A stretch of 64,000 nt of DNA from Chytridium lagenaria (taxonomy: Eukaryota; Chytridiomycota; Chytridiomycetes; Chytridiales; Chytridiaceae): NCBI GenBank assembly GCA_025449115.1, contig JAHLKC010000138.1, positions 1 to 64,000 on the forward strand, written 5' to 3'. Both the position numbers and the translations under genes were made by a program. Positions 1 through 64,000 of the stretch are shown piece after piece. The notes under the pieces are model-generated. The model did not search any database. It was not told the origin of the DNA and saw only the letters and a list, made by a program, of their open reading frames with translations. How positions within the stretch are numbered: the stretch's first letter is position 1; every line of letters starts with the position of its first letter.

Positions 1-773
1 TCTTCTACGTAGATGGCTTTACTGCTACCGACTCTAAGCTTTGGAGAGCTAGGTCTGCGTTGCTCCTCGCCCTCGAAGTAAGATTAATGTATGGAAGAAA
101 AAAGCAGTACCTCCTCGAATTCTTTTCCTGTCTTCCAAACAATGCGAACTTGATTGTTATCGGTGACTTGATAGCTTGCAACGTTCGGATTTTGTTGAGT
201 GTACCCAGCACGGTAAGCGGCAAGATACTTCTCTTTGGCCTAACAACTTCAATATCACTAAAACAACAGAGCTTTGCCTACCTCGGTAATCTTCGTACGT
301 AATGCTTCAGCTACGGCTGCATCTTCAATCAAATGCGGAATCATTCGAATTGCTCCGGATAACGTCTTCTGCTCCGCCGTCATCCTATCTATGGCCTTCT
401 TCTCCTCTGTGCTCAACTTAAAAAGTTGCTTCGCAACCCCCAAAACACTAAAGAAATGAGAGATTTAAGCAACACCATCTTACTTTTTTTCCGCCATCCT
501 GGTTTCAATATGGTAGGTGCCTTTTGCTGAGCGAGACTCGCCTATAGTTGATGGCTGTCGTTGCGTCTGCTGGGCTAGGGGGGGCTGCGCTTGGGCGTGG
601 GAACCGCCGCCAATAACCATAGTCAAGACTCTTTCAATGGTCGCTTCACTATCAAGCTTCAGAAGCAAGGTTATGAGAGCACCACTGGAAGCATGGTCAT
701 CTCTAATGTGGTTCTCAAGCATCTTTCTAGACGTGACGGAGGGGACGTCTTCAGCACAGCATGGACAGTACAT
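1..773 (-). CDS. Hypothetical protein with N-terminal CxxC...HxxxxH motif (3' end outside window)
   Basis: I do not recognise the family. Three exons can be joined with good splice sites: 773-484, 447-282 and 239-111; lengths 290, 166 and 129 nt keep one frame, and each intron starts GT and ends AG (36-42 nt). The protein begins MYCPCCAEDVPS and has CxxC followed by HIRDDH, resembling a C2H2 or BED-like zinc-binding unit at residues 3-29. A low-complexity Q/P/S stretch follows, then a charged helical segment (KLSTEEKKAIDRM). A further exon probably lies in 1-110 and beyond the window edge. The family, and whether the zinc site is real, are uncertain; the splice consistency is the main support for a real gene. 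Confidence 0.5.
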
Positions 774-1265
774 TTTCTTCGTCGAATTTTTTTACGTACG
801 TAATACTAATGTCGCACTATCAGACGTAACTTTGACTTTCACGATGGTTATTCTTTTACTGACTAAACCGTCTGTGACCGTGTATACAACCAAATGAGAC
901 AACCAAATGAGTGATTCATACGAGGCGGTGGGGTACGCAAGTATTCCATCGTCTTTTGTACAAGACAATCAAATATAGAAGCGCCACATGAAGTTATAAT
1001 ATTTTAGAGTCTATGGCCAAAAGGCAAATGTTTGAAGTTGATGTGATAAAATAAACCTATCTTAGCTTACCGCAGCAGCTAGCTGTATACGTATACCTAG
1101 TACCAGACCACAACCTGTTTTAAAAGTTTACGATTCGATGGATTCAAGATATTGAAATATTTCATTAATCACCTTAACGGCTGTGGTATACGGCCGTTTG
1201 CGTTTATTTATGGCAATATATGGTTTAATGCGTTATTCTATGGTTGTTTGCGGTAACGTGCGTTT
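774..1265. other. Intergenic, AT-rich; right end carries TACGGC/GCGGTA motifs
   Basis: No gene seen. From about 1175 to 1265 the sequence carries scattered motifs such as tatacggccgtttgcg and gcggtaacgtgcg, similar to those at 7920-8090 and 9490-9720. This suggests that it is the left part of the older repeat interrupted by the copia element. Confidence 0.5.
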
Positions 1266-1608
1266 TGCGGAACTCAGCGTTCCTAGTTTGTCATATTTGT
1301 CATGATCATGTTCATGTCACCACCTCCCTTCCCTTCATGTTTCACATCTTCCCTTCATTCGCATTGTTTTTGTATAGCCCCCCATCTCATCTGGTTTTCT
1401 CTTTCACGTGTAGTTGAGGCTGATCATGATACGCGTCCCTACCCTATATAACCCCACTCCTTTTCCTTTCTTCTGGGCATCGTTTTCTTGTCTCTTTACG
1501 TGCCCGTATACTTACGTTCATTGATTTCCTCAGGTAGCATGACCCCCAATAAACATCGTTTTCTTGTCTCTTTACGTGCCCGTATACTTACGTTCATTGA
1601 TTTCCTCA
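1266..1608 (+). repeat. 5' LTR
   Basis: 343 bp, TG...CA ends. It contains two 55-bp copies of the segment beginning CATCGTTTTCTTG and ending GATTTCCTCA (1478-1532 and 1554-1608), separated by 21 bp. The LTR therefore ends in a short internal direct duplication. Confidence 0.95.
1444..1450 (+). promoter_or_regulatory. Likely LTR TATA box
   Basis: CTATATA lies about 160 bp before the LTR end and is followed by a C/T-rich stretch. This is the expected place for the core promoter at the U3/R border. The identical sequence recurs in the 3' LTR. No transcript data are available. Confidence 0.5.
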
Positions 1609-1672
1609 GATTAAGAGTCTGATTGCTCAGACCTTCATCCTCGGACCGAGGCACTATAAGACTCATCTTTGA

Positions 1673-2824
1673 TTGACGGCACCCCTACATGGATCGTCAC
1701 CCCAAAACGAATGGCCCATCCTCTCCAAGGAGTTGGCGGGGGCTCACCTCGATTCATGGAAAACCTCCATTTTTACTCGCATCGGCGCCATCCAACGTCC
1801 TTCCGGCTACACTTTGGAGAATTTTGTCCACCACGTCACCAAGACAGTACCTAAGCCCTCCATCACGGTGGTGAAGGGATCCGTCGTTGCCGCTGCTGCT
1901 CGAGCGGGGAAAGATCCGAATCCTGTTGCAATTGCTAATGAGCGCGCGAATACAAAGAGCAGCAAGACGAAGTCATAGGGTGGATAACCATTGAGAACGC
2001 CATCATTGATCTGGTCACGGGAGCATCTTACGGGCACTTTACTCACCGAGTTTAACTTGGGACTGAAGCAAAACGACCCCTCTACCAGCACTGCTCCGAC
2101 TGTCAAGGATGGATGGGACTGTATGATGACCGCCACAAACCGAGATGTTCCCACAAGAAAAGCCGAACTCAATCTCCTTCTGGCCAAGTTTTTGCCAAGA
2201 ATCATCGGAAACGAACCTCGAATACGTGGACCGCATGTATACTTTAATGAATGACTTTAAAGAAATTGGGCGGAAGCGGATTGTGACGATGCTACAGCGG
2301 CTCTTCGTTTTGTTCAAGGCCTCACCCCAGCAAACGCCTCTACTCACCTTGTGGCTTGGGAATCGAAGCCCCCTGTCATTCTTGGAGGGGTCTCCACCAA
2401 CATTACGCATCACTTCACCTCCCTTCGCGAACGGATTCACGAGGACCTCAACCGAATGAAGCTCAGTGCCCTCCAACGTGGTGACAAGGTGGTCGACCCA
2501 CATGCGCTTGCAATGATGGCTACAACGTTTGCACCTCGGAACGACACTAGTCAAGTGAAGAAAAAAGCTACAGCTGCCTCTGCATCGACCGAGAAGAAAA
2601 CACCCGGTACCGGCCCCTGCACCTGGTGTAAGCAAGATCCATGCTATTTCTTCAACACCTACGGTACGTGCCCAACCTGCCATACCTGCCTTTACCGAGG
2701 ACACACCTCCAAGAAATGCTCCGGTGACCGTATTGCAACCTGCAAGCGCAAAGGTATCCCACAAGGCCCAAAACTCAAGACGTCTACCTCTGCCTCTGCC
2801 GCTACCTCGGCTCTGCCAAACTAG
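1673..2824 (+). pseudogene. gag: copia Gag with zinc knuckle (frame-disrupted)
   Basis: Nucleocapsid-type protein that packages element RNA. The N-terminal part is read from about 1673 to 1975. Further segments follow in other frames: one near 2190-2290 containing YVDRMYTLMNDF, then a clean frame at 2351-2824. The last frame carries a cysteine-rich knuckle region (CTWCKQDPC...CPTCHTCLYRGHTSKKC) near 2618-2720, as in copia Gag. At least two frame changes separate the pieces. It ends in a single TAG at 2822-2824, in the same frame as the pol reading frame that starts four bases later. Confidence 0.75.
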
Positions 2825-2827
2825 CCG

Positions 2828-5800
2828 ATGACATATCCACCAAAACCGACGACAGTATCACGACCGAAGCGCTTTCAAACGTCGTCACGGGGACGGCTTT
2901 TTTCCGCTGTAACTCTTGAAGAAATCAATAAAGATTACATGATGGACCTTTACGATACCTTCGCATTAAGTCCAGCATCTGCTCAATCGTGTCCCGGCAA
3001 AGATGATCCCGTGGACGATGACGACGCTTACCTTGATTCTGGCTGCTCCTCGTCTATGACGCCAAAGAAACATCTCCTCGAGAACATTCGAACAGGGATT
3101 CCTCACCGATTTGGCACAGCCGGTGGATCTACCCTGGAGGGATCAGGAACTTATGGTGACCTCACCGGCTTATCCACCGCCAACCCAGCTTTCTGCCTCA
3201 AGAGCGTGGAATACGTACCTTCTGCCGCCCACACTCTCTTATCGGTCTACAACTTAATGAAGGATGGGTATGATGTTTGGTTCGACCACAAAACCATGAC
3301 GGGATACATTGGTACGTTGGACCCTACATCCACACACTCCATCACCCTTACGGCATCGGAACGCAATGGCACATTCCGCATCGACTTAACAAAACCATCC
3401 TCTGCCTGCCTTTCCCCTGGTGTTCCTTACCTTACCGACGAGCGCACATGGCATGGTCGTTTCCTACACTGCGCTCGTCAATACCTTTTACCTACCTCCA
3501 AAGCGGTGAAAGGCATGCACATACAAGGCCGACTCCCAAAGGATCATTACTGCGAATGGTGTGTTGCGGGCAAGATGGTTCTCGCTCCCTACCATCGCAG
3601 TGATAAGACTTACACTTTCCGTCCTGGTGAACGCATCTCCGTCGACATAGTCAGTGTCCCCAAACAACATCCATCTCTCGGCGGCGTTACAATGGCCATT
3701 GGTTTCAAGGATAAAGCTTCGGAATTCGGCATGGTTTTCCCTATCAAACACAAGTCGGATGCGGCAGCCACCATTAAGTGGGTTCACCGTTTTGTGGAGC
3801 GTCATACTGGGCGTCCTATTCTGGAATGGCGGATGGATCAAGGCGGTGAGCAGCGCAGTCACGACCTCCAAGACTTCTTCAAAGAGGCTGGCATCACCCT
3901 CCAATACTCCAATACAGCCGCGCATCAACAAAATCCCCAAATTGAAGGATGGTTCCGGGAAGCTTTTGGCCGAATGCGCGCGGCTCTTCTTGCTTCCAAA
4001 GCCCCCAAATACCTTTGGATGGAAGGTCTTCTCATGGTAAACCACGCGGATAATCGACAAGCTTCTGCCACGGACCCCACCAAAACTCCTTACGAGCTAT
4101 TCTTTGGCCGCAAACCGGACGTCAGCAACATGCGAGTTCCTTTCTGCAAAGCTCTTATCAAAACCCTTCCCCGCCACACCGACAAAGTCTCATCCCAGGC
4201 CGTCAAAGGCCGGTTTATCGGTTACTCCAACTACGACGCTCATCCGATTCAACAAAACGGATGGAAAGTCCTCACCAAAGAAGGAGATAAAAGCTCTATC
4301 GTGGTTGGACGTAACGCGTTTTTGCCGAAGACGACTTCGACATCTGGACCACCACTACCCTCGCAGAACCTCCTCACCTCCAGCCATGGACTCACCTCGA
4401 TGAACATGAATGGGCTAAAGCATTTCACCAAACCTCCCCCACCACCCAATTCCCGTTCTACACCACCTCTCTACCTGATGAAATTACACCTACACCCCCA
4501 CTCGAATCCCCACAACCACTAACCCCGGACACCCTCACTCCTGCCACACCTCCCACTCGACCACAATCTCCACAACCTCCCCTTACACCTCCCTCTGAAC
4601 CCCTCGTCACTGTATCGCCAATCGCTGAAGAATCTCCCCCACCTCACTTTGCTTCCCCTTCCACTCCTCTCGTTCCACCCACGCCTACGGACTTTCGCAC
4701 CATTCCCTTGGAGCCGCATCAATCTCCTGCCTCATCACCCACGAGTTTTCCTTCTTCGCCGTCCTCCACCTCCTCTTCTTTACCGAATACTCCCACCCCC
4801 GCCCTGCTCAGCCTATACCCTTACCCCCTCAACGCTCTCTTCGCAGCAACACCACTCTTCCTCCCTTTTCACGCACTCTCAATCGACTGTTCGACTCCCC
4901 AGACGATGACGCCACGCCTCTTGCCATGACCGCCACCGCGGACTCCTCTTTTGAAGCCCTCTTTGTCGCCGACACACTTCGCCAACTGGATCGCATACCC
5001 GTCGACACTACTCACCTCTATTTTGAGATTGTTGACGAAACCCTCTTCCTTGCCCTCCTCGCCGGACATGATTCAATTACTGCAAAAGCTCTCCTTACGC
5101 AACCTGGCCCCAAGACCTTAAAAGAAGCTCTCAATGGTCCTCACGCTGAACTCTGGCGCGCTGCGGCTCAAAAGGAAATGGATGCCCACCATCTGAACGG
5201 CTCTTTGAACTAGTGGAGTTACCCCCTGGCCGGAAAGCTCTTCGCACAATGTGGGTTCTTAAGATCAAGATTGACGAAACAACCAATACCTCCGAATTCA
5301 GGCTCGCATTTGCGTTAACGGCGGTCAGCAAATTGCTGGAGTAGATTTTCACGAAACCTGGTCACCAACAGCCTCCATCACCGCCGTCAAAACTTGTTTC
5401 GCTGTTGCTGCCAGTCGCCGCATGGTCATTTTTCAATACGACGCCACGGCTGCTTTCATTCAAACGGCGGTACCGGAGGAGGAGGTGATTTTCATGAAGC
5501 AACCTCCCGAATTTCTTGTTCCCGGTAAAGAACATCTGGTGGGACGGATCCGTAAAGGCGTTAATGGTATACGTCAAGGGCCTCGCATTTACAATAAGGC
5601 ATTAGCTCTTGAACTTATTACCCTGGGCTACACTCAACATACCGAGGACGACTGCATTTTCTTTAAGCGCACCCCTGACGGCCATCTTCTCATCCTCTCA
5701 GTTCATGTTGACGATCAACTAGGATTCGCGGATCCCCCAGCACAATCCCTCCTCCTCCAAGATTTTGCTTGCCTCGGCCTCAAGTTCCGCCATCGGCCAG

Positions 5801-6683
5801 TCACCTCGGACACCTATTGCAGTATCCACCGTGTCATTAATTCTACGGGTATTACCCTCGATCAGACTGCTTATTGCTCTTCTATTCTCAGAGATTTTGC
5901 CCCCGACGATCAAACCATCCGCTCCACTCCATCCCCCCCTTCTCCTACCCATCCTGATTTTGACCCTCCCACTCCCTCGGATATCACTTTTATGCAAAAC
6001 AAACCCTACCGTTCCGTTGTTGCCAAACTCATCTACCTTACCATTATCGCCCTGATATTGCCCCGCCGTCACTCATCTCTCTCGATTCCTTAACCACCCA
6101 CGCCAATGCCACTGGACCCGCATCCTCCATCTTCTTGCTTACCTTCGCGGCACTACCTCCATGGGTCTTCACTACTCCTCCGATCCCATGTATTCTGACC
6201 TCCAACTTACTGCCTATGCCGATGCTGATTACGCTAATAATCCGATCACTCGCCGCTCCGTCTCTGGAACCGTTATTACCTTAGCTGGTGGGGCGGTCGT
6301 TGCTAAATCCCGCTCACAACCAACTCTCGCCACTTCCACCACCGTCGCTGAAATTATCGTCAAACGCCGTCCTCGCGGATGTCATCTGGTTACGCCGCTT
6401 CCTCACTACTCTTGGCCTTTCTCAAGTCGGCCCTACAATCCAGTTTTGCGATAATTTACCGGCTATTGCTGTTTCCAAGGATAATTGCCTCCGTCATCAC
6501 ACCAAACATATCGACATCAAATACATGTTCTACCGCGCCCAAGTTCGTGCTGGTGTTATCGCGGTTACCTATTGTTCCACCGCCCACATGATAGCCGATA
6601 TCCTTACCAAGCCGGTCGCTCGTCCACTTCTCCTTCAACACCGGCCCGCGTTCGGTCTCCATCCTTCTCCTTCCCCTTCCCTA
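2828..6683 (+). pseudogene. pol: copia Pol: protease, integrase, RT, RNase H (frame-disrupted)
   Basis: 2828-4522 is open for 564 codons. It holds the aspartic protease (YLDSGCSSSMT), the GAG-pre-integrase segment with WHGRFLH and CEWC, and the integrase core with D (ISVDIVSV), D (WRMDQGGEQ) and E (NPQIEGWF). A proline-rich spacer follows in shifted frames. The RVT_2 reverse transcriptase starts near 5120 (EALNGPHAELW) and continues at 5422-6050 with IFQYDATAAFIQ and the active site as HVDDQLG in place of the usual YVDD. RNase H follows at about 6195-6350 (YADADYANN...RRSVSG) and, in another frame, at 6380-6640 (HIDIKYMFY, ADILTKP). At least five frame changes or stops break the pol region. 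Confidence 0.85.
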
Positions 6684-6789
6684 TAAAAAAAAAAAACAAA
6701 AAACAATCAAAAGAGACTTCTTCCCCTTCTTTCTTTTCTTTCTATCCTGTTTACCTCCTTTTGCTTCACACGTTCATGACACGGGGGTG

Positions 6790-7132
6790 TGCGGAACTCA
6801 GCGTTCCTAGTTTGTCATATTTGTCATGATCATGTTCATGTCACCACCTCCCTTCCCTTCATGTTTCACATCTTCCCTTCATTCGCATTGTTTTTGTATA
6901 GCCCCCCATCTCATCTGGTTTTCTCTTTCACGTGTAGTTGAGGCTGATCATGATACGCGTCCCTACCCTATATAACCCCACTCCTTTTCCTTTCTTCTGG
7001 GCATTGTTTTCTTGTCTCTTTACGTGCCCGTATACTTACGTTCATTGATTTCCTCAGGTAGCATGACCCCCAATAAACATCGTTTTCTTGTCTCTTTACG
7101 TGCCCGTATACTTACGTTCATTGATTTCCTCA
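6790..7132 (+). repeat. 3' LTR
   Basis: 343 bp, identical to the 5' LTR at 342 positions, including the internal 55-bp duplication. It is preceded by a G-rich string (acacgggggtg), a possible though weak polypurine primer. Confidence 0.95.
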
Positions 7133-7384
7133 CGTTTATGTACGGTTGTCAACTTTTTTTATATGACAGCATCATACGGTGTTGGAAGAAAATTTTAAAG
7201 GCATACGATGGTTTGACAACAGAGCTTTTTGACTTGTGCAGACATATCAACATACCGATGAGCCTTGGTGGACATGATGATGAACATGGGGGAAGGGGGT
7301 TCCAATACAACCTTGGTGAGAACTCTGTAACATACTCAAATCCAGATCATCTTCACTGACACGGTAAATTAACTATTTATCCAA

Positions 7385-8830
7385 TAAAGCTGCAGGGTCC
7401 AGAAGCCACTCGGAGCCAACTTACAGCGAAGACGACAACGAAACTGTTACTGCAGGCATGATGGCGGTTGATGCCGCTAATGAGTAATCAAGAATACGTG
7501 CTCCACCGGCTCCTTCTCTTCCTGTCCCCATTGAAGGAGCATATAAGATTCGGAGTGGTCAAGTGATGCATGATGGTATACTGGTGGGAAAGATCTAACA
7601 AGTTTGCTAACACCCTACTTTTATAGAGAGTGTGAAGCAGTCAAACAACAGAAGGAATGCATTTTCAAATGCTAACTCGACAAGCTCTAACACTCCTTTT
7701 TCCGTCGACATTGGGAGCATCTTGTTCAGACGGTCAGTCCCATTGCTATCGGTTTGAACATTTTTAGAAACTAATATAAAAAACAGGCTGATAACATGAG
7801 TAGAAAGATTGACGCTGGCATTGTCTTATTAGCTACGTACCCTGAGGCTTTGGCTGCAAAAGCATACATTCACCAGGCTTTCAAAAGCATGTTCCAGTAA
7901 GGATTCAAGGTACATTGTGGTGTATAGTCATTGTACGGCTGGTAACGGTGGTAACTGCCGCATACAATGATGTACGGCTACATACGGTTGTATACTGTAG
8001 TGTGCGTTTGTATACTGTAGTATGCGGCAGTACACTGTAGTGTGCGGCAGTATAATGTAGTGTGCGGTAGTATACTGTTGTATACTGTGCATTTATTTGA
8101 TGTTTTGGCTGACAATTAAAATATTAAAATTAACTTATTTTTGATTTAGGGTTCGGTGTTAACGAGCTCAAAAGGCTGAACGACTGTTTCATTGTTAGCG
8201 TTGGCGGCAAGAATTTGCAGACTGCTGCTGCACAACAAACAGTCTCGTCCTTCTTATACACGAAAACAACTTGACTCAGAGAACGCTTGCATCTAACTTC
8301 TCTTATCTACGTCAAGCGCAAGACAATATGCAGAAAAGTTTTGAATCCTCTCTTTTGGCGTTGAAGGAAAGACTTGACAACTTCGACGAAAAACTTGAAA
8401 CTATTAGGGGATCTGTGGATGCCTTAACAAACAGCAAGCAACTGTAAGTTTTTCTTGCTTCAAGCACTTTAAGTAATTAGTTTTCATGACAAAGCACAAC
8501 GAAGAGTCTCCTCAGCTTCTTTTGAGCATGACGTTGCTGTAGCCAATAACCGCGTGCGCCGAACAGGAGTAAGACCATTGCCACGATTTTCAGAGTCCCC
8601 CACCTCGCAGGTCTCGACGAATCTTATCTGAGGAACTGCCCCCGTCACCACCTCGCCGGTCTCAGCGTATTCGAAATTCCGCTAGCTTTTCTCCTGACAA
8701 GGGAAGAGCTAGAAGCCTGTCACGTGGTAGTTTGAGGGGATCAACATCTCGTTTACGCGACCGTTCGCGTACAAAACTTGAGTTACACCTCTTCGGATAG
8801 CGACATATCTCCTAACAAAGCTCGCAGGTA
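7385..8830 (+). pseudogene. Fragments of an unrecognised multi-exon gene
   Basis: Unknown function. Several coding-like pieces sit on the plus strand. One lies at 7393-7486 (SHSEPTYSEDDNE). A Ser/Asn-rich piece lies at 7625-7735 (AFSNANSTSSNTPF), followed by a GTCAGT...AACAG intron and a helical piece at 7788-7890. An amphipathic coiled-coil-like stretch lies at 8250-8445 (LLALKERLDNFDEKLETIRG) and ends at a GTAAGT donor. A basic, proline-rich tail lies at 8595-8800 (PPPRRSRRIL, RRSQRIRNSASF). Joining them requires frame changes, so the gene looks decayed or error-laden. It sits inside the repeat region that the copia element entered and may belong to that older element. Confidence 0.35.
7991..8090. 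repeat. 20-bp minisatellite, five units
   Basis: Five consecutive 20-bp units with consensus TATACTGTAGTGTGCGGCAG begin at 7991, 8011, 8031, 8051 and 8071; the last is degenerate. Related TACGGC/GTAC words flank the array from about 7930. Confidence 0.85.
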
Positions 8831-8959
8831 CAACGCCAGGAATTTAGACGTTGAACTAATGGTGCTGTACGTTGATGTCAAAATTACGTTAATATATTTA
8901 TCAAAGTCCCAATTTTGTGCAGAATGTATTTATTTTTGGAGTTTAGAGAGAAAAAAATC

Positions 8960-9914
8960 GTGAACATCTTCAAAAATAAAATACAAGAGTATGTATAGGA
9001 ACGTTCACGAAGTATGCATTGATTCCACTATACGTACGTACATGCACGTTTTGCGTACGTTTACGTACACTTGTGCACGCGTCTTACATTTACGTGCGCA
9101 AATGTACGCACACGTACGCACGCGTACAGAAACGCACGTGTACGCACGTAAGCGTACGTACACGCGACAAAACGTTTATATACCTGCATTGGCAGTGTCA
9201 ACATTCTGCGACAGTCAGCGTATACACAAAGAATATGACCACAAATTCAGTATAGTTTTGACAAAAGCAAAAAAGGTAAAAATACCTTTGTGGAAAAGAG
9301 TATTGCGGTCTGACGTCAATGTTTGTACTGAACACTGTGTATGTGGGCTAAATAGGAAGAACGTTTTCTTTATGCACACGTGGCTTATGAGTCCTAATAA
9401 TTTTTAAGTACGACTGTAATGAATATATATTCAGATTAAAAGCTTTAGGTTAAGGTAAAGTCCTTATGGTGGAGAAACAGAAGACTCCCGTAGATGGCCG
9501 TTTACGGCGCTATAGTATAGTTCGATGCAAATCCTGTGGTACTGTCTGAATTCTGTAAAATAAAGAAATTTCCATTGCGTGACCGAAAATTCAGCTCCCC
9601 GTATGATGAAAAAATTTACGTATTTGGCGGTATTCTGCCGCATTTAATAAGTGGCGAATATTGTGTGACCAACGAATTGATTTGGTGCAAAAGCGGCAGC
9701 ATACGCCGATTTACGGCAAACTATATCCAAATTCGACGAAATTTTTTTAGTTGTCGTCGGTTTTGTACTATGGGATATAACCTGAGGGAAAAGTAAACAT
9801 GAAATCTGCAATCCCACTTCTCAACGCAGGTGACCCGACCCTAATATGCCAAAGAGCATTCATAGCAAATTCTTGCAGCTTTCCTTAAAGAAAAAAAAAA
9901 GGCAGAACTAACAG
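8960..9914. other. No gene seen; CGTACG-rich tract then motif-rich tail
   Basis: 9026-9175 is dense in ACGTAC/GCGTAC words of alternating purine-pyrimidine character. 9490-9720 again carries GCCGTTTACGGC, GCGGTATTCTGCCGC and CGGCAGCATACGCCG-like words. No convincing reading frame was found; the longest frames show no recognisable domain. Confidence 0.5.
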
Positions 9915-11720
9915 ACATAAACATCATCATTATACCTTCCCATACTTAGTCTGTCCACTAAATGCTCCAACTTCTGCAGGATCCGCTCTGCCCCTCCCTC
10001 ACTCTTCACCACATCATCCACCTCCATCGCATTCACAATCCGCTTCAGGAACTGAAATCCTATATCTCCCACCTTCTGTTAAAGCTGCACATTCACCGAG
10101 CAAAGCCATATTCAACGTCGATTACAATGCCTCCAACAGCGTCTTGATGCTTTTCGCATGTAACGCCGAATATACTACGCGGTCTTGGGGATCAATAGTA
10201 GAGATTCCGAGAAGGTAGCCTAGCACAAGGATGGAACCGTGGCGGAGCTCGAGGGTGAACTATACAACGATACTATCAAATATATATTCTATATTAACAT
10301 AATGCTCAGAATTCGTTCGTCTAAACGCAAAAAAATCAAGGTTCACCTGCTTACATTGATTCGCAATGGTCGTGTTAAACTATTCAATCAACTTTATAAT
10401 CACATCAAGTCTCACTCCATCCGCATTACTGGTTGCGGCCATTCCCAAAATAGTCCCCATATTACAAACTATATTCTTCGTCCGAAGAGGCGACAAAAAC
10501 GTCTTATATGCAACACCCAACAATATACGCTCTTAAAGACACGACGACGCAATAGAGAGAACGAGCGCATACATCGGATAATTTAGAAGCTAGGTGAACG
10601 AGTGGATGCTTACCTAACTCCTGTTCCTTCAACGCTCATCCACAAGACTCACATAAAGTCCAGTTACTCTGTTTTCAATATTCCCCTTCTCGCGTCCCAA
10701 TACTTCAGCAAAATACGCTTTGAAAGCTTTCCGCCTTATGATATCCGAAAGCTTATTACCATCATGAAGATTAGACGTGATGGATGGCGATATATCCGGA
10801 GTATGTACCGATGGGTGGCCATCACAACATAAAGGCGTCTCGAGAATTCCACAGCAGACGTGTATCCTTCCGCCGTATACGACCCAGCATAGCTTCAAAG
10901 ACTCATAAGGACAAGACGAGGTTTTTCGTATACCTCACTCCAGGCAACCTTAACCCAGGTTCGATTTCTTCCCCATATCACTCAACACCGTCATCGTCTA
11001 CCCAAGATTTGGTAACTTCGTCCGATGCTTTTCAAACGCCATCTCCTCCCTCATCAACCCCATAAACTTGGCAAAAACAAACGCAACAGAGAAGTCCAAT
11101 ACCCGTCGTCCTTCTTCACGCTTTATTGACTTTGGCATCAGCCAACGCGACGATTAGAGCGCGGGAGAACGGGAACAATGCAAGTGCGTAATTGACAGCC
11201 ACGATACGGGTTGAGCTTCAGGTTGACGAGTGTGAGAAAACATTAAAAGGAGTGAATGCCTTATGAATATTGGAAATAACCTCTTCCTCAATCTTGGTCT
11301 TAAGATCATACCTTGTGATGCATCACGGAACGCTTCAACGATGGACGAAAACGCTTCCTGCACAAAAACTATGGCGTTCTTCGATTCCTCTGAGATTGGC
11401 GTTAACAGCCCATTCAGGATCAAAAGATCTGCGACACAGCGTCGAGTGCTAATAGAATTTAAACCTAAAGATAAGATACCTAAATACCTTTTCAGACATC
11501 AGTCCGAAAGCTTGTATGAAACTCCGCGGATGCTCTCTCTTTCTTGCCGCAGTCTCGTCAATGAATATAAGGTCGAGACCGCTCAATATATTTTCAGCGA
11601 CAGGTTTACGTTTTTCGCTTTTCCCCTAAACGAACTTCAGCCTAAAACATAACCATGGCTTCCTCACCATCCTCGCAAACCCATTGCGCAAATTCTTTGT
11701 CTGCAGGGATGTCACCCTCG
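9915..11720 (-). pseudogene. Decayed HEAT-repeat gene, possibly ECM29-like (proteasome adaptor)
   Basis: Minus-strand coding fragments appear in order. They are ILNGLLTPISEESKNAIV (about 11423-11370), an ECM29-reminiscent piece RIVAVNYALALFPF (about 11210-11170), ILGMAATSNADGVRLDV (about 10450-10390), RHGSILVLGYLLGI (about 10240-10190), and the last exon GDIGFQFLKRIVNAMEVDD ending in a stop near 9915. The order HGSILVLG then ALLGECAALTE resembles ECM29, the HEAT-repeat protein that tethers proteasomes. In-frame stops and frame shifts occur in nearly every piece, and the C-terminal half expected of ECM29 is missing. The ECM29 call is from remembered motif similarity only; a generic HEAT protein is possible. 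Confidence 0.35.
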
Positions 11721-12010
11721 GTGAGTTTTTGTAGCAGCAAGGATCTACTATATCAGTCCAACGTCATTAGGAGGGGAAGACTCCACCGGTACGATGATAC
11801 TGAACAACATTTGCTGCTGCGCAACCGTCCTCCTTGAGATCCCTGGCACAAGACTCAGCCAGCACAAGACTTGGCACAACCTGAACGCTTTCCTTAAAAC
11901 ACCATCAACACACTTCTCCACTAAACACTTTACTCACTCCCAACCTCGCAACCCCCATTTCCACATAGAAATTATCACAGTTATGCACAACAGCCTTTTG
12001 TCCAGCGTCA

Positions 12011-12292
12011 ATGTCTAAGCCTTGTCCAGGTCCAGGGCCAGGCCTTCTCCAGTACGCACGCGCCAACCGCTGGCCTAAAGGTGAGTATTGAATAGTCTTA
12101 CCTGGAAGTGCCTCTGTCCCGTCTTTGGACACACCGCGTATTCTCCGTGGCGTTGGGTGATTGGCTGCTGCAAAGCCCTGATCAACGAGCCCCCGTTCAG
12201 CTCACGGCCGGTGCGATGGAGTAAAAAGCAGTTCCCCCTCATCGTCGTCGCTACGGGTTTGGGGACTGGTCTAAGCATTGGGATTGCTTAGA
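12011..12292 (+). CDS. Small predicted single-helix membrane protein (two exons)
   Basis: Not recognised. An ATG at 12011 opens MSKPCPGPGPGLLQYAR. A GTGAGT donor at 12081 and an AG acceptor near 12176 join in phase to ALINEPPF, giving about 61 residues ending at TAG 12290-12292. The C-terminal part has one hydrophobic helix preceded by basic residues (KKQFPLIVVATGLGTG), as in small respiratory-chain subunits such as the NDUFA4/MLRQ type. That resemblance is weak. Directly after the stop another frame reads YALTATNDDG, so a frame break may have truncated it. Confidence 0.25.
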
Positions 12293-12483
12293 ATACGCCC
12301 TTACCGCCACGAATGACGATGGAATGGGTAAAAAAAAGTTGCGAAGATCTATTCCAAGAAAACCTGGTCAAGTTACCCTTCCCGTTCTCCTTTTGCCGTG
12401 CCTGTATCCCTATCTCCCCTTTACCTTAATTTTTTCCCGTTGATCAAAATCGAGCTCCTCTCTTTCATGCTCTAACCTTTTAT

Positions 12484-12846
12484 TTTATGTAATGACAGGT
12501 TCTAAGTAACCCTAGACGGTACTGGTCCTATCGAAACTCCTACCACACGCGTACGTCCTTTGGATTCGTGGTAGGAGGCCGTAGTTTCACATTCTGTGAT
12601 ACCGTACACGGCTACCATCTCCAATGCACGCGACCCGACATAGCCTGTTAAGACAAAAAATCTGAACACCAAGTATTGTATGGTGTGAGAACTAAGCTGT
12701 TGCAAACAACGAAATCACAGTGAGCTACATTAAAACTCAAAAGTAAAATACCGACATCTTTACCAAACCATTAGCAAAGGTCAAGTTTTAACAATTCCGT
12801 ACTGGACTTAGTTTAGACACCCACAAACGTGAGAGCACTATTAATT
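12484..12846 (+). mobile_element. Remnant of a second Ty1/copia element (RT/RNase H end)
   Basis: Translated pieces in different frames give the copia hallmarks in the right order: CTRPDIA near 12625-12644, NNEITVSYIKTQK near 12705-12745, and TDIFTKPLAKVKF near 12750-12790, followed by FRTGLSLDTHKRES and a stop. The piece is degenerate, has no LTRs that I can see, and differs from the intact element upstream. It ends only about 30 bp before the stop of the convergent glycosyltransferase gene. Confidence 0.7.
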
Positions 12847-12875
12847 AGGAAGTTCTTTTTTTGAGAGATATATTT

Positions 12876-13945
12876 CTACTTGTTTAAGGATTTAGGTGTC
12901 TTGTTTGTTTTATCTTTGTTAACGCTGCCATGCGCATATGGCTCCGACTCTCTCCAGCTCCCCAAGAACAGGTGCTGAACACAGGCATCATGATGGTTGA
13001 TACCTTTTGCAAACATTCCCTTGTTCTCTGGCGAAAATCCTGTTATCGGAAGGATGTATAGCCCGTCCACAAGTGTCGCCGTCGTCATAGACTGGAACTC
13101 TTGCCACTTCCTTGACCGCTTCTCAAGGTACTTGTAGACGGCATCTGTAAAGGGTCCCGGTCCGGTCAGATTCAGAACGTTGGCCCCTGCCAACTCCTCG
13201 TTTGTGGCATTCGCGATAGTCTGATTTACCATGCTGATTACAGTGCCAAGCACCTCAAAGCCTGGAGCGGCCGCGATCGTCCATTGTGTGAACTGAAGCT
13301 GTCTGGCAATCACTTTCCACCATTCCCAACCGCCCGAAGCGTCTTGCTGGAATGAAATCATCAGTCGAAAAAAACGAAAAGGTTAAAGAAGAAGGGACCC
13401 AAGACCTCGATTCCGATGATGGCCTGTACAGAGGCCATGTTGTTGTTCCAGGTGTCCACAGCTCTCAGACAGATGGTGTCGGCATCAGTGTAGACGCCCC
13501 CGTACTTGAACAGCACCATGTATCTGAAGAAGTCAACCTTGTGGACGATCTTGGGGAGTCGAGAGAATTGAGGGTAAACATCCGGAAACTCCTTCTTCAC
13601 AAAAGATTCGCACTGCTCGTCCGTCCACAGCATGTACTGAAAGTCTGGGTTCTTTGCCTTCCAGCTGGCGCTAGCGTTGGTAAGGATGGGATCATCGAAT
13701 TCGGCCGACTTCCAGCTTTGATGGATGATGCGAGGGATTCCGTCGGAAAATGACCCAACAGCAATCTCGGGGTTCTCAGAGAAGGAAGCATTATGATCAG
13801 CACCCTCTTCGTCAACCTTGTAATTGGCCCAGAACATGAAGCTGCTTGCGATGAGAAGGGCCAGACCACCGATCCGTATGAGCTTGATGGTCCTAGCTGA
13901 GGGCCGATAGTTCCCACCCTGCTGCTGTTGCTTCTTATCCATCAC
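12876..13945 (-). CDS. Glycosyltransferase family 32 (OCH1-like) mannosyltransferase
   Basis: Predicted Golgi type II enzyme transferring a sugar, probably mannose, from a nucleotide sugar. Two exons, 13945-13406 and 13346-12876, are joined by a 59-nt intron (GTCTTG donor, TTCCAG acceptor) and give 336 residues without breaks. A short cytoplasmic tail (MMDKKQQQQGG) precedes a membrane anchor at about residues 23-41. The GT32 region starts at IPRIIHQSWKS (about 70), continues with MLWTDEQCESF and VDFFRYMVLFKYGG, and has the metal-binding DXD site in VYTDADT (about 151-157). Exon 2 supplies the C-terminal half (GWEWW, TGPGPFTDAVYKYL). Length and architecture fit OCH1/HOC1-type fungal enzymes; the acceptor substrate cannot be read from sequence. 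This is one of the few long genes here with no frame break. Confidence 0.85.
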
Positions 13946-14170
13946 TGTACAGAGGATGCAAAAGCTGTGGGTATATTTTTAAGGATTTGATGTTTATCAA
14001 TCCTATAAAGGTGCCGCGCACAAGACATGGAGGCATGGTTACTTCAACGGAGAAAGCAGGTTGGTGATGAACTCGTCTACAAATAAGTGGGAACAGCAGC
14101 TATTGCTGAATTGCAGTTATACTTACAATATATCTCGTATTTATTATACACACTCGTTTATATAGTTGAA
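13946..14170. other. Upstream region of the GT32 gene
   Basis: No coding signal. Contains AT-rich stretches (atatttttaagg, tatttattatacac) that could serve as promoter, but nothing specific is identifiable. Confidence 0.3.
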
Positions 14171-14752
14171 TTACGTCTTCTTTAAAAACGTTTTCATCAC
14201 TTTCGCTCGTTCTTTCACCCCCATCTCCCACCCCAAATCAATGCACTTCCGCCCCCAAACCGTCTCCTCACACCCTCCACATCCCCGTCTATCCCAACCT
14301 CCAACCCTCCACCAACGTCCCAACAACCGGCATCTCCCTCTCATACCCCGCCACCATCCCATCAATCCATCCCGCACAAGAACGGGAACGGCCAACGGCC
14401 TCAACCTCCCTTCATAAGGATCCTTCAACGCCGCCCCCGCCTTTGCAATCGCATCCCTCGGAAAGCTCCCATCCCCGAATCGCGTTCAGCTCCATCCGTT
14501 TACGAGTTCACGCATATGGATCACGTTTTCCTTTATCGCTGTGCTTTGTGCACCCACTAAACGGGAAACCCGGTGTGGATCTTTTCCTAGTAATCCCACC
14601 GGAATCGCCCCTTCTTTATTAAGTGAAAGTGTCATGGACCGTTGCATGAAGTGGTTTGAGAGAGCGGTGAGGTAGACGGTGCCCTCATCGTGGTATGCGT
14701 CCCACGTCTCCTGCAGCGACTCTAAACGATCTAGCAGCAAACTAGGTCCCAA
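14171..14752 (-). pseudogene. Unrecognised gene fragment with frame breaks
   Basis: Function unknown. The frame 14752-14486 reads SLLLDRLESLQETWDAYHDE, then LSLNKEGAIPVGLLG and ENVIHMRELVNGW, then stops. After a frame change the coding-like text resumes as RDAIAKAGAALKDPYEG (about 14455-14410), shifts again to DGMVAGYEREMPVVGTL, and ends with CIDLGWEMGVKERAKVM and a stop near 14171. The continuity of coding flavour across frames suggests one exon with at least two indels. I cannot assign a family. Confidence 0.3.
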
Positions 14753-15030
14753 AATCTTAAAACAAAATCCGCTAATTTTCCAATCTCGTCTCCGATGAGT
14801 CCGTCATCCGTCATGGTCCCCTTTCGGCTTTGACAAACCAAGTTTGCTTGAAATACCATGCATGCATGAGCATCAAGGTGGTCGGATACTGCTTCTTCTT
14901 ACTCCACTTTTATTATCTTGCTTTGGGAGACAATGCAGCCTAACTTCTTCTCCCACCTAAAGCCCTCATCGGATAACATTTCCACATACCATCAGGAACC
15001 CATAAATGTAACTACATATTATCAGCAACA

Positions 15031-16878
15031 GTGAGAGTCTTCAACATGCCCTTCTCCTCCCACTTTCGCGGCCGCGCTGTGGCCGATGAAGCTGATACAG
15101 TGACTTGTTCATACTTTCCCAAACGCCTTGTTGAGATGAATGACTTCCTGCACCACATCCCATCATCCATTCTGATCGCCTTGACAGCTGCTTTGATGTA
15201 CGCAGCCATATCGAGAGCCGCCCTACAAACTGCTATCTTTGACTACGCATCATTCTGGCCGGCCAATGGCTTTGTCGTGGGGACATGGCTGCAATTGACA
15301 CCTCTTCAAAGTTACAGTTTTATCCCGTTAGTCCTCGTCGCCAATCTTCTGATCACGCGGGAAAGACACACGCTGACGACGTCGTCTTTGTTTGTTGTTG
15401 TTAACGCAACGGAATATGCCATTATTTACGGGTTGATTCGGCGTTTTGCTCCGAGATACAAAGAACTTACGAACAAGAAATCCGCCATCGTCATTACTCT
15501 TTCCGCTATCATTGGATCTGTCTTCGGTGGAGTCCTTGGTGGCGGAGTAGCCATAGCCCAATTTCATAAGTTTGATTTCGGGCAATACGGCTTTGAGTTT
15601 TTCAAGTGGTTTATTTCAGACTGCCTTGGGCATCTTGCCGTGATCCCTTTTATGCTAAGTTTACATTCTTGGAAAACTTTGTGGATTAGAGTGAGAAAGA
15701 GGCCTGGAAACGGGGGTGGTGGCAGCCGGATGTCTCATCCTTATCGCATCGCTCGAACTTGCACTTGCCGCATTTCCAAGAAACGACGCCGTGATTTCTG
15801 TTCCAAACTCTATACCTTACATCAGCCACATAATCTCCTTCCCCTGTGTTCTTCTCTGCGGCTTGTGTGTTGGCTCCATTGGTTATACAACTGCGACCCT
15901 CCTACTCGCCGTTACAGGGGTCTGTGGTATCGTCTTCATGGCTGGTGGAGACGCACATACTGTCAGTATCCTGTTGTTCCGTTTTCAGCTTTTCATTATC
16001 GTCGTCATGGTCAGCAGTCTCTCCCTCATGGTCATAGATAAGGCACTTGAAGATGCTCTCGAAGACGCTATTCGGGCCAACAATCAGAAATCCGCATTCA
16101 TGGCGTTCCTCTGCCACGAACTCCGAAATCCGCTCCACGCCATCCTGAACATCAACGTCTTTCTCATGGAAACGCCTTTATCATCCAACCAACACCAACT
16201 TTGTGAAGGCATATCTATTGCGAGTATCTACATGTCGCAGATCTTAAACGATGTGCTGGATACGTCAAAGTTTGAGGCGGGGAAAATGACGTTGTCAAAG
16301 GATCCTGTGGATGTTGTGGGGATTTTTCGGAAGGTTGCCTTGCAGACGAAAGAAGACTTGAGAACACGGAACGTTGAATTCGGGGTACACACAGGCATGT
16401 TTACGAATTGTGAGGGGTTACTGTATCTAGCAGATGAAATGAGATTAAAGCAACTTCTCAACAACCTCTTGGCACATGCTATTAAAGTTACGCCTCCCGG
16501 TGGTCGAATTGATTGTGGGTTATGGTATGAAAATCTTCGAACGGTTCCGTCTTGGTTTCCTGCACAAGTCGGTCAGGGTAGGCAAAGACGCAACACTTGT
16601 ACGCTTTGCATGGAAGTTACAGATTCTGGGCCCGAGATACCTCCAGATGTTGCTGGAATTCTTTTCAAGCCGTTTCATATGAATATGTTGGAAACATCGC
16701 AAGAGTATTGTGGTACTGGGTTGGGTTGGCTATTTGCAAGCAGATTGTAGAGCTTATGGGTGGGACGATTGAAGTTATGAGAAGGAGAGATGGGGGGGAG
16801 GGATCGACTTTCACTGTAAAGTTGCCTTTGGAGATGTGTGGGGAAGTCGGAGAGGCTGGGGAGAGTTCGGGGCGTTGA
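15031..16878 (+). CDS. Hybrid histidine kinase, sensor and kinase part (two frame breaks)
   Basis: Membrane sensor kinase. The N-terminus has about eight hydrophobic helices with a MASE1-like pattern (FWPANGFVVGTWL; FFKWFISDCLGHLAVIPFML). After a break in the G-run at 15712-15716 the frame continues through more helices to the HisKA box FLCHELRNPL; the phospho-acceptor His codon is 16115-16117. The HATPase follows with an N-box-like RLKQLLNNLLAHAIKVTP, a G1 box VTDSGPEIP and the F box LFKPF. The G2 box reads GTGLG, then the frame is lost at 16718-16729 where one G appears missing; the next frame gives AICKQIVELMGGTIEV, exactly the expected continuation. The receiver domain follows downstream (17045-17846), so both are probably one gene. 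The N-box has Ala-His where Asn is usual (NLLSNA), which may affect ATP binding. Input signal unknown. Confidence 0.75.
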
Positions 16879-17044
16879 TCGTCGATGAGCCAGATGAAGG
16901 AGATGGAGAGGATCATGGCATTAGGATGAATATCATCCCATCTATTAAGCAGTCACGAAATTCGGATTCGCAAGGACGCTAGAAAGGAGAAACAGCTTTA
17001 CGCCAGAGACGCCATGGCTCACTGCATCGGTTAATCGTGAACCC

Positions 17045-17846
17045 ATGCTACCATCATTGGACGTTCAAGATTCCCCATTGACGGAGTCCTCGCGCCAGTG
17101 TGACGACCGCTTGTTTGTTTCGGTTGACGTTACGGCAGGCCATTCCACCAATGTCCCAGCACCCTGTTCGCCAGAAACTCTTCCATGGGTAGAACCGCAC
17201 GTGTTGAATGTGCCGACTTCAGGAAGAGTACATTTTTCGTCCTCCGCCACGTTTTCTGAGCCGACAACAATAGCTACAACATCATCTGAGAGGCAACCTT
17301 TCACCATGTCTTTAACTATATCTCGACCCTCTCCAGCCCCACTCCCTCCCGCCTCAATCTCCTTTGGACGATCACGTTGAAACCTCACCTATTGTCGAAT
17401 CACAAGTGAAGAACCCCTCCACCATATCCCCATCACGATCTCGACTAGCAACCCCGTCAGATGATCGCGCTATCCTCATTGTAGATGATTCATCCCTCAA
17501 CCGCAAGATTCTCTATCGCCTCCTCCGTCGCGCAGGCGTGACTCGGCGCATAGAAGAATGCACAAACGGACTTGAGGCCGTCGATAAAGTACGCGCACAG
17601 CCGTCGGGGTTCACGGGTGTGTTCATGGACTTGCAGATGCCTGTGATGGATGGGACGGAGGCTACAAGGGTTATTCGTGATGTTGAAAGAAGGGCGGGTG
17701 GAGGGGAGATGCCGATTGTGGCTGTGACGGCGAGCGTTGTAAAGGAAGAAACTTTGAGAGAAGAGTTTGGGTTTACGGCGGTTGCGCCAAAACCGTTTTT
17801 AAAGGCAGACGCAGAGAGGATTTTGAGGGATTATGAGATGGCTTGA
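17045..17846 (+). CDS. Response-regulator receiver domain, C-terminal part of the hybrid kinase
   Basis: Accepts phosphate from the kinase histidine. The domain starts AILIVDDSSLNRKIL (acidic pair), has the phospho-acceptor in FMDLQMPVMDG (Asp near 17628-17630), the Thr/Ser switch in VAVTASVV and the Lys in APKPFLKAD, so all catalytic positions are present. It ends with TGA 17844-17846. It is preceded by a Ser/Pro-rich linker (17045-17380) in another frame, with a frame change near 17350. Given the 490-nt spacing from the HATPase end and the same strand, it most likely belongs to the same protein; a separate response regulator is the alternative. Confidence 0.75.
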
Positions 17847-19324
17847 GGATGAAAGCTGGTGTGATTATGAGAATTATTCTTCTACCTTTTCTTTATCGTT
17901 GTTTGTTCATTAGTAAATAAAAAAGAGGAGTCAAATCTTTCGTAACAAGTCTGCTGGCAGTGGCACAGCTGGCAGTTGAAGAAGATAATGCATAGTTATG
18001 CAGGCTGATTAATCTTTCAATGCTTGACCAAAACAAACTGACTTGGCCTGCAGATGAGATGTCACAGCATCTGGTTACTTGAAGCCGGCTGAATGATGGC
18101 CACGAACAGTCATAATGCATCCATCCGCTTCGTTGAAGACGCTTTATTGCCTCGAAAACTTAATAATTTCAAACCAAGAAGCCAAAGCCTTGAAGCGACA
18201 TATTCGAAGATGAACTCCTCCTTTAACCCTCTTGCCCCATACTTTTTTAAAGGGTTGTTGGGAGAGTTTGAAGGGTATGGATGGATCTCTTTTGGGGAAG
18301 GAGATTGTTTGAAAAATGTTTGAACGACAGGGTGGATGATGGAGAAGGTTGAAAGGGTGGTTTTACAAGTATTTTGCTAATTTTACATCCCTTTCATTCT
18401 TCTTACTCCGTTTATCTTTTGCAAGCACGGTGGATTGATCAACACGGATACTCTCTCTCTTTTTCGAAAGGCTGGCGCGACACCGGCGAAGTTCTTGTAC
18501 TCGAATTTCGGAAGATACCCGGATTAAATTCAATTTGCGATCCGTGAGGCTATCCGCAAGTTCTACGAGCGTCATCTAATCGGCTCAAAGCCGTCTCGGC
18601 TGTCTATAGACGGCGACAACGACAAAGCGGCGGACAATGATGCACGGATTGATGTTGAGGATCAATTGCTGGATTGTATGTATTTACGATTGTGAGGTTT
18701 GTGGAATTGGGTTAGGATGGTAATGAGATTGTACTTTTCCGGCTTTTGGGAGGACGCTCAAGTTTTCGAGGAATAATGGTTTGATGTTCGGATGAGTCTG
18801 ATGGAAATGAGAATGAAGGGAATCCGCGGCGACGCGAATCATTTATAGCGGAAGGGCCGCCTATTATAGATTGTATCAAATATATTTGGTTAAGCCCCCG
18901 AAGGTAAGTCTTAACTGCAGTACTAAAGTATACATATCCGATTGTGGAGGTGTGAAAGAAAGGGAGCAAGGTAGAAAGGTAGCATAACTGGGGTCGTGTT
19001 ACAAATAAAAGACAGGAGGGGTGATGGTTTAGGGCAGGTGAGAAGGAGATACAGAGAGAAAGACGGAGGCAAGCCCTATTTACCTTCAGCCTCAGGATTT
19101 AACCATATCTAGCCGGGCGACAATCCGTGAACAAGATAATGAATGATAAGGAGAATAGAGAGGAGTGAAGAGAAAAGAAAAGTAATTTGCCTTGTCCGAG
19201 GGTTGGGTCGACCGGCCAGTGTGTTGAGGATCTGTCTGGTTAATAGCTACGACTACAAAAGAATACAAGTGCGGAATGGAGAGAGGGATGAATGGTTGGG
19301 GTTGAATGTCACGGTGTGCTACTA
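17847..19324. other. Mostly non-coding; possible gene remnant at 18430-18690
   Basis: On the plus strand 18430-18690 reads KAGATPAKFLYSNFG then, after an in-frame stop, IRKFYERHLIGSKPSRLSID, ending at a GTATGTA donor. The minus strand is also open there (18575-18363, charged). Neither matches anything I recognise. The rest shows no coding signal; 19000-19324 is probably the 3' untranslated end of the LINE. Confidence 0.3.
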
Positions 19325-22300
19325 CTAAGGATCCGAGTATTCTTGGATTTGCTGCCAGTGCTGGTTGATTGCTGCGATTGCCAGATTCGTTGAGCATGTG
19401 CTAGAACACCAGTATGGACGCCTCTGCCAACCACTGTGTTGTCTCTTCTGCTGTGGAGTTGTAGAGTATGTCATGGGTGCGTGTTTGGCCAAGGAGGGAG
19501 GTGCGGATTGTTTCGATTGCCTCGACGACAAGACGGATTTTGGGGATGTAGAGGGAGGTGAATTTAAGGAGGCAATGGCCGTGTCGAGGATGGTAGTGCC
19601 GGGGAGGGGAGGAGGGAGGTTAGGGAAGAGGGGAGTGAGGAGGTTGAGGATATTGGCGCATTGGATGGCGTGTGCACGTGAAACGGTTGTGTCGATAGCG
19701 CATTTGGTGCATATTTGGTGGCATGCGACGGCGCCCAGAAGCCAATGAATAAGAGGACGTTGGTGGTGTCGAGGGAGGAAGGTGGAGGCTGCAATAATAG
19801 GGTGTGGTTTGCCGCGTTTGGGGATAGGTAGAATGCTTCCAGTGCGGCTTGTGGAGGTTTGTTGGAGTTTGGTGAGATCGAGTTGGTGGAAATTATCGAG
19901 CAGGCCTGTGGTAGTGGGGTGGTGATTTTTTGGGGGGGTCCGACGGTGAATGTTCTTGGGGGAATGATGAGGTTGTTGGTGTTGAGCGGGGTGAGGGAGG
20001 GGATGACGGATGGCCAAAGAGGGTTCTTGTGGAGTGATTGGGATATTAGGGAGCGTGGGAGGTTGGGGAGTGTGGCTTGGCTGCGGTAGGTGGTGACGGC
20101 GATGTGGGTGATATCGTTGGATTGGTGAAGTCGGTAATAGAATGATGCGTTGAGGGTGTGGTTGCGGGAGGTCATTGTTGGTATGTTGGCGAGGAGGTGT
20201 ATTGCGGAGGTGCTGGTTTTCGAGGTACTCCGAAGAGACAACGGAGGGCGGTGTTTTGGACTCGTTGGAGGGATTCGAGGGTATGGTGTTGAAGCGGTGC
20301 CAGTGCAATGCCGTATTCCATGATGGGTCGAATAAATGTTTTGTAGATCCTGATTGACATTTGTGGTCTCCATCCCATGCTGTTCATTCCTATGGATTTG
20401 GTCCAGCCTATCATCCTGCGAGCTGCTGCAATGCGTGGGGTGAGGGAGGCGACTAAGTCCACTCCACTTCCCGCCATCATCATGCCGAGGTAGCGTGCCG
20501 AGTCTTTCTGTGTGATGGCATCGGGTCCGAGCTTGAGTTGGGGGTTGATCATCCTGGGTGCAACGGATATAGTTTTTGTCGCGTTGAAACACAATCCTAC
20601 GGAGTGTGCCCACGCGTGACATTCATTAAGGAGGAGTTGAAGGATACGGAGATTGATATGAAATAAAACTATGTCATCGGCAAATAGGAGTGAATTGAGA
20701 CGTGAGTTGTTGAGGAGAACGGATGTGGGTGTATATGGGAAGATAGGGATGGGTAGGGTGCGGAGTCGGGAGGGTAGGGTGTTTATGAAAAAATTAAAAA
20801 GAATAGGCGCAGCTAGGGTACCTTGGATCAGTCCTCTCGACACTGGTATCGGTAATGACTTGTACCCGAGAACTAGTAGATAGGCTAAATTCAAATCAAA
20901 TAGGGCGCGAAGAAGGGGTACAAGAATAAAGTCAGTTTCGGTTTTTTCAAAAAAGGTTCCAAGGAGAAGGGAAAAACGGGACCACAATATTCTTCGGTCT
21001 ACGGTGTCATATGCTGATTTGATATCCAGGTATACGCATGTGAGTTCGGGTTTGTTTATGATTGCTTCGTGAAGGACCATGACTTGTTCTAGGCTTGAGC
21101 GACCGGCTCGAAAACCTCCTTGTGCTTTGTCGAGGGTAGGAACGATTCTTTTGTCGAGAGGGGGTTTGAGTATAGCTTCGAAAGCTTTACGTAGCATGGA
21201 CATGAGGGAGATGGGTCGGTGGTTTGCGATGTCGGTATTGGAGCCTTTATTTTTGTAGATTAGTGCAACGTTTGCATGTAGCCAGGGGGATGGGATGCAG
21301 AGGTAGGATGCGATGATTTTGAAAAGGAGAGTGAGGGTAGGGGTGAGGGTTGCGGCGGCTATGGAGAGCATTTCTCCGTAGACGCCGTCGTCGCCGGCTG
21401 CCTTGCCGGATGGGGCGTGTTGTAGGGCGGATTTGATGGTGTCGGGGGAGATCCAAGGTGGGAGGGAGGCTGGGGGTCGGGGACGGTGGGGGTCTGTGTT
21501 GTGTAGGTATGCATTGTCGAGGGGTTCTGTCCCTGTGGGATCTGCGCCAAAGGTGGTGGCGAAATAATCGGTGTATTCTTCGAGTTTGTTGGGGTCCAGG
21601 GCACACGATGTTCTTTCTTTGCGAGATTTCTTGCATGCGATGATCTTGATGGCGGTGGTGTTGTCTTTCGCAAGATCATCGACTCTCAGTCGAAAGTGTT
21701 TTAGTCCTCGTCGGCGTGCAGCTGTGCGGTATATGCGGTTGGCGGATGTGCATCGGTACCAACAGAATTGGCGGTCTGCGGGTCCAGCGTGGAGCCATGC
21801 AATATGTGCGTCAAGGGCTTTTTGGCGAAGGTCCTTTAGGAAGTCATTCTGGAAGGCCCGAGGAGCGTATGTGCCTGAGTACTTGAGGATACCTCCGGCT
21901 TCTGTTGCTGCTTGAGTGATGGCTTCCGTTACGATGGCATTGACGGTGTCGACTGTGGTTTGGCGGGTGGCGATATCTAGGATGGTTTGTTGGTGGCGTT
22001 GTTCCGTGATGTCGTCTAGGATGGTGGTAAGGGTGGGGATGATGGGTATTAGGAGTGTGGCGAGGGAGTTGGTGAAGGCGTTTGGGTTTTGGCGGAGTTT
22101 TTTGATGTCAATCCGTTGGAATGGAGGTTTGTGAGCGTTGCCTGGTTTTGTAATGGAGAGAGTGAGAAAGCAGTGATCGCTGCCATGTGTTAGTTGTTCA
22201 TGAATGTTAAGTATGGGGTGTAAGGTGAGTGCAGCTGTGTTAGCAAAGACATAATCCGTGATGCTGCTTCCATTTTGGGAGAAGGTAGTCCAGCGACCTA

Positions 22301-22887
22301 CACTCGGTGCTATCAAGTTCCATTCAGGGTCATCCAGCCAGTCAGTCATCCATTGGCGTCGGTGTTGGTTATTGCAAATTTGGTGGTCGTTTGTGTGGTG
22401 TCCCATTCGGGTATTGAAGTCTCCAATGATGATGCATGGTGCATTGGGGTGTTGGGCGGTGATTGTATCGCGGAAGAGGGTGAAGGAGGCCAGGAGGATG
22501 GGGATTTGTTGAGGTGAGTGAGTTAGTGGGGGTAGGTAGGCTGTGATGAGGATGAGGGTTCCGACTTTGATGGCGGTCCATTGGCCGCCATCTGGTGCGG
22601 ATAGGACTTGGGATGCGAGTGGGTGGGATGAGGAGTTAATCGTGAGGACACCTTTCTGGGCGAGTCGGCCACGGTGGAAGTCGGCAGGTGGAGTATGTGT
22701 GGAGTTGGCGATGACATTGGAGAGTGGGGGTGTTTGTGTAGGTAGAAGCCAGGTTTCTACAAGTGTTAGTATATCAATATTTTTTTTGTTTGCAGGTGTC
22801 GGAGAGGTCATCAGCGCGCCCAGAGAGGCCCCTGATGTTCTGAAATCCGAGGGTAAGGGTGTTTTCGTTTGGGTTGTGATTAAACAT
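19325..22887 (-). pseudogene. LINE ORF2: APE endonuclease and reverse transcriptase (three frame breaks)
   Basis: Probable start ATG 22887-22885, giving MFNHNPNENTLTLGFQNIRG. An 8-A run near 22777-22784 breaks the frame, and NIDILTLVETWL continues. APE motifs: VETWL, IIIGDFNTRMG, and C-terminal HGSDHCFLTLSI. Reverse transcriptase motifs: HRPISLMSMLRKAFE, GFRAGRSSLEQV, YLDIKSAYDTVDR, and the active site FADDIVLFH near 20680-20655. The main frame runs 22811-20172 (879 codons) and then changes near 20225 and again near 19750. The last frame carries CHQICTKC...HAIQC, a zinc-knuckle-like end, and stops at 19325. Translation of ORF2 may depend on reinitiation, because its ATG overlaps the ORF1 stop by eight bases. 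Confidence 0.85.
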
Positions 22888-24527
22888 TCGTTTCCATGTT
22901 GTTTTGCGATGAAAGGTTTGGGGGAGTGGGTTGTTGTTGGTGTCGTGGGAGGAAGGAGTTCAGGTTAAAGTTTCTTTGTGGGTACGTGTTAGCGGTGAGG
23001 CCAGCAGTCTCCAGGGCGGCGGTTTGGATGGCGGTGGGAAAATCTTGAAGTACTCCCGCACGTTTGGTAGGGCCAGAGCGTTTAAGGAGGACTGCTAGGC
23101 GGCGGATACAGAATTCTCGAGCGTCAACTTGGAGTGCGGTGATGGTGGCTTCGTTGGCGTCTTGGGTCAGATGTGTAGGGAGTGTGAGGGGGTCAAAGTT
23201 TGGAAGGAGGAGTGTGTGTTTGGTGAGTTGGTCTTCTATGTATTTGCGTTTGTTATCATCGACTAGTAGGTGCACCACGGAGTTGCCAATGAAGCTCATG
23301 TCGATTATTCCAGAGGTAATGTCGAATTTTTTGAGGGCTGATCTAACAAGCTGTGTTCGAACGGGGCGGAGATGCTTGGGGATGTTTGCTTCCATGTAGA
23401 CATTCGATAGGCGCTCAGCCAGTTGTGGGTTGTGGCGGGGTGGGGTAATGATGTGTTTGCTGGCGAGGATACGAGCGGCAGTGGTATTGTTTGCGGTTGC
23501 CTGGTAGATGCTGCGGAGGGCGTCGGCGTAGGAGAGGTCTGCTGGGTTTTTCTCGTCTTGCGGGTTGCTCTGAAATACCTGTGTCTTAGAGTTAGTAGTT
23601 TGGGTCTCCGGGTTCGCGTTTGCGGCTTCCTTTCCTTTGATGGAGGGTTTGATTGTGGTGAGTGTTTCTTTGAGCACATTCTGAATGAGGGTAGTAATGG
23701 ATTCCTTCCAGGAATCAGGGAGGTTGCGATTGTCCAGTGCAGTGTGGTCGTTGTTGACCTTGTCGATGGTGAGTCGCTCCTTGATCTGCTCCAGTTCCGT
23801 CTTTTGTTCGTCGTATTTTGGACTAAGGCTTCGTTCATTTTCTGTAGTTCATTTACCTGATGGGTGAGTGCTAGGATGGTCTGGTTGAGAGTGGCAAGAG
23901 TTGTGTCCATGGTTTCTTCGTCTCTAGGGGTAGGTGTGGGTTGGATGGAGGGGTTGGTGTGTTGTGGATTCGGTGATGATGGGGATAGTGATGTTGATGG
24001 TTGGAGATGTTTGTCTGTTGGTGTTCTAAAGAATGGATGGATGGGTTTGGAGGATGAGGAGGTAGGTAGTCGTTGTTGTGGTTGGGGAGTAGTGAAGGGA
24101 TTGGTGGTTGATGTTGGTTGGGTGAGTCTGGGTGGGGTGATAGCGCTGGTAATCCGATCGGATGGGTTGAGGGTGGGAGATTAGTGTGTGCGTCGGCGAT
24201 GGTCTTGATGAACTCGGCGACGTTTGGTAGGGAGGAGTTGTGGTCAAGGACGATCTGGAGGCAGGTCTTTTCTGAACAGTTGGAGCAAAGGAGGACGTGG
24301 TATTGTACCCCACGGACGTTGTGGATGCCAGCTCTACCTCGGGAGGACCAGATGGGGGGAACTTTATCACACTTAGGGCAGTGGATCGATTTCTTGTCGA
24401 GTTTTTTCCAGAGGGTAAGGCGTAGGTTATAGAAGTCAAGGACAGGTTTTGATGTCAGCTGTCTCGTTTTGCGAGGTGCAGGAGGGGATGGATCAGGGTG
24501 TGCTCTCTTCCTTGTGTCCGAACTCAC
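22880..24527 (-). pseudogene. LINE ORF1 protein (frame-disrupted)
   Basis: RNA-binding or chaperone-like partner of ORF2. The first segment (24527-23871) has a cysteine-rich unit IHCPKCDKVPPIW with a downstream CSNCSEKTC, then a long His/Pro-rich stretch. The frame changes near 23900 to a segment with a heptad-like helix (LNQTILALTHQVNELQKMNE), and again near 23690. The last part (23677-22880) reads LSYADALRSIYQATANNT and LVRSALKKFDITSGIID, a basic folded domain. The stop TAA at 22882-22880 overlaps the start of ORF2. Confidence 0.7.
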
Positions 24528-26419
24528 TTTGGCTGGTTTTTTTGTGGAAGAGATTTTTTTCCCTATTATAGATATTATTCACGAGATAGATGGGGGGAGC
24601 AGGAATCTATTTTGTTGGAAATAGAGTATCTGTGGAGCTAACGATTGTTTTTGGCAAAATACGTCGGGTATGGACAAGTGACTGCTAAAATCTCGTTCCT
24701 TTTTGGAGGACAACATTACATCGTCTAAAGAGAGAGATATTCAGCCATGAAAATGGATGTTCCAAACATGTCCATCGCAGATTGTAGCGGATATAACTAA
24801 CAAAGAAACAGTGTCGCGTCCCAGTCGCGTCTGAGACGTCGCGTCTGAGTCGCGTCTTGCTATATTTGGCGGAACCAAGCAAAATTGTTGTCCCACCATA
24901 AACCTAAACCTTTGCGAGACAGGGTGGACGCCCTTCCCTCAATTTAGCCAAAACGAGAATTATTGGAAAGCTGGTTGTTATTTGTTTTGTAATGGGAGGA
25001 ACTGAGCGGTTGATGTGCGTGAACGATCGGAGGAAGACGTTATCTGTCTAGTGAAGGAAGCCATTTTGCTATACCCGAGTATCGCTCATCCCAACTTTGC
25101 TTTGTCATTTAAAAACTTTATACTGCAGTTTAGGTCAACGGATTAAATGAATCCTGGTCGAGGGCCGCATGATATAAGAAACAATGGTTCATGAAACTGG
25201 ACTGGACTGGTAGATCTAAAAATTTATCTCGCCTTCCTTTGCGTCTCTCGCCAATGTCGAGTGCCTTGAGAGTTCTTACATAAGAGATCGGAGAGTGTCT
25301 AAGGGAGAATAAGATTAAGGACTTGAAGGCACTAGAGACTTTTGGGCTTTCCGATGAAGGTTTCATCAAAGGATATAGGAAAGGCTATCTAATCATTGAT
25401 GCATGTCATATCCTTCAACGCATCGTAATAGACATCCTCTCAAGGAACCCCGTCAAGGTTATCGCCTACAACGAAGCCGTCTCACTGTCTGGCCGACTCT
25501 GCCTTCACATTTATAATAATAATTCTCCGATTATACATATTTTATATATTATTGCACCCATGGAACGCAAAGCTGGGTCAATTTCAAGAAAGAAGGCGCG
25601 CCCATTAATTACATGATGATAACTAATATTGTACGGCTTAGCTTTCTAAGAAAAAAGACCTTTTGTGGTGGGGCCGCGTGGTTTGATATTTTGACATTTT
25701 CCATAATTGAAATATTTTTTGATAATAGTAGACACATGGTCACACAATGTATTTTGATATTTGATTATTGATTATTTTATTAATAAAACAGTATTAATAA
25801 TGAGTGAAAGGCAGTGGTGACATTTTACGAAATATTCTGCATGAACAAATATCTCATCAATTGATTATAAAAAAACCCAATAATATTCTCATTCATAACA
25901 ACAGTAGTGAAGCAGCATTCATGATAATGGATAATGAATAATAAACTAATAATTGTAATAATATTTGGGCGCATGCATTGACAATTTGACATTCCCAATA
26001 AAGACATTTTTTCTTCTTTTCTCTTGTTATTAGGCGCATGCCTCAAATATTCCATCCACTGGCACTGACTGCATATGTCATCAAGCACCCGGCCTGTTGT
26101 GCTACCAAAGTATAACCAGAAAATAAAACACAAGAAAAGGGCTCTCGATGAACTAAAAGTAATAAAATAAATAATTACTGACATTTTTTTATTGTTTTTT
26201 TTTTGTTTTTTGTTTTCTGGAAAGAATCACATAAAAAATAATATTAAAATAAAATAAAATAATAAAAAAAAGCTTCATCATCCATCCCCCATCCGATAAC
26301 TAATAACGGGAAGCTACAAAAAGGATCCATTCCCACTCCCAAACATCCCGTTTTCCTCATCTTCAAAAACCTCTAAAGATCCCCCCTTTTTCTCCTACCC
26401 CTCAGCATCACCTTTCGTC
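24528..26419. other. Intergenic; no gene identified
   Basis: 24810-24860 holds a short direct repeat of GTCGCGTCTGAG-like words. Small frames at 25130-25369 (minus) and 25323-25616 (plus) have no recognisable domain. 25680-26280 is AT-rich with homopolymers. 26290-26419 has CT-rich promoter-like sequence just upstream of the next gene. Confidence 0.5.
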
Positions 26420-27592
26420 ATGGCCAACAACTTGATGCTCACAGCCGCTGACAAGAGGGCCATCAGCCCTGTTAGCACTCCTTTGGCTTCCGTCTCTGTT
26501 GCCATGTAAGTAAGAAATGCAATCGACACTTGAGGTGCATTCAGTTCATTCAAAAGTCATTCATTCGTTGTTTCTTTTTCTCATGGTTTTCTTTTACTCT
26601 ATCCCAATTTCATGTCATTACATGCTTCATTACTTTGCTGCAATATAAGAAACAACTTATTCTCACACCATGTCTTTACATGGCACACTTGACACCCTTT
26701 TCCACTCACACATTTATGCAAACCTTTGATACTTACCGCATTCATCCATCTCCCTTACAGCTCGTTGACTTCCCTCGCCACCACCTTTGCCTCCATGCTC
26801 CTCAACTGGAACAGTGTCTACATCAATCTTAACGACACTTCCGTCGGCGATGTCAAATTCACTGTCTTTGAGGGAACCCAATGCCTTCTCGGACCTAAAG
26901 GAAAGGTTTGCGAGCCACTATACCTCGACTGCGCAGGGGCCAACAAGGACATCTGCCAAAAATTCACCAACATTAAGGGCCTTACCTTGACCAGTAAGTT
27001 TCAATAGAATCTCTTTGTCTTTCTCGTTTTTCGTTCTTGTTCAATTGCTTCGTCCTTGTTTCGTTCTCTTTCAAACAATTCATATCCCTAAAACATCATG
27101 CAATTACTTTTTAAAATAGGCTCCGTCGCTGCCGTTATTGGCTCCTTCTCCATCGGATACATTGTCTACAAAATCTACCAGTACAAGTATTACCTCGCCA
27201 AGGGCACCCCGGCCAAGGAGCCCAAGCCCGAAGACCTCATCACCTACATCCCCATGACCACCTACGACCAACGCTCCTTCATCAAGATGAACCTTTTCTG
27301 CACCCTCTGTCTCTTCACTTTCATGATTGCCGCCTACTTTGTCGGCATGGACATCAAGAAGGACTTGAGCGATCTCAGCTCCATCCTTGGATCCTTGACC
27401 GAGCCCGGTGCCCCCAAATTCAACGTGACAGTTGAAAGCGGTGTTGGCATGCCTGTGGCGTTGGTGAGTGCCATCTTGAGTGCCGTTGCTGGGTTGATTT
27501 GCGCTTTTGTGTTCAGGGCGAACCTTAAGGCTGGTGAGAGTGAGGATGTCCCTGACAACGTTGAACTTGAGGCTGTCAAGACTTCGGCTTAA
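26420..27592 (+). CDS. Four-helix membrane protein, SUR7/claudin-like topology
   Basis: Probable plasma-membrane protein. Three exons, 26420-26505, 26761-26993 and 27120-27592, give 263 residues without breaks; both introns have GTAAGT donors. Hydrophobic helices lie at about residues 20-45, 107-125, 160-182 and 215-238. The first extracellular-type loop has four cysteines (CLLGPKGKVCEPLYLDC and ICQKF), a pattern shared by claudin/SUR7/PalI-type proteins. The C-terminal tail is acidic (ESEDVPDNVELE). Codon use is strongly C-ending, as in well-expressed fungal genes. I infer the family from topology only; a MARVEL-type protein is an alternative. Confidence 0.7.
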
Positions 27593-28118
27593 ATTGTTGT
27601 TGGTTGATGTTTTCGCTGCTCCCCCTTCCTCCTTCACCTACTTTAACTACGTACTTCCCTATTATTCCTTATTATATGCTATTCCTGCAGTATGTTTCTG
27701 CAGTGGCAGTTATTAGATCTCTTCTTAATAAACCCAAGTTACCTCAGAATATCATTTTATTTTTCCTACTACTCTTTTGTTGCATTCCGTCTGTCTAGAA
27801 CAAAAAGTTGTTACCATGCAACTTTGATGTCTCTCACCCTTTAACCAAAAAAAAAGGACAACTGAGGGAATGGATCATCCCATGATTCTTCCAAGACGTT
27901 CTGCGCATAGTGAAACGCACCATCTTCAGCCGTACCAAGTTGTTGGGCGATGCATAGACGATAATGGGTTCAAAAAAATGAATAAACCCAAACGGTAATC
28001 TAAAAGTCGTGGGAAACGGCAAGTGGACCAACAAAATCAAGACAAACGTCCCACCGATTTGCCCTGACCAGAAGAAAGGTGAAGAAGACGGTTAGGTTTT
28101 GAGTATCGACAGGTACGA
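27593..28118. other. Intergenic; no gene seen
   Basis: Contains the 3' untranslated region of the preceding gene with AT-rich, T-rich sequence near 27740-27800. A minus-strand frame at 27834-28040 has no recognisable domain. Confidence 0.4.
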
Positions 28119-28373
28119 TCATGAACTTTTTTTGAACGCCCTTATGAACTCCGAGGCCAATGAATCAATCTTTGAAGCCTTTTCACCCGCCTTCTCCCAG
28201 CCGTTGCGGATCTGAGCAAAGGGGGCCGAGGACCACAGGTGGAGTCCCAAAGTGCAAAAGTTGGAAAGTAATGGTGAAGAGATAGATGGGTAGGAACTTT
28301 TTGAGGAATGCCAGACGTCCAAGGGGTTTTTATCCGATGAGCTGAAAAAAGGTCCAGGTTTAACGGAAGGCAC
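28119..28373 (-). mobile_element. Possible hAT transposase C-terminal fragment
   Basis: The minus-strand frame reads NPLDVWHSSKSSYPSIS, then SSAPFAQIRNGW and LASEFIRAFKKS. The order resembles the hAT dimerisation region (a PL-x-W-x(n)-YP-x-L stretch, then SSAP-x-ER, then L-x(n)-LK). The conserved central ER-FS part is not clear, and no terminal repeats were found. This is a weak call. Confidence 0.25.
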
Positions 28374-28375
28374 AC

Positions 28376-29624
28376 GCCTTATACCTGCGATCGAATGCTT
28401 TGTAAAGCTCTCAATAGGGGTATATAAGCTGGCTAAAGTAAAGAGACCATCCGTTGAAATGCTTTGAAAACGAGCGACGAGACACCCTTTGTGATCATCG
28501 AACGACGAGAAAGAACATCCATGACCAATACCCTGTTTCAGAGACTGAACTTGTGTCGGCGAGCCATTGTTAGATAAATGGACTTCAGGTGTTAATTGTG
28601 ACAGAAGATGGTGATTGATATCCGTGTGAACTTTTACGTCTTAAGTTGAGGTACCGTCAAATGTTGGAGCCTCTCCCAAAGCGTAACCCCATCGGAGACT
28701 ACGTGGCGAATTGGTGTATGCAAGCACGGGGACGTGTGCGGTTTAGATAAAGTTTTATAGGCCGGACTGAAAAGGCATTTGGTTTGAGCACATTGAGGAT
28801 GTACATGCAGCAGTTTAGGCAGCTCGGGTTTGCTACATGCTATATTTATAATATTCTGTACATGCAGACGCCCTTAATTACCGAACACTTATGGAAAACA
28901 GTGATGTGGGAGTAAGTCCGGGAGGCAAAAGATGATATTGCGGGAGCGACTCATGAGTATAATGGCCTATCGAATATATGGTGAGGGCGGGATGCTGTAC
29001 TTTTTGTATTATAGACGCGTTGCCAATGATTTGGACAGACGTGGAGTTGTAAGTGGGACGTACTTGATTTCACGTCACAGAGTAAATCTAGTTCAAGTAA
29101 TTATCTTAGCTGCAATGCAGGGTTATTGAATAAGGTCTTGTAGTAAGCCGCAATAATGACCTTCATCCGTTCCTTTTTCTAGAGTTGGCCGTATGCTTCA
29201 CCGAGACTGTCTAGAATTGCTGCTACAAGCTCATGCTGATAAAAATGCGTAATGGAAGTCTGGTAATTCGAAGAACGAGTAAGAGGTTCGTATTTTAAAA
29301 CGATTATCTTTTTTCAAGTACCGCAAGAAACATGGTTTTAAGATGCATCTAAAAAATACGTGGGAGGGGGATAATATCACGATGATAATAACTAGTCAGA
29401 CCAAAAGAAAAAAAGAAGGACCCAGCAATTTAAACTTGGGGGGAGTCAAGGAAAAAAAAAAACCATTTAGACACAAAAGCAAGAAAGGAAACAATGGGGT
29501 TCATTCAAGGGATCCACAATAAAAGCGTAAGTATAAAAAAAAACACAGCTTTTCTTCACAAGACCCAGTACTGACACAAACACACACGAGTTCCATCTTT
29601 CAAAGCTTGGGGGAATGGCTTTCT
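28376..29624. other. No gene seen
   Basis: Short frames without domains on both strands. A plus-strand frame at 28932-29129 is unassigned. 29330-29600 is A-rich with several A-runs and probably includes the 3' untranslated region of the permease gene. Confidence 0.4.
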
Positions 29625-31237
29625 TTAAACGGTTTGAGGCTTCTTTTCAGCCTCAACATCAGCAACCTGGCTGACGACGGGAGCTGCGGGCCACTTCTCG
29701 GGGTGACGGTGCTTGGACCACCAGAAACCGTAAGAAAAGTAGACAATGAGACCAATACCCATCCAAGCAAACACACGGATGACAGTCTCCTTTGTGGATC
29801 CCTTGACGAGAAGGAGGATGATCATGGCCATGGACAAGGAGGGGAAGAGGAAGGCACCAATCTTGCCACCAGGGATCTTGTAGGGACGGTGACGTTCGGG
29901 TTCACGGATACGGAGGACAATGACAGAGGCGGAGACGAGGAAGAAGGCAAAGAGGGTACCGACGGAGGAGAGTTCGGCAAGGATGTCAATGGGGAAAGCA
30001 CCGGCGAGGACGGCGGCGAAGAAACCAGAGAAGAGGGTGGTGACGAACGGGGGTACCGGTCTTAGGGCTGATGTAGGCAAAGGCGCTGGGGAAGAGACCG
30101 TCAAAGGCCATGGCACGGAAGATACGGGGTGACCGATGAGGGTGACCATAGGACAGAGGTGAGACCGCACCAGGCACCAAAGGCGAGGAGGGTACCGACC
30201 CATTGGGGACCGCCGGCATCGAAAGGCGGTGGCGACAGAGCCTTGAGTTGGATCTCTGAGTACGGGCGGAGGGAGCAGAGCATGACGCAGACGCAGATGT
30301 AGATGACGTGCAGACGGTGAGGGAGCCGATGATACCGATGGCATGTCACGCTGGGGGTTCTTGGCCTCCTGGGCGGTGTGGAGACGGCATCGAAACCAAT
30401 GTAGGCAAAGAAGACGATGATGGATCCACGGAAGGCACCGTCGAAACCGTAGGGCATGAAGGGGGAAGGTTGGCGCCGTTGGCAAACTTGATACCACCGA
30501 GGAGGAACATGACAATGACGACGAGCTTGACGACGACAAAGACACTGACGACCCATGATGATTGCTTGATGCCGAAGGAGAGGATGATGGTGAGGAGGAC
30601 AATGCCGAGGAAGGCGGGGACGTTGAAGTAGGAGCCAGTGATGGAGAAGGTCTGGGTAGACTCAGTCCAGAGCACGGGAGCGTTGGACCACAAGGGGTCG
30701 AACAGGAATTTCTGTTTACAAAGGAACAGTCAGAAACGAAATGCAACCGCGTTGAATCGAAACAAAAAAAAGAAGAAGGGTGGTTTACTACTTACACCAC
30801 CAGAAACGAGGTTAAGAGTGTACTCCATGGTAGTAGCCCATCCGACAGCGACAGCAGAGGCTCCGACAAGGTACTCGAGGCAAAGAATCCCATCCAATGA
30901 TCCACGCAACAAGCTCACCAATGGTAGCGTAAGTGTAGGTGTAAGCAGACCAGAGAGGGATCATGGCGCGAGTTCAGAGTAGCAAAGAGCAGAGAGAGCG
31001 CGCAACACCAGCAAGGACATAGGAGATGATGACACCGGGTCCAGCAATGGTGTTGGCGACGATACCAGTGAGGGTGAAGATACCGGCACCGATAATGCAA
31101 CCGATACCGAGGAGCACGAGGTCGAGACCTGAGAGTGACTTTTTGTAGGTACCGTGAGAGTGACCCGCGACATCGGGGTGCTCATCGTCGAGGGCCTCGA
31201 TGGAGCGAGGAGTGAAAAGAGTCGCCAAGGAGTTCAT
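29625..31237 (-). CDS. APC-family amino-acid permease, CAT-like (several frame breaks)
   Basis: Predicted cationic or broad amino-acid transporter of the plasma or vacuolar membrane. It starts MNSLATLFTPRSIEALDDEH; the first helix region reads GLDLVLLGIGCIIGAGIF with the GxG motif of the APC fold. Later pieces in other frames give YSELA, TYTYATIGELVAWIIG, CLEYLVGASAVAVGW, FFAYIGFDAVST and FAAVLAGAFPIDILAELSSV, in the correct family order. The C-terminus is REPERHRPYKIPGG...YFSYGFWWSKH with the stop at 29625-29627. One intron at about 30795-30712 has a GTAAGT donor. At least five indels fall in conserved positions (for example near 31005, 30970 and 30885), both losses and gains. Codon use is highly biased, so a long-dead pseudogene is unlikely; sequence error or very recent loss is more plausible. 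Confidence 0.75.
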
Positions 31238-34200
31238 GGCTTTGATTTAATGGGATGAGGTGTGTAGCTTTTTTAGTGCGCAACGTTTGTGAGCGTTGGG
31301 AGAAAAGCCTATTAGGGTAGCTTTATCGTCAGTAATGTGCATAGAATCGAAAACATTAGGAAGAAACAAAGTAAAGTAGAACTGGGATCAACGACGGGAA
31401 GACGCGTCGACGTACCTTGTAAAGACGGCTTTGTAGGTGATGTAGAGAAGAGTGTCGACGCAGGGATCACTCTTTTTGATGGGGATGGGGTGAGGAAAAT
31501 GGATAGTGAGATGATGGGGGCAGAAAAGGGGGTTGCTCGAAGGGGTTTAAATACCTTTTTGACGCGAGAGAATGAATTAAGGTTTTGAACCAAAGAAAAG
31601 AAATAAAAGTAAAAGTGAAAAGGTAAAAAGATAAAAAAGAATAAAAAAGGGATGATATCCAAAGCACCAACGGAATGGATGGTGGGAATGAGAATTGGAG
31701 GGTGGGTAATATATATATTTAAATTGTCTTTTTATATTTCTTGTGAAGTTTGTGGGGTTGAATTACCTATGATGAGGAAGGAGGAAACACCAGTTTAGGA
31801 GAGAGGAACGGAGAGAGAAGAGAGAGAGGAGAAGGAGAGAAGAAGCATCATGTGTATTGGGTGGGTATTATATATTATGGATGGATGGATGATGGGGGTG
31901 GGTTCACAGTGGGTGGGTAATTGATCATTGAGCTTTGCTCAACCAATTAATAATACCCAATGTTGGGTATAATATTCCTTTTATGGTAATATTCAATATA
32001 GAATAAAATAAAGAGCCATGTCCTGTACTACCTTCTTGAACCAAGTTTTAAAGTTTTAGTCTTTCTTTTGGTACTACCCTATAATCTATTGGTTCCCTTC
32101 TTTTTTGTGCTCCTGTTCCCCCACCTCAGCCCAGTTCCTGATAAAGTAAAATAAATAATAAAATAATCAATTTGAAAAACCACCGACGCCAAATATGTGA
32201 AAAGAAAAAAGACGTCAAAGTCACAACGTCTACAAAATACATAAATGAGTTTCATAGTGACAATATAAACCAGCCCCCCAGCAAATCTACCACTCATCGA
32301 ACATCATCGAGAGGGGCTCGTGTTCTATCTGGGCATCTCGGCATCCGCATCTCTCAGCGCTTTCTTGGTAGGCATCAACTCGAAAGGTTTCAAAGTCTGG
32401 ACGTGATCCGTGTGGTAATGGGTTTCATAAAGACCTCTTCCTTGCATGCATACGAAATTAACTGCATCAATGACAATATATTGGTCAAATCTTCTCGGAA
32501 GGGTGAGATCTTCTCTTTCGTGGCCTTTGAGCTTGTCTCCAGCGACCTGACAGGTACCCCATCTTATTTACATCCGCCTTTCCTCGCGCCCATTCTTTTC
32601 ATTCCAAAAGTGTATGTACTATGTATTTACCAACTTTTCGATTATTCTCGGTTATTACCCCCTCCAGCCTCCCTGTTGTTTTGCCAAAGCCCCCCAAAAT
32701 TGCTACCGATTGACATAAGACGCGCCCTTTTTTATTATATAAAATGGGTGCTAAGCCCCTCACTGTTTCTTCGCGCATAACGCGTCATTTGCTTAAACTA
32801 ACGTGTTAACAAAATAAGTATCGCCAATAAAAGCCATCTATTGTGGGGAAAGGGCAAACAAATTTACAATCCTCTTCACCTTTTAATTTTTATAAATACA
32901 TCATACCAAAAAACCACCATAAAGTATTTACCTAAAACCTCGCATATTCACAAACAGGGCGTCGTATTTATACAAAACCGCAATGTTGTTTACATCCTTT
33001 CACACGCGAGACTTGTGAAGCCCACCTTTCACACTCCAACACGCTTGGGTATTGCTCTTTGCATTCGAATAAGGAAAAAGGAAGATGGAAGCAATGTGCA
33101 AGCGATGTGCTTTGATCGGCAAACGCATGGCAACCTCAGATCAGGCATCCAACGCTTGCTTTTTCTAAAATGAAAAAACCCCTCTGACATACATTAATCA
33201 AATCACAAGTGTGAGTGGGTCGAGGTTGGGGACGGATAAGAGGTGATTGAAAGGTGGGGGTGGGCAAGGCGTTCACACCGTCTTTTCAAAACACAATGAT
33301 GTGACAGTGGGTCCCCTCTCACATCCCTCTCCCCCGTCACGATGAGCAGTGGATAACACCAAAAGTGGGTGCAGCTGATACTGATACCACCACCTGGGCC
33401 ACAAGAAGAGGTTTCTCAACTTAAAAAAAACAAAAAAACCACCAAACAATTTTTGAAACTCCATTTATGGAAATGACGCGGTGCACAAAAAACATCCAAA
33501 AAATAAACAAAAAAGGAGGGTTCTCCATTCATTGCCACACTGCCCTTCCGTCTTTGCTTTTGTCGATCGCGTTGTAATGCGGTGAGGGGCGGGGGATCAT
33601 GCGTGGTTGCTGAAGTTGGGATGGTTGCATGATATGCTTGTGGGCCGACGTCGGTCGGATGGGGAAGGGTGGGTATTAATGTAAGAGAGGGGGGAATTGG
33701 TTATCAGCTGTGGTAAAAGGGGACAACGTGATTTATGTGCTTGCTGGTGGATCTGCAAGTGCTTGTTGGTGTAGAAATGGTATTCTCTCACTACGTGTAC
33801 ATGACCTCGACAGTCAACTACCGGCATTTTAAGGCTTATAGCCATTACCTTGCCTCTCCGTATGCTTTTCTTGAGTAGGCATACAGCGTATGCCCCAATT
33901 CTTTTAAAGCATGAGTAATGCACCCAGCCGCGCTGACAGTCACTCCTTGCCAGCATCATCTTATGATTTAATCAAGTGTCCAAGAGTCATCATTAGAGTC
34001 ATCCTTGAAGGTCATCCCTTCGACATCGTTTCCCTCATCGTCGCCGATTTGTAATGGGCCATCAACGAGAAACGAGCATCCCTTTCCTCATACTCCTAAT
34101 CCCTAAACCCACAACTTCAAACCCCCTTCCCCTCCATCTTGTTCCAATCCCAAACTCTATTTCCGCTCATTCGCTTCATGAGATGAAAAACATGACAGAG

Positions 34201-34767
34201 TGGTCATTCGACTCGCACCCATACACAAAGCATGGCGATAGAAAAGGTAAATGGATGGTCAGTTGTAGGCAATGTTGTTCATGACAGAATGAATTGTGGT
34301 TAAAGTAAGAGAGATAAAAAAAAAATCAGATTTTAAAGTGCGGCCGTCGGCTTTGCGATGACCGCCACCGCCTCAGGAAATAGCTACACCAGATTTTAAA
34401 GAGATAAAGGACTCCTTCAAAATGAACACATTAATATAAGCGTTTATTAATATAAGCCTTTTAAAATTCTTTTCGCCGTGAACACACTATACGATTTATC
34501 ATGGTCCTATGGACGTTTTAACGCCCCCATATGTCTGTTCCATCATCACAAGCCAACGTTAAAACCTCCATAATGATTAAGCCGCCATCTTCCATCAATC
34601 CATTCGGTACCAAGATAACGTATTGATCACTACCTCGTTAGGACTGGTCTCATATCTAGCTTTTTAATAAGGGCATAGATTTTTTTACTAAAAACCCGCA
34701 TAACCCATACACTCCACAGGGGTCTCCCCAAGCCAAGATCGCCCTCCCATCATCGACTATTCCACTC
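31238..34767. other. Long region without an identified gene
   Basis: 31238-31340 is the probable permease promoter. 31700-32090 is AT-rich. Plus-strand frame 32172-32780 and minus-strand frame 33959-33597 are open for 120-200 codons but show no domain and no coherent composition. 34054-34284 is likewise unassigned. I saw no RNA gene. Confidence 0.4.
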
Positions 34768-37700
34768 TCACAAAAGATGAATGCCCGCACCCAAAAAAGA
34801 GACACAGACCCAAGTTGATGCATACACTTCATAAAGATGGACTCCACTGGTGAACAATCACGAAATAATATAAGCGGCATAAATCAAAGCCGAACAGAAA
34901 ACATGAAAAAACTTTACGAGAATCGGTTCCCCGAGAGGCTCCTATGTTTCAAAAAAATCGGGTTAGGAGGGGAAAGCGGTTCGAAACAAAGACGGAGAGG
35001 AACCCACAGATTCGGAATTCTCTTAATCTCTTTAGTCACAGTTCCCGTAAGCTGATTGTTTTTCAGCGTTCTATCATGCATGCATCAGCGTTTCTCTTTA
35101 CACGCAACAACAAGAGAGGACACTTACAAGACTTGAAGATGTGGCATCCGTCCAAGTCCTTCCGGTAATGGTCCCTCCAGGGCATTATTGTTAAGCACCC
35201 TACAAACCCCGCATATTAGAACAAAGGCAAGACCGAAAGGATACCCTACAATTGAGATAATCTCGTCAACGACACCAATGAGCTCGGTATCTCCCCGGAA
35301 AGCTTATTCCCACTAAGCACAAGAAACTCCAACTCGGTGATCTTCCCAATCGTTTCAGGTATGCATCCAGTAAGTTGGTTATCACTCAGATTTCTAATAA
35401 TGAAAAACATTAGGTTGCTTGTATGATATGCCGAAATAATAGGGAAAGTTACTCAACAGATACGCTAGCCAACAGAGGTTTCCGATTTCAGGTGGTATTA
35501 CGCCTACAACGGGATTTTGGGGTAAGTTATGTGGAACGCGAAAAGGTGACGCTTATACCTGAGAGTTTGTTGTTTTCGATCGAACTAAAGTATGGGGGTT
35601 TGTTGAATTAGAAAAATTAAAAAGAACGAGGAGTAGCATACAGATATTGCAACGTTGTAGCGCTTCCAATGGTTGACGGTAAAGTTCCCTCCAACGCATT
35701 CCCATCAAGACATCTACGGGAGAGGGGTAAAAAAAAAATTATTAGCAAAGCGATACATGAAACGCTTATACATACAGGTACTGCAAGTTTGCGAGTTTCT
35801 CTAACGATTTTGGTACAGGTCCTCCAATTTTGTTACTCGAAAGATTACTACGCAAAGTAAAAAAAAGATGAGTGACATAGCATGAGAAGGAAGATTGTGG
35901 CTACGTACAACGTCTTTAAAAACTTCAAGTTCCCAATCTCCTCTGGTAACACACCGGTCAATTGATTCTCCTCTAGTCTTAAAACCTCCAACGACTCCAT
36001 ATCTGCAATCTCAATGGGAATGTCTCCGGAAAGTGTTGGAATTGAGACGTCTATAAAACCATTTAGTGTGAATTTCGAAAAGCTGGGCCGGGAATGAGAG
36101 TTTGCATTGGTAGGGGGGAGAAAGGACGAGGACGTACAGTTCAACCAGTTTTGTAAAACATGAAAAGTCGGGAGGAATAGGACCTGTGAGCTTGTTGTCA
36201 CTCAGCTTCCTAAGAAATGGGTTCGTTAGAAGTTAAAGAGTAAACTATAAGCTTACAGGAAGACAAGCTCCGTTAACCGTGACAGTTCTGGGGAATCGCG
36301 CCTTTTAATTTTCTTGGAAAGGTCCCTATCTCACATGCATCAGAAAAAAATGCGGAAAGGGGGGCTGCATAACTCACAGATACGTTAGATACTTAAATTT
36401 TGAAATAGATTTCGGGATTTTATCAAACGGTCTCTCCTCATACATGATTCTACGTAACTCCATCAACATCTACATACGAGTTTATCAAACTTACAGTTCC
36501 GCTATTCTGCCCTCCTGATTCAAGTTGACACATCCAACTTCGATATCCGTGCTATCAAACACGTCGACACGGGTTTTTGGGGTCCTGCGGTGGTGTAGTT
36601 GTCGATGGTGACGCTGAATTTCTCGCACCAGGTTTTAAAGGAGGAGAGGAGATGCTTGACGTCTGTGATCAATAGGAAGATGGAGTTAATTGGTGTGATA
36701 CTGTGGGGAGACTGACCTTTGCCACGTACACCTAATTGTGTAAATCATAGAAAAAGGTAATAATATGTTATTGAGGAAGAGTTAAATGAAAATAAAAGGT
36801 ATTATTCGATGCAAAAAATAATCAAACCATTAGAGGTCTTCGATGTATGTGTAGAAGCAATCGATTTCCGATCCTCTCTTTCCAACTTACGATCCTCTAC
36901 CTCCACTTTATTCTTTGCTGCCGTTGAAATCTCACCCCCGTCCGCATTATCCTCCATCTCCCGCTCACTCTTCGTCACCATCGACTTTCCATCCGCATCG
37001 TCATTCTCAACCACCTCATTTTTCCCCATAATCATCGTCCCATCTGCGTCATCTTTTTCCTCTCCCTCAGTCGTTAACACTATTGACCTCCCTTCCGTGT
37101 TATCCTTTTCCTCCTCGTCATTCTTCGCGATATCGTCATTCTTCGCGATATTCAACTTCGCTTTGCATCATCCTTTTCCTCCAACCTCACTTCTGCGTTA
37201 TCCTTTTCCTCCTCGTCAGTCTTCACGATATTCGGCTTTGGATCTACATCATCCTTTTCCTCCAACCTCACTTCCGCGTCATCCTTTTCCTCCTCGTCAG
37301 TCTTCACGATATTCGACTTCGCATCTATATCATCCTTTTCCTCCATCTCATGCTTGGTCACAAGCAAATTCCCTTCCGCATCATCATTTTCCTTAACCTC
37401 GCTCTTCCTCACAATTGACATCTCATCAACATCATCCTTTTCTTCCACCTCACTTTTTGTCACAAGTGTCTTACTCTGCGCATCGTCAGTATCCCCTCCC
37501 TCACAGTTCTCCAATAGCAAATTTTTGTTCCCCTCATCATCATCCATACCCCCTTCACAACTCCGTCCAATTTCATCCATCTTCTCCTTCAACTCTGGCA
37601 CCTCCTCCGAAATCCTACTTCTCAATTGTTCATTCACCTCAATCAGCTCCTCATCAATAAACGCTTCAGCATCTCCTTCGCCGCCTCCCGATCCTTCACA

Positions 37701-39304
37701 ATAGGATCTAATAAAAGCGTCACCGCCTTCTCCGCATCCACAGCCGTCCCAAACCCTGTAGCATAACACGACGCAAGCTTGACGTAAGCGGACGGCTCGC
37801 TTTTCTCCGCCGCTTTCGAGTAACACTCAAATGCCGCCTCGGCATTCACAGCGGTTCCTATACCGTTCTCATAACACGTCCCAATATTGGTCACAGCAAG
37901 AGAATTTCCATTATCCGCTGATCGTCGATAAAGTCTGAACGCCATATCATCATCCTTCTCGACCCCGACGCCCTTTTCATAACAAAACCCAAGCGTGTTT
38001 AACGCAGAAACGTCTCCGCGCACCGATGAGCTCGTGTAAAGTTCCACGGCTTTACATGGATCCTGCTCAACCCCTATCCCCCTAAGGTAGCAATCACCTA
38101 AAAGGTTTTGGGCTTTGGGGTTTTGAATGTCAGCGGATTTTTCTATCAGCTTGATGGCTTGGCTGACGTCTTTTTCGGCGCCGTGACCGTGGAGAAGCGA
38201 GATTCCAACATTCAACTCTGCGATAGGGTCACCATGTGCAACGCCTTTTTGGAATATATTGAACGCTTGCTCTGGGTCTTTCTCAACTCCAATTCCGTTT
38301 TTAAAGCATCGACCGAGGTTGTTAAACGCCTTGGGGTTTCCAGCATCCACCGACATTTTGTAAAACCTATGTGCCTGAACCAAATCCTGTGTGGTTCCAA
38401 TTCCCTTCTCATAGCAAAACGCCAAATTATTCATGGCGCCATAATCACCGAGCTCTGCTGCGCGTTTGTAGAGTTCAAATGCGGCGACGCCGTCCTTTGA
38501 AACCCCAAACCCCTTTTCAACACAATATCCATAACACGTCATTGCTTTCGGTATGTTTTTCTCGCAGCCCAATTTAAGTCCAGCGATGATCTTCTTCATG
38601 TCCTTTCCAGCAGGTCCAAAAGAAGCCAAAAACGCCGAATACTCATAAGCGTTCAACTTAGATTCCTCTTCGCTTGGTTTCTGCTCAACCGCGTTACTCT
38701 TGGCGTCACTTGAATCACCTGGTTCCTCTGATTCTGGTTCCGTTTCAGCCTTCGATTCTTCCGCTGACGCCTTTGCCGCCACCTCTGCCGCTACCTCGGC
38801 TTCGGCTATCTTTGATCGAACTTGACGTATTAGCCCCTTCATCCTTGCCTGCCAAACTGGCCCCGTGAACTTGGTGATGTCCGCCATGTCAATGTAAAGA
38901 GATCCCGCGGTGATCAACCTTGACCAAGTGAGAGGGCCTTTATCAAGGCGTATAGGGATTAATGGTTTCTTTTCTTCATCGGCAAAGTTGAGTTCCTTTT
39001 TACAATTATGTGAAGCCTACGTGATCAGGGTTTGATGCGATATCAGCGGGAGTTACCTCGTATTTCACAGAAAGGCATGGAACGATGACGGTGGAACCCA
39101 TCACACCACTGAACATGGCGTCATTGATGTTACCGTCCATCTTGTCAAGATCCATCCAGACTGCGAGACCAGCTGCTTCGAGAGAATCTTTGATCGCTAT
39201 GCCATCTCCTGGTGACCCCATCTACGTTCCGAATGTTAAATGACAGCCCAGAAATGTCGAACTCACTGGTAGCTGATCATAACATCGCTCTTGTCGTCCG
39301 CCAT
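34768..39304 (-). CDS. TIR - Sel1-repeat - acidic-repeat - LRR protein (NLR-like architecture)
   Basis: Predicted intracellular receptor-like protein of about 1,175 residues. About 17 exons are joined by eye: 39304-39267, 39221-39057, 39016-36828, 36731-36717, 36662-36495, then a run of LRR exons from 36449 to 34918 and a last exon 34846-34768. The TIR starts MADDKSDVMISYQ, has GLAVWMDLDKMDG and TVIVPCLSVKYE, and carries a Glu in NCKKELNFA (38995-38993) where TIR NADases have theirs. About eight Sel1 repeats (for example AMNNLAFCYEKGIG) cover roughly 38510-37700. An acidic repeat (EEKDDAD words) follows to 36860. An N-cap (GCVNLNQEGRIAEL) and about thirteen LRRs of the LxxNxLxGxIP type follow. 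Frame breaks occur at about 39217, 37690, 37160, 36578 and 36030. Exon phases agree only if these are single-base errors: exons 1 and 2 sum to 203 nt, one short of the multiple of three that exon 3 needs. No NB-ARC or NACHT ATPase was seen. Confidence 0.75.
37130..37350. repeat. In-gene 90-bp tandem repeat encoding acidic segment
   Basis: Words such as ATCATCCTTTTCCTCCAACC and CTCCTCGTCAGTCTTCACG recur at about 90-bp spacing within the TIR-Sel1-LRR gene. They encode EEKDDAEVRLEEKDD and NIVKTDEEEKDD. More diverged copies extend from about 36940 to 37470. Confidence 0.75.
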
Positions 39305-39753
39305 GATGACCTCGAGGGCACCGCAGAGTCACGTCAAAGTATGCCAAATATTTAGAAAGACTTCCACAAACTATTGATGTAACGATGGGGCATGCATGTG
39401 GAATCTAAAAGGGTTTGTTAAAGGGAAAGGTGTCCAGTTTCAAGGTTCAGAAGACATCAGCAATCTCTAATAGCTCCATAATGCATGATTGGAATGGACA
39501 GCCGAGAATCTCTGTAAAGCCAAAGGTTTACCTTTGATAAAACGATGGCGATCTGGATTCTGGAACCTCGCGCTGATGCTTTCGGACTTTATGTTGTCTG
39601 CGCCTCCGCAGCATGAAGTGACGTCGTATCAACCTCCGTCCTACAATAGCGTCTTAACCGGCTAATTTCGATAAGCTCGGCTGAATCTCTGAAACCAAAA
39701 ACATCCCTCGATCCACAGCGATCTTCATTTCAAAGACGCCTTGCAACGTTGGA
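39305..39753. other. Shared upstream region of two divergent genes
   Basis: About 450 bp between the start of the TIR gene (minus) and the start of the hydrolase gene (plus). No reading frame of note and no recognised element. Confidence 0.4.
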
Positions 39754-41649
39754 ATGATGAGCAAATGGATGCCGTTGGGTGCGGCCTTTGGGCTGTCCTC
39801 ACTTCAAGTGGCGCTTAGTCCATCCCAAACTTGCATGTTTGCCGCCAAAAGTGCTTGTCCAAAGGGTCGGCGGATGGATCGGAACAGGGATTGGAATGAC
39901 TGGAAGTGAGCTCGCAGGCCTCTTCCTTCTGATGCATGCTATCGCTCAGTATGTGGCATGGAGGCTGGGTGGAACAGGTTACGATTATAATTATTGATTT
40001 TTCTGGGGGCTTCACTCTAACTACCCTTTCGTCATTAGCGATACTACCTTGGATCATCTATCGGCCTCTCACATTGGCTGTTATATTATCAAATTCGGCC
40101 GTATTCCTTTATTCCTCTTATGCCACCCGCAAGATTTGTGAAGATGCCGTCAACGATCTTCGTCAAACAGCTGTTTACAAAGGCCAGAGGGCCTCAAAAG
40201 ACCTCATCAGACATTCACGTAGAAGAACATATCCGATCTCCCTCTCCCGCTTCGTAAGTTTCTTAAATGTGTCTAAAACAATTATTTTATTTTAAACACG
40301 TTTAATGTATACCGAAGGGCTGCAGATTCATACTAATTATTAAACTCCTACCACTTTAGGTTCTCATTCTTCATACAGTCGGTCATGCCTTGTGGAGGCC
40401 TTGGAATGTGACAGAGCTGAATGACAGTGAGTCCCATTCAATTTGCTCCAGCGTACTCACAATATTATCTTTTTAGTTACATATGTCACCCGAAGGAGCT
40501 TGCAGAAATTGGGAAAGAGAACGAGCATTTTGTTCAGCTAGACGTCATCCGAAGGATATCGGTTTCCGGAATCGCCCTGTTTTTATGTACATTCACGGAG
40601 GGGCATGTACGACACTTTCTACTTCGATGATTTTTTGCTATTTATAATGTTACTTATTTGGTTGCGTTTATAAATATTCAATAATATTTGACACGCTCCG
40701 AACGTAGGGCAATTCGGCGATAAGCGGAAGCCACCGATGGGACTGACGATGCCTGTCTGCTGGCATATAGCATCTTCGCAAAACTGGTTGTTGTGAACGT
40801 GAACTACGTAAGTCACCGCCAACTTTTTCCGTTTCTAACCTTATTATGTAGCGCATGAGCCCGAAAGTTAAAGCTTGCAGATATGATATCTGACCTAGAA
40901 AAAGCACTCCGCTGGATCAAGGAGAATGCTGCCATCCACGGGGAGACCCCAATTACATTGTGGTTGGTGGAGGGTCTGCTGGTGGCCATCTTTCTGCGGC
41001 ATTGCGTTGAGAAATCAGCGAGACGTTTAAGGGTTATGTCGGATTTTACCCGGTGACGAACCCTCTTAGCAAAGAGATGAAAGGCTTCAGCGACTGGTTT
41101 AGGACGAAGCTTATTGGGTTAAAGAATCTTGATGGCTTGGAACCTGAGCTGTGGGCTGATCCTCTGTATATGGTTCAAGCAAAACGGAGAAGGAGAAGGA
41201 GGACTGCCCTACTATGATTGTTATTCAGTGAAGTCCTTTAGCGGAGTGATTTTTAAAAAAATTTGATGACTAATTACTTCTTATTTTATTATATTTCTAA
41301 CTCCACTTTGTTTGCGGTAAAAGTGGGGTAAGTAGGAAAACAGTTCCTTGTTAAATTATGTATACTTTCTAGTGTGCTGACTTGAATTTGTAGACTCACG
41401 ATACTCTCGTCTCTGTCGAATCTGTTCGGACATTTGTCAAACAAGTGAAGCAAGGTGAGTCTTGTGTTTTCATACCAGCAAAAAGTATGTCCGTTTAATC
41501 GGCATCGATTTTCTGTTTAGACGGCATCCTACAGCATACATCGAACTTCCCTTCGCCATCACGCTCTGGACGTGTTCTGGTCTCCTAGAGCATTTATGTC
41601 TGCTGGGCCACTGGCGCCATGCTCGAGAGTCTTTATGAGTCATCTCTGA
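39754..41649 (+). CDS. Membrane-anchored alpha/beta hydrolase (HSL/esterase-like), multi-exon with frame breaks
   Basis: Predicted ester hydrolase anchored by N-terminal helices. An ATG near 39754 gives MSKWMPLGAAFG. After a frame change come helices WIGTGIGMTGSELAGLF and LAILPWIIYRPLTLAVIL, ending at a GTAAGT donor near 40255. Later exons give HPKELAEIGKENEHFVQLD (about 40493-40550), AYSIFAKLVVVNVNY (about 40760-40807) and DLEKALRWIKENAAIHG (about 40890-40940). The nucleophile motif GGGSAGGH lies at about 40967-40990, the acid in HDTLVSVESVRTFV (about 41398-41440), and the likely His in PFA-HHALDVFWSPR (about 41555-41590), so a full catalytic triad is visible. The G-run at 40940-40943 is one base short for the expected HGGDPNY. 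The substrate is unknown. It is divergent from the TIR gene and convergent with the BRI3-like gene. Confidence 0.65.
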
Positions 41650-41826
41650 TGAAGAAGAAGCTTTAAGCTTACTGTATCATTCATTTCCTGCAAAAACGAC
41701 CTTATTATATATTATCACTGGCTGACGAGAGCTGTAAGCCCTCATGAATGATCGTGCAAATGTTGATTTATGTGAATGTGAATAGTGTTCAAATATGAAA
41801 ACAGGTATGATGATCGATGCCAAGAA

Positions 41827-42268
41827 CTAAACATTGATGTGGTCGCAACCCCCACAGCGAATCCAAGGCCAAATGCTTGTGCCCTTCTTGGGTCCGGCTT
41901 CCTCACGTTCGAATTCCCTTATGGGGATCTCAACGCCGCAGCCTTCGCACTTCACCTCCTGCATCAAATTAAAATGTCAGAACTCAGAAGTCTATTCAGA
42001 ATACATAAAGCTTTAAAACGCACCTTCATTTTGAGGCAACAAAGAACTCCGATGCTGCAATTGTGAGTAAAGGAGGCGTAAATATAGGCGGGCATCTGGG
42101 CCACAAGTTAAGGGTGTTTGATGCTTACGGAAAACACAGGATCGCAACGACCCATGCCGACACGGGATAGTATGGTTTTGTCCAAGCATGATTTCCGCTT
42201 TCCTTGCATAGAGGACCACCAATACTTGAATACGGAGGTGGTGGTAATGATGGTGATGGTTCGGTCAT
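41827..42268 (-). CDS. BRI3-like small zinc/membrane protein
   Basis: Three exons (42268-42129, 42054-42024, 41958-41827) sum to 303 nt and give 100 residues with correct phases and no break. The N-terminus is proline-rich and ends in a PPPPYSS motif, as in BRI3 and LITAF proteins that bind WW or ubiquitin-ligase partners. A Cys (GGPLCKES), a hydrophobic segment VSAWVVAILCFPIGVLCCL and then EVKCEGCGVEIP follow, matching the BRI3 order of cysteine, membrane segment, CC and CxxC. An extra C-terminal CGGCDHINV forms another CxxC pair. In animals BRI3 is a lysosomal or endosomal membrane protein; the fungal role is unknown. Confidence in the family comes from motif order, not from a search. Confidence 0.6.
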
Positions 42269-42411
42269 GATGGGAGACGAGGTATGACAATTCTGAATAC
42301 GCCACAGTTGGAACGACCATCAAACATTTCACAACAATAAATATTACCTAAAAATATGTACAAAAGCCAATAAATACATGCATTTACTTAATGTACAGGG
42401 TAACAATAGCT

Positions 42412-45400
42412 TCAGTTTAAGGCCGAGAAGAAACGAGCTTCCAATTGCTCGTGCGTTGTCTGAGAGTCAAATCTCTTCTCAGACACGTTTTTTTCTGAGT
42501 AAAGTGACGGGTTACTGAGGAATTCATCCTCAACCTCCACGTCCTGATCTCTTTGAAGGCGATCTAAATATGAGGTCCGTGCCATAGCAAGCTTGACGGA
42601 TTCTGGAACTTCGGGTATCAACCACTGAAGGATGGCGGTAATGAAATACACGGCATAATGAAATGCTATGATGAATCCGACTCTTGCCGCCATCCTCGCA
42701 CCAACAGACGGGAGCCAAGCAAGGAAGCTACCATAAAAAGCTGCAGAGGTAAACGCAATCTGAACGGAATTGGTAGCGACAGACATCCGTGCCGTAAACC
42801 TCAAGATAGCCTCCCAAGATCCAATATCCTGTGCCCTTGACGGCAAAGGTCTTTGATGCATAATAAGGACCTTGTACGCGTCTGCACGAAGCTCGTAGCA
42901 ATTATTTAGAAGAGCAAACAACGGTGCTAGAGGATTGATGCTGACGAACATGGCGACGTATCCAAATTGGACAATTTTCTGAGCGTATTCATCACGAACC
43001 CCTCTATACTCGGGAAGTTTGTCGTCCCGATAGTACTGCGGGAGACGTGTGTTTTCGCCCCCAGTATCTGCAGTACCGTTAACATCCGTCGGTCCTGCCA
43101 CCACATCCACTACCATCGCGGCCATATCTTTGAAACTCGTACCGAAGAGAAACGCACTATTACTATTGTCCTTCACTTTGGTCACACTTCTTTGATAGGC
43201 AGAAGGTCTTCCAGAAACAACAGCATCATCTAAAGTATCGATGGATAGAGCCAAAACGGTGGCCTTTTCCGACACTTTCGGTTTGCCTTCGTCTTCTGTG
43301 ATATCCATCGGTGCTACTCTTTTCCTCTGCCGCTCTTCTAATCGCCTGCTGCGACGTTTGATAGATGCCTTTATTGCAAGAAACCTCGCTATTATCCATG
43401 GGAGGCATAGTTCCTGAAACCGATCCACAACTGGAAACAGTAAAATAAGTTTATCAATCACTTTCAAAACGGCTACCTTGCCCCCCAATAAACAGCACAA
43501 AAAGGTTGATGGTAAATCCACTCGCACAGGTGGAGCCGTTCTCCGTTTGCGGTTGTAACGAGCAGCTATCATTTAAAAAGCGCAAACCAAAAAGATCCTG
43601 ACTCAGGAAAGCTGGTTTGACGATTGAGTAGTAAACAGGCTGAGCGATGTTACTGCAAATTCCGGATTCAACCATTACCTGGGAGTAGCTGTTTGCAAAA
43701 TCAAAGATGTACGTTTTTAAAATAAAAGAGTCATCATAGGTGGTGTCGGTGGGACTTGAATATGGTCAATTCATATAAACAAGAATCTAAGTCTCCTTAC
43801 TAGTTTTCCCATGCGTTTAACCATCGAACGGCGATGCTAAAAGGGACCTGCATGATGAAAATTGAAGCGAGGCCTAATCCAAGCAAAAAGTGTACGTTAA
43901 GAGAAGGAGAACAAAAAAAGAGTTGCCAACCTAGAAATGAAGTGAAACAGGCAATCCAGATATCGTTATTCACGGAAGGAGACACGTACGCTCCAAGTGA
44001 TATTTGAAAGGAGATGAATACTGCCATAACTGCCACCCATATTGCTATCACTAGACACGACACAATCTGACGACCACGTCTCTTAATCGCCGGAAAGTAA
44101 AGCTCATTTCGACCAGTAACCTCACTTCGTCTATGTGATTTTCGATGCGTTAAAGACATTCGTGGTTGCGAGAACTTACTTAGTCATTGTAGCTTTAAAT
44201 TCGGGTCTCTTGGACTCCTCCTTTTCAAAATCGTACGTAGACCACTTCCAAGTCAGGTAGTTTGCTTGCCGGTTCCAAACCGAAGGCATAAGCATAGCCC
44301 AGAGAGAATTGAAAACCCCATACCAAGGAGTGAGAGAGTTATCAAAAGAACAGCCCAACGAAAAGTAGTTCCGCTTAAAACATCAGTATGCACTTTCGGG
44401 ATAAAATTCCAACCTGCTCGCTTCACCTAATCCATAAAAACACACGAGAAGTCCGACGGCCACGGCCGAGACCAACCACAGGTTGTAGAACCCATTAAAA
44501 GCGAAATAGAGCGCAACCTTTTCGCCAAAATACGAGGATATCTGGTCTAGAGGCTGATAGGCGAAATAGCGAAGAGCCCATTCACGCTTCAGGAATAAAC
44601 GCAGGTTTTCCGGGCAATTAGGATCCTCCAAATCATCGTGAAGGTGGAACATGGCTGTGTAGATACCTTCAGAGAGGAGATATCGAACACCTGTGAAGGT
44701 GTTATTTGAAGAATTAGAATCCTTATGCTATACCTTCCCTGTGAGATTTACTCAAAAATCCTTTAATGGGTATTTCAACACTAGTGATCATGCGATATAT
44801 CTGTATAACCCGAACAAAATTATTGAGTGCTAATTTAAGAATCAGAGGATTAGACTTACCAAAAGAGATCTATGGCTGTCCCTAAAAAAGTGCGCCTGGA
44901 CATAGCGTGGACTGTAATCATTTAAATCTCCTCCCTCAAAGTTGCTAAGTCGGTTTCGATTAAATATTGCTGACTGTTGGTCTAGCCGTAAGTCGTCTTC
45001 GAACACAGGCTTGATGAGCGACCATAGGTGGCGAAATATCGAAGGTTTATTTCCTACTGATGGCATTGACTGGATTTTTCCTTTTGAATTCGATTTTATA
45101 TGCCTGAAAACTTTAGCAAAATGTAAACTGTTTCATCAAACCTCATCCACTTTCAGCGGTAACTTCAGTTTCATGACCTGAGCCTCTGTACATAATACAT
45201 GGAAAGGACAGAGAATCTTGACAAAAACTTCAGAAGCATCCTCGACTGAAGTTTCCCTTTCCACAAGAAGTCCTTCTTTAAGAGTTTGGCTTCAAATGTA
45301 GCTCGGTGAAGGTCGTTAGCTCCATCAGCTGTCGATTTAAATTTTAAGATGTAGTCATAGCGTCTCACTCCGTAAACAATTTGGATAATACCATCCATAG

Positions 45401-46217
45401 GTGTTAGTCGGCCGTTTGGGGTTTGGCTCACTGGAATAAAACAAAATAAATATATGGCGAATACTCAAAAAATAAATGTAAAGCTAACCAAGCTCGTCCC
45501 AAGCCTCTTCCATCACTTTTTTTGGTGAAGTGCTTTCCATCTTGCAACTTTATCAAAAGGATAATGTCTGTTTCCTTAAAGAGGTACACTGTTCTTCTTC
45601 CTTTAGTCCTTGTGACTATGGAATTCCTTTCAGATGGCGGGCCTGTCATCCATCATGCGTCAGTGGATCCACATTCTTTCCAGGCACATAACGTATCGAC
45701 ACGCTGTATTCTGAGCTGGTAGCGCCTCGTTGGAATTCTCCAGAGTTCGTGTGTTCCTCTGTGTGGAAACTAGTTTTGTGAGGTTTTGGGCGTGCGGAGC
45801 CTCCGTGTTGAGACTGTGCCGTGACGAGTCTAATGAGCTAGAATTGCTTTGATGTAGCCGTTGTTTTGTAAAAATATCGTTGTTGCCTGCAGCTGGCTCG
45901 TAAGAGCTTGGGATAGGTGCAGTAGGCGAAGATGATGTGGCGTTGAGAGAGATTCCAGATTCAATAAGCTCGAGATTTCCAGGGACATAAAGGCTCCCAT
46001 TCAAGTGGCCTTCGTAGAGCTCCAACCGACAGAAAAGATTGAGGCTTTATGGAGCTATTGGATGCGGTTGACACTATCGAGTCACGATTTTTCACCGATG
46101 CCTCCAGACTATCGGGGACGCTTGAGTCGACGTCGTTACCCGATTCACTTAATAAGTCAACATCACTCTGAGAGCTTTCGCTTTGGGCTTTGGACTTTTA
46201 TCGCTTTACTCATCCTA
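42412..46217 (-). CDS. Anoctamin (TMEM16) family protein
   Basis: Membrane lipid scramblase or ion channel family. The C-terminal exon region (43572-42412) carries the family signature QFGYVAMFVSINPLAPLFAL followed by NNCYELRADAYKV. Upstream exons carry helix-rich parts: 44652-44383 (REWALRYFAYQPLDQIS, then YFGEKVALYFAF), 44358-44176 (WNRQANYLTWKWSTYDF) and 44159-43800 (first helices). The N-terminal dimerisation-type region (YDYILKFK) is at about 45431-45330. A Ser-rich head runs to about 46200 in changing frames. Six or more short introns are implied. The start codon is uncertain because frames change near 46030 and 46170. Calcium-binding acidic residues cannot be assigned with confidence. 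It is divergent from the DUF726 gene, about 250 bp apart. Confidence 0.8.
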
Positions 46218-46459
46218 GGTCTTCATCACGATAGCAGGCCAAAATCAGTTCATGCGATCTTTGGGTGGAAGCGACAGCGTTTTCCGTTGCGGCGGATATT
46301 GTTCAGATTTACGCGCATTAATGTCGATCCATGTGACGTTCATTGCTGTAATGATTATATAGACCGTACGTAGCACCGCATCTGAAGATTCCCTAAGGTC
46401 GCCTTTGAACTCTCCATCACTTCTGTAAGTTGACGCTTTGACAATTACCTTCCAGAACA

Positions 46460-49399
46460 ATGGAAGACGATGAAGAGGCTCACTTGCAGCTGGTGAGTGA
46501 AATCGTTATGCGGGTCGGCTCTAACCTATGCGGGCTTAAAGCAAAGCCATGCAATATCGAGTGGCCTGCTCCATGCGATTCGCCTCCTTCTCGAAGATGA
46601 GCGGAAGAGTATCAACTACACTACACATCCTTGGTGACTGAAATTCAGTTTAATCTTCTGGACAGCTTCAATCTATCCTTTAATCGCCTTTCGATGGGGA
46701 ACACCGGATATATGCATACATCGACTGCAGCTTATGATGCCTGGAAAAAACCTGCCTTCGTGTCGATATGTGAATTCTACGGGAGGAAGGCAGAAGGTAT
46801 TTTAGTCTTTCCAATTAATTATAACTTTTCTGATCCTGTAAAGATGTTGAGCTCTTTGGCAGCAACTTCACTTTATTAATTGCATTGGATTCTTTGAGAG
46901 GAATGATTCGGAAATTGATATCAGAAAAGCCGGAGAGCCAGAGTGAAAACCACCTCGATGGAATTTTATCGTCAACACTTTCCGATGTAATTAATGCTGC
47001 CATGACCCAAATTGCTGCTTCGAAGCGAGAGCTTAGATATGATGCCCGGCTGCGCAATCTTTTGAGAAAGATCTTGCAGAACTGCCTGCCGCTGCTGGAG
47101 CTACCATCATCCAAAGACTCGAGCCAGCCTCAGTCTTTGAAGAGCATGAGCCTTATATTGCACAATGTGGAGGCTGCTGTTGCTGCCCAATTGCTTTCGC
47201 AGGTTGCGGCTGAAGAAACTGTTGATGATGGCAGCTCTGCTGGAAGGGCAAGCGCCGCGTTGGCCGAAGCAGATACGAAGGCAAAAGGAGACTTTGATGC
47301 GCAAGTAAAGAAGTGGATGGCCATTGGGCTAGCTACCGTTGGTGGTGGAGTGGTAGTTGGGGTAACAGGTGGACTCGCCGCGCCACTGATAGGTGCAGGA
47401 ATGGGTAGTCTTTTGGCCGGTATGTGTGTTCACTTTTTGGTGTTTTTCTTACATAGTTAGGACTCGGGATAACTGGAACTGCGACGATGGTAGGATTACT
47501 CGGATCATCGGCAGGGGCTGCAGTCATCGGAACGCTTTTCGGACTCACAGGAGGCGGTGTTGCGGGTAGATCTCCGTTACCTGTTTGAAGCTAAGCATGT
47601 TCGTAGCCTACACGTTTAAAAAGCGATTGGGCGGTTTAGAGGAGTGTTATTTCAAGACAATAGCACCACAGGAATCCTCCATGCATGCAATTATTTGCAT
47701 ATCTGGTTGGTTAGATACCTTAGATGATGCCACAGAACCTTGGCAAGCCATCCCGGCGTTTGCTCCTTTTTCGGAAGTGTAAGCGCCTTTTTTTTTTTCT
47801 TGCTTTATGCTGAAATTCTACCACAGTGATGCCATGGTTTTTGATCCCCAACATCTTATTACTCTCGGAACAGCGATAAGGGACTTTCTTGGTTCAACAG
47901 CTGCGTCGTATGCTGCAACTGAGGTTTTAAAACACACAATCTTAGGTGGACTGGTCTGGGCATTAGTATGGCCCGTTGGACTTCTTCAACTGTCTTATCT
48001 AATTGATAACCCATGGAGTATTGGTTTGGATAGATCACGAAAGGCGGGGAACTTTTAGCCAAAGAAATTATTTTACCTCAAGTGCAAGGAAAAAGACCTG
48101 TAACACTTGTTGGATGGGGTCTTGGTGCTAGAACCATATTTTACGCACTCTTGGAAATTGCCAGTGCGGGTGATGGTGGGAATTATAATGCATACGGGTA
48201 ATTTGAATTAACCTTTTCCACTTCAGTGCCTTTCTTTGTTGATTATTTCTGTTTCCACACTATGATTGCTTTGCTTTAACTTCTTTACAAAAACTCCTTT
48301 TTTTCAAATTCTTGAAAGATTGATAGACTCAGTGTATCTTTTTGGTGCGCCTGTCGAAGGAAATCCAGAGCTTTGGACTAGGGCCGCAAGCGTGGTATCG
48401 GGACGCTTTGTTAATGGGTACTCTGGCAAAGATTGGTTTCTCTACTTTCTCTATCGTGCAGGCTCTCCTAATGACACTGTGGCGGGTCTTCATCCCATGA
48501 TGACTCTAGCCGATATCCAAGCCGCAGGAGGCTCGCAAAAGTTACCGGATTATAAAAGCCAAGATACTTGGGCCAAATCACGAATCGAAAATTTTGAGTT
48601 ATCAAGCATCGTCTCAAGCCACGCAAAGTACAAAGAGGCACTTCAAGACATTTTAGACTTTGTGGGATTCGAGCGTTTACCTCAAACTGAAGAACAACGC
48701 TCGGCTCCGACTTTGGGGTCACGTACGGGATCTCTTCAGAGCTTGACAGATGTTAATCCTGAAGAAAAGCGCAAACAAATTCTTCAGTTTATGCCACGAA
48801 AAAGCTCGCTTGCGCATGCTGCCCCTTCTCCATCCACCTCACAGACACCGACCCCCACATTGTCATCGTCAATGGATAAACCGCGTCAACGCATGAGCAG
48901 TCGCACCTTCGATAGGCAGGATTTTCGTGACAAAATACTTTTGGAAAGTACATCCAACGTCTCAGCGAAACCCCCACCTATTCATGTTCACGTCCCACCC
49001 CCTACTCCTGTATCCGTCGACACACTGTTTGATTCCGACATTGAATCAGGCGAGAAGCTGGACGGCGACCTGGGAACGGACATTGGGAACGTAGATATTA
49101 TTGATATTTACGGTTCTGGCTTTTCTAGCGATACCGGAAAAATCATGGATGTGCGCGGTCAGAATTTGATGACTCCCCATATGCATGGGCGGAGGAGCTC
49201 CCCTATTGAGGCTGTTTTTGAGCCAAATGCTCTTGCTATCGACCCGCTATCTCGTGGGACCTCGAGCGTATCATTGGGTGAAGATGAAATGGACAGAAGG
49301 GAGGGCAATTCATGGGTTGGCACTGATATTGATGATCGAGTTTATCGAGGTCCAGTAGCTGAAGTGGTTGGAACCCCATATTCAGCCAAACCGCGATAG
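46460..49399 (+). CDS. DUF726 (TMCO4/YFD4-like) membrane-associated hydrolase-fold protein
   Basis: The start MEDDEEAHLQL is followed at once by a GTGAGT donor. Main coding pieces: 46885-47410 (helical region, then a glycine-rich pair of helices WMAIGLATVGGGVVVGV and GLAAPLIGAGMGSLLA), 47585-47780 (MHAIICISGWLDTLDDA) and 47827-48060 (LGTAIRDFLGSTAASYAA, SYLIDNPWSIGLDRSRKAG). Then RPVTLVGWGLGARTIFYALL carries a GxGxG nucleophile-elbow-like site in which Gly replaces Ser, and 48300-49399 has YLFGAPVEGNPELW and VVSGRFVNGYSGKDW. These are the hallmarks of PF05277. The tail from about 48780 is Ser/Pro-rich. A G-run at 48046-48049 is one base short of the expected frame. Function in fungi is poorly known. 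Confidence 0.8.
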
Positions 49400-50303
49400 C
49401 GCAACTCTTTATGCCACATTCACGTTTATATTTCACTTCATTTGTTTATTTATTTCGGCTCACTTTTGCCGTTTAGACTTTGTCTTTGTAGCTTGCGTTG
49501 ATATCTTCTCTTTGGGCATTAAACCCTCTTTTGCCGCTCAATTGTAATCCCCTTTCAAGATCACCCTTATAATACCCCATAGTCTATCATACGGTGTGTA
49601 AAGGATATCTAAGGTCTCCTGCGATGTCTTCTCCGCATCTAACTACTTACTTGACTATTATCGTCCCTCATGGTCAAAGTCCCCGTTGAAAAAGATGAAA
49701 ATCGCTCTTGTTGTCGGAGTTCAATAAAATTTGAGCACGACCGTCAAACACAACAAAAAACACAACTTCCCAGCAGCTCACTTTTTTCCATCACCGCACT
49801 TCCTCAAACCCTCTTGCCGGTTGTTTCCGTCCCTCGCACCCCTCGCAGGAGCACCACCATTGAGAGACGACCTGTCAGACAACACCGCAACATCTCTTCA
49901 CCGTCTATCCGCTCGTCTCAGCAATCACTGCGCGCCGCTTGTCACAGTCTGAAGGTGCGGAGCGCTTTGCTTTTGAGTGCTGGATTTGTTTGGAAGGACC
50001 TTGGGACATCATACCGGTTGGGCTCTCCGTCTGCTGATGGATTACGCTTGCTCGGAAGGATGGAGGAAAGATCCCTTTCAGAATGGTTGGAGCGTCTTCT
50101 TTACGATGGGCTGAGAAGAGAAAGGATATATCAATCTTTGTTTAGGACAGAAAACAAAGTGTCTTTGAATCGCCCCGAGCTCCCTCCAAATTCTATTGCA
50201 ACATCACTTTTACTCCACCTTCAACAAGGATAGTGGTTACCAGGCTAACTTATATCTTTCTCTTCCTTGATTTCGATCCATCCTCCAGCCTATTCCGACA
50301 AAC
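49400..50303. other. Intergenic, probable 3' and 5' untranslated regions
   Basis: A plus-strand frame of 187 codons at 49670-50233 has Ser/Arg-rich composition, no domain and no splice support; I do not call it. 50240-50303 is CT-rich, like a 5' leader. Confidence 0.4.
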
Positions 50304-52077
50304 ATGCGTTCGTCATCACCTCTCGGCCGTCCTCGGCCTGGTCTCGGCCATCTCCGCCCAAATGTGCTACAACTTCCCAACGGCAACATCGTCTGCGCTG
50401 GTGCCGCCAACAACACCTTCAGGATTTGTGATGGTGGAGGTAGGGTTTGTTTTGATTTTGAATATATTTCGACTTCTTCAAACACACCATAAACGGTCGA
50501 CTGACACCTTTGCAACCTTTGATGCATTTAGTTCCTTCAACGGAAATCCAGCGTTGTGCTTCCCGTTGGTTTGCTGTGGAAACGAATGTGTCGCCTCCTC
50601 AGATGCCAAATGTTTCCCTCCCATTGACCCCAACTGCAGGGGAGTTCAAGACTACCAGACCGTTTGCACAAGCCGTCAACTTTCAACTACTGTCTTAATC
50701 AAAGTAAGAGTCTATCCCTTCTTCACGAGTAGACAACCCCTCCAAAATTCACTGAATATTCGCTTATTACTTGCAACCGTTAATTATTTTAATTATAGGG
50801 GTTTTACGCTTTCAGCGCGGACCAGTCTTGCGCTGCCGGAACCGTTTGCTGTCCCAGCACCGGTCGCTGTGTTTTCGAGAGTCAGTGCACCATCTTAACC
50901 AGCCCGCTCCCCTGCCGTCCCGCCCACCACTCCCAGTCCCCCGCGCAGCCCCCCGTCACCCCGGAAGCTGTATCGGCGTTCCCGACTTTAGAACTACCTG
51001 TAGTAGCAGCAACACTTTCCTCTACTGCTTAAAGAATGGTATAATTTACATTACGGGAATCATTTACTAACAATTACTATTTTCTTGTTTCGGTACGAAT
51101 ATACAGCCCCTTACCCCAACTCTGGTCCCCAGCCTTGTGCTCCTGGTACCGTCTGCTGCGCTAACTCTGGAATTTGTGACTTTGCGAGGAACTGCCCTGC
51201 TTCCCCATCCCGTGATGTCCCGTTGACCCCGCCGCTCCCTCTCCTAGCCCAGCACCCCCCGTTCAAGTTGTGGCAGCCGCAACTTCATGCAGGGTGTGAT
51301 CGACGGTGACATTGTCTGCAGCGGTGCAGACACCTTCAACGTCTGCAGCAAAAACGGTGAGTATCGCCAGACTTTTTTTTTTCACTACTTGTATCAAATA
51401 ATAATTATTTTATGTCATAGCTATCGTTGCTTCTCGCAAGTGTGCTACTGGAACAGTTTTGCTGCACACCACCCAACCGTTGTGATTTCGCTTCCCGCTG
51501 TGGTCCTGCAGGTGTCATCACCCTCCCCCCGTGACTCCCCCGGCCCCCGTCACCCCGAGTCCCTGCACCGGTATCCTTGACGGTTTCAAGGTCTGCTCTG
51601 CCGATGGTTTCTCCTTTTTGCCTGCACGAATGGATGTGAGTGTCAATCGTTCTTACTCAAAGAAAAAAACTAAACAATATTTGATAGTCATCTCTGCGAC
51701 TGAGACGTGTCTTATGGAAGCAAATGTTGTGGAAGCACAAAGACTTGCACTGCTCCTAATGCTTGCCCTGATGGGTGCGTGGGGAAACCGGATGTTTCAT
51801 TTCGTGCAAGGGTGAAAAGTTTGATATCTGTGCTGGAGGACGTGAGTTTATTGCGATAGTGTTTGTTTTTAACTTTTGCTAACAATGGTGTTCAATTTTA
51901 TAGGCTCTGCAGGTACCATCTCTTGTGGCGCTGGAACTGTTTGGTAAGTTGTGCACTCTTCTCGATTTTTCTTTTTCAGACGGATACTGAATATTTTTTA
52001 CTTCACATTGATGAAACAGCTGCCAGAGCAAGCAGACCTGCGATTTCATTGGATCTGCCCTGGTCTCTCGTCATTAA
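50304..52077 (+). CDS. Secreted repeat protein with CBM19-like chitin-binding modules
   Basis: Probably cell-wall or chitin binding. A signal-peptide-like stretch HHLSAVLGLVSAISAQ lies at 50310-50360, one base out of frame with the ATG at 50304. At least four modules follow the pattern C-x-GV-x-D-x(4)-C-x(4-6)-TF-x(2)-C-x-NG, an intron, then C-A-x-GTVCC-x(4)-C-x(2-6)-C. Examples are CIGVPDFRTTCSSSNTFLYC with PQPCAPGTVCCANSGICDF, and QGVIDGDIVCSGADTFNVC. Pro-rich linkers (PPVTP) join the modules. The last pieces are GSKCCGSTKTCTAPNACPDG and TISCGAGTVC, an intron, then CQSKQTCDFIGSALVSRH with the stop at 52075-52077. Several one-base frame breaks interrupt the reading (near 50678, 50950 and 51460). 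No catalytic domain was seen. CBM19 is the best match by cysteine pattern; another small Cys-rich module is possible. Confidence 0.6.
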
Positions 52078-52766
52078 TTTGGCATCTCAAAAAATTAGAA
52101 AAGGTTCCCTATATTTTTTGCGTACTTTCGTGTTTCCGAATATGTGTTTCCATTCTCGACAAAGCTTTTCAGCGAATCCCTCGTTGTTAACGTGAGATCA
52201 AATCTTTTTTTTCGTTGCGTTGTTTTTAGAGGACCCCCAAACCCGTCATACTTCAGGACATGGTTTTTTTTTATTCTTCTCGTGTTCTTTCTTTTTTTTT
52301 TTGTATAATTGAGGTTTTCTTTGTTCTGTTTTTTCTCACCGTTTAGTTTTGCGTCAAGAGAATCGCTGGTCGTGGTTTCGGCTCTTGACGTTATGTTTTG
52401 CCCCCCCCCCCACTTTCCCCTTTCAACTATATTTTTTATTTTCTTTCTTCTGGATTTTTTGTCGGCAAAGGGTTGTTGATTGTTGAATGCCTCTGGTTTT
52501 TTTGGGAAGAAGAATAAGACTTTTATTTGAACGAAAAAAGATGGAAGTACTACATATTTTAATTTTAGCGTCGTTTTTTCGTATGGGACTAGACCTTCGT
52601 TATTGGTTACCGGCCTTGTAGAAAGCGATATTTGTGTTGATGCAAGACTTTTGAGCAAACCACATTTTAAAAAATGGGAGATAAGCGCCTGCAGTGCCTA
52701 GAGGGAGAAATGAAAATGGGATAACAGTAAGCCCAGAACAAATTAATTTGTCGTTTTTTGTTAACC
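52078..52766. other. Intergenic, T-rich
   Basis: Probable 3' untranslated region with T-runs and a C10 run near 52402-52411. The long minus-strand frame here (52658-52095) is lysine-rich low-complexity sequence and is not called. Confidence 0.4.
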
Positions 52767-53208
52767 ATGCAACGGACAACCATCATGCTCGCAAGATCAC
52801 TCCTCCGATCCCCCACCCCTCCCGACGCCTCACAACATCCACTACCAAACCCCAGCGTCCCCCCCACCTCCGTCGTCCCGCACCCTCTCCCCCCCCATCT
52901 CCCCTAAAGCCTCCCCCGGATAACGATCGGCGAAGTGATGTCAGCGTATTCCCGGTTAAAACCCCAACACAAGGATCCTATTATCATTAGGTAGACCCGT
53001 TTCGTTCCCGATATTATTTTATTGATGAGCAGGATAGGGTTGGATGGCGTTTTCACTTGCGGGGATGTATGGGACGACCAAGTTGGAGGAATGGTTTCCA
53101 CCGCAGAAAACGGTGAAGAGCGTGGTGACGACGATGGAGGGACCTGTGACGCCGAAATCAAAGTTGGATGAGATTTTGATGAAGGAGGTGGAGGAGGATG
53201 AGGAGTGA
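52767..53208 (+). CDS. Small membrane protein, mitochondrial-type N-terminus (frame break)
   Basis: Not recognised. MQRTTIMLARSLLRSPTPP is basic and helical, like a mitochondrial presequence. A frame change near 52905 leads to ITIGEVMSAYSRLKPQHKDP, then a GTAGAC donor at 52991. The second exon (from about 53037) reads MAFSLAGMYGTTKLEEWFPP and ends KLDEILMKEVEEDEE with TGA at 53206-53208. Length is about 130 residues, with one possible helix. It may be a small respiratory-complex or ATP-synthase accessory subunit, but this is a guess from size and composition. Confidence 0.35.
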
Positions 53209-54316
53209 TTTTAATGATTTTTCGTTGTTGTGTGTATATAGAAAAGATGGGGGGGTGAAATATAGATGTGAGCAGAAGAAAAAGTGCTCATGGAGATATG
53301 GTGGTCATATTATATATTGTTTTTTTATTTTTATGATAGGGATGGATGGCGTCTTCACTTGCGGGAGGTGGGAAAAGTTGTGCGAACAAGGAGATGAAGA
53401 GCGTGACGACGACAGAGGATGAAAGTTGATGTTCCGTGTATGTAGAATGTGGATGGAGTTTTTTTTGGATGAACGATAGATGGACGTTACAGAGAAAGAT
53501 GTCGAGTTGCTAAGAATTCGATATGAGTAATAATGGTGATGCTTTGGTTGATTTTTCATCCGTCACGAGAAAATATTGTCTAGATTGTAGCTTAACAAGC
53601 AAGAAATCCAGTGATGGTCACCTTCTTTTCTTTGATGTTCACGCTTGAGAAATCAACAGAGAAAGGACGTGTTGTTGGGGGTTCGATGTGAGTAATAATT
53701 CCTTGTATGTTTATGTTGATATGGTGATGATTTTGGTAATTTTCACGAAGCTTGAAAAGCAAAGAATTCGGTGACAGTGACCTTATATTTTTAATGTTCA
53801 TATCAAGCGTGCAAAAGTATGCAGGATGCAGCAAGTTAAAATTATGTTGACGTTGCTTTCGTTGCGTAAAAAAGAACACCGTATTTGTCATGTCACATTG
53901 CTCAAAAAAGAAGTATGCACGTATGCAGGAAGTTAAATTTATGTTGACGTTGCTTTCGTTGCATAAAAAAGAACACCGTATTTGTCATGCCACATTGCTC
54001 CACGGAACAAATACAAGCTCCACAGTAAGAACAAACATCAAGACAAATATCCCACTACGAAGCGATAACAAATGAAAGAATCTATGTACACTTTACAGTA
54101 ATCAGGAAACAACAAACACAGGGGATGGTGGTTAAAAAATGTGGGGGGGTGGAAACAAAGACATAACTAAAAATAACAGCAATAACCCAAAACCCGGGTT
54201 CTACAAAGAGTCAGAAGATGAAAAGACGCGGGGGTATCCACACAGAGAAGTTTCATAAAAGTAAACATTACACATAGAAAAAAAAAAGGGGTGGACAAAA
54301 AAAAAGGGGGATAAAA
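53209..54316. other. Non-coding with duplicated segments
   Basis: 53335-53420 resembles 53035-53140 (shared words GGATGGCG, TTCACTTGCGGG, GAAGAGCGTG), a decayed copy of the preceding exon. 53815-54001 contains two copies of an 87-bp direct repeat. 54040-54316 is A-rich and includes the downstream part of the next gene. Confidence 0.5.
53815..54001. repeat. Direct repeat, two copies of about 88 bp
   Basis: The copies near 53817-53902 and 53912-54001 share GTTAAA...TTATGTTGACGTTGC, GAACACCGTATTTGTCATG and CACATTGCTC, with a few substitutions. Confidence 0.8.
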
Positions 54317-55615
54317 TCACTTCACCGTCACCACATCCACCACTTTTTCTTCATCTCCCACACTTTCCTCCTCCCCTTCCTCCAAAGTCCCTTCCGACTC
54401 CCCCCGTTCAACCCTACTCGTCTCCACAACAACCTCCTCACGTTCCTCATACCTTTTCAGCATCCTCCGAATCAACCACGAAAAATACACCAACCCCACA
54501 AACGCGACAACAAACCCTGTGATCATGATCCCCATTTCCACAGGTGCAGGCGCACCACCACGTCCAGAGATGAGGTCGGCAATGTTTTGGAGCGTCGTGC
54601 CAATGTAGACGTTGAGTGGGGCTTTGAGCATGGCGACGAGGGTCGCGAGGGCGTAGTTGCGGAAGGAGGTGGAGGTTGTGGCGAGGAGACCGTTCATAAC
54701 GGCGTAGGGGTATGGGGCGAGACGGAGGAGGACGATCAGCTGGAAAGAAAATAACAAGTTAAATTTACAGATGAAAACAACGAAATGAGACAAAGAAACA
54801 ATAAGTAAAAAAACGATAGACAAGACGTCGACTATAACTTTCTAGCACGGTAAGAAAGATGATCATAAAAAAATCGACTAACAAAGAAATACATAACAAA
54901 TAAACTAAAACCATTAAAGTGTATCCACATCCTTGAAACCCTCTCACAAAAACCCACACAAAAAAAACAGCAAAGAATTCAAAAGAAAGAAGAAATATTC
55001 CAAAATACCTTCAACCCTCCCTCCTCAATAGCTTCTTCAATAGCACGAAAACTTTGGGTACTTTTCCCTAAACACCCTCCTATAAATTCCCCGCCCAATA
55101 CCTAATCACCAAAAAAACTCGCCAGCCCTCCCAAATAGCCACCAACAACCATAGGCACAAACCCCCATCATCCCATAAATAAATCCCGACAACAGCTGCA
55201 ACGTTCCAAACCCAAACATGGGAGGGAAGGAGGCCACAAACTCAAGTGCTCCAACAGCGAGATATCCGCTAAGAAAAGGGTGTTAGTGACAATGTGGGAG
55301 GTGGGGGGTGTTGTTTGACGTACAAAGCTCCCAACGATCTGATTTTGTCCGTGAATGCAACGACGGGTGGTAAGAGTTCTTTTCGAAAGACGACGAGAAG
55401 GACAGAGACGAGGATGGTAAGGAGGAGGACGATCCAACCGAATAAGAATTCGGCACCAAGAAGGAACTTGAGATCTTGGAGCTTGAAGTTGCATTGTCGG
55501 CTGTTTGTGGGTGTGGGTTTCTTGTGGGTTTAGTCGGAGAGGAGGAGGGAGGTTGTTGTTGTTGCTGGATGGATGGGATGGAGATGGAGGATGTGGAGGT
55601 GGATGGGGATGACAT
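54317..55615 (-). CDS. TVP38/TMEM64 (VTT/DedA-type) membrane protein
   Basis: Predicted Golgi/ER or vesicle membrane protein with the VTT (SNARE-associated Golgi) domain. The Met at 55615-55613 opens a Ser/Thr/Pro/Gln-rich head. After a frame change a transmembrane helix WIVLLLTILVSVLLVVF lies at about 55440-55390, then an intron from GTACGT near 55322. The second part reads LAVGALEFVASFPPMFGFG and GFVPMVVGGYLGGLASFF (about 55262-55125). A frame change near 55100 leads to RAIEEAIEEGGLK and an intron to 54740. The last exon 54739-54317 has LIVLLRLAPYPYAVMNGLLA, the conserved VTT core, a final helix, and a very acidic tail (EEGEEESVGDEEK). Topology matches TVP38 proteins that reshape or scramble ER lipids. 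Confidence 0.75.
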
Positions 55616-56538
55616 TGGATGGGATATGTGAGGTGTGAGGTGAGAGGTGTGAGGGTGTGAAGTGGGTTGAAGTAGGTAGCAGTACTTTGGAAACAAGGCG
55701 CAGAGGGAGGAGAGGGTCTTTTTTCGCTTGTTCACCGTTGACGCTATTCACTGATTACCCACATTTAATTAATTAATTATTGCCCAAGTTACATGATATT
55801 TTACATTTCGAGAAACAAGGTTTGTCTGACTTTACACCAGATAAACAAAAAAAATAATATTTAATAAAAAATATAAATAATTAATTAGTTATTGCGAGTC
55901 TTCGCAAACTCACTTTATGAAATAAAGGTTTTGGATTCAACAAAATGAATAATCTTTTAAAACACAGACAGTGATGCCATATGGCTACGTTCACGTAGAT
56001 TGTTAGTCCGCATCATCGATACTCCACCAGCATTTCTACTCCTACCTTTGACGTGATGAAAACACAAATCAAACCTCAAAGTTATCAAGATACAATTATC
56101 AAACAAACTTTTAACAACAGAAAGGTTAAAGTGCCAAACGTACAAAAGGAAAACCCCAACTAGACGCCATAAGATAAGGAAAGAACTAGCTGTATATCAC
56201 GAAAAGAAGTCAACGAAAAGGAAGGAAGGAACATACAGAAGATCAGTTTAACATAAAAACAGAGCGTCGTCGAGTCCCCCCCCAAAAAAAAAGAGAGAAA
56301 GAGAGAGAAAGAGGCAGAGGAAAGAGACCACATCGGAAAACCAAAAAGCATTGAGGGGGGGGGCTGCAACTACGAGAACCACAAAAAAAAAAAAAAAGAA
56401 AAAAAAGAAAAAAAAAAGGGGATAGTGTTGTTTAGAGCCCAACATTCGCCTTAAAAGCTTTTTCGCAAAAAAAAAAACAACACCCCCAACACAACCCAGT
56501 TCCCAATAGACTTAACACACCTTTTCATGTTCAAAACT
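55616..56538. other. Intergenic with homopolymer purine runs
   Basis: 56270-56430 holds long A-runs and G-runs (including a 16-base A run near 56382 and A/G mixed tracts). No gene was seen; 55740-55930 is AT-rich. Confidence 0.5.
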
Positions 56539-58034
56539 TTACTTTCCCAAAAACTTGAACCCATACTCTGTCTTCTGCTTCCACACCTTCCCACTCCCCA
56601 AAACAACAAGCGCCCTCACAGCTCCATCCTTGCTGTTCACCGCATCCGGTGGCGCAGAAGCTTCAAGACAAACCCCAGAATAAGGTCCATACTTGCACCT
56701 AAAAAAACAAACCCATCAATTCAAAACCCCCATAAAAAAATTCACCACCGAAAAAAAGGGACCTACTCTTGTGTGGACTTTGGTCCCAAACTCCCATCCA
56801 ACCAATTCCCCGTATAAAGCTGAAAGCCCATCGCGCTCGTCCTCAACTTCATCTCAAGTCCAGAGTCAGGTGAAACTAGAGTTGCAGCATCCACCATCAC
56901 CACATCCTCGTCTTCCCCAACAACGCATTTCGCGTCACCCGCATTCTTGACAACAAAAAAGTGGTCATAGCCTTTAAACTCCATGACGCTTTCAAGGTCT
57001 TGATTGAAGGGTTTCGGGGATGAGAAATCGAGGGTGGGGTTGTCGTTATAGCGCCTGTGGGGATTTGGGTTGCGGTGAGAGGCATGTGTGGAGCGGGTGT
57101 TTGGAAAGTATGGGAAAGGATGGATGGGTTTGTGAACCCTGAAAGGTTAAAGTAGGAATGGGTCGTGAGATTCACAATGGTTTCATCTGTGGTGGGTGTA
57201 GGTATTTTCGCGGTGTAATCGATGAGGAGGGATGAATCTGTGAGGGTGTAGGTGATGGTGACAAGGAGGTCGCAGGGGTAGGATTCTTGGTTTGCGGGGG
57301 AGAGGAGGGAGAGGGAGATGTGGGAGGATGAGGAAGAGAGGATGGACCAGGTTTTCTTGTCAAAACCTTGGAGGCCGCCGTGAAGGGAGTTGGGGCCGTT
57401 GTTGATGGGAAGGGTGTAAGTTTTAGAGTTGAGAGTGAAGGTACCGTTGGCTATGCTATCATTTATGGGTCGTTAGATACATGAAGAATGTAAATGTAAT
57501 AGTTCCTGCACACAGAATGTATGGAGCCGGTCTCGCGGATATATAAATGCAGTAGGCCCGACCTAACAAAGAGCAGTCTGCTCACAACCCATCCAAATAC
57601 TCTCACTTGTCGCCTACGGCAAGGCTACTTTCTCTCTTCTACGGAGCCCGCTTCACTCGAATGCCCAAACTCATCTGCCGGCGCATGCTTCGCTCACCGC
57701 CCACGTCCTCAACTCCTCATCAACCAACTCACCGATTACACACCCTCCCAATAGTTCCATAATAAGGATTCGCGCCTTTATCACTCTCCAACTGCTGCTC
57801 CAACGTATCAAACCCTTGAACAACATCCAACACTTTTCCCGAGACGGGGTCTTTGACGAGGAGATGGGAGATGGTTGCACCGTGAGGTCTGATGGTGCAT
57901 TGGATGGAGGTGGAGGGGGAGGTGAGGGTGACGTCTTGAGTCGCGTTGGTCATTGCTGGCGAGGTGTTGGGAGTGAGGGTGATGACTGAGTGAAGAGGAA
58001 ATGTGAAGGTTTTTGAGAGAGTTGTCACAGTCAT
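56539..58034 (-). CDS. Aldose 1-epimerase (galactose mutarotase family)
   Basis: Interconverts alpha and beta anomers of aldohexoses, cytosolic, Leloir-type sugar metabolism. Exon 1, 58034-57733: PNTSPAMTNATQDVTLTSPS, then RPHGATISHLLVKD, then YYGTIGRVCNR. Exon 2, 57455 to about 56770: IANGTFTLNS, NNGPNSLHGG (sugar-binding His), then THSYFNLSG with the catalytic His, YDHFFVV, and AMGFQLYTGNWLDG. Exon 3, 56698-56539: YSGVCLEASAPPDAVN, where the Glu is the likely catalytic base, ending in WKQKTEYGFKFLGK. One base appears lost near 57040-57050 (TGAI against expected GRYNDNP). Intron 1 is long (277 nt) for this window. Total about 395 residues; the N-terminal 30 residues precede the usual family start. 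Confidence 0.85.
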
Positions 58035-58549
58035 GTGAGGGATACCGTTCTTTGAGGGCTTTGTTTGACGTGTAAATGTATATGGCTGCAGAGAGTTCGG
58101 AATGCGGATGCTTATGCGGCTTGATACTTGTTGCAGAATGAAACAGGTTACGACGCGTTTGTTGTGTGTGTTTATGGAAGAATATAAAAGACTCTAACTT
58201 TTTCATGCACCTCTCTGATGAAACATAGCCCTGCATCATGACCAGTGTATCATACATGGGTAAACGGAGTTACAAGTTGGTGATCCATTCTTTTTTAAAG
58301 AATATTGGATTTCGATATCATTGCGAGAGATTGAATTATCGCGTTTTCGATTTGTTCAACATTTATTGTTTACGAGACAGCTCTGTCGAAATGGCAAATT
58401 CCAGTGGAAAGATTTTTAAGAGTGTTGAAAAATATGTAACAATTATTAAACAGGTATTAAAAGTAGGGTATATTAAGAATAGTTCAATAGTTTAAGACAT
58501 GAAAAACATCAACAGTGTCCGTGGGTGAATACTGGCCGCGTGGAGCTTG
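58035..58549. other. Intergenic; no gene seen
   Basis: The plus-strand frame 58238-58495 has no domain. 58035-58110 is the promoter region of the epimerase gene. Confidence 0.4.
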
Positions 58550-58777
58550 TTACTTGATCTCAGAGACAATCTCCGCAGCGACTCCGAGCGTAATGGCAGC
58601 CGAGAGCACGACGGTGGCCTTTTTCGCGAAGGAGACATTGGCACCACCAGACGCGGTAGGGGCATTGCCAACCGGACGAATGGTGGCGGTGGTGGACGAC
58701 ATGATGGCGGGTGAGACGGAAGAAGCCCTGATGGGGGCGGAGGTAGAGACGGTGCGACGAACGATGGAGGAGAACAT
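58550..58777 (-). CDS. Small mitochondrial-type protein, 75 aa
   Basis: Intact frame of 75 residues. MFSSIVRRTVSTSAPIRASS is Ser/Arg-rich without acids, a typical mitochondrial presequence. A short linker leads to FAKKATVVLSAAITLGVAAE, one hydrophobic helix close to the C-terminus. I do not recognise the family; small inner-membrane subunits often look like this. Upstream CT/GA-rich sequence may be its 5' leader. Confidence 0.5.
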   Translation of the reverse strand: MFSSIVRRTVSTSAPIRASSVSPAIMSSTTATIRPVGNAPTASGGANVSFAKKATVVLSAAITLGVAAEIVSEIK

Positions 58778-59766
58778 TGTCGTAGTAAGGGGTACGCGGA
58801 GATTAATGAAGGGGTGATAAGGGATTGACTGAAACTAACTTAAGGACAGGAAGTAGAGTTGCAGGGAATGAGGGAATTGACAAGGGGGAAGTATCATGCT
58901 TTTATATCCCATGTGTGGTTCCAGTAGAAGATAGCGCCACGAGTCAACGACGCCTCAACAGCGCCTCAAGTAAATAAATAGGGAATAATTAATTAAATAA
59001 ATAATTTTAATTATTTGTTTTGAGGCACATGTGAGCACAAATCCACGCTAAAAATAGCTTTAGGGGTTGCTGTTGGTTAATACCTCAGAAACTACATGTT
59101 TGACATTCTGTTGGAAATAGTATAAACATGGCTGAGAGTGAGAGGGAAGGTGCGTTGGAATCTATATACCTACCTGCAATAGGTACCTAGCTGAATGAAC
59201 CTTATTTAAATATGAGTAGAGTAGTGACCTTCTACCAGAGTATAAACCCATGCTTATGTAATGATTAAATGAATAAATAGATGAATAAAACCAAAAGGAG
59301 ATCGATGTGTAACCTAGTCATCCAATCAGATATTCATGCCATGTAAATGAATTCATTTGAAATCAATTTATTATTTATTTATTTATTTGTTCATCCATGA
59401 CAATTAAGGGACTGAAAGGCATATAGGTTTGTGTGACTATGCACACCCATCGGACTCATTTGACGCAACTTTCTCCTTTTCTTCCATTCTTCCACCCTGT
59501 TTTTGAGAGAGAGCGCCGTTGACACCCTTACACCACCCATTACACCACACCCTCCCCCATTTCTGTCAGTCCGTCAAAAGGAAGAAAGGGAGAAACCAAA
59601 GACGGACTCGCCCGAGAGTAGAACGCTTTACTATCATCACACACACACATCTGCCTTTCGAGAGTTGATTAGCTTTGTGAAGGAAAAGAAGGAATCCTAC
59701 ACACTACTCGTGGAACTTTCCCACCTCACCTCACACCCCTCTTTTACCACTACATCACACCTCGTC
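58778..59766. other. Intergenic, with TTTA/TGAA microsatellites
   Basis: 58970-59020 and 59355-59395 have AATTAATTAAATAAATAA and TTATTTATTTATTTATTT-like tracts. 59460-59766 is CT/CA-rich and is the probable leader of the next gene; the in-frame ATG upstream at 59503 opens a low-complexity frame that I reject. Confidence 0.5.
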
Positions 59767-62627
59767 ATGTCCCAGGTTCAATGCCTATGGGACAAGTGCG
59801 GCCTCTACTTTGATTCAGAAGAGGCTGCTTTCACTCATCTCATCAAAGATCACACACTGGAGAAGAAGCAAAAGTGCGAATGGAGACCTCATCCTGGAAG
59901 GCCGCTTTGCGCTCTACCCCTCAGGAATAAGGGCAATTTTGCGGATCATGTTGTTACGCATTTCAGTTCAGAGTTGAGACCGATTCAGTGTCAGGTGAGC
60001 CAATGCAGCGTTGACCTTGTGTGGGTAAGGGTACATCAAACTGATGCATTTTTATTATAGCTCTGCCCGGAAAGACTTAGGAACAGACAGGATGTCAAGA
60101 GGCATGAGGCAAAGCATACAGGAAAGGTTCCTGAACGACCCGTGAGTACTTTACTATATAATTATCACCTTTAATTTCAGTTGTATTAACGTAACGCCCG
60201 AATGAAGCAGCCAAAGCCTAGAACATCACTAAAGTCGGATCGTCAAGATTCATCATCATCCGGAGGAGAGACGAGCCCTCCACCCGGAGAGAAATTGCCT
60301 AAACCCACTGCCCAACCCACTCAATCCAGAAAGCGAGCTGCCTCCATGGCGCCATACGAAGATACCACCACTTCCAGCCAGCCTTTTCCAAACTACAGAC
60401 CTCCACACATGTCACTTGCGAGCGAGCTCAGGGCAGCGGCCTTTAAGGATTCCGAAACGACCTACAAAACTCAACTATGTACCGACGCCTCCTCAACAAA
60501 TGATGGAGGACAACATGTTTCCGTCCAACGAGACCATGATGGCCCTTGCCTCTCTTTCCCCTTCTATTCTCCATATGAATGGTGGTTCTGTTTACCCGTC
60601 ACCCGCTATTGGAATCCCAGGAGTGACAAGTTACCACGCAAGACAAACTGCGAGCTTACTCCACCATCAACATTCAAGCTTAGGGTCTCCACCTCGATCT
60701 GAGGCCTCATCATCGCCCGGATCTCCCCCTGGAAATAACGCTCGAAATCACGACGGTATCCTTCGACACTCTGTATTAAACGCACAGCAACCAGCTCAAA
60801 CCCAACAATCTGAAGTCGTCTCAATTGGTGATTTATTAGATCTTAAAGGTTCAAGCAATTTCCATGGCTCCAACAGCTTGACGGCGTTCGCTTCTACTAC
60901 GGACGATGATGTCGCTTTTATTGAAAACTGCTGGACAGGTGGGGTGGATGCCTTTCTTCCTACTGCTCATACGCACACCGCAGCACCCAACGATGTCATC
61001 GACCTCTTTTCCTTTAACTTTACATCAAAAACACATCGCCGTCGTCATCCTCCCATACATCGCCTTCCGCTGTCCATCCAAACAACACGGGCTCTCCAGG
61101 TCTTATGGGCCTCTCATCCTCATACCCCCCTTCCCTCTCCTCCTCCACTGGTTCATCCAACTCTTCATCACCCGAACCTTCCGACCTCTTCACCACACTT
61201 GACGCGACAAACTCTACCCTCCAATCCACATTCACCCTCCACAACCCTCAACTCGGTCTCATCACCCCTCCACTTCCCACCGCTACAACACCAGCCACCA
61301 ACGCTTTCGCATCCTTCCCAGGCTTGATCCCACCTCCCTCAATGACGTTAAAACACCCTGGAGATTTTGGAGATTTATCACCACCCACCTCTGACCCGCC
61401 TTCCCCGCCGGCTGCGACGGCTCCTGCACCCCCTGCGATGCTACTGGACCCGAGAGAGGATTTTTGGAATCGGATACATGCGGCGGAGAAGGCGGCGATC
61501 GCGTACCATAATCTTGTAGGTGTGGAGGAGGTGAGAGGGAAGCGGAGTCGTGGGGAGGGTTGGGGGAGACGGAGGGGGCGGAGGAAGTGGATGTGGATGA
61601 GGAGATGGATGGGGAAGATGGAAAGAAAAAGGAGGTTTTGGGAGAGCATGAGAGGTGAGGGTTTTTTTTACAACATATTTAGGGTGATTTGATATTGATT
61701 TATTGTAATTTTTTTGCAGCATCATGACATTAAAGAAGGACCCCACCATGATTTGCACACGCGGCACGTCCCCTGTGTTTGTCCAAAAGTAAGCATACGG
61801 CCTTTATATTTAAGATTTTTTTCACTAGAAATAGAATCTAACCCTTTTTCCTTCGTCAACAGCGTCTGCTTTACCGTACAATCTCTCACCACCAACCCCC
61901 TCCCCTCTGATCTCCTCAACTCCATCACCTCCATGATGTCCCGCGGCGGCTACGTCCCCTCAATCCTCATCTGCCATCTCTGGATCCACCTCCTCCGTTC
62001 CCTCCCACTCCCTAAATTCGAATCCCTCTTCCCACACATGTTCACCACATCTGTCCACGCGTCCCATGATCCGTCGAGCCATCATTGGGTCTCTTATCCG
62101 CGGCGAATGCACGGGTCGTCGACGGGAGGAAGCGTTGAAGGGGGGTCGTGAACTTGCGGAACTTGTGCGTACGACGTGTAATAATGAAGATGTGTGGAGC
62201 GTTAAGGAGATGGATGATGGGTTTAAAGTTGATGTGGAGATTTTGAGTACGGATGTGCCGGGGACTGAGGGACGGGAGGTGTGTTTTGAGGCGCTTGCGG
62301 TGAAGAAGTTGTTGTATAGTCTTTTTATTAGAGGGTTGGATGCTGATTTTCAGAGGGAGGGGGCGTATAATGGGAAGAAAGTGAGTATGAGGTGGATTGA
62401 TAGTGATTATGGGAGTAAGTTTGCGGTGGTCAGGGTTGTGTGAGTATCTTTCATTTTTTTTTTTTGTGTTTTCGTTTTTTTTTTTTTTTGGGGGGATATA
62501 AACTTACTTTTTTTTGTCTCTCTCTGCGTTATGTGAATATAGGTATTCGGCACTTTCCAACACGTCGATAGTGGAAAACACGCCTGTTCCCGACCTTACA
62601 CTTCAAAAGATGGCGGTGGCGATTTAA
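59767..62627 (+). CDS. C2H2 zinc-finger regulator, PacC/Rim101-like fingers
   Basis: Predicted nuclear DNA-binding protein. The start MSQVQCLWDKCGLYF is at 59767. Three finger units: CLWDKC...HLIKDH, CEWRPHPGRPLC...HVVTH and (across an intron at 59994-60060) CQLCPERLRNRQDVKRHEAKH. Spacing and order resemble PacC/Rim101. A long Ser/Pro-rich region follows (60210-61450) with frame changes near 60520 and 61100. An acidic segment (EEVDVDEEMDGED) ends at a GTGAGG donor near 61653. The last exons have a conserved-looking tail: LPSDLLNSITSMMSRGGYV, ILICHLWIHLLRSLPLPKF, ELAELVRTTCNNEDVW and LYSLFIRGLDADFQREG. It ends NTSIVENTPVPDLTLQKM...AI with TAA 62625-62627. The C-terminal tail is not a known PacC feature and could mark a separate family; splice phases join it to the fingers. 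Confidence 0.6.
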
Positions 62628-64000
62628 GGACTGAAGACGTTTATCACTCGTTTCGTCGTTTACTGTTTTGACTTGCTTTTCTCGTTATTATCGCGAAATT
62701 CTTTTACATTTGTGCTTCTCGTTTTTTTGGATTGGATGTTGTTTTGTTTTTGTTTTTACAACATTCTCATTCCCGTTCACACTCGCCGTTTTTTTTTTGA
62801 CACGTTTTTTGCGTATGTCGTTGGACTCGAAAATCTTTTATTCTTTTCGTGTTGTTTTTATTCTCTCTCTTCTGTTTTTTCACCCTGTTCGTGTGCCTCT
62901 TTTTTTTTACGAAAAAGAAAACCGTTTTTTGCCGACCTCCTACCTATTCTGTTTTCTGTTTAGTAATTTAAGTTTTGTCGTTTGTTATTTTTAGTTTGTT
63001 TTTTTCTTCTCTCTGTGGAAAAGGAGATGAAATATGAAAAGTAGTTTTTTTTTGAAACAGTGATTTGTAATGGTTGTTGCAACCCTGAAACGGGGTTGCG
63101 CCACTTGTTTGGAATTAATGAAAGGTTGAAACCCGCGTGGAACCTTGTTGCGTCCCTGATTACTGAGTCACTTGACGACATCATGACCGTATCCCTCTTT
63201 TAGGTGTATGCTCCCTTTAGGATATGTTAAAGTACGCCTAAAAGACGAGCGAGTTTTTGATGCAAATGACCATATAGACGTGGAACGCGGTTCTTCACCC
63301 CCGGCTTTGTAGGTGATCGATAGAGGTGGAATGTAATTACATTGGGTGTGATCTTTTAATTCAGGATATCCCGTTGACTTTATAGTTGCGGTTATATTTG
63401 ACAACAACAGTGTAGGTTAGAGAAACCTGGTAATGTAGCATTATCATTTATGTATTTATCATTAATGGTTCACTGCAGTGGCGTAGATGAGGACAAATTT
63501 CTTGAGGGCGGTGAGTTTTGATGGTGAGCAGCGGCCCAACGTTTTTCTGTGTGAAGTTATAGATAAAAATGACGTTTTTTACCTTTCGACTCACGTTCAC
63601 TTGCACATGCATCTAGTTGTTTTAAGTCATAGAAGGAAGCAATTCTGGTCCTGCGAAACGTCTTTACCACTCAAAATGTTATTATTTTGTTAAAAAGCAT
63701 AAAAAAATACATGTTGTTACTTGACCTCCTAAACGCACTTGATCGGTCATCACTACCACCCGTGTTCCTCGCATATTAGCACAACGCACATGTGCAAGGC
63801 CCTCGCAAAAGTCAGATCACAAAAAAGAGAGAACCCCAATCAGAATTCAGCAAAAGTGTACGAAACCTTTAAAAAAACACAATGAGCACTTTACGCGTCT
63901 ATGATGAGTGGACCACCACATATTCGACTTCTCCCCACATCAACATCTTCTGCTGAAGCAAAGAAATAGGACTGTCCGTCTCCTTTCATACGCAGGGCCA
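62628..64000. other. No gene identified
   Basis: 62640-63060 is very T-rich (3' untranslated or low complexity). 63060-64000 has short frames only (for example 63407-63168 minus and 63487-63693 plus) without domains. No RNA gene recognised. Confidence 0.4.

What the first reader, a model, noticed from the sequence alone, without database searches (positions are those of the whole stretch)
34768..39304. TIR - Sel1 - acidic repeat - LRR protein: an NLR-like receptor architecture in a fungus
Joining exons by splice sites gives one protein with a TIR at the N-terminus, about eight Sel1 repeats in place of an ATPase, a charged tandem linker, and about thirteen plant-type LRRs. TIR plus solenoid sensors plus LRR recalls plant TNLs and animal or bacterial TIR effectors, yet I know of no described fungal family with this exact order, and there is no NB-ARC or NACHT. 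It could be a self/non-self or pathogen-sensing receptor. The domain identities and order are read from sequence; the function is inference.
Basis: partly seen in the sequence, partly recalled or inferred. Interest (0 to 1): 0.92.

Follow-up and report, generated by a model that had tools for sequence, protein, structure and literature searches.

The report
Chytrid TIR–Sel1 gene with LRR tail
A water fungus seems to carry an immune-receptor-like gene that joins a TIR enzyme domain to two kinds of protein-binding repeats without the usual ATPase switch; the first half is well supported, but the link to the leucine-rich half still needs an RNA test.

Summary
On the minus strand of a Chytridium lagenaria contig lie, in order, a TIR domain, eight Sel1 repeats, an acidic tract of about 258 residues and about thirteen plant-type LRRs. 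Pfam on the read-through gives TIR_2 60.8, Sel1 194.5 and LRR_14 99.5 bits, all above cut-off. Splicing alone does not give one protein: five frame breaks must also be bridged. CCT-beta, an essential gene of the same assembly, has two breaks, so sequence error is a likely cause; decay is not excluded. Two paralogues on C36 share 52-56% identity through TIR, Sel1 and past the window's Sel1 stop, so TIR-Sel1-acidic is one protein. Their tails differ (helical modules; giant tandem repeats); only the window copy leads into LRRs. That join rests on a perfect in-phase donor, a missing LRR start codon and a short gap; there is no transcript. The TIR keeps the catalytic glutamate and is close to the TIR of a chytrid TIR-NACHT-WD40 protein (57%). 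Best reading: an NTPase-free, NLR-like sensor with exchangeable tails. It fails the defining NTPase test of NLRs.

The parts
39267..39304 (-). exon 1, TIR start (MADDKSDVMISYQ)
   Evidence: same start pattern and intron place in both C36 paralogues
39057..39221 (-). exon 2, TIR core; frame break near its start
   Evidence: TIR_2 25.1 bits alone, 67% and 55% identity to two C36 loci
38807..39016 (-). exon 3, first part: TIR C-terminal part with the catalytic-type Glu (NCKKEL); end approximate
37697..38557 (-). exon 3, middle: eight Sel1 repeats (limits approximate)
   Evidence: Pfam Sel1 206.5 bits; C36 paralogue 56% identical
37643..37700 (-). frame break at the end of Sel1; in-frame TGA at 37643-37645
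   Evidence: paralogues align on beyond it
36891..37668 (-). exon 3, last part: acidic tract with a second frame break near 37160; 81-bp tandem repeat at 37133-37345
36732..36890 (-). proposed intron (GTAAGT...TTAG) joining the acidic tract to the LRR part
36717..36731 (-). exon 4, 15-nt microexon; may be skipped (acceptor 36662 is also in phase)
36495..36662 (-). exon 5, LRR N-terminal cap, with a frame break near 36580
34914..36449 (-). exons 6-17, about thirteen LRRs, with a frame break near 36030 (E9)

Best explanation
One gene of about 1130 codons encodes a soluble TIR-Sel1-acidic-LRR protein, a member of a small C. lagenaria family with a constant TIR-Sel1 core and different C-terminal repeat tails. 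Shown: the domains, the shared core and intron place, the kept catalytic-type Glu, and the continuity of Sel1 with the acidic part. Inferred: the LRR tail is spliced onto the same transcript; the frame breaks are mainly sequence errors; the Sel1 and LRR solenoids bind a ligand or partner; clustering through them brings TIRs together and starts NAD+ cleavage, leading to cell death or a nucleotide signal, without an ATPase switch; the acidic tract is a flexible spacer.
For: Pfam on the read-through. Two paralogues on C36, 52% and 56% identical to the window stretch compared, aligning on past the window's Sel1 stop, with the first intron at the same place in all three and the second in the window and paralogue 1. 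Catalytic-type Glu invariant in 5 of 5 TIRs and aligned with the SARM1 KDWVHKEI Glu (that this is SARM1 E642 is recalled). The same TIR subtype heads TIR-NACHT-WD40 (57% over 92%) and TIR-NB-ARC (38% over 90%) proteins. LRR join: a GTAAGT donor in phase with the LRR acceptors; of 176 ORFs of 90 aa or more in the window, 6 have GTAAGT in the last 120 nt and 3 in this phase; of ATG-led frames that could splice in phase to the LRR exons from within 400 nt, only the acidic frame has a perfect donor. CCT-beta has two frame breaks in this assembly.
Against: No transcript. No orthologue with the same order: of the 120 listed of 610 hits only P0052 has TIR, Sel1 and LRR, with an NB-ARC and another order. 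Neither paralogue has an LRR tail, and next to paralogue 2 an LRR gene seems to be a separate gene. Five frame breaks in about 3.4 kb is dense; I checked only one housekeeping gene at DNA level. No near-identical public protein model of 622-1979 aa or 336-1071 aa was among the listed rows. No structure model could be made (ten attempts, machine busy).
Confidence: 0.5

Rival explanations
1. Two neighbouring genes: TIR-Sel1-acidic, and a separate LRR gene with its own start.
For: Many LRR loci in this genome (63 matches to the LRR query); an LRR gene with a transmembrane segment follows paralogue 2 on the same strand as what looks like a separate gene (by eye); with one more frame break an ATG near 36747 could be a start (sequence). 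Two other-frame ATG leads into the LRR exons exist, of 17 and 11 residues, with weaker donors (4 and 3 of 6 matches).
Against: No ATG in the LRR cap frame between the upstream TGA and the cap; perfect in-phase donor in the acidic frame; only 159 nt, or about 70 nt from the acidic stop, for terminator, promoter and leader.
Confidence: 0.25
2. A decaying copy: the family works, but this member is a pseudogene and the five frame breaks are real.
For: Five breaks in about 3.4 kb; the window falls below the TIR_2 cut-off exon by exon.
Against: CCT-beta, essential and expected to be intact, has two breaks too; other loci of this assembly read in several frames as well (P0121 locus, C35); all 16 intron borders are kept and no stop lies inside the joined frame.
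Confidence: 0.15
3. An intact protein with a non-immune role: the TIR works as a scaffold or in metabolism, with Sel1 and LRR as plain assembly surfaces.
For: Sel1 and LRR are general binding repeats; bacterial-type Sel1 models also match; a conserved Glu does not prove enzyme activity (PMC7075850, passage).
Against: The closest relatives of this TIR outside the species are TIR-NACHT and TIR-NB-ARC proteins; different repeat tails on one core.
Confidence: 0.1

Closest known systems
C. lagenaria TIR-Sel1 proteins P0001 (BC829DRAFT_181199) and P0121 (BC829DRAFT_416679)
   Same: TIR then Sel1, same first-intron place, 52% and 56% identity
   Different: no LRR; followed by helical modules or giant tandem repeats
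Chytrid TIR-NACHT-WD40 protein P0122 (Nowakowskiella sp. JEL0078)
   Same: same TIR subtype, 57% identity over 92% of the P0001 TIR region; effector in front, repeats behind
   Different: NACHT-type NTPase (Pfam NPHP3_N) and WD40 in place of Sel1 and LRR
Plant TNL receptors (TIR-NB-ARC-LRR)
   Same: N-terminal TIR with the catalytic-type Glu, plant-type LRRs at the end
   Different: no NB-ARC; Sel1 and an acidic tract between; fungal
Metagenome protein P0052 (TIR-NB-ARC-LRR-Sel1, 1612 aa)
   Same: TIR, LRR and Sel1 in one protein
   Different: has NB-ARC; Sel1 after the LRRs; 36% identity over 28% of the query
SARM1
   Same: closest TIR of solved structure by profile, E about 1e-4, catalytic-type Glu aligned; also without NTPase
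   Different: ARM and SAM domains with the TIR last (recalled)

Membership tests
NLR / STAND receptor | central NB-ARC or NACHT NTPase | tested here: not met
   no NTPase family among the Pfam hits of the 1131-aa read-through at E up to 0.01
NLR / STAND receptor | N-terminal effector domain | tested here: met
   TIR_2 at residues 8-113, 60.8 bits against 28
NLR / STAND receptor | C-terminal superstructure-forming repeats in the same protein | tested here: inconclusive
   LRRs are present; that they share the transcript is inferred
TIR NADase | TIR domain family | tested here: met
   Pfam TIR_2; profile hits SARM1 and Cat1 chains at E about 1e-4
TIR NADase | catalytic glutamate | tested here: met
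   E76 invariant in 5 of 5 sequences, aligned with the SARM1 KDWVHKEI Glu; its identity as E642 is recalled
TIR NADase | NAD+ cleavage | not testable with these tools
   needs an enzyme assay
C. lagenaria TIR-Sel1 family | TIR followed by Sel1 repeats, with a shared intron place in the TIR | tested here: met

The most novel reading that the evidence does not exclude
C. lagenaria has a family of NTPase-free TIR-Sel1 sensors whose C-terminal repeat tail is exchanged between copies, and one copy has taken a plant-type LRR tail: a fungal TIR-LRR receptor, NLR-like in design but without an ATPase.
Probability: 0.5. Interest if true: 0.75.

Novelty: new variant of a known kind. Interest (0 to 1): 0.55.

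Why it matters
[quoted passage not shown] A fungal TIR-LRR protein without an NTPase would show that TIR plus LRR was combined in fungi too, and that a solenoid can stand where NLRs keep their ATPase. It makes one question directly testable: can binding through Sel1 or LRR alone switch on a TIR?

Tried and rejected
Searching for the same order elsewhere: the read-through protein gave 610 hits among 7999 scored candidates; in the 120 listed none has TIR, Sel1 and LRR without NB-ARC. The TIR (P0001, residues 1-145) gave 4 hits among 243 candidates, two of them the C. lagenaria paralogues. The LRR part gave 7810 hits; the 120 listed are plant receptor-like proteins and metagenome or bacterial LRR proteins, none named C. 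lagenaria. Of the contigs hit by both the Sel1 and the LRR search (C138, C35, C72, C90, C7, both lower bounds), only C35 besides the window has both close together on one strand: a Sel1 gene, Ser/Asp-rich exons, then an LRR cap. Sel1 could not be linked to the linker there with good splice sites, so it stays a lead.

I first took all five frame breaks to be one-base-short (note). On rechecking the frames, four are; the one in E9 is not. I first considered the GNIND stretch as the catalytic position and dropped it after the profile alignment. A missing signal peptide as an argument against a separate LRR gene was dropped, since another LRR locus (L050) seems to lack one too (by eye). NB-ARC gave no match in this genome; NACHT gave 2 matches, one over the cut-off; these searches run exon by exon and can miss split genes. 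PADLOC gave P0001 one weak TIR match (SAVED5, 18.6 bits) and NCBIfam only matches below cut-off.

Papers: the searches (listings, some capped) showed no fungal TIR-Sel1-LRR by title or abstract start. I read only passages of PMC4986451, PMC9815663, PMC7075850, PMC12931631, PMC7145615, PMC7159879, PMC10197012, PMC12881547 and PMC12258605.

Full report
What is there. The feature lies on the minus strand. Manual exon tracing gives 17 exons from 39304 to 34914 with 16 GT-AG introns of 40-159 nt. On single pieces Pfam gives Sel1 206.5 bits for the 457-aa ORF and TIR_2 25.1 bits for the exon-2 ORF, under its cut-off of 28; a TIR_2 search of the whole genome listed three C36 places and not the window. 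On the read-through of 1131 residues TIR_2 reaches 60.8, Sel1 194.5, LRR_14 99.5 and LRR_8 90.4 bits, and no NTPase family appears at E up to 0.01. By eye there are 8 Sel1 repeats and 13 LRRs. The acidic tract has 34% D+E and net charge -53 over 258 positions and holds an 81-bp tandem repeat.

Where it comes from. The best protein hit, P0001, is an annotated Chytridium lagenaria protein on a contig of 292505 bases, the length of contig C36 of the window's own assembly. The genome held has 41.9 Mb in 356 contigs; the window is on C138. C. lagenaria is a chytrid of the order Chytridiales.

Frame breaks. Besides introns the frame changes at five places: the start of E2, the end of Sel1, the acidic tract, E5 and E9. 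Four are of the one-base-short kind; the one in E9 is not explained by a single missing base. Two facts bear on the cause. First, CCT-beta on contig C9 changes frame twice with no intron, within conserved motifs; bridged with XX, both stretches align without interruption with solved CCT-beta chains. So this assembly carries such breaks in an essential gene. Second, in the acidic tract the broken unit is one base shorter than two sister units (counted on the sequence). Against an innocent reading stands the density, five in about 3.4 kb; I checked one housekeeping gene at DNA level and did not measure a genome-wide rate.

TIR-Sel1-acidic is one protein. The Sel1 ORF has 37 matches in the own genome including itself; the best outside the window is on C36 at 56% identity. 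The exon-2 ORF matches itself and two C36 loci, at 67% and 55%. The annotated paralogues P0001 (894 aa) and P0121 (527 aa) begin MEPRTDVMISYQW and MTGKTDVMISYQW. The intron after ISYQ sits at the same place in all three copies, and the second intron matches in the window and paralogue 1. The alignment of the window with both paralogues runs on past the window's Sel1 stop, so that TGA is a frame break and not the gene's end.

The LRR join. The acidic frame holds a GTAAGT donor at 36890, in phase with acceptors at 36731 and 36662 (and 36716). GTAAGT occurs 36 times on both strands of the window; of 176 stop-to-stop ORFs of 90 aa or more, 6 have it in the last 120 nt and 3 in this phase (the acidic ORF itself can be among them). 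A scan of donors within 400 nt, ATG-led by 8 or more residues, found perfect donors only in the acidic frame; two other-frame leads, of 17 and 11 residues, have donors matching 4 and 3 of 6 positions. The gap is 159 nt, or about 70 nt from the acidic stop. This favours one gene but rests on sequence alone; one more frame break could open a separate start near 36.75 kb. Next to paralogue 2 an LRR gene with a transmembrane segment lies on the same strand and looks separate, which speaks for the two-gene rival.

The family. The two paralogues have the same TIR-Sel1 core and other tails. Paralogue 1 runs into a long series of SVRGSVVADKPAEHG-like repeats spread over three frames. Paralogue 2 is followed by repeated helical modules; one module has 3 matches in the genome, itself included, all on C36. 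A constant N-terminal core with different repeat tails is what one expects of a sensor family; this is inference.

The TIR. With P0001 residues 1-145 as query, 4 of 243 candidates pass E 0.001: P0001, P0121, P0122 (Nowakowskiella sp. JEL0078, 57% over 92%) and P0123 (38% over 90%). Pfam shows TIR_2, NPHP3_N (a NACHT-type domain, recalled) and WD40 in P0122, and TIR_2 and NB-ARC in P0123. In the alignment of five TIRs the Glu of NCKKEL is invariant. A profile of them hits SARM1 and Cat1 chains at E about 1e-4 and aligns that Glu with SARM1 KDWVHKEI. That this is the catalytic E642 is recalled; PMC7075850 states that the conserved Glu is frequent in groups with reported NADase activity but does not necessarily go with activity (passage).

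Context in print. PMC4986451 found no LRR in fungal NLRs and PMC12881547 repeats it. PMC9815663 says TIR was reported in NLRs of Chytridiomycota. [quoted passage not shown] PMC12258605 found as few as one NLR in some Chytridiomycota. PMC7145615 describes algal NLR-like genes joined to Sel1-like repeats with LRR motifs, and PMC12931631 a bacterial defence protein whose C-terminal sensor region includes a Sel1 motif. So each pairing has a parallel. The order TIR-Sel1-LRR without NTPase in a fungus did not turn up in my protein searches (120 of 610 hits seen) or paper searches. In this genome NB-ARC gave no match and NACHT two, one over its cut-off.

Verdict. TIR-Sel1-acidic: well supported. Fusion to LRR: more likely than not, about 0.7 by my judgement. 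A working gene rather than a decayed copy: likely but open. Function as an NTPase-free, NAD+-cleaving sensor: plausible, untested. Overall confidence in the full reading 0.5.

Noticed in passing
L027 and L028 (C36:173000-192800): Paralogue 1 runs into very long SVRGSVVADKPAEHG-type tandem repeats spread over three frames; paralogue 2 is followed by repeats of a helical module of roughly 95 residues (3 genome matches including itself, all on C36).
   Followed up: partly
L021 (C72:90886-94029): A further TIR of this subtype behind an N-terminal stretch without Pfam match and before coiled-coil-like sequence, an order that recalls SARM1.
   Followed up: partly
L029 (C36:101582-102459, minus): A TIR-like ORF of a different type (VFISYR), 227 aa, best match of the TIR_2 genome search.
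   Followed up: no
L008, L056, L063 (C35:15252-21777, minus): A Sel1 gene followed on the same strand by Ser/Asp-rich exons and LRRs: a possible second Sel1-linker-LRR gene, not linked by good splice sites.
   Followed up: partly
L042 (C9:313800-316600): CCT-beta with two frame breaks in conserved motifs: the assembly has base-level breaks in an essential gene.
   Followed up: yes
P0052 (metagenome protein, 1612 aa): TIR-NB-ARC-LRR-Sel1 in one protein.
   Followed up: no
L075 (C128, NACHT match at 10537-10923): A NACHT-containing ORF, the only NACHT match over the cut-off in the genome.
   Followed up: no
window 2825-6090 (+) and 20175-22964 (-): Retroelement ORFs: integrase-type and RVT_2 pieces, and a 930-aa ORF with endonuclease and RVT_1.
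   Followed up: no
window 42415-43572 (-), 48266-49396 (+), 56900-57472 (-), 17316-17843 (+): Pfam matches to anoctamin, DUF726, aldose 1-epimerase and response-regulator receiver.
   Followed up: no
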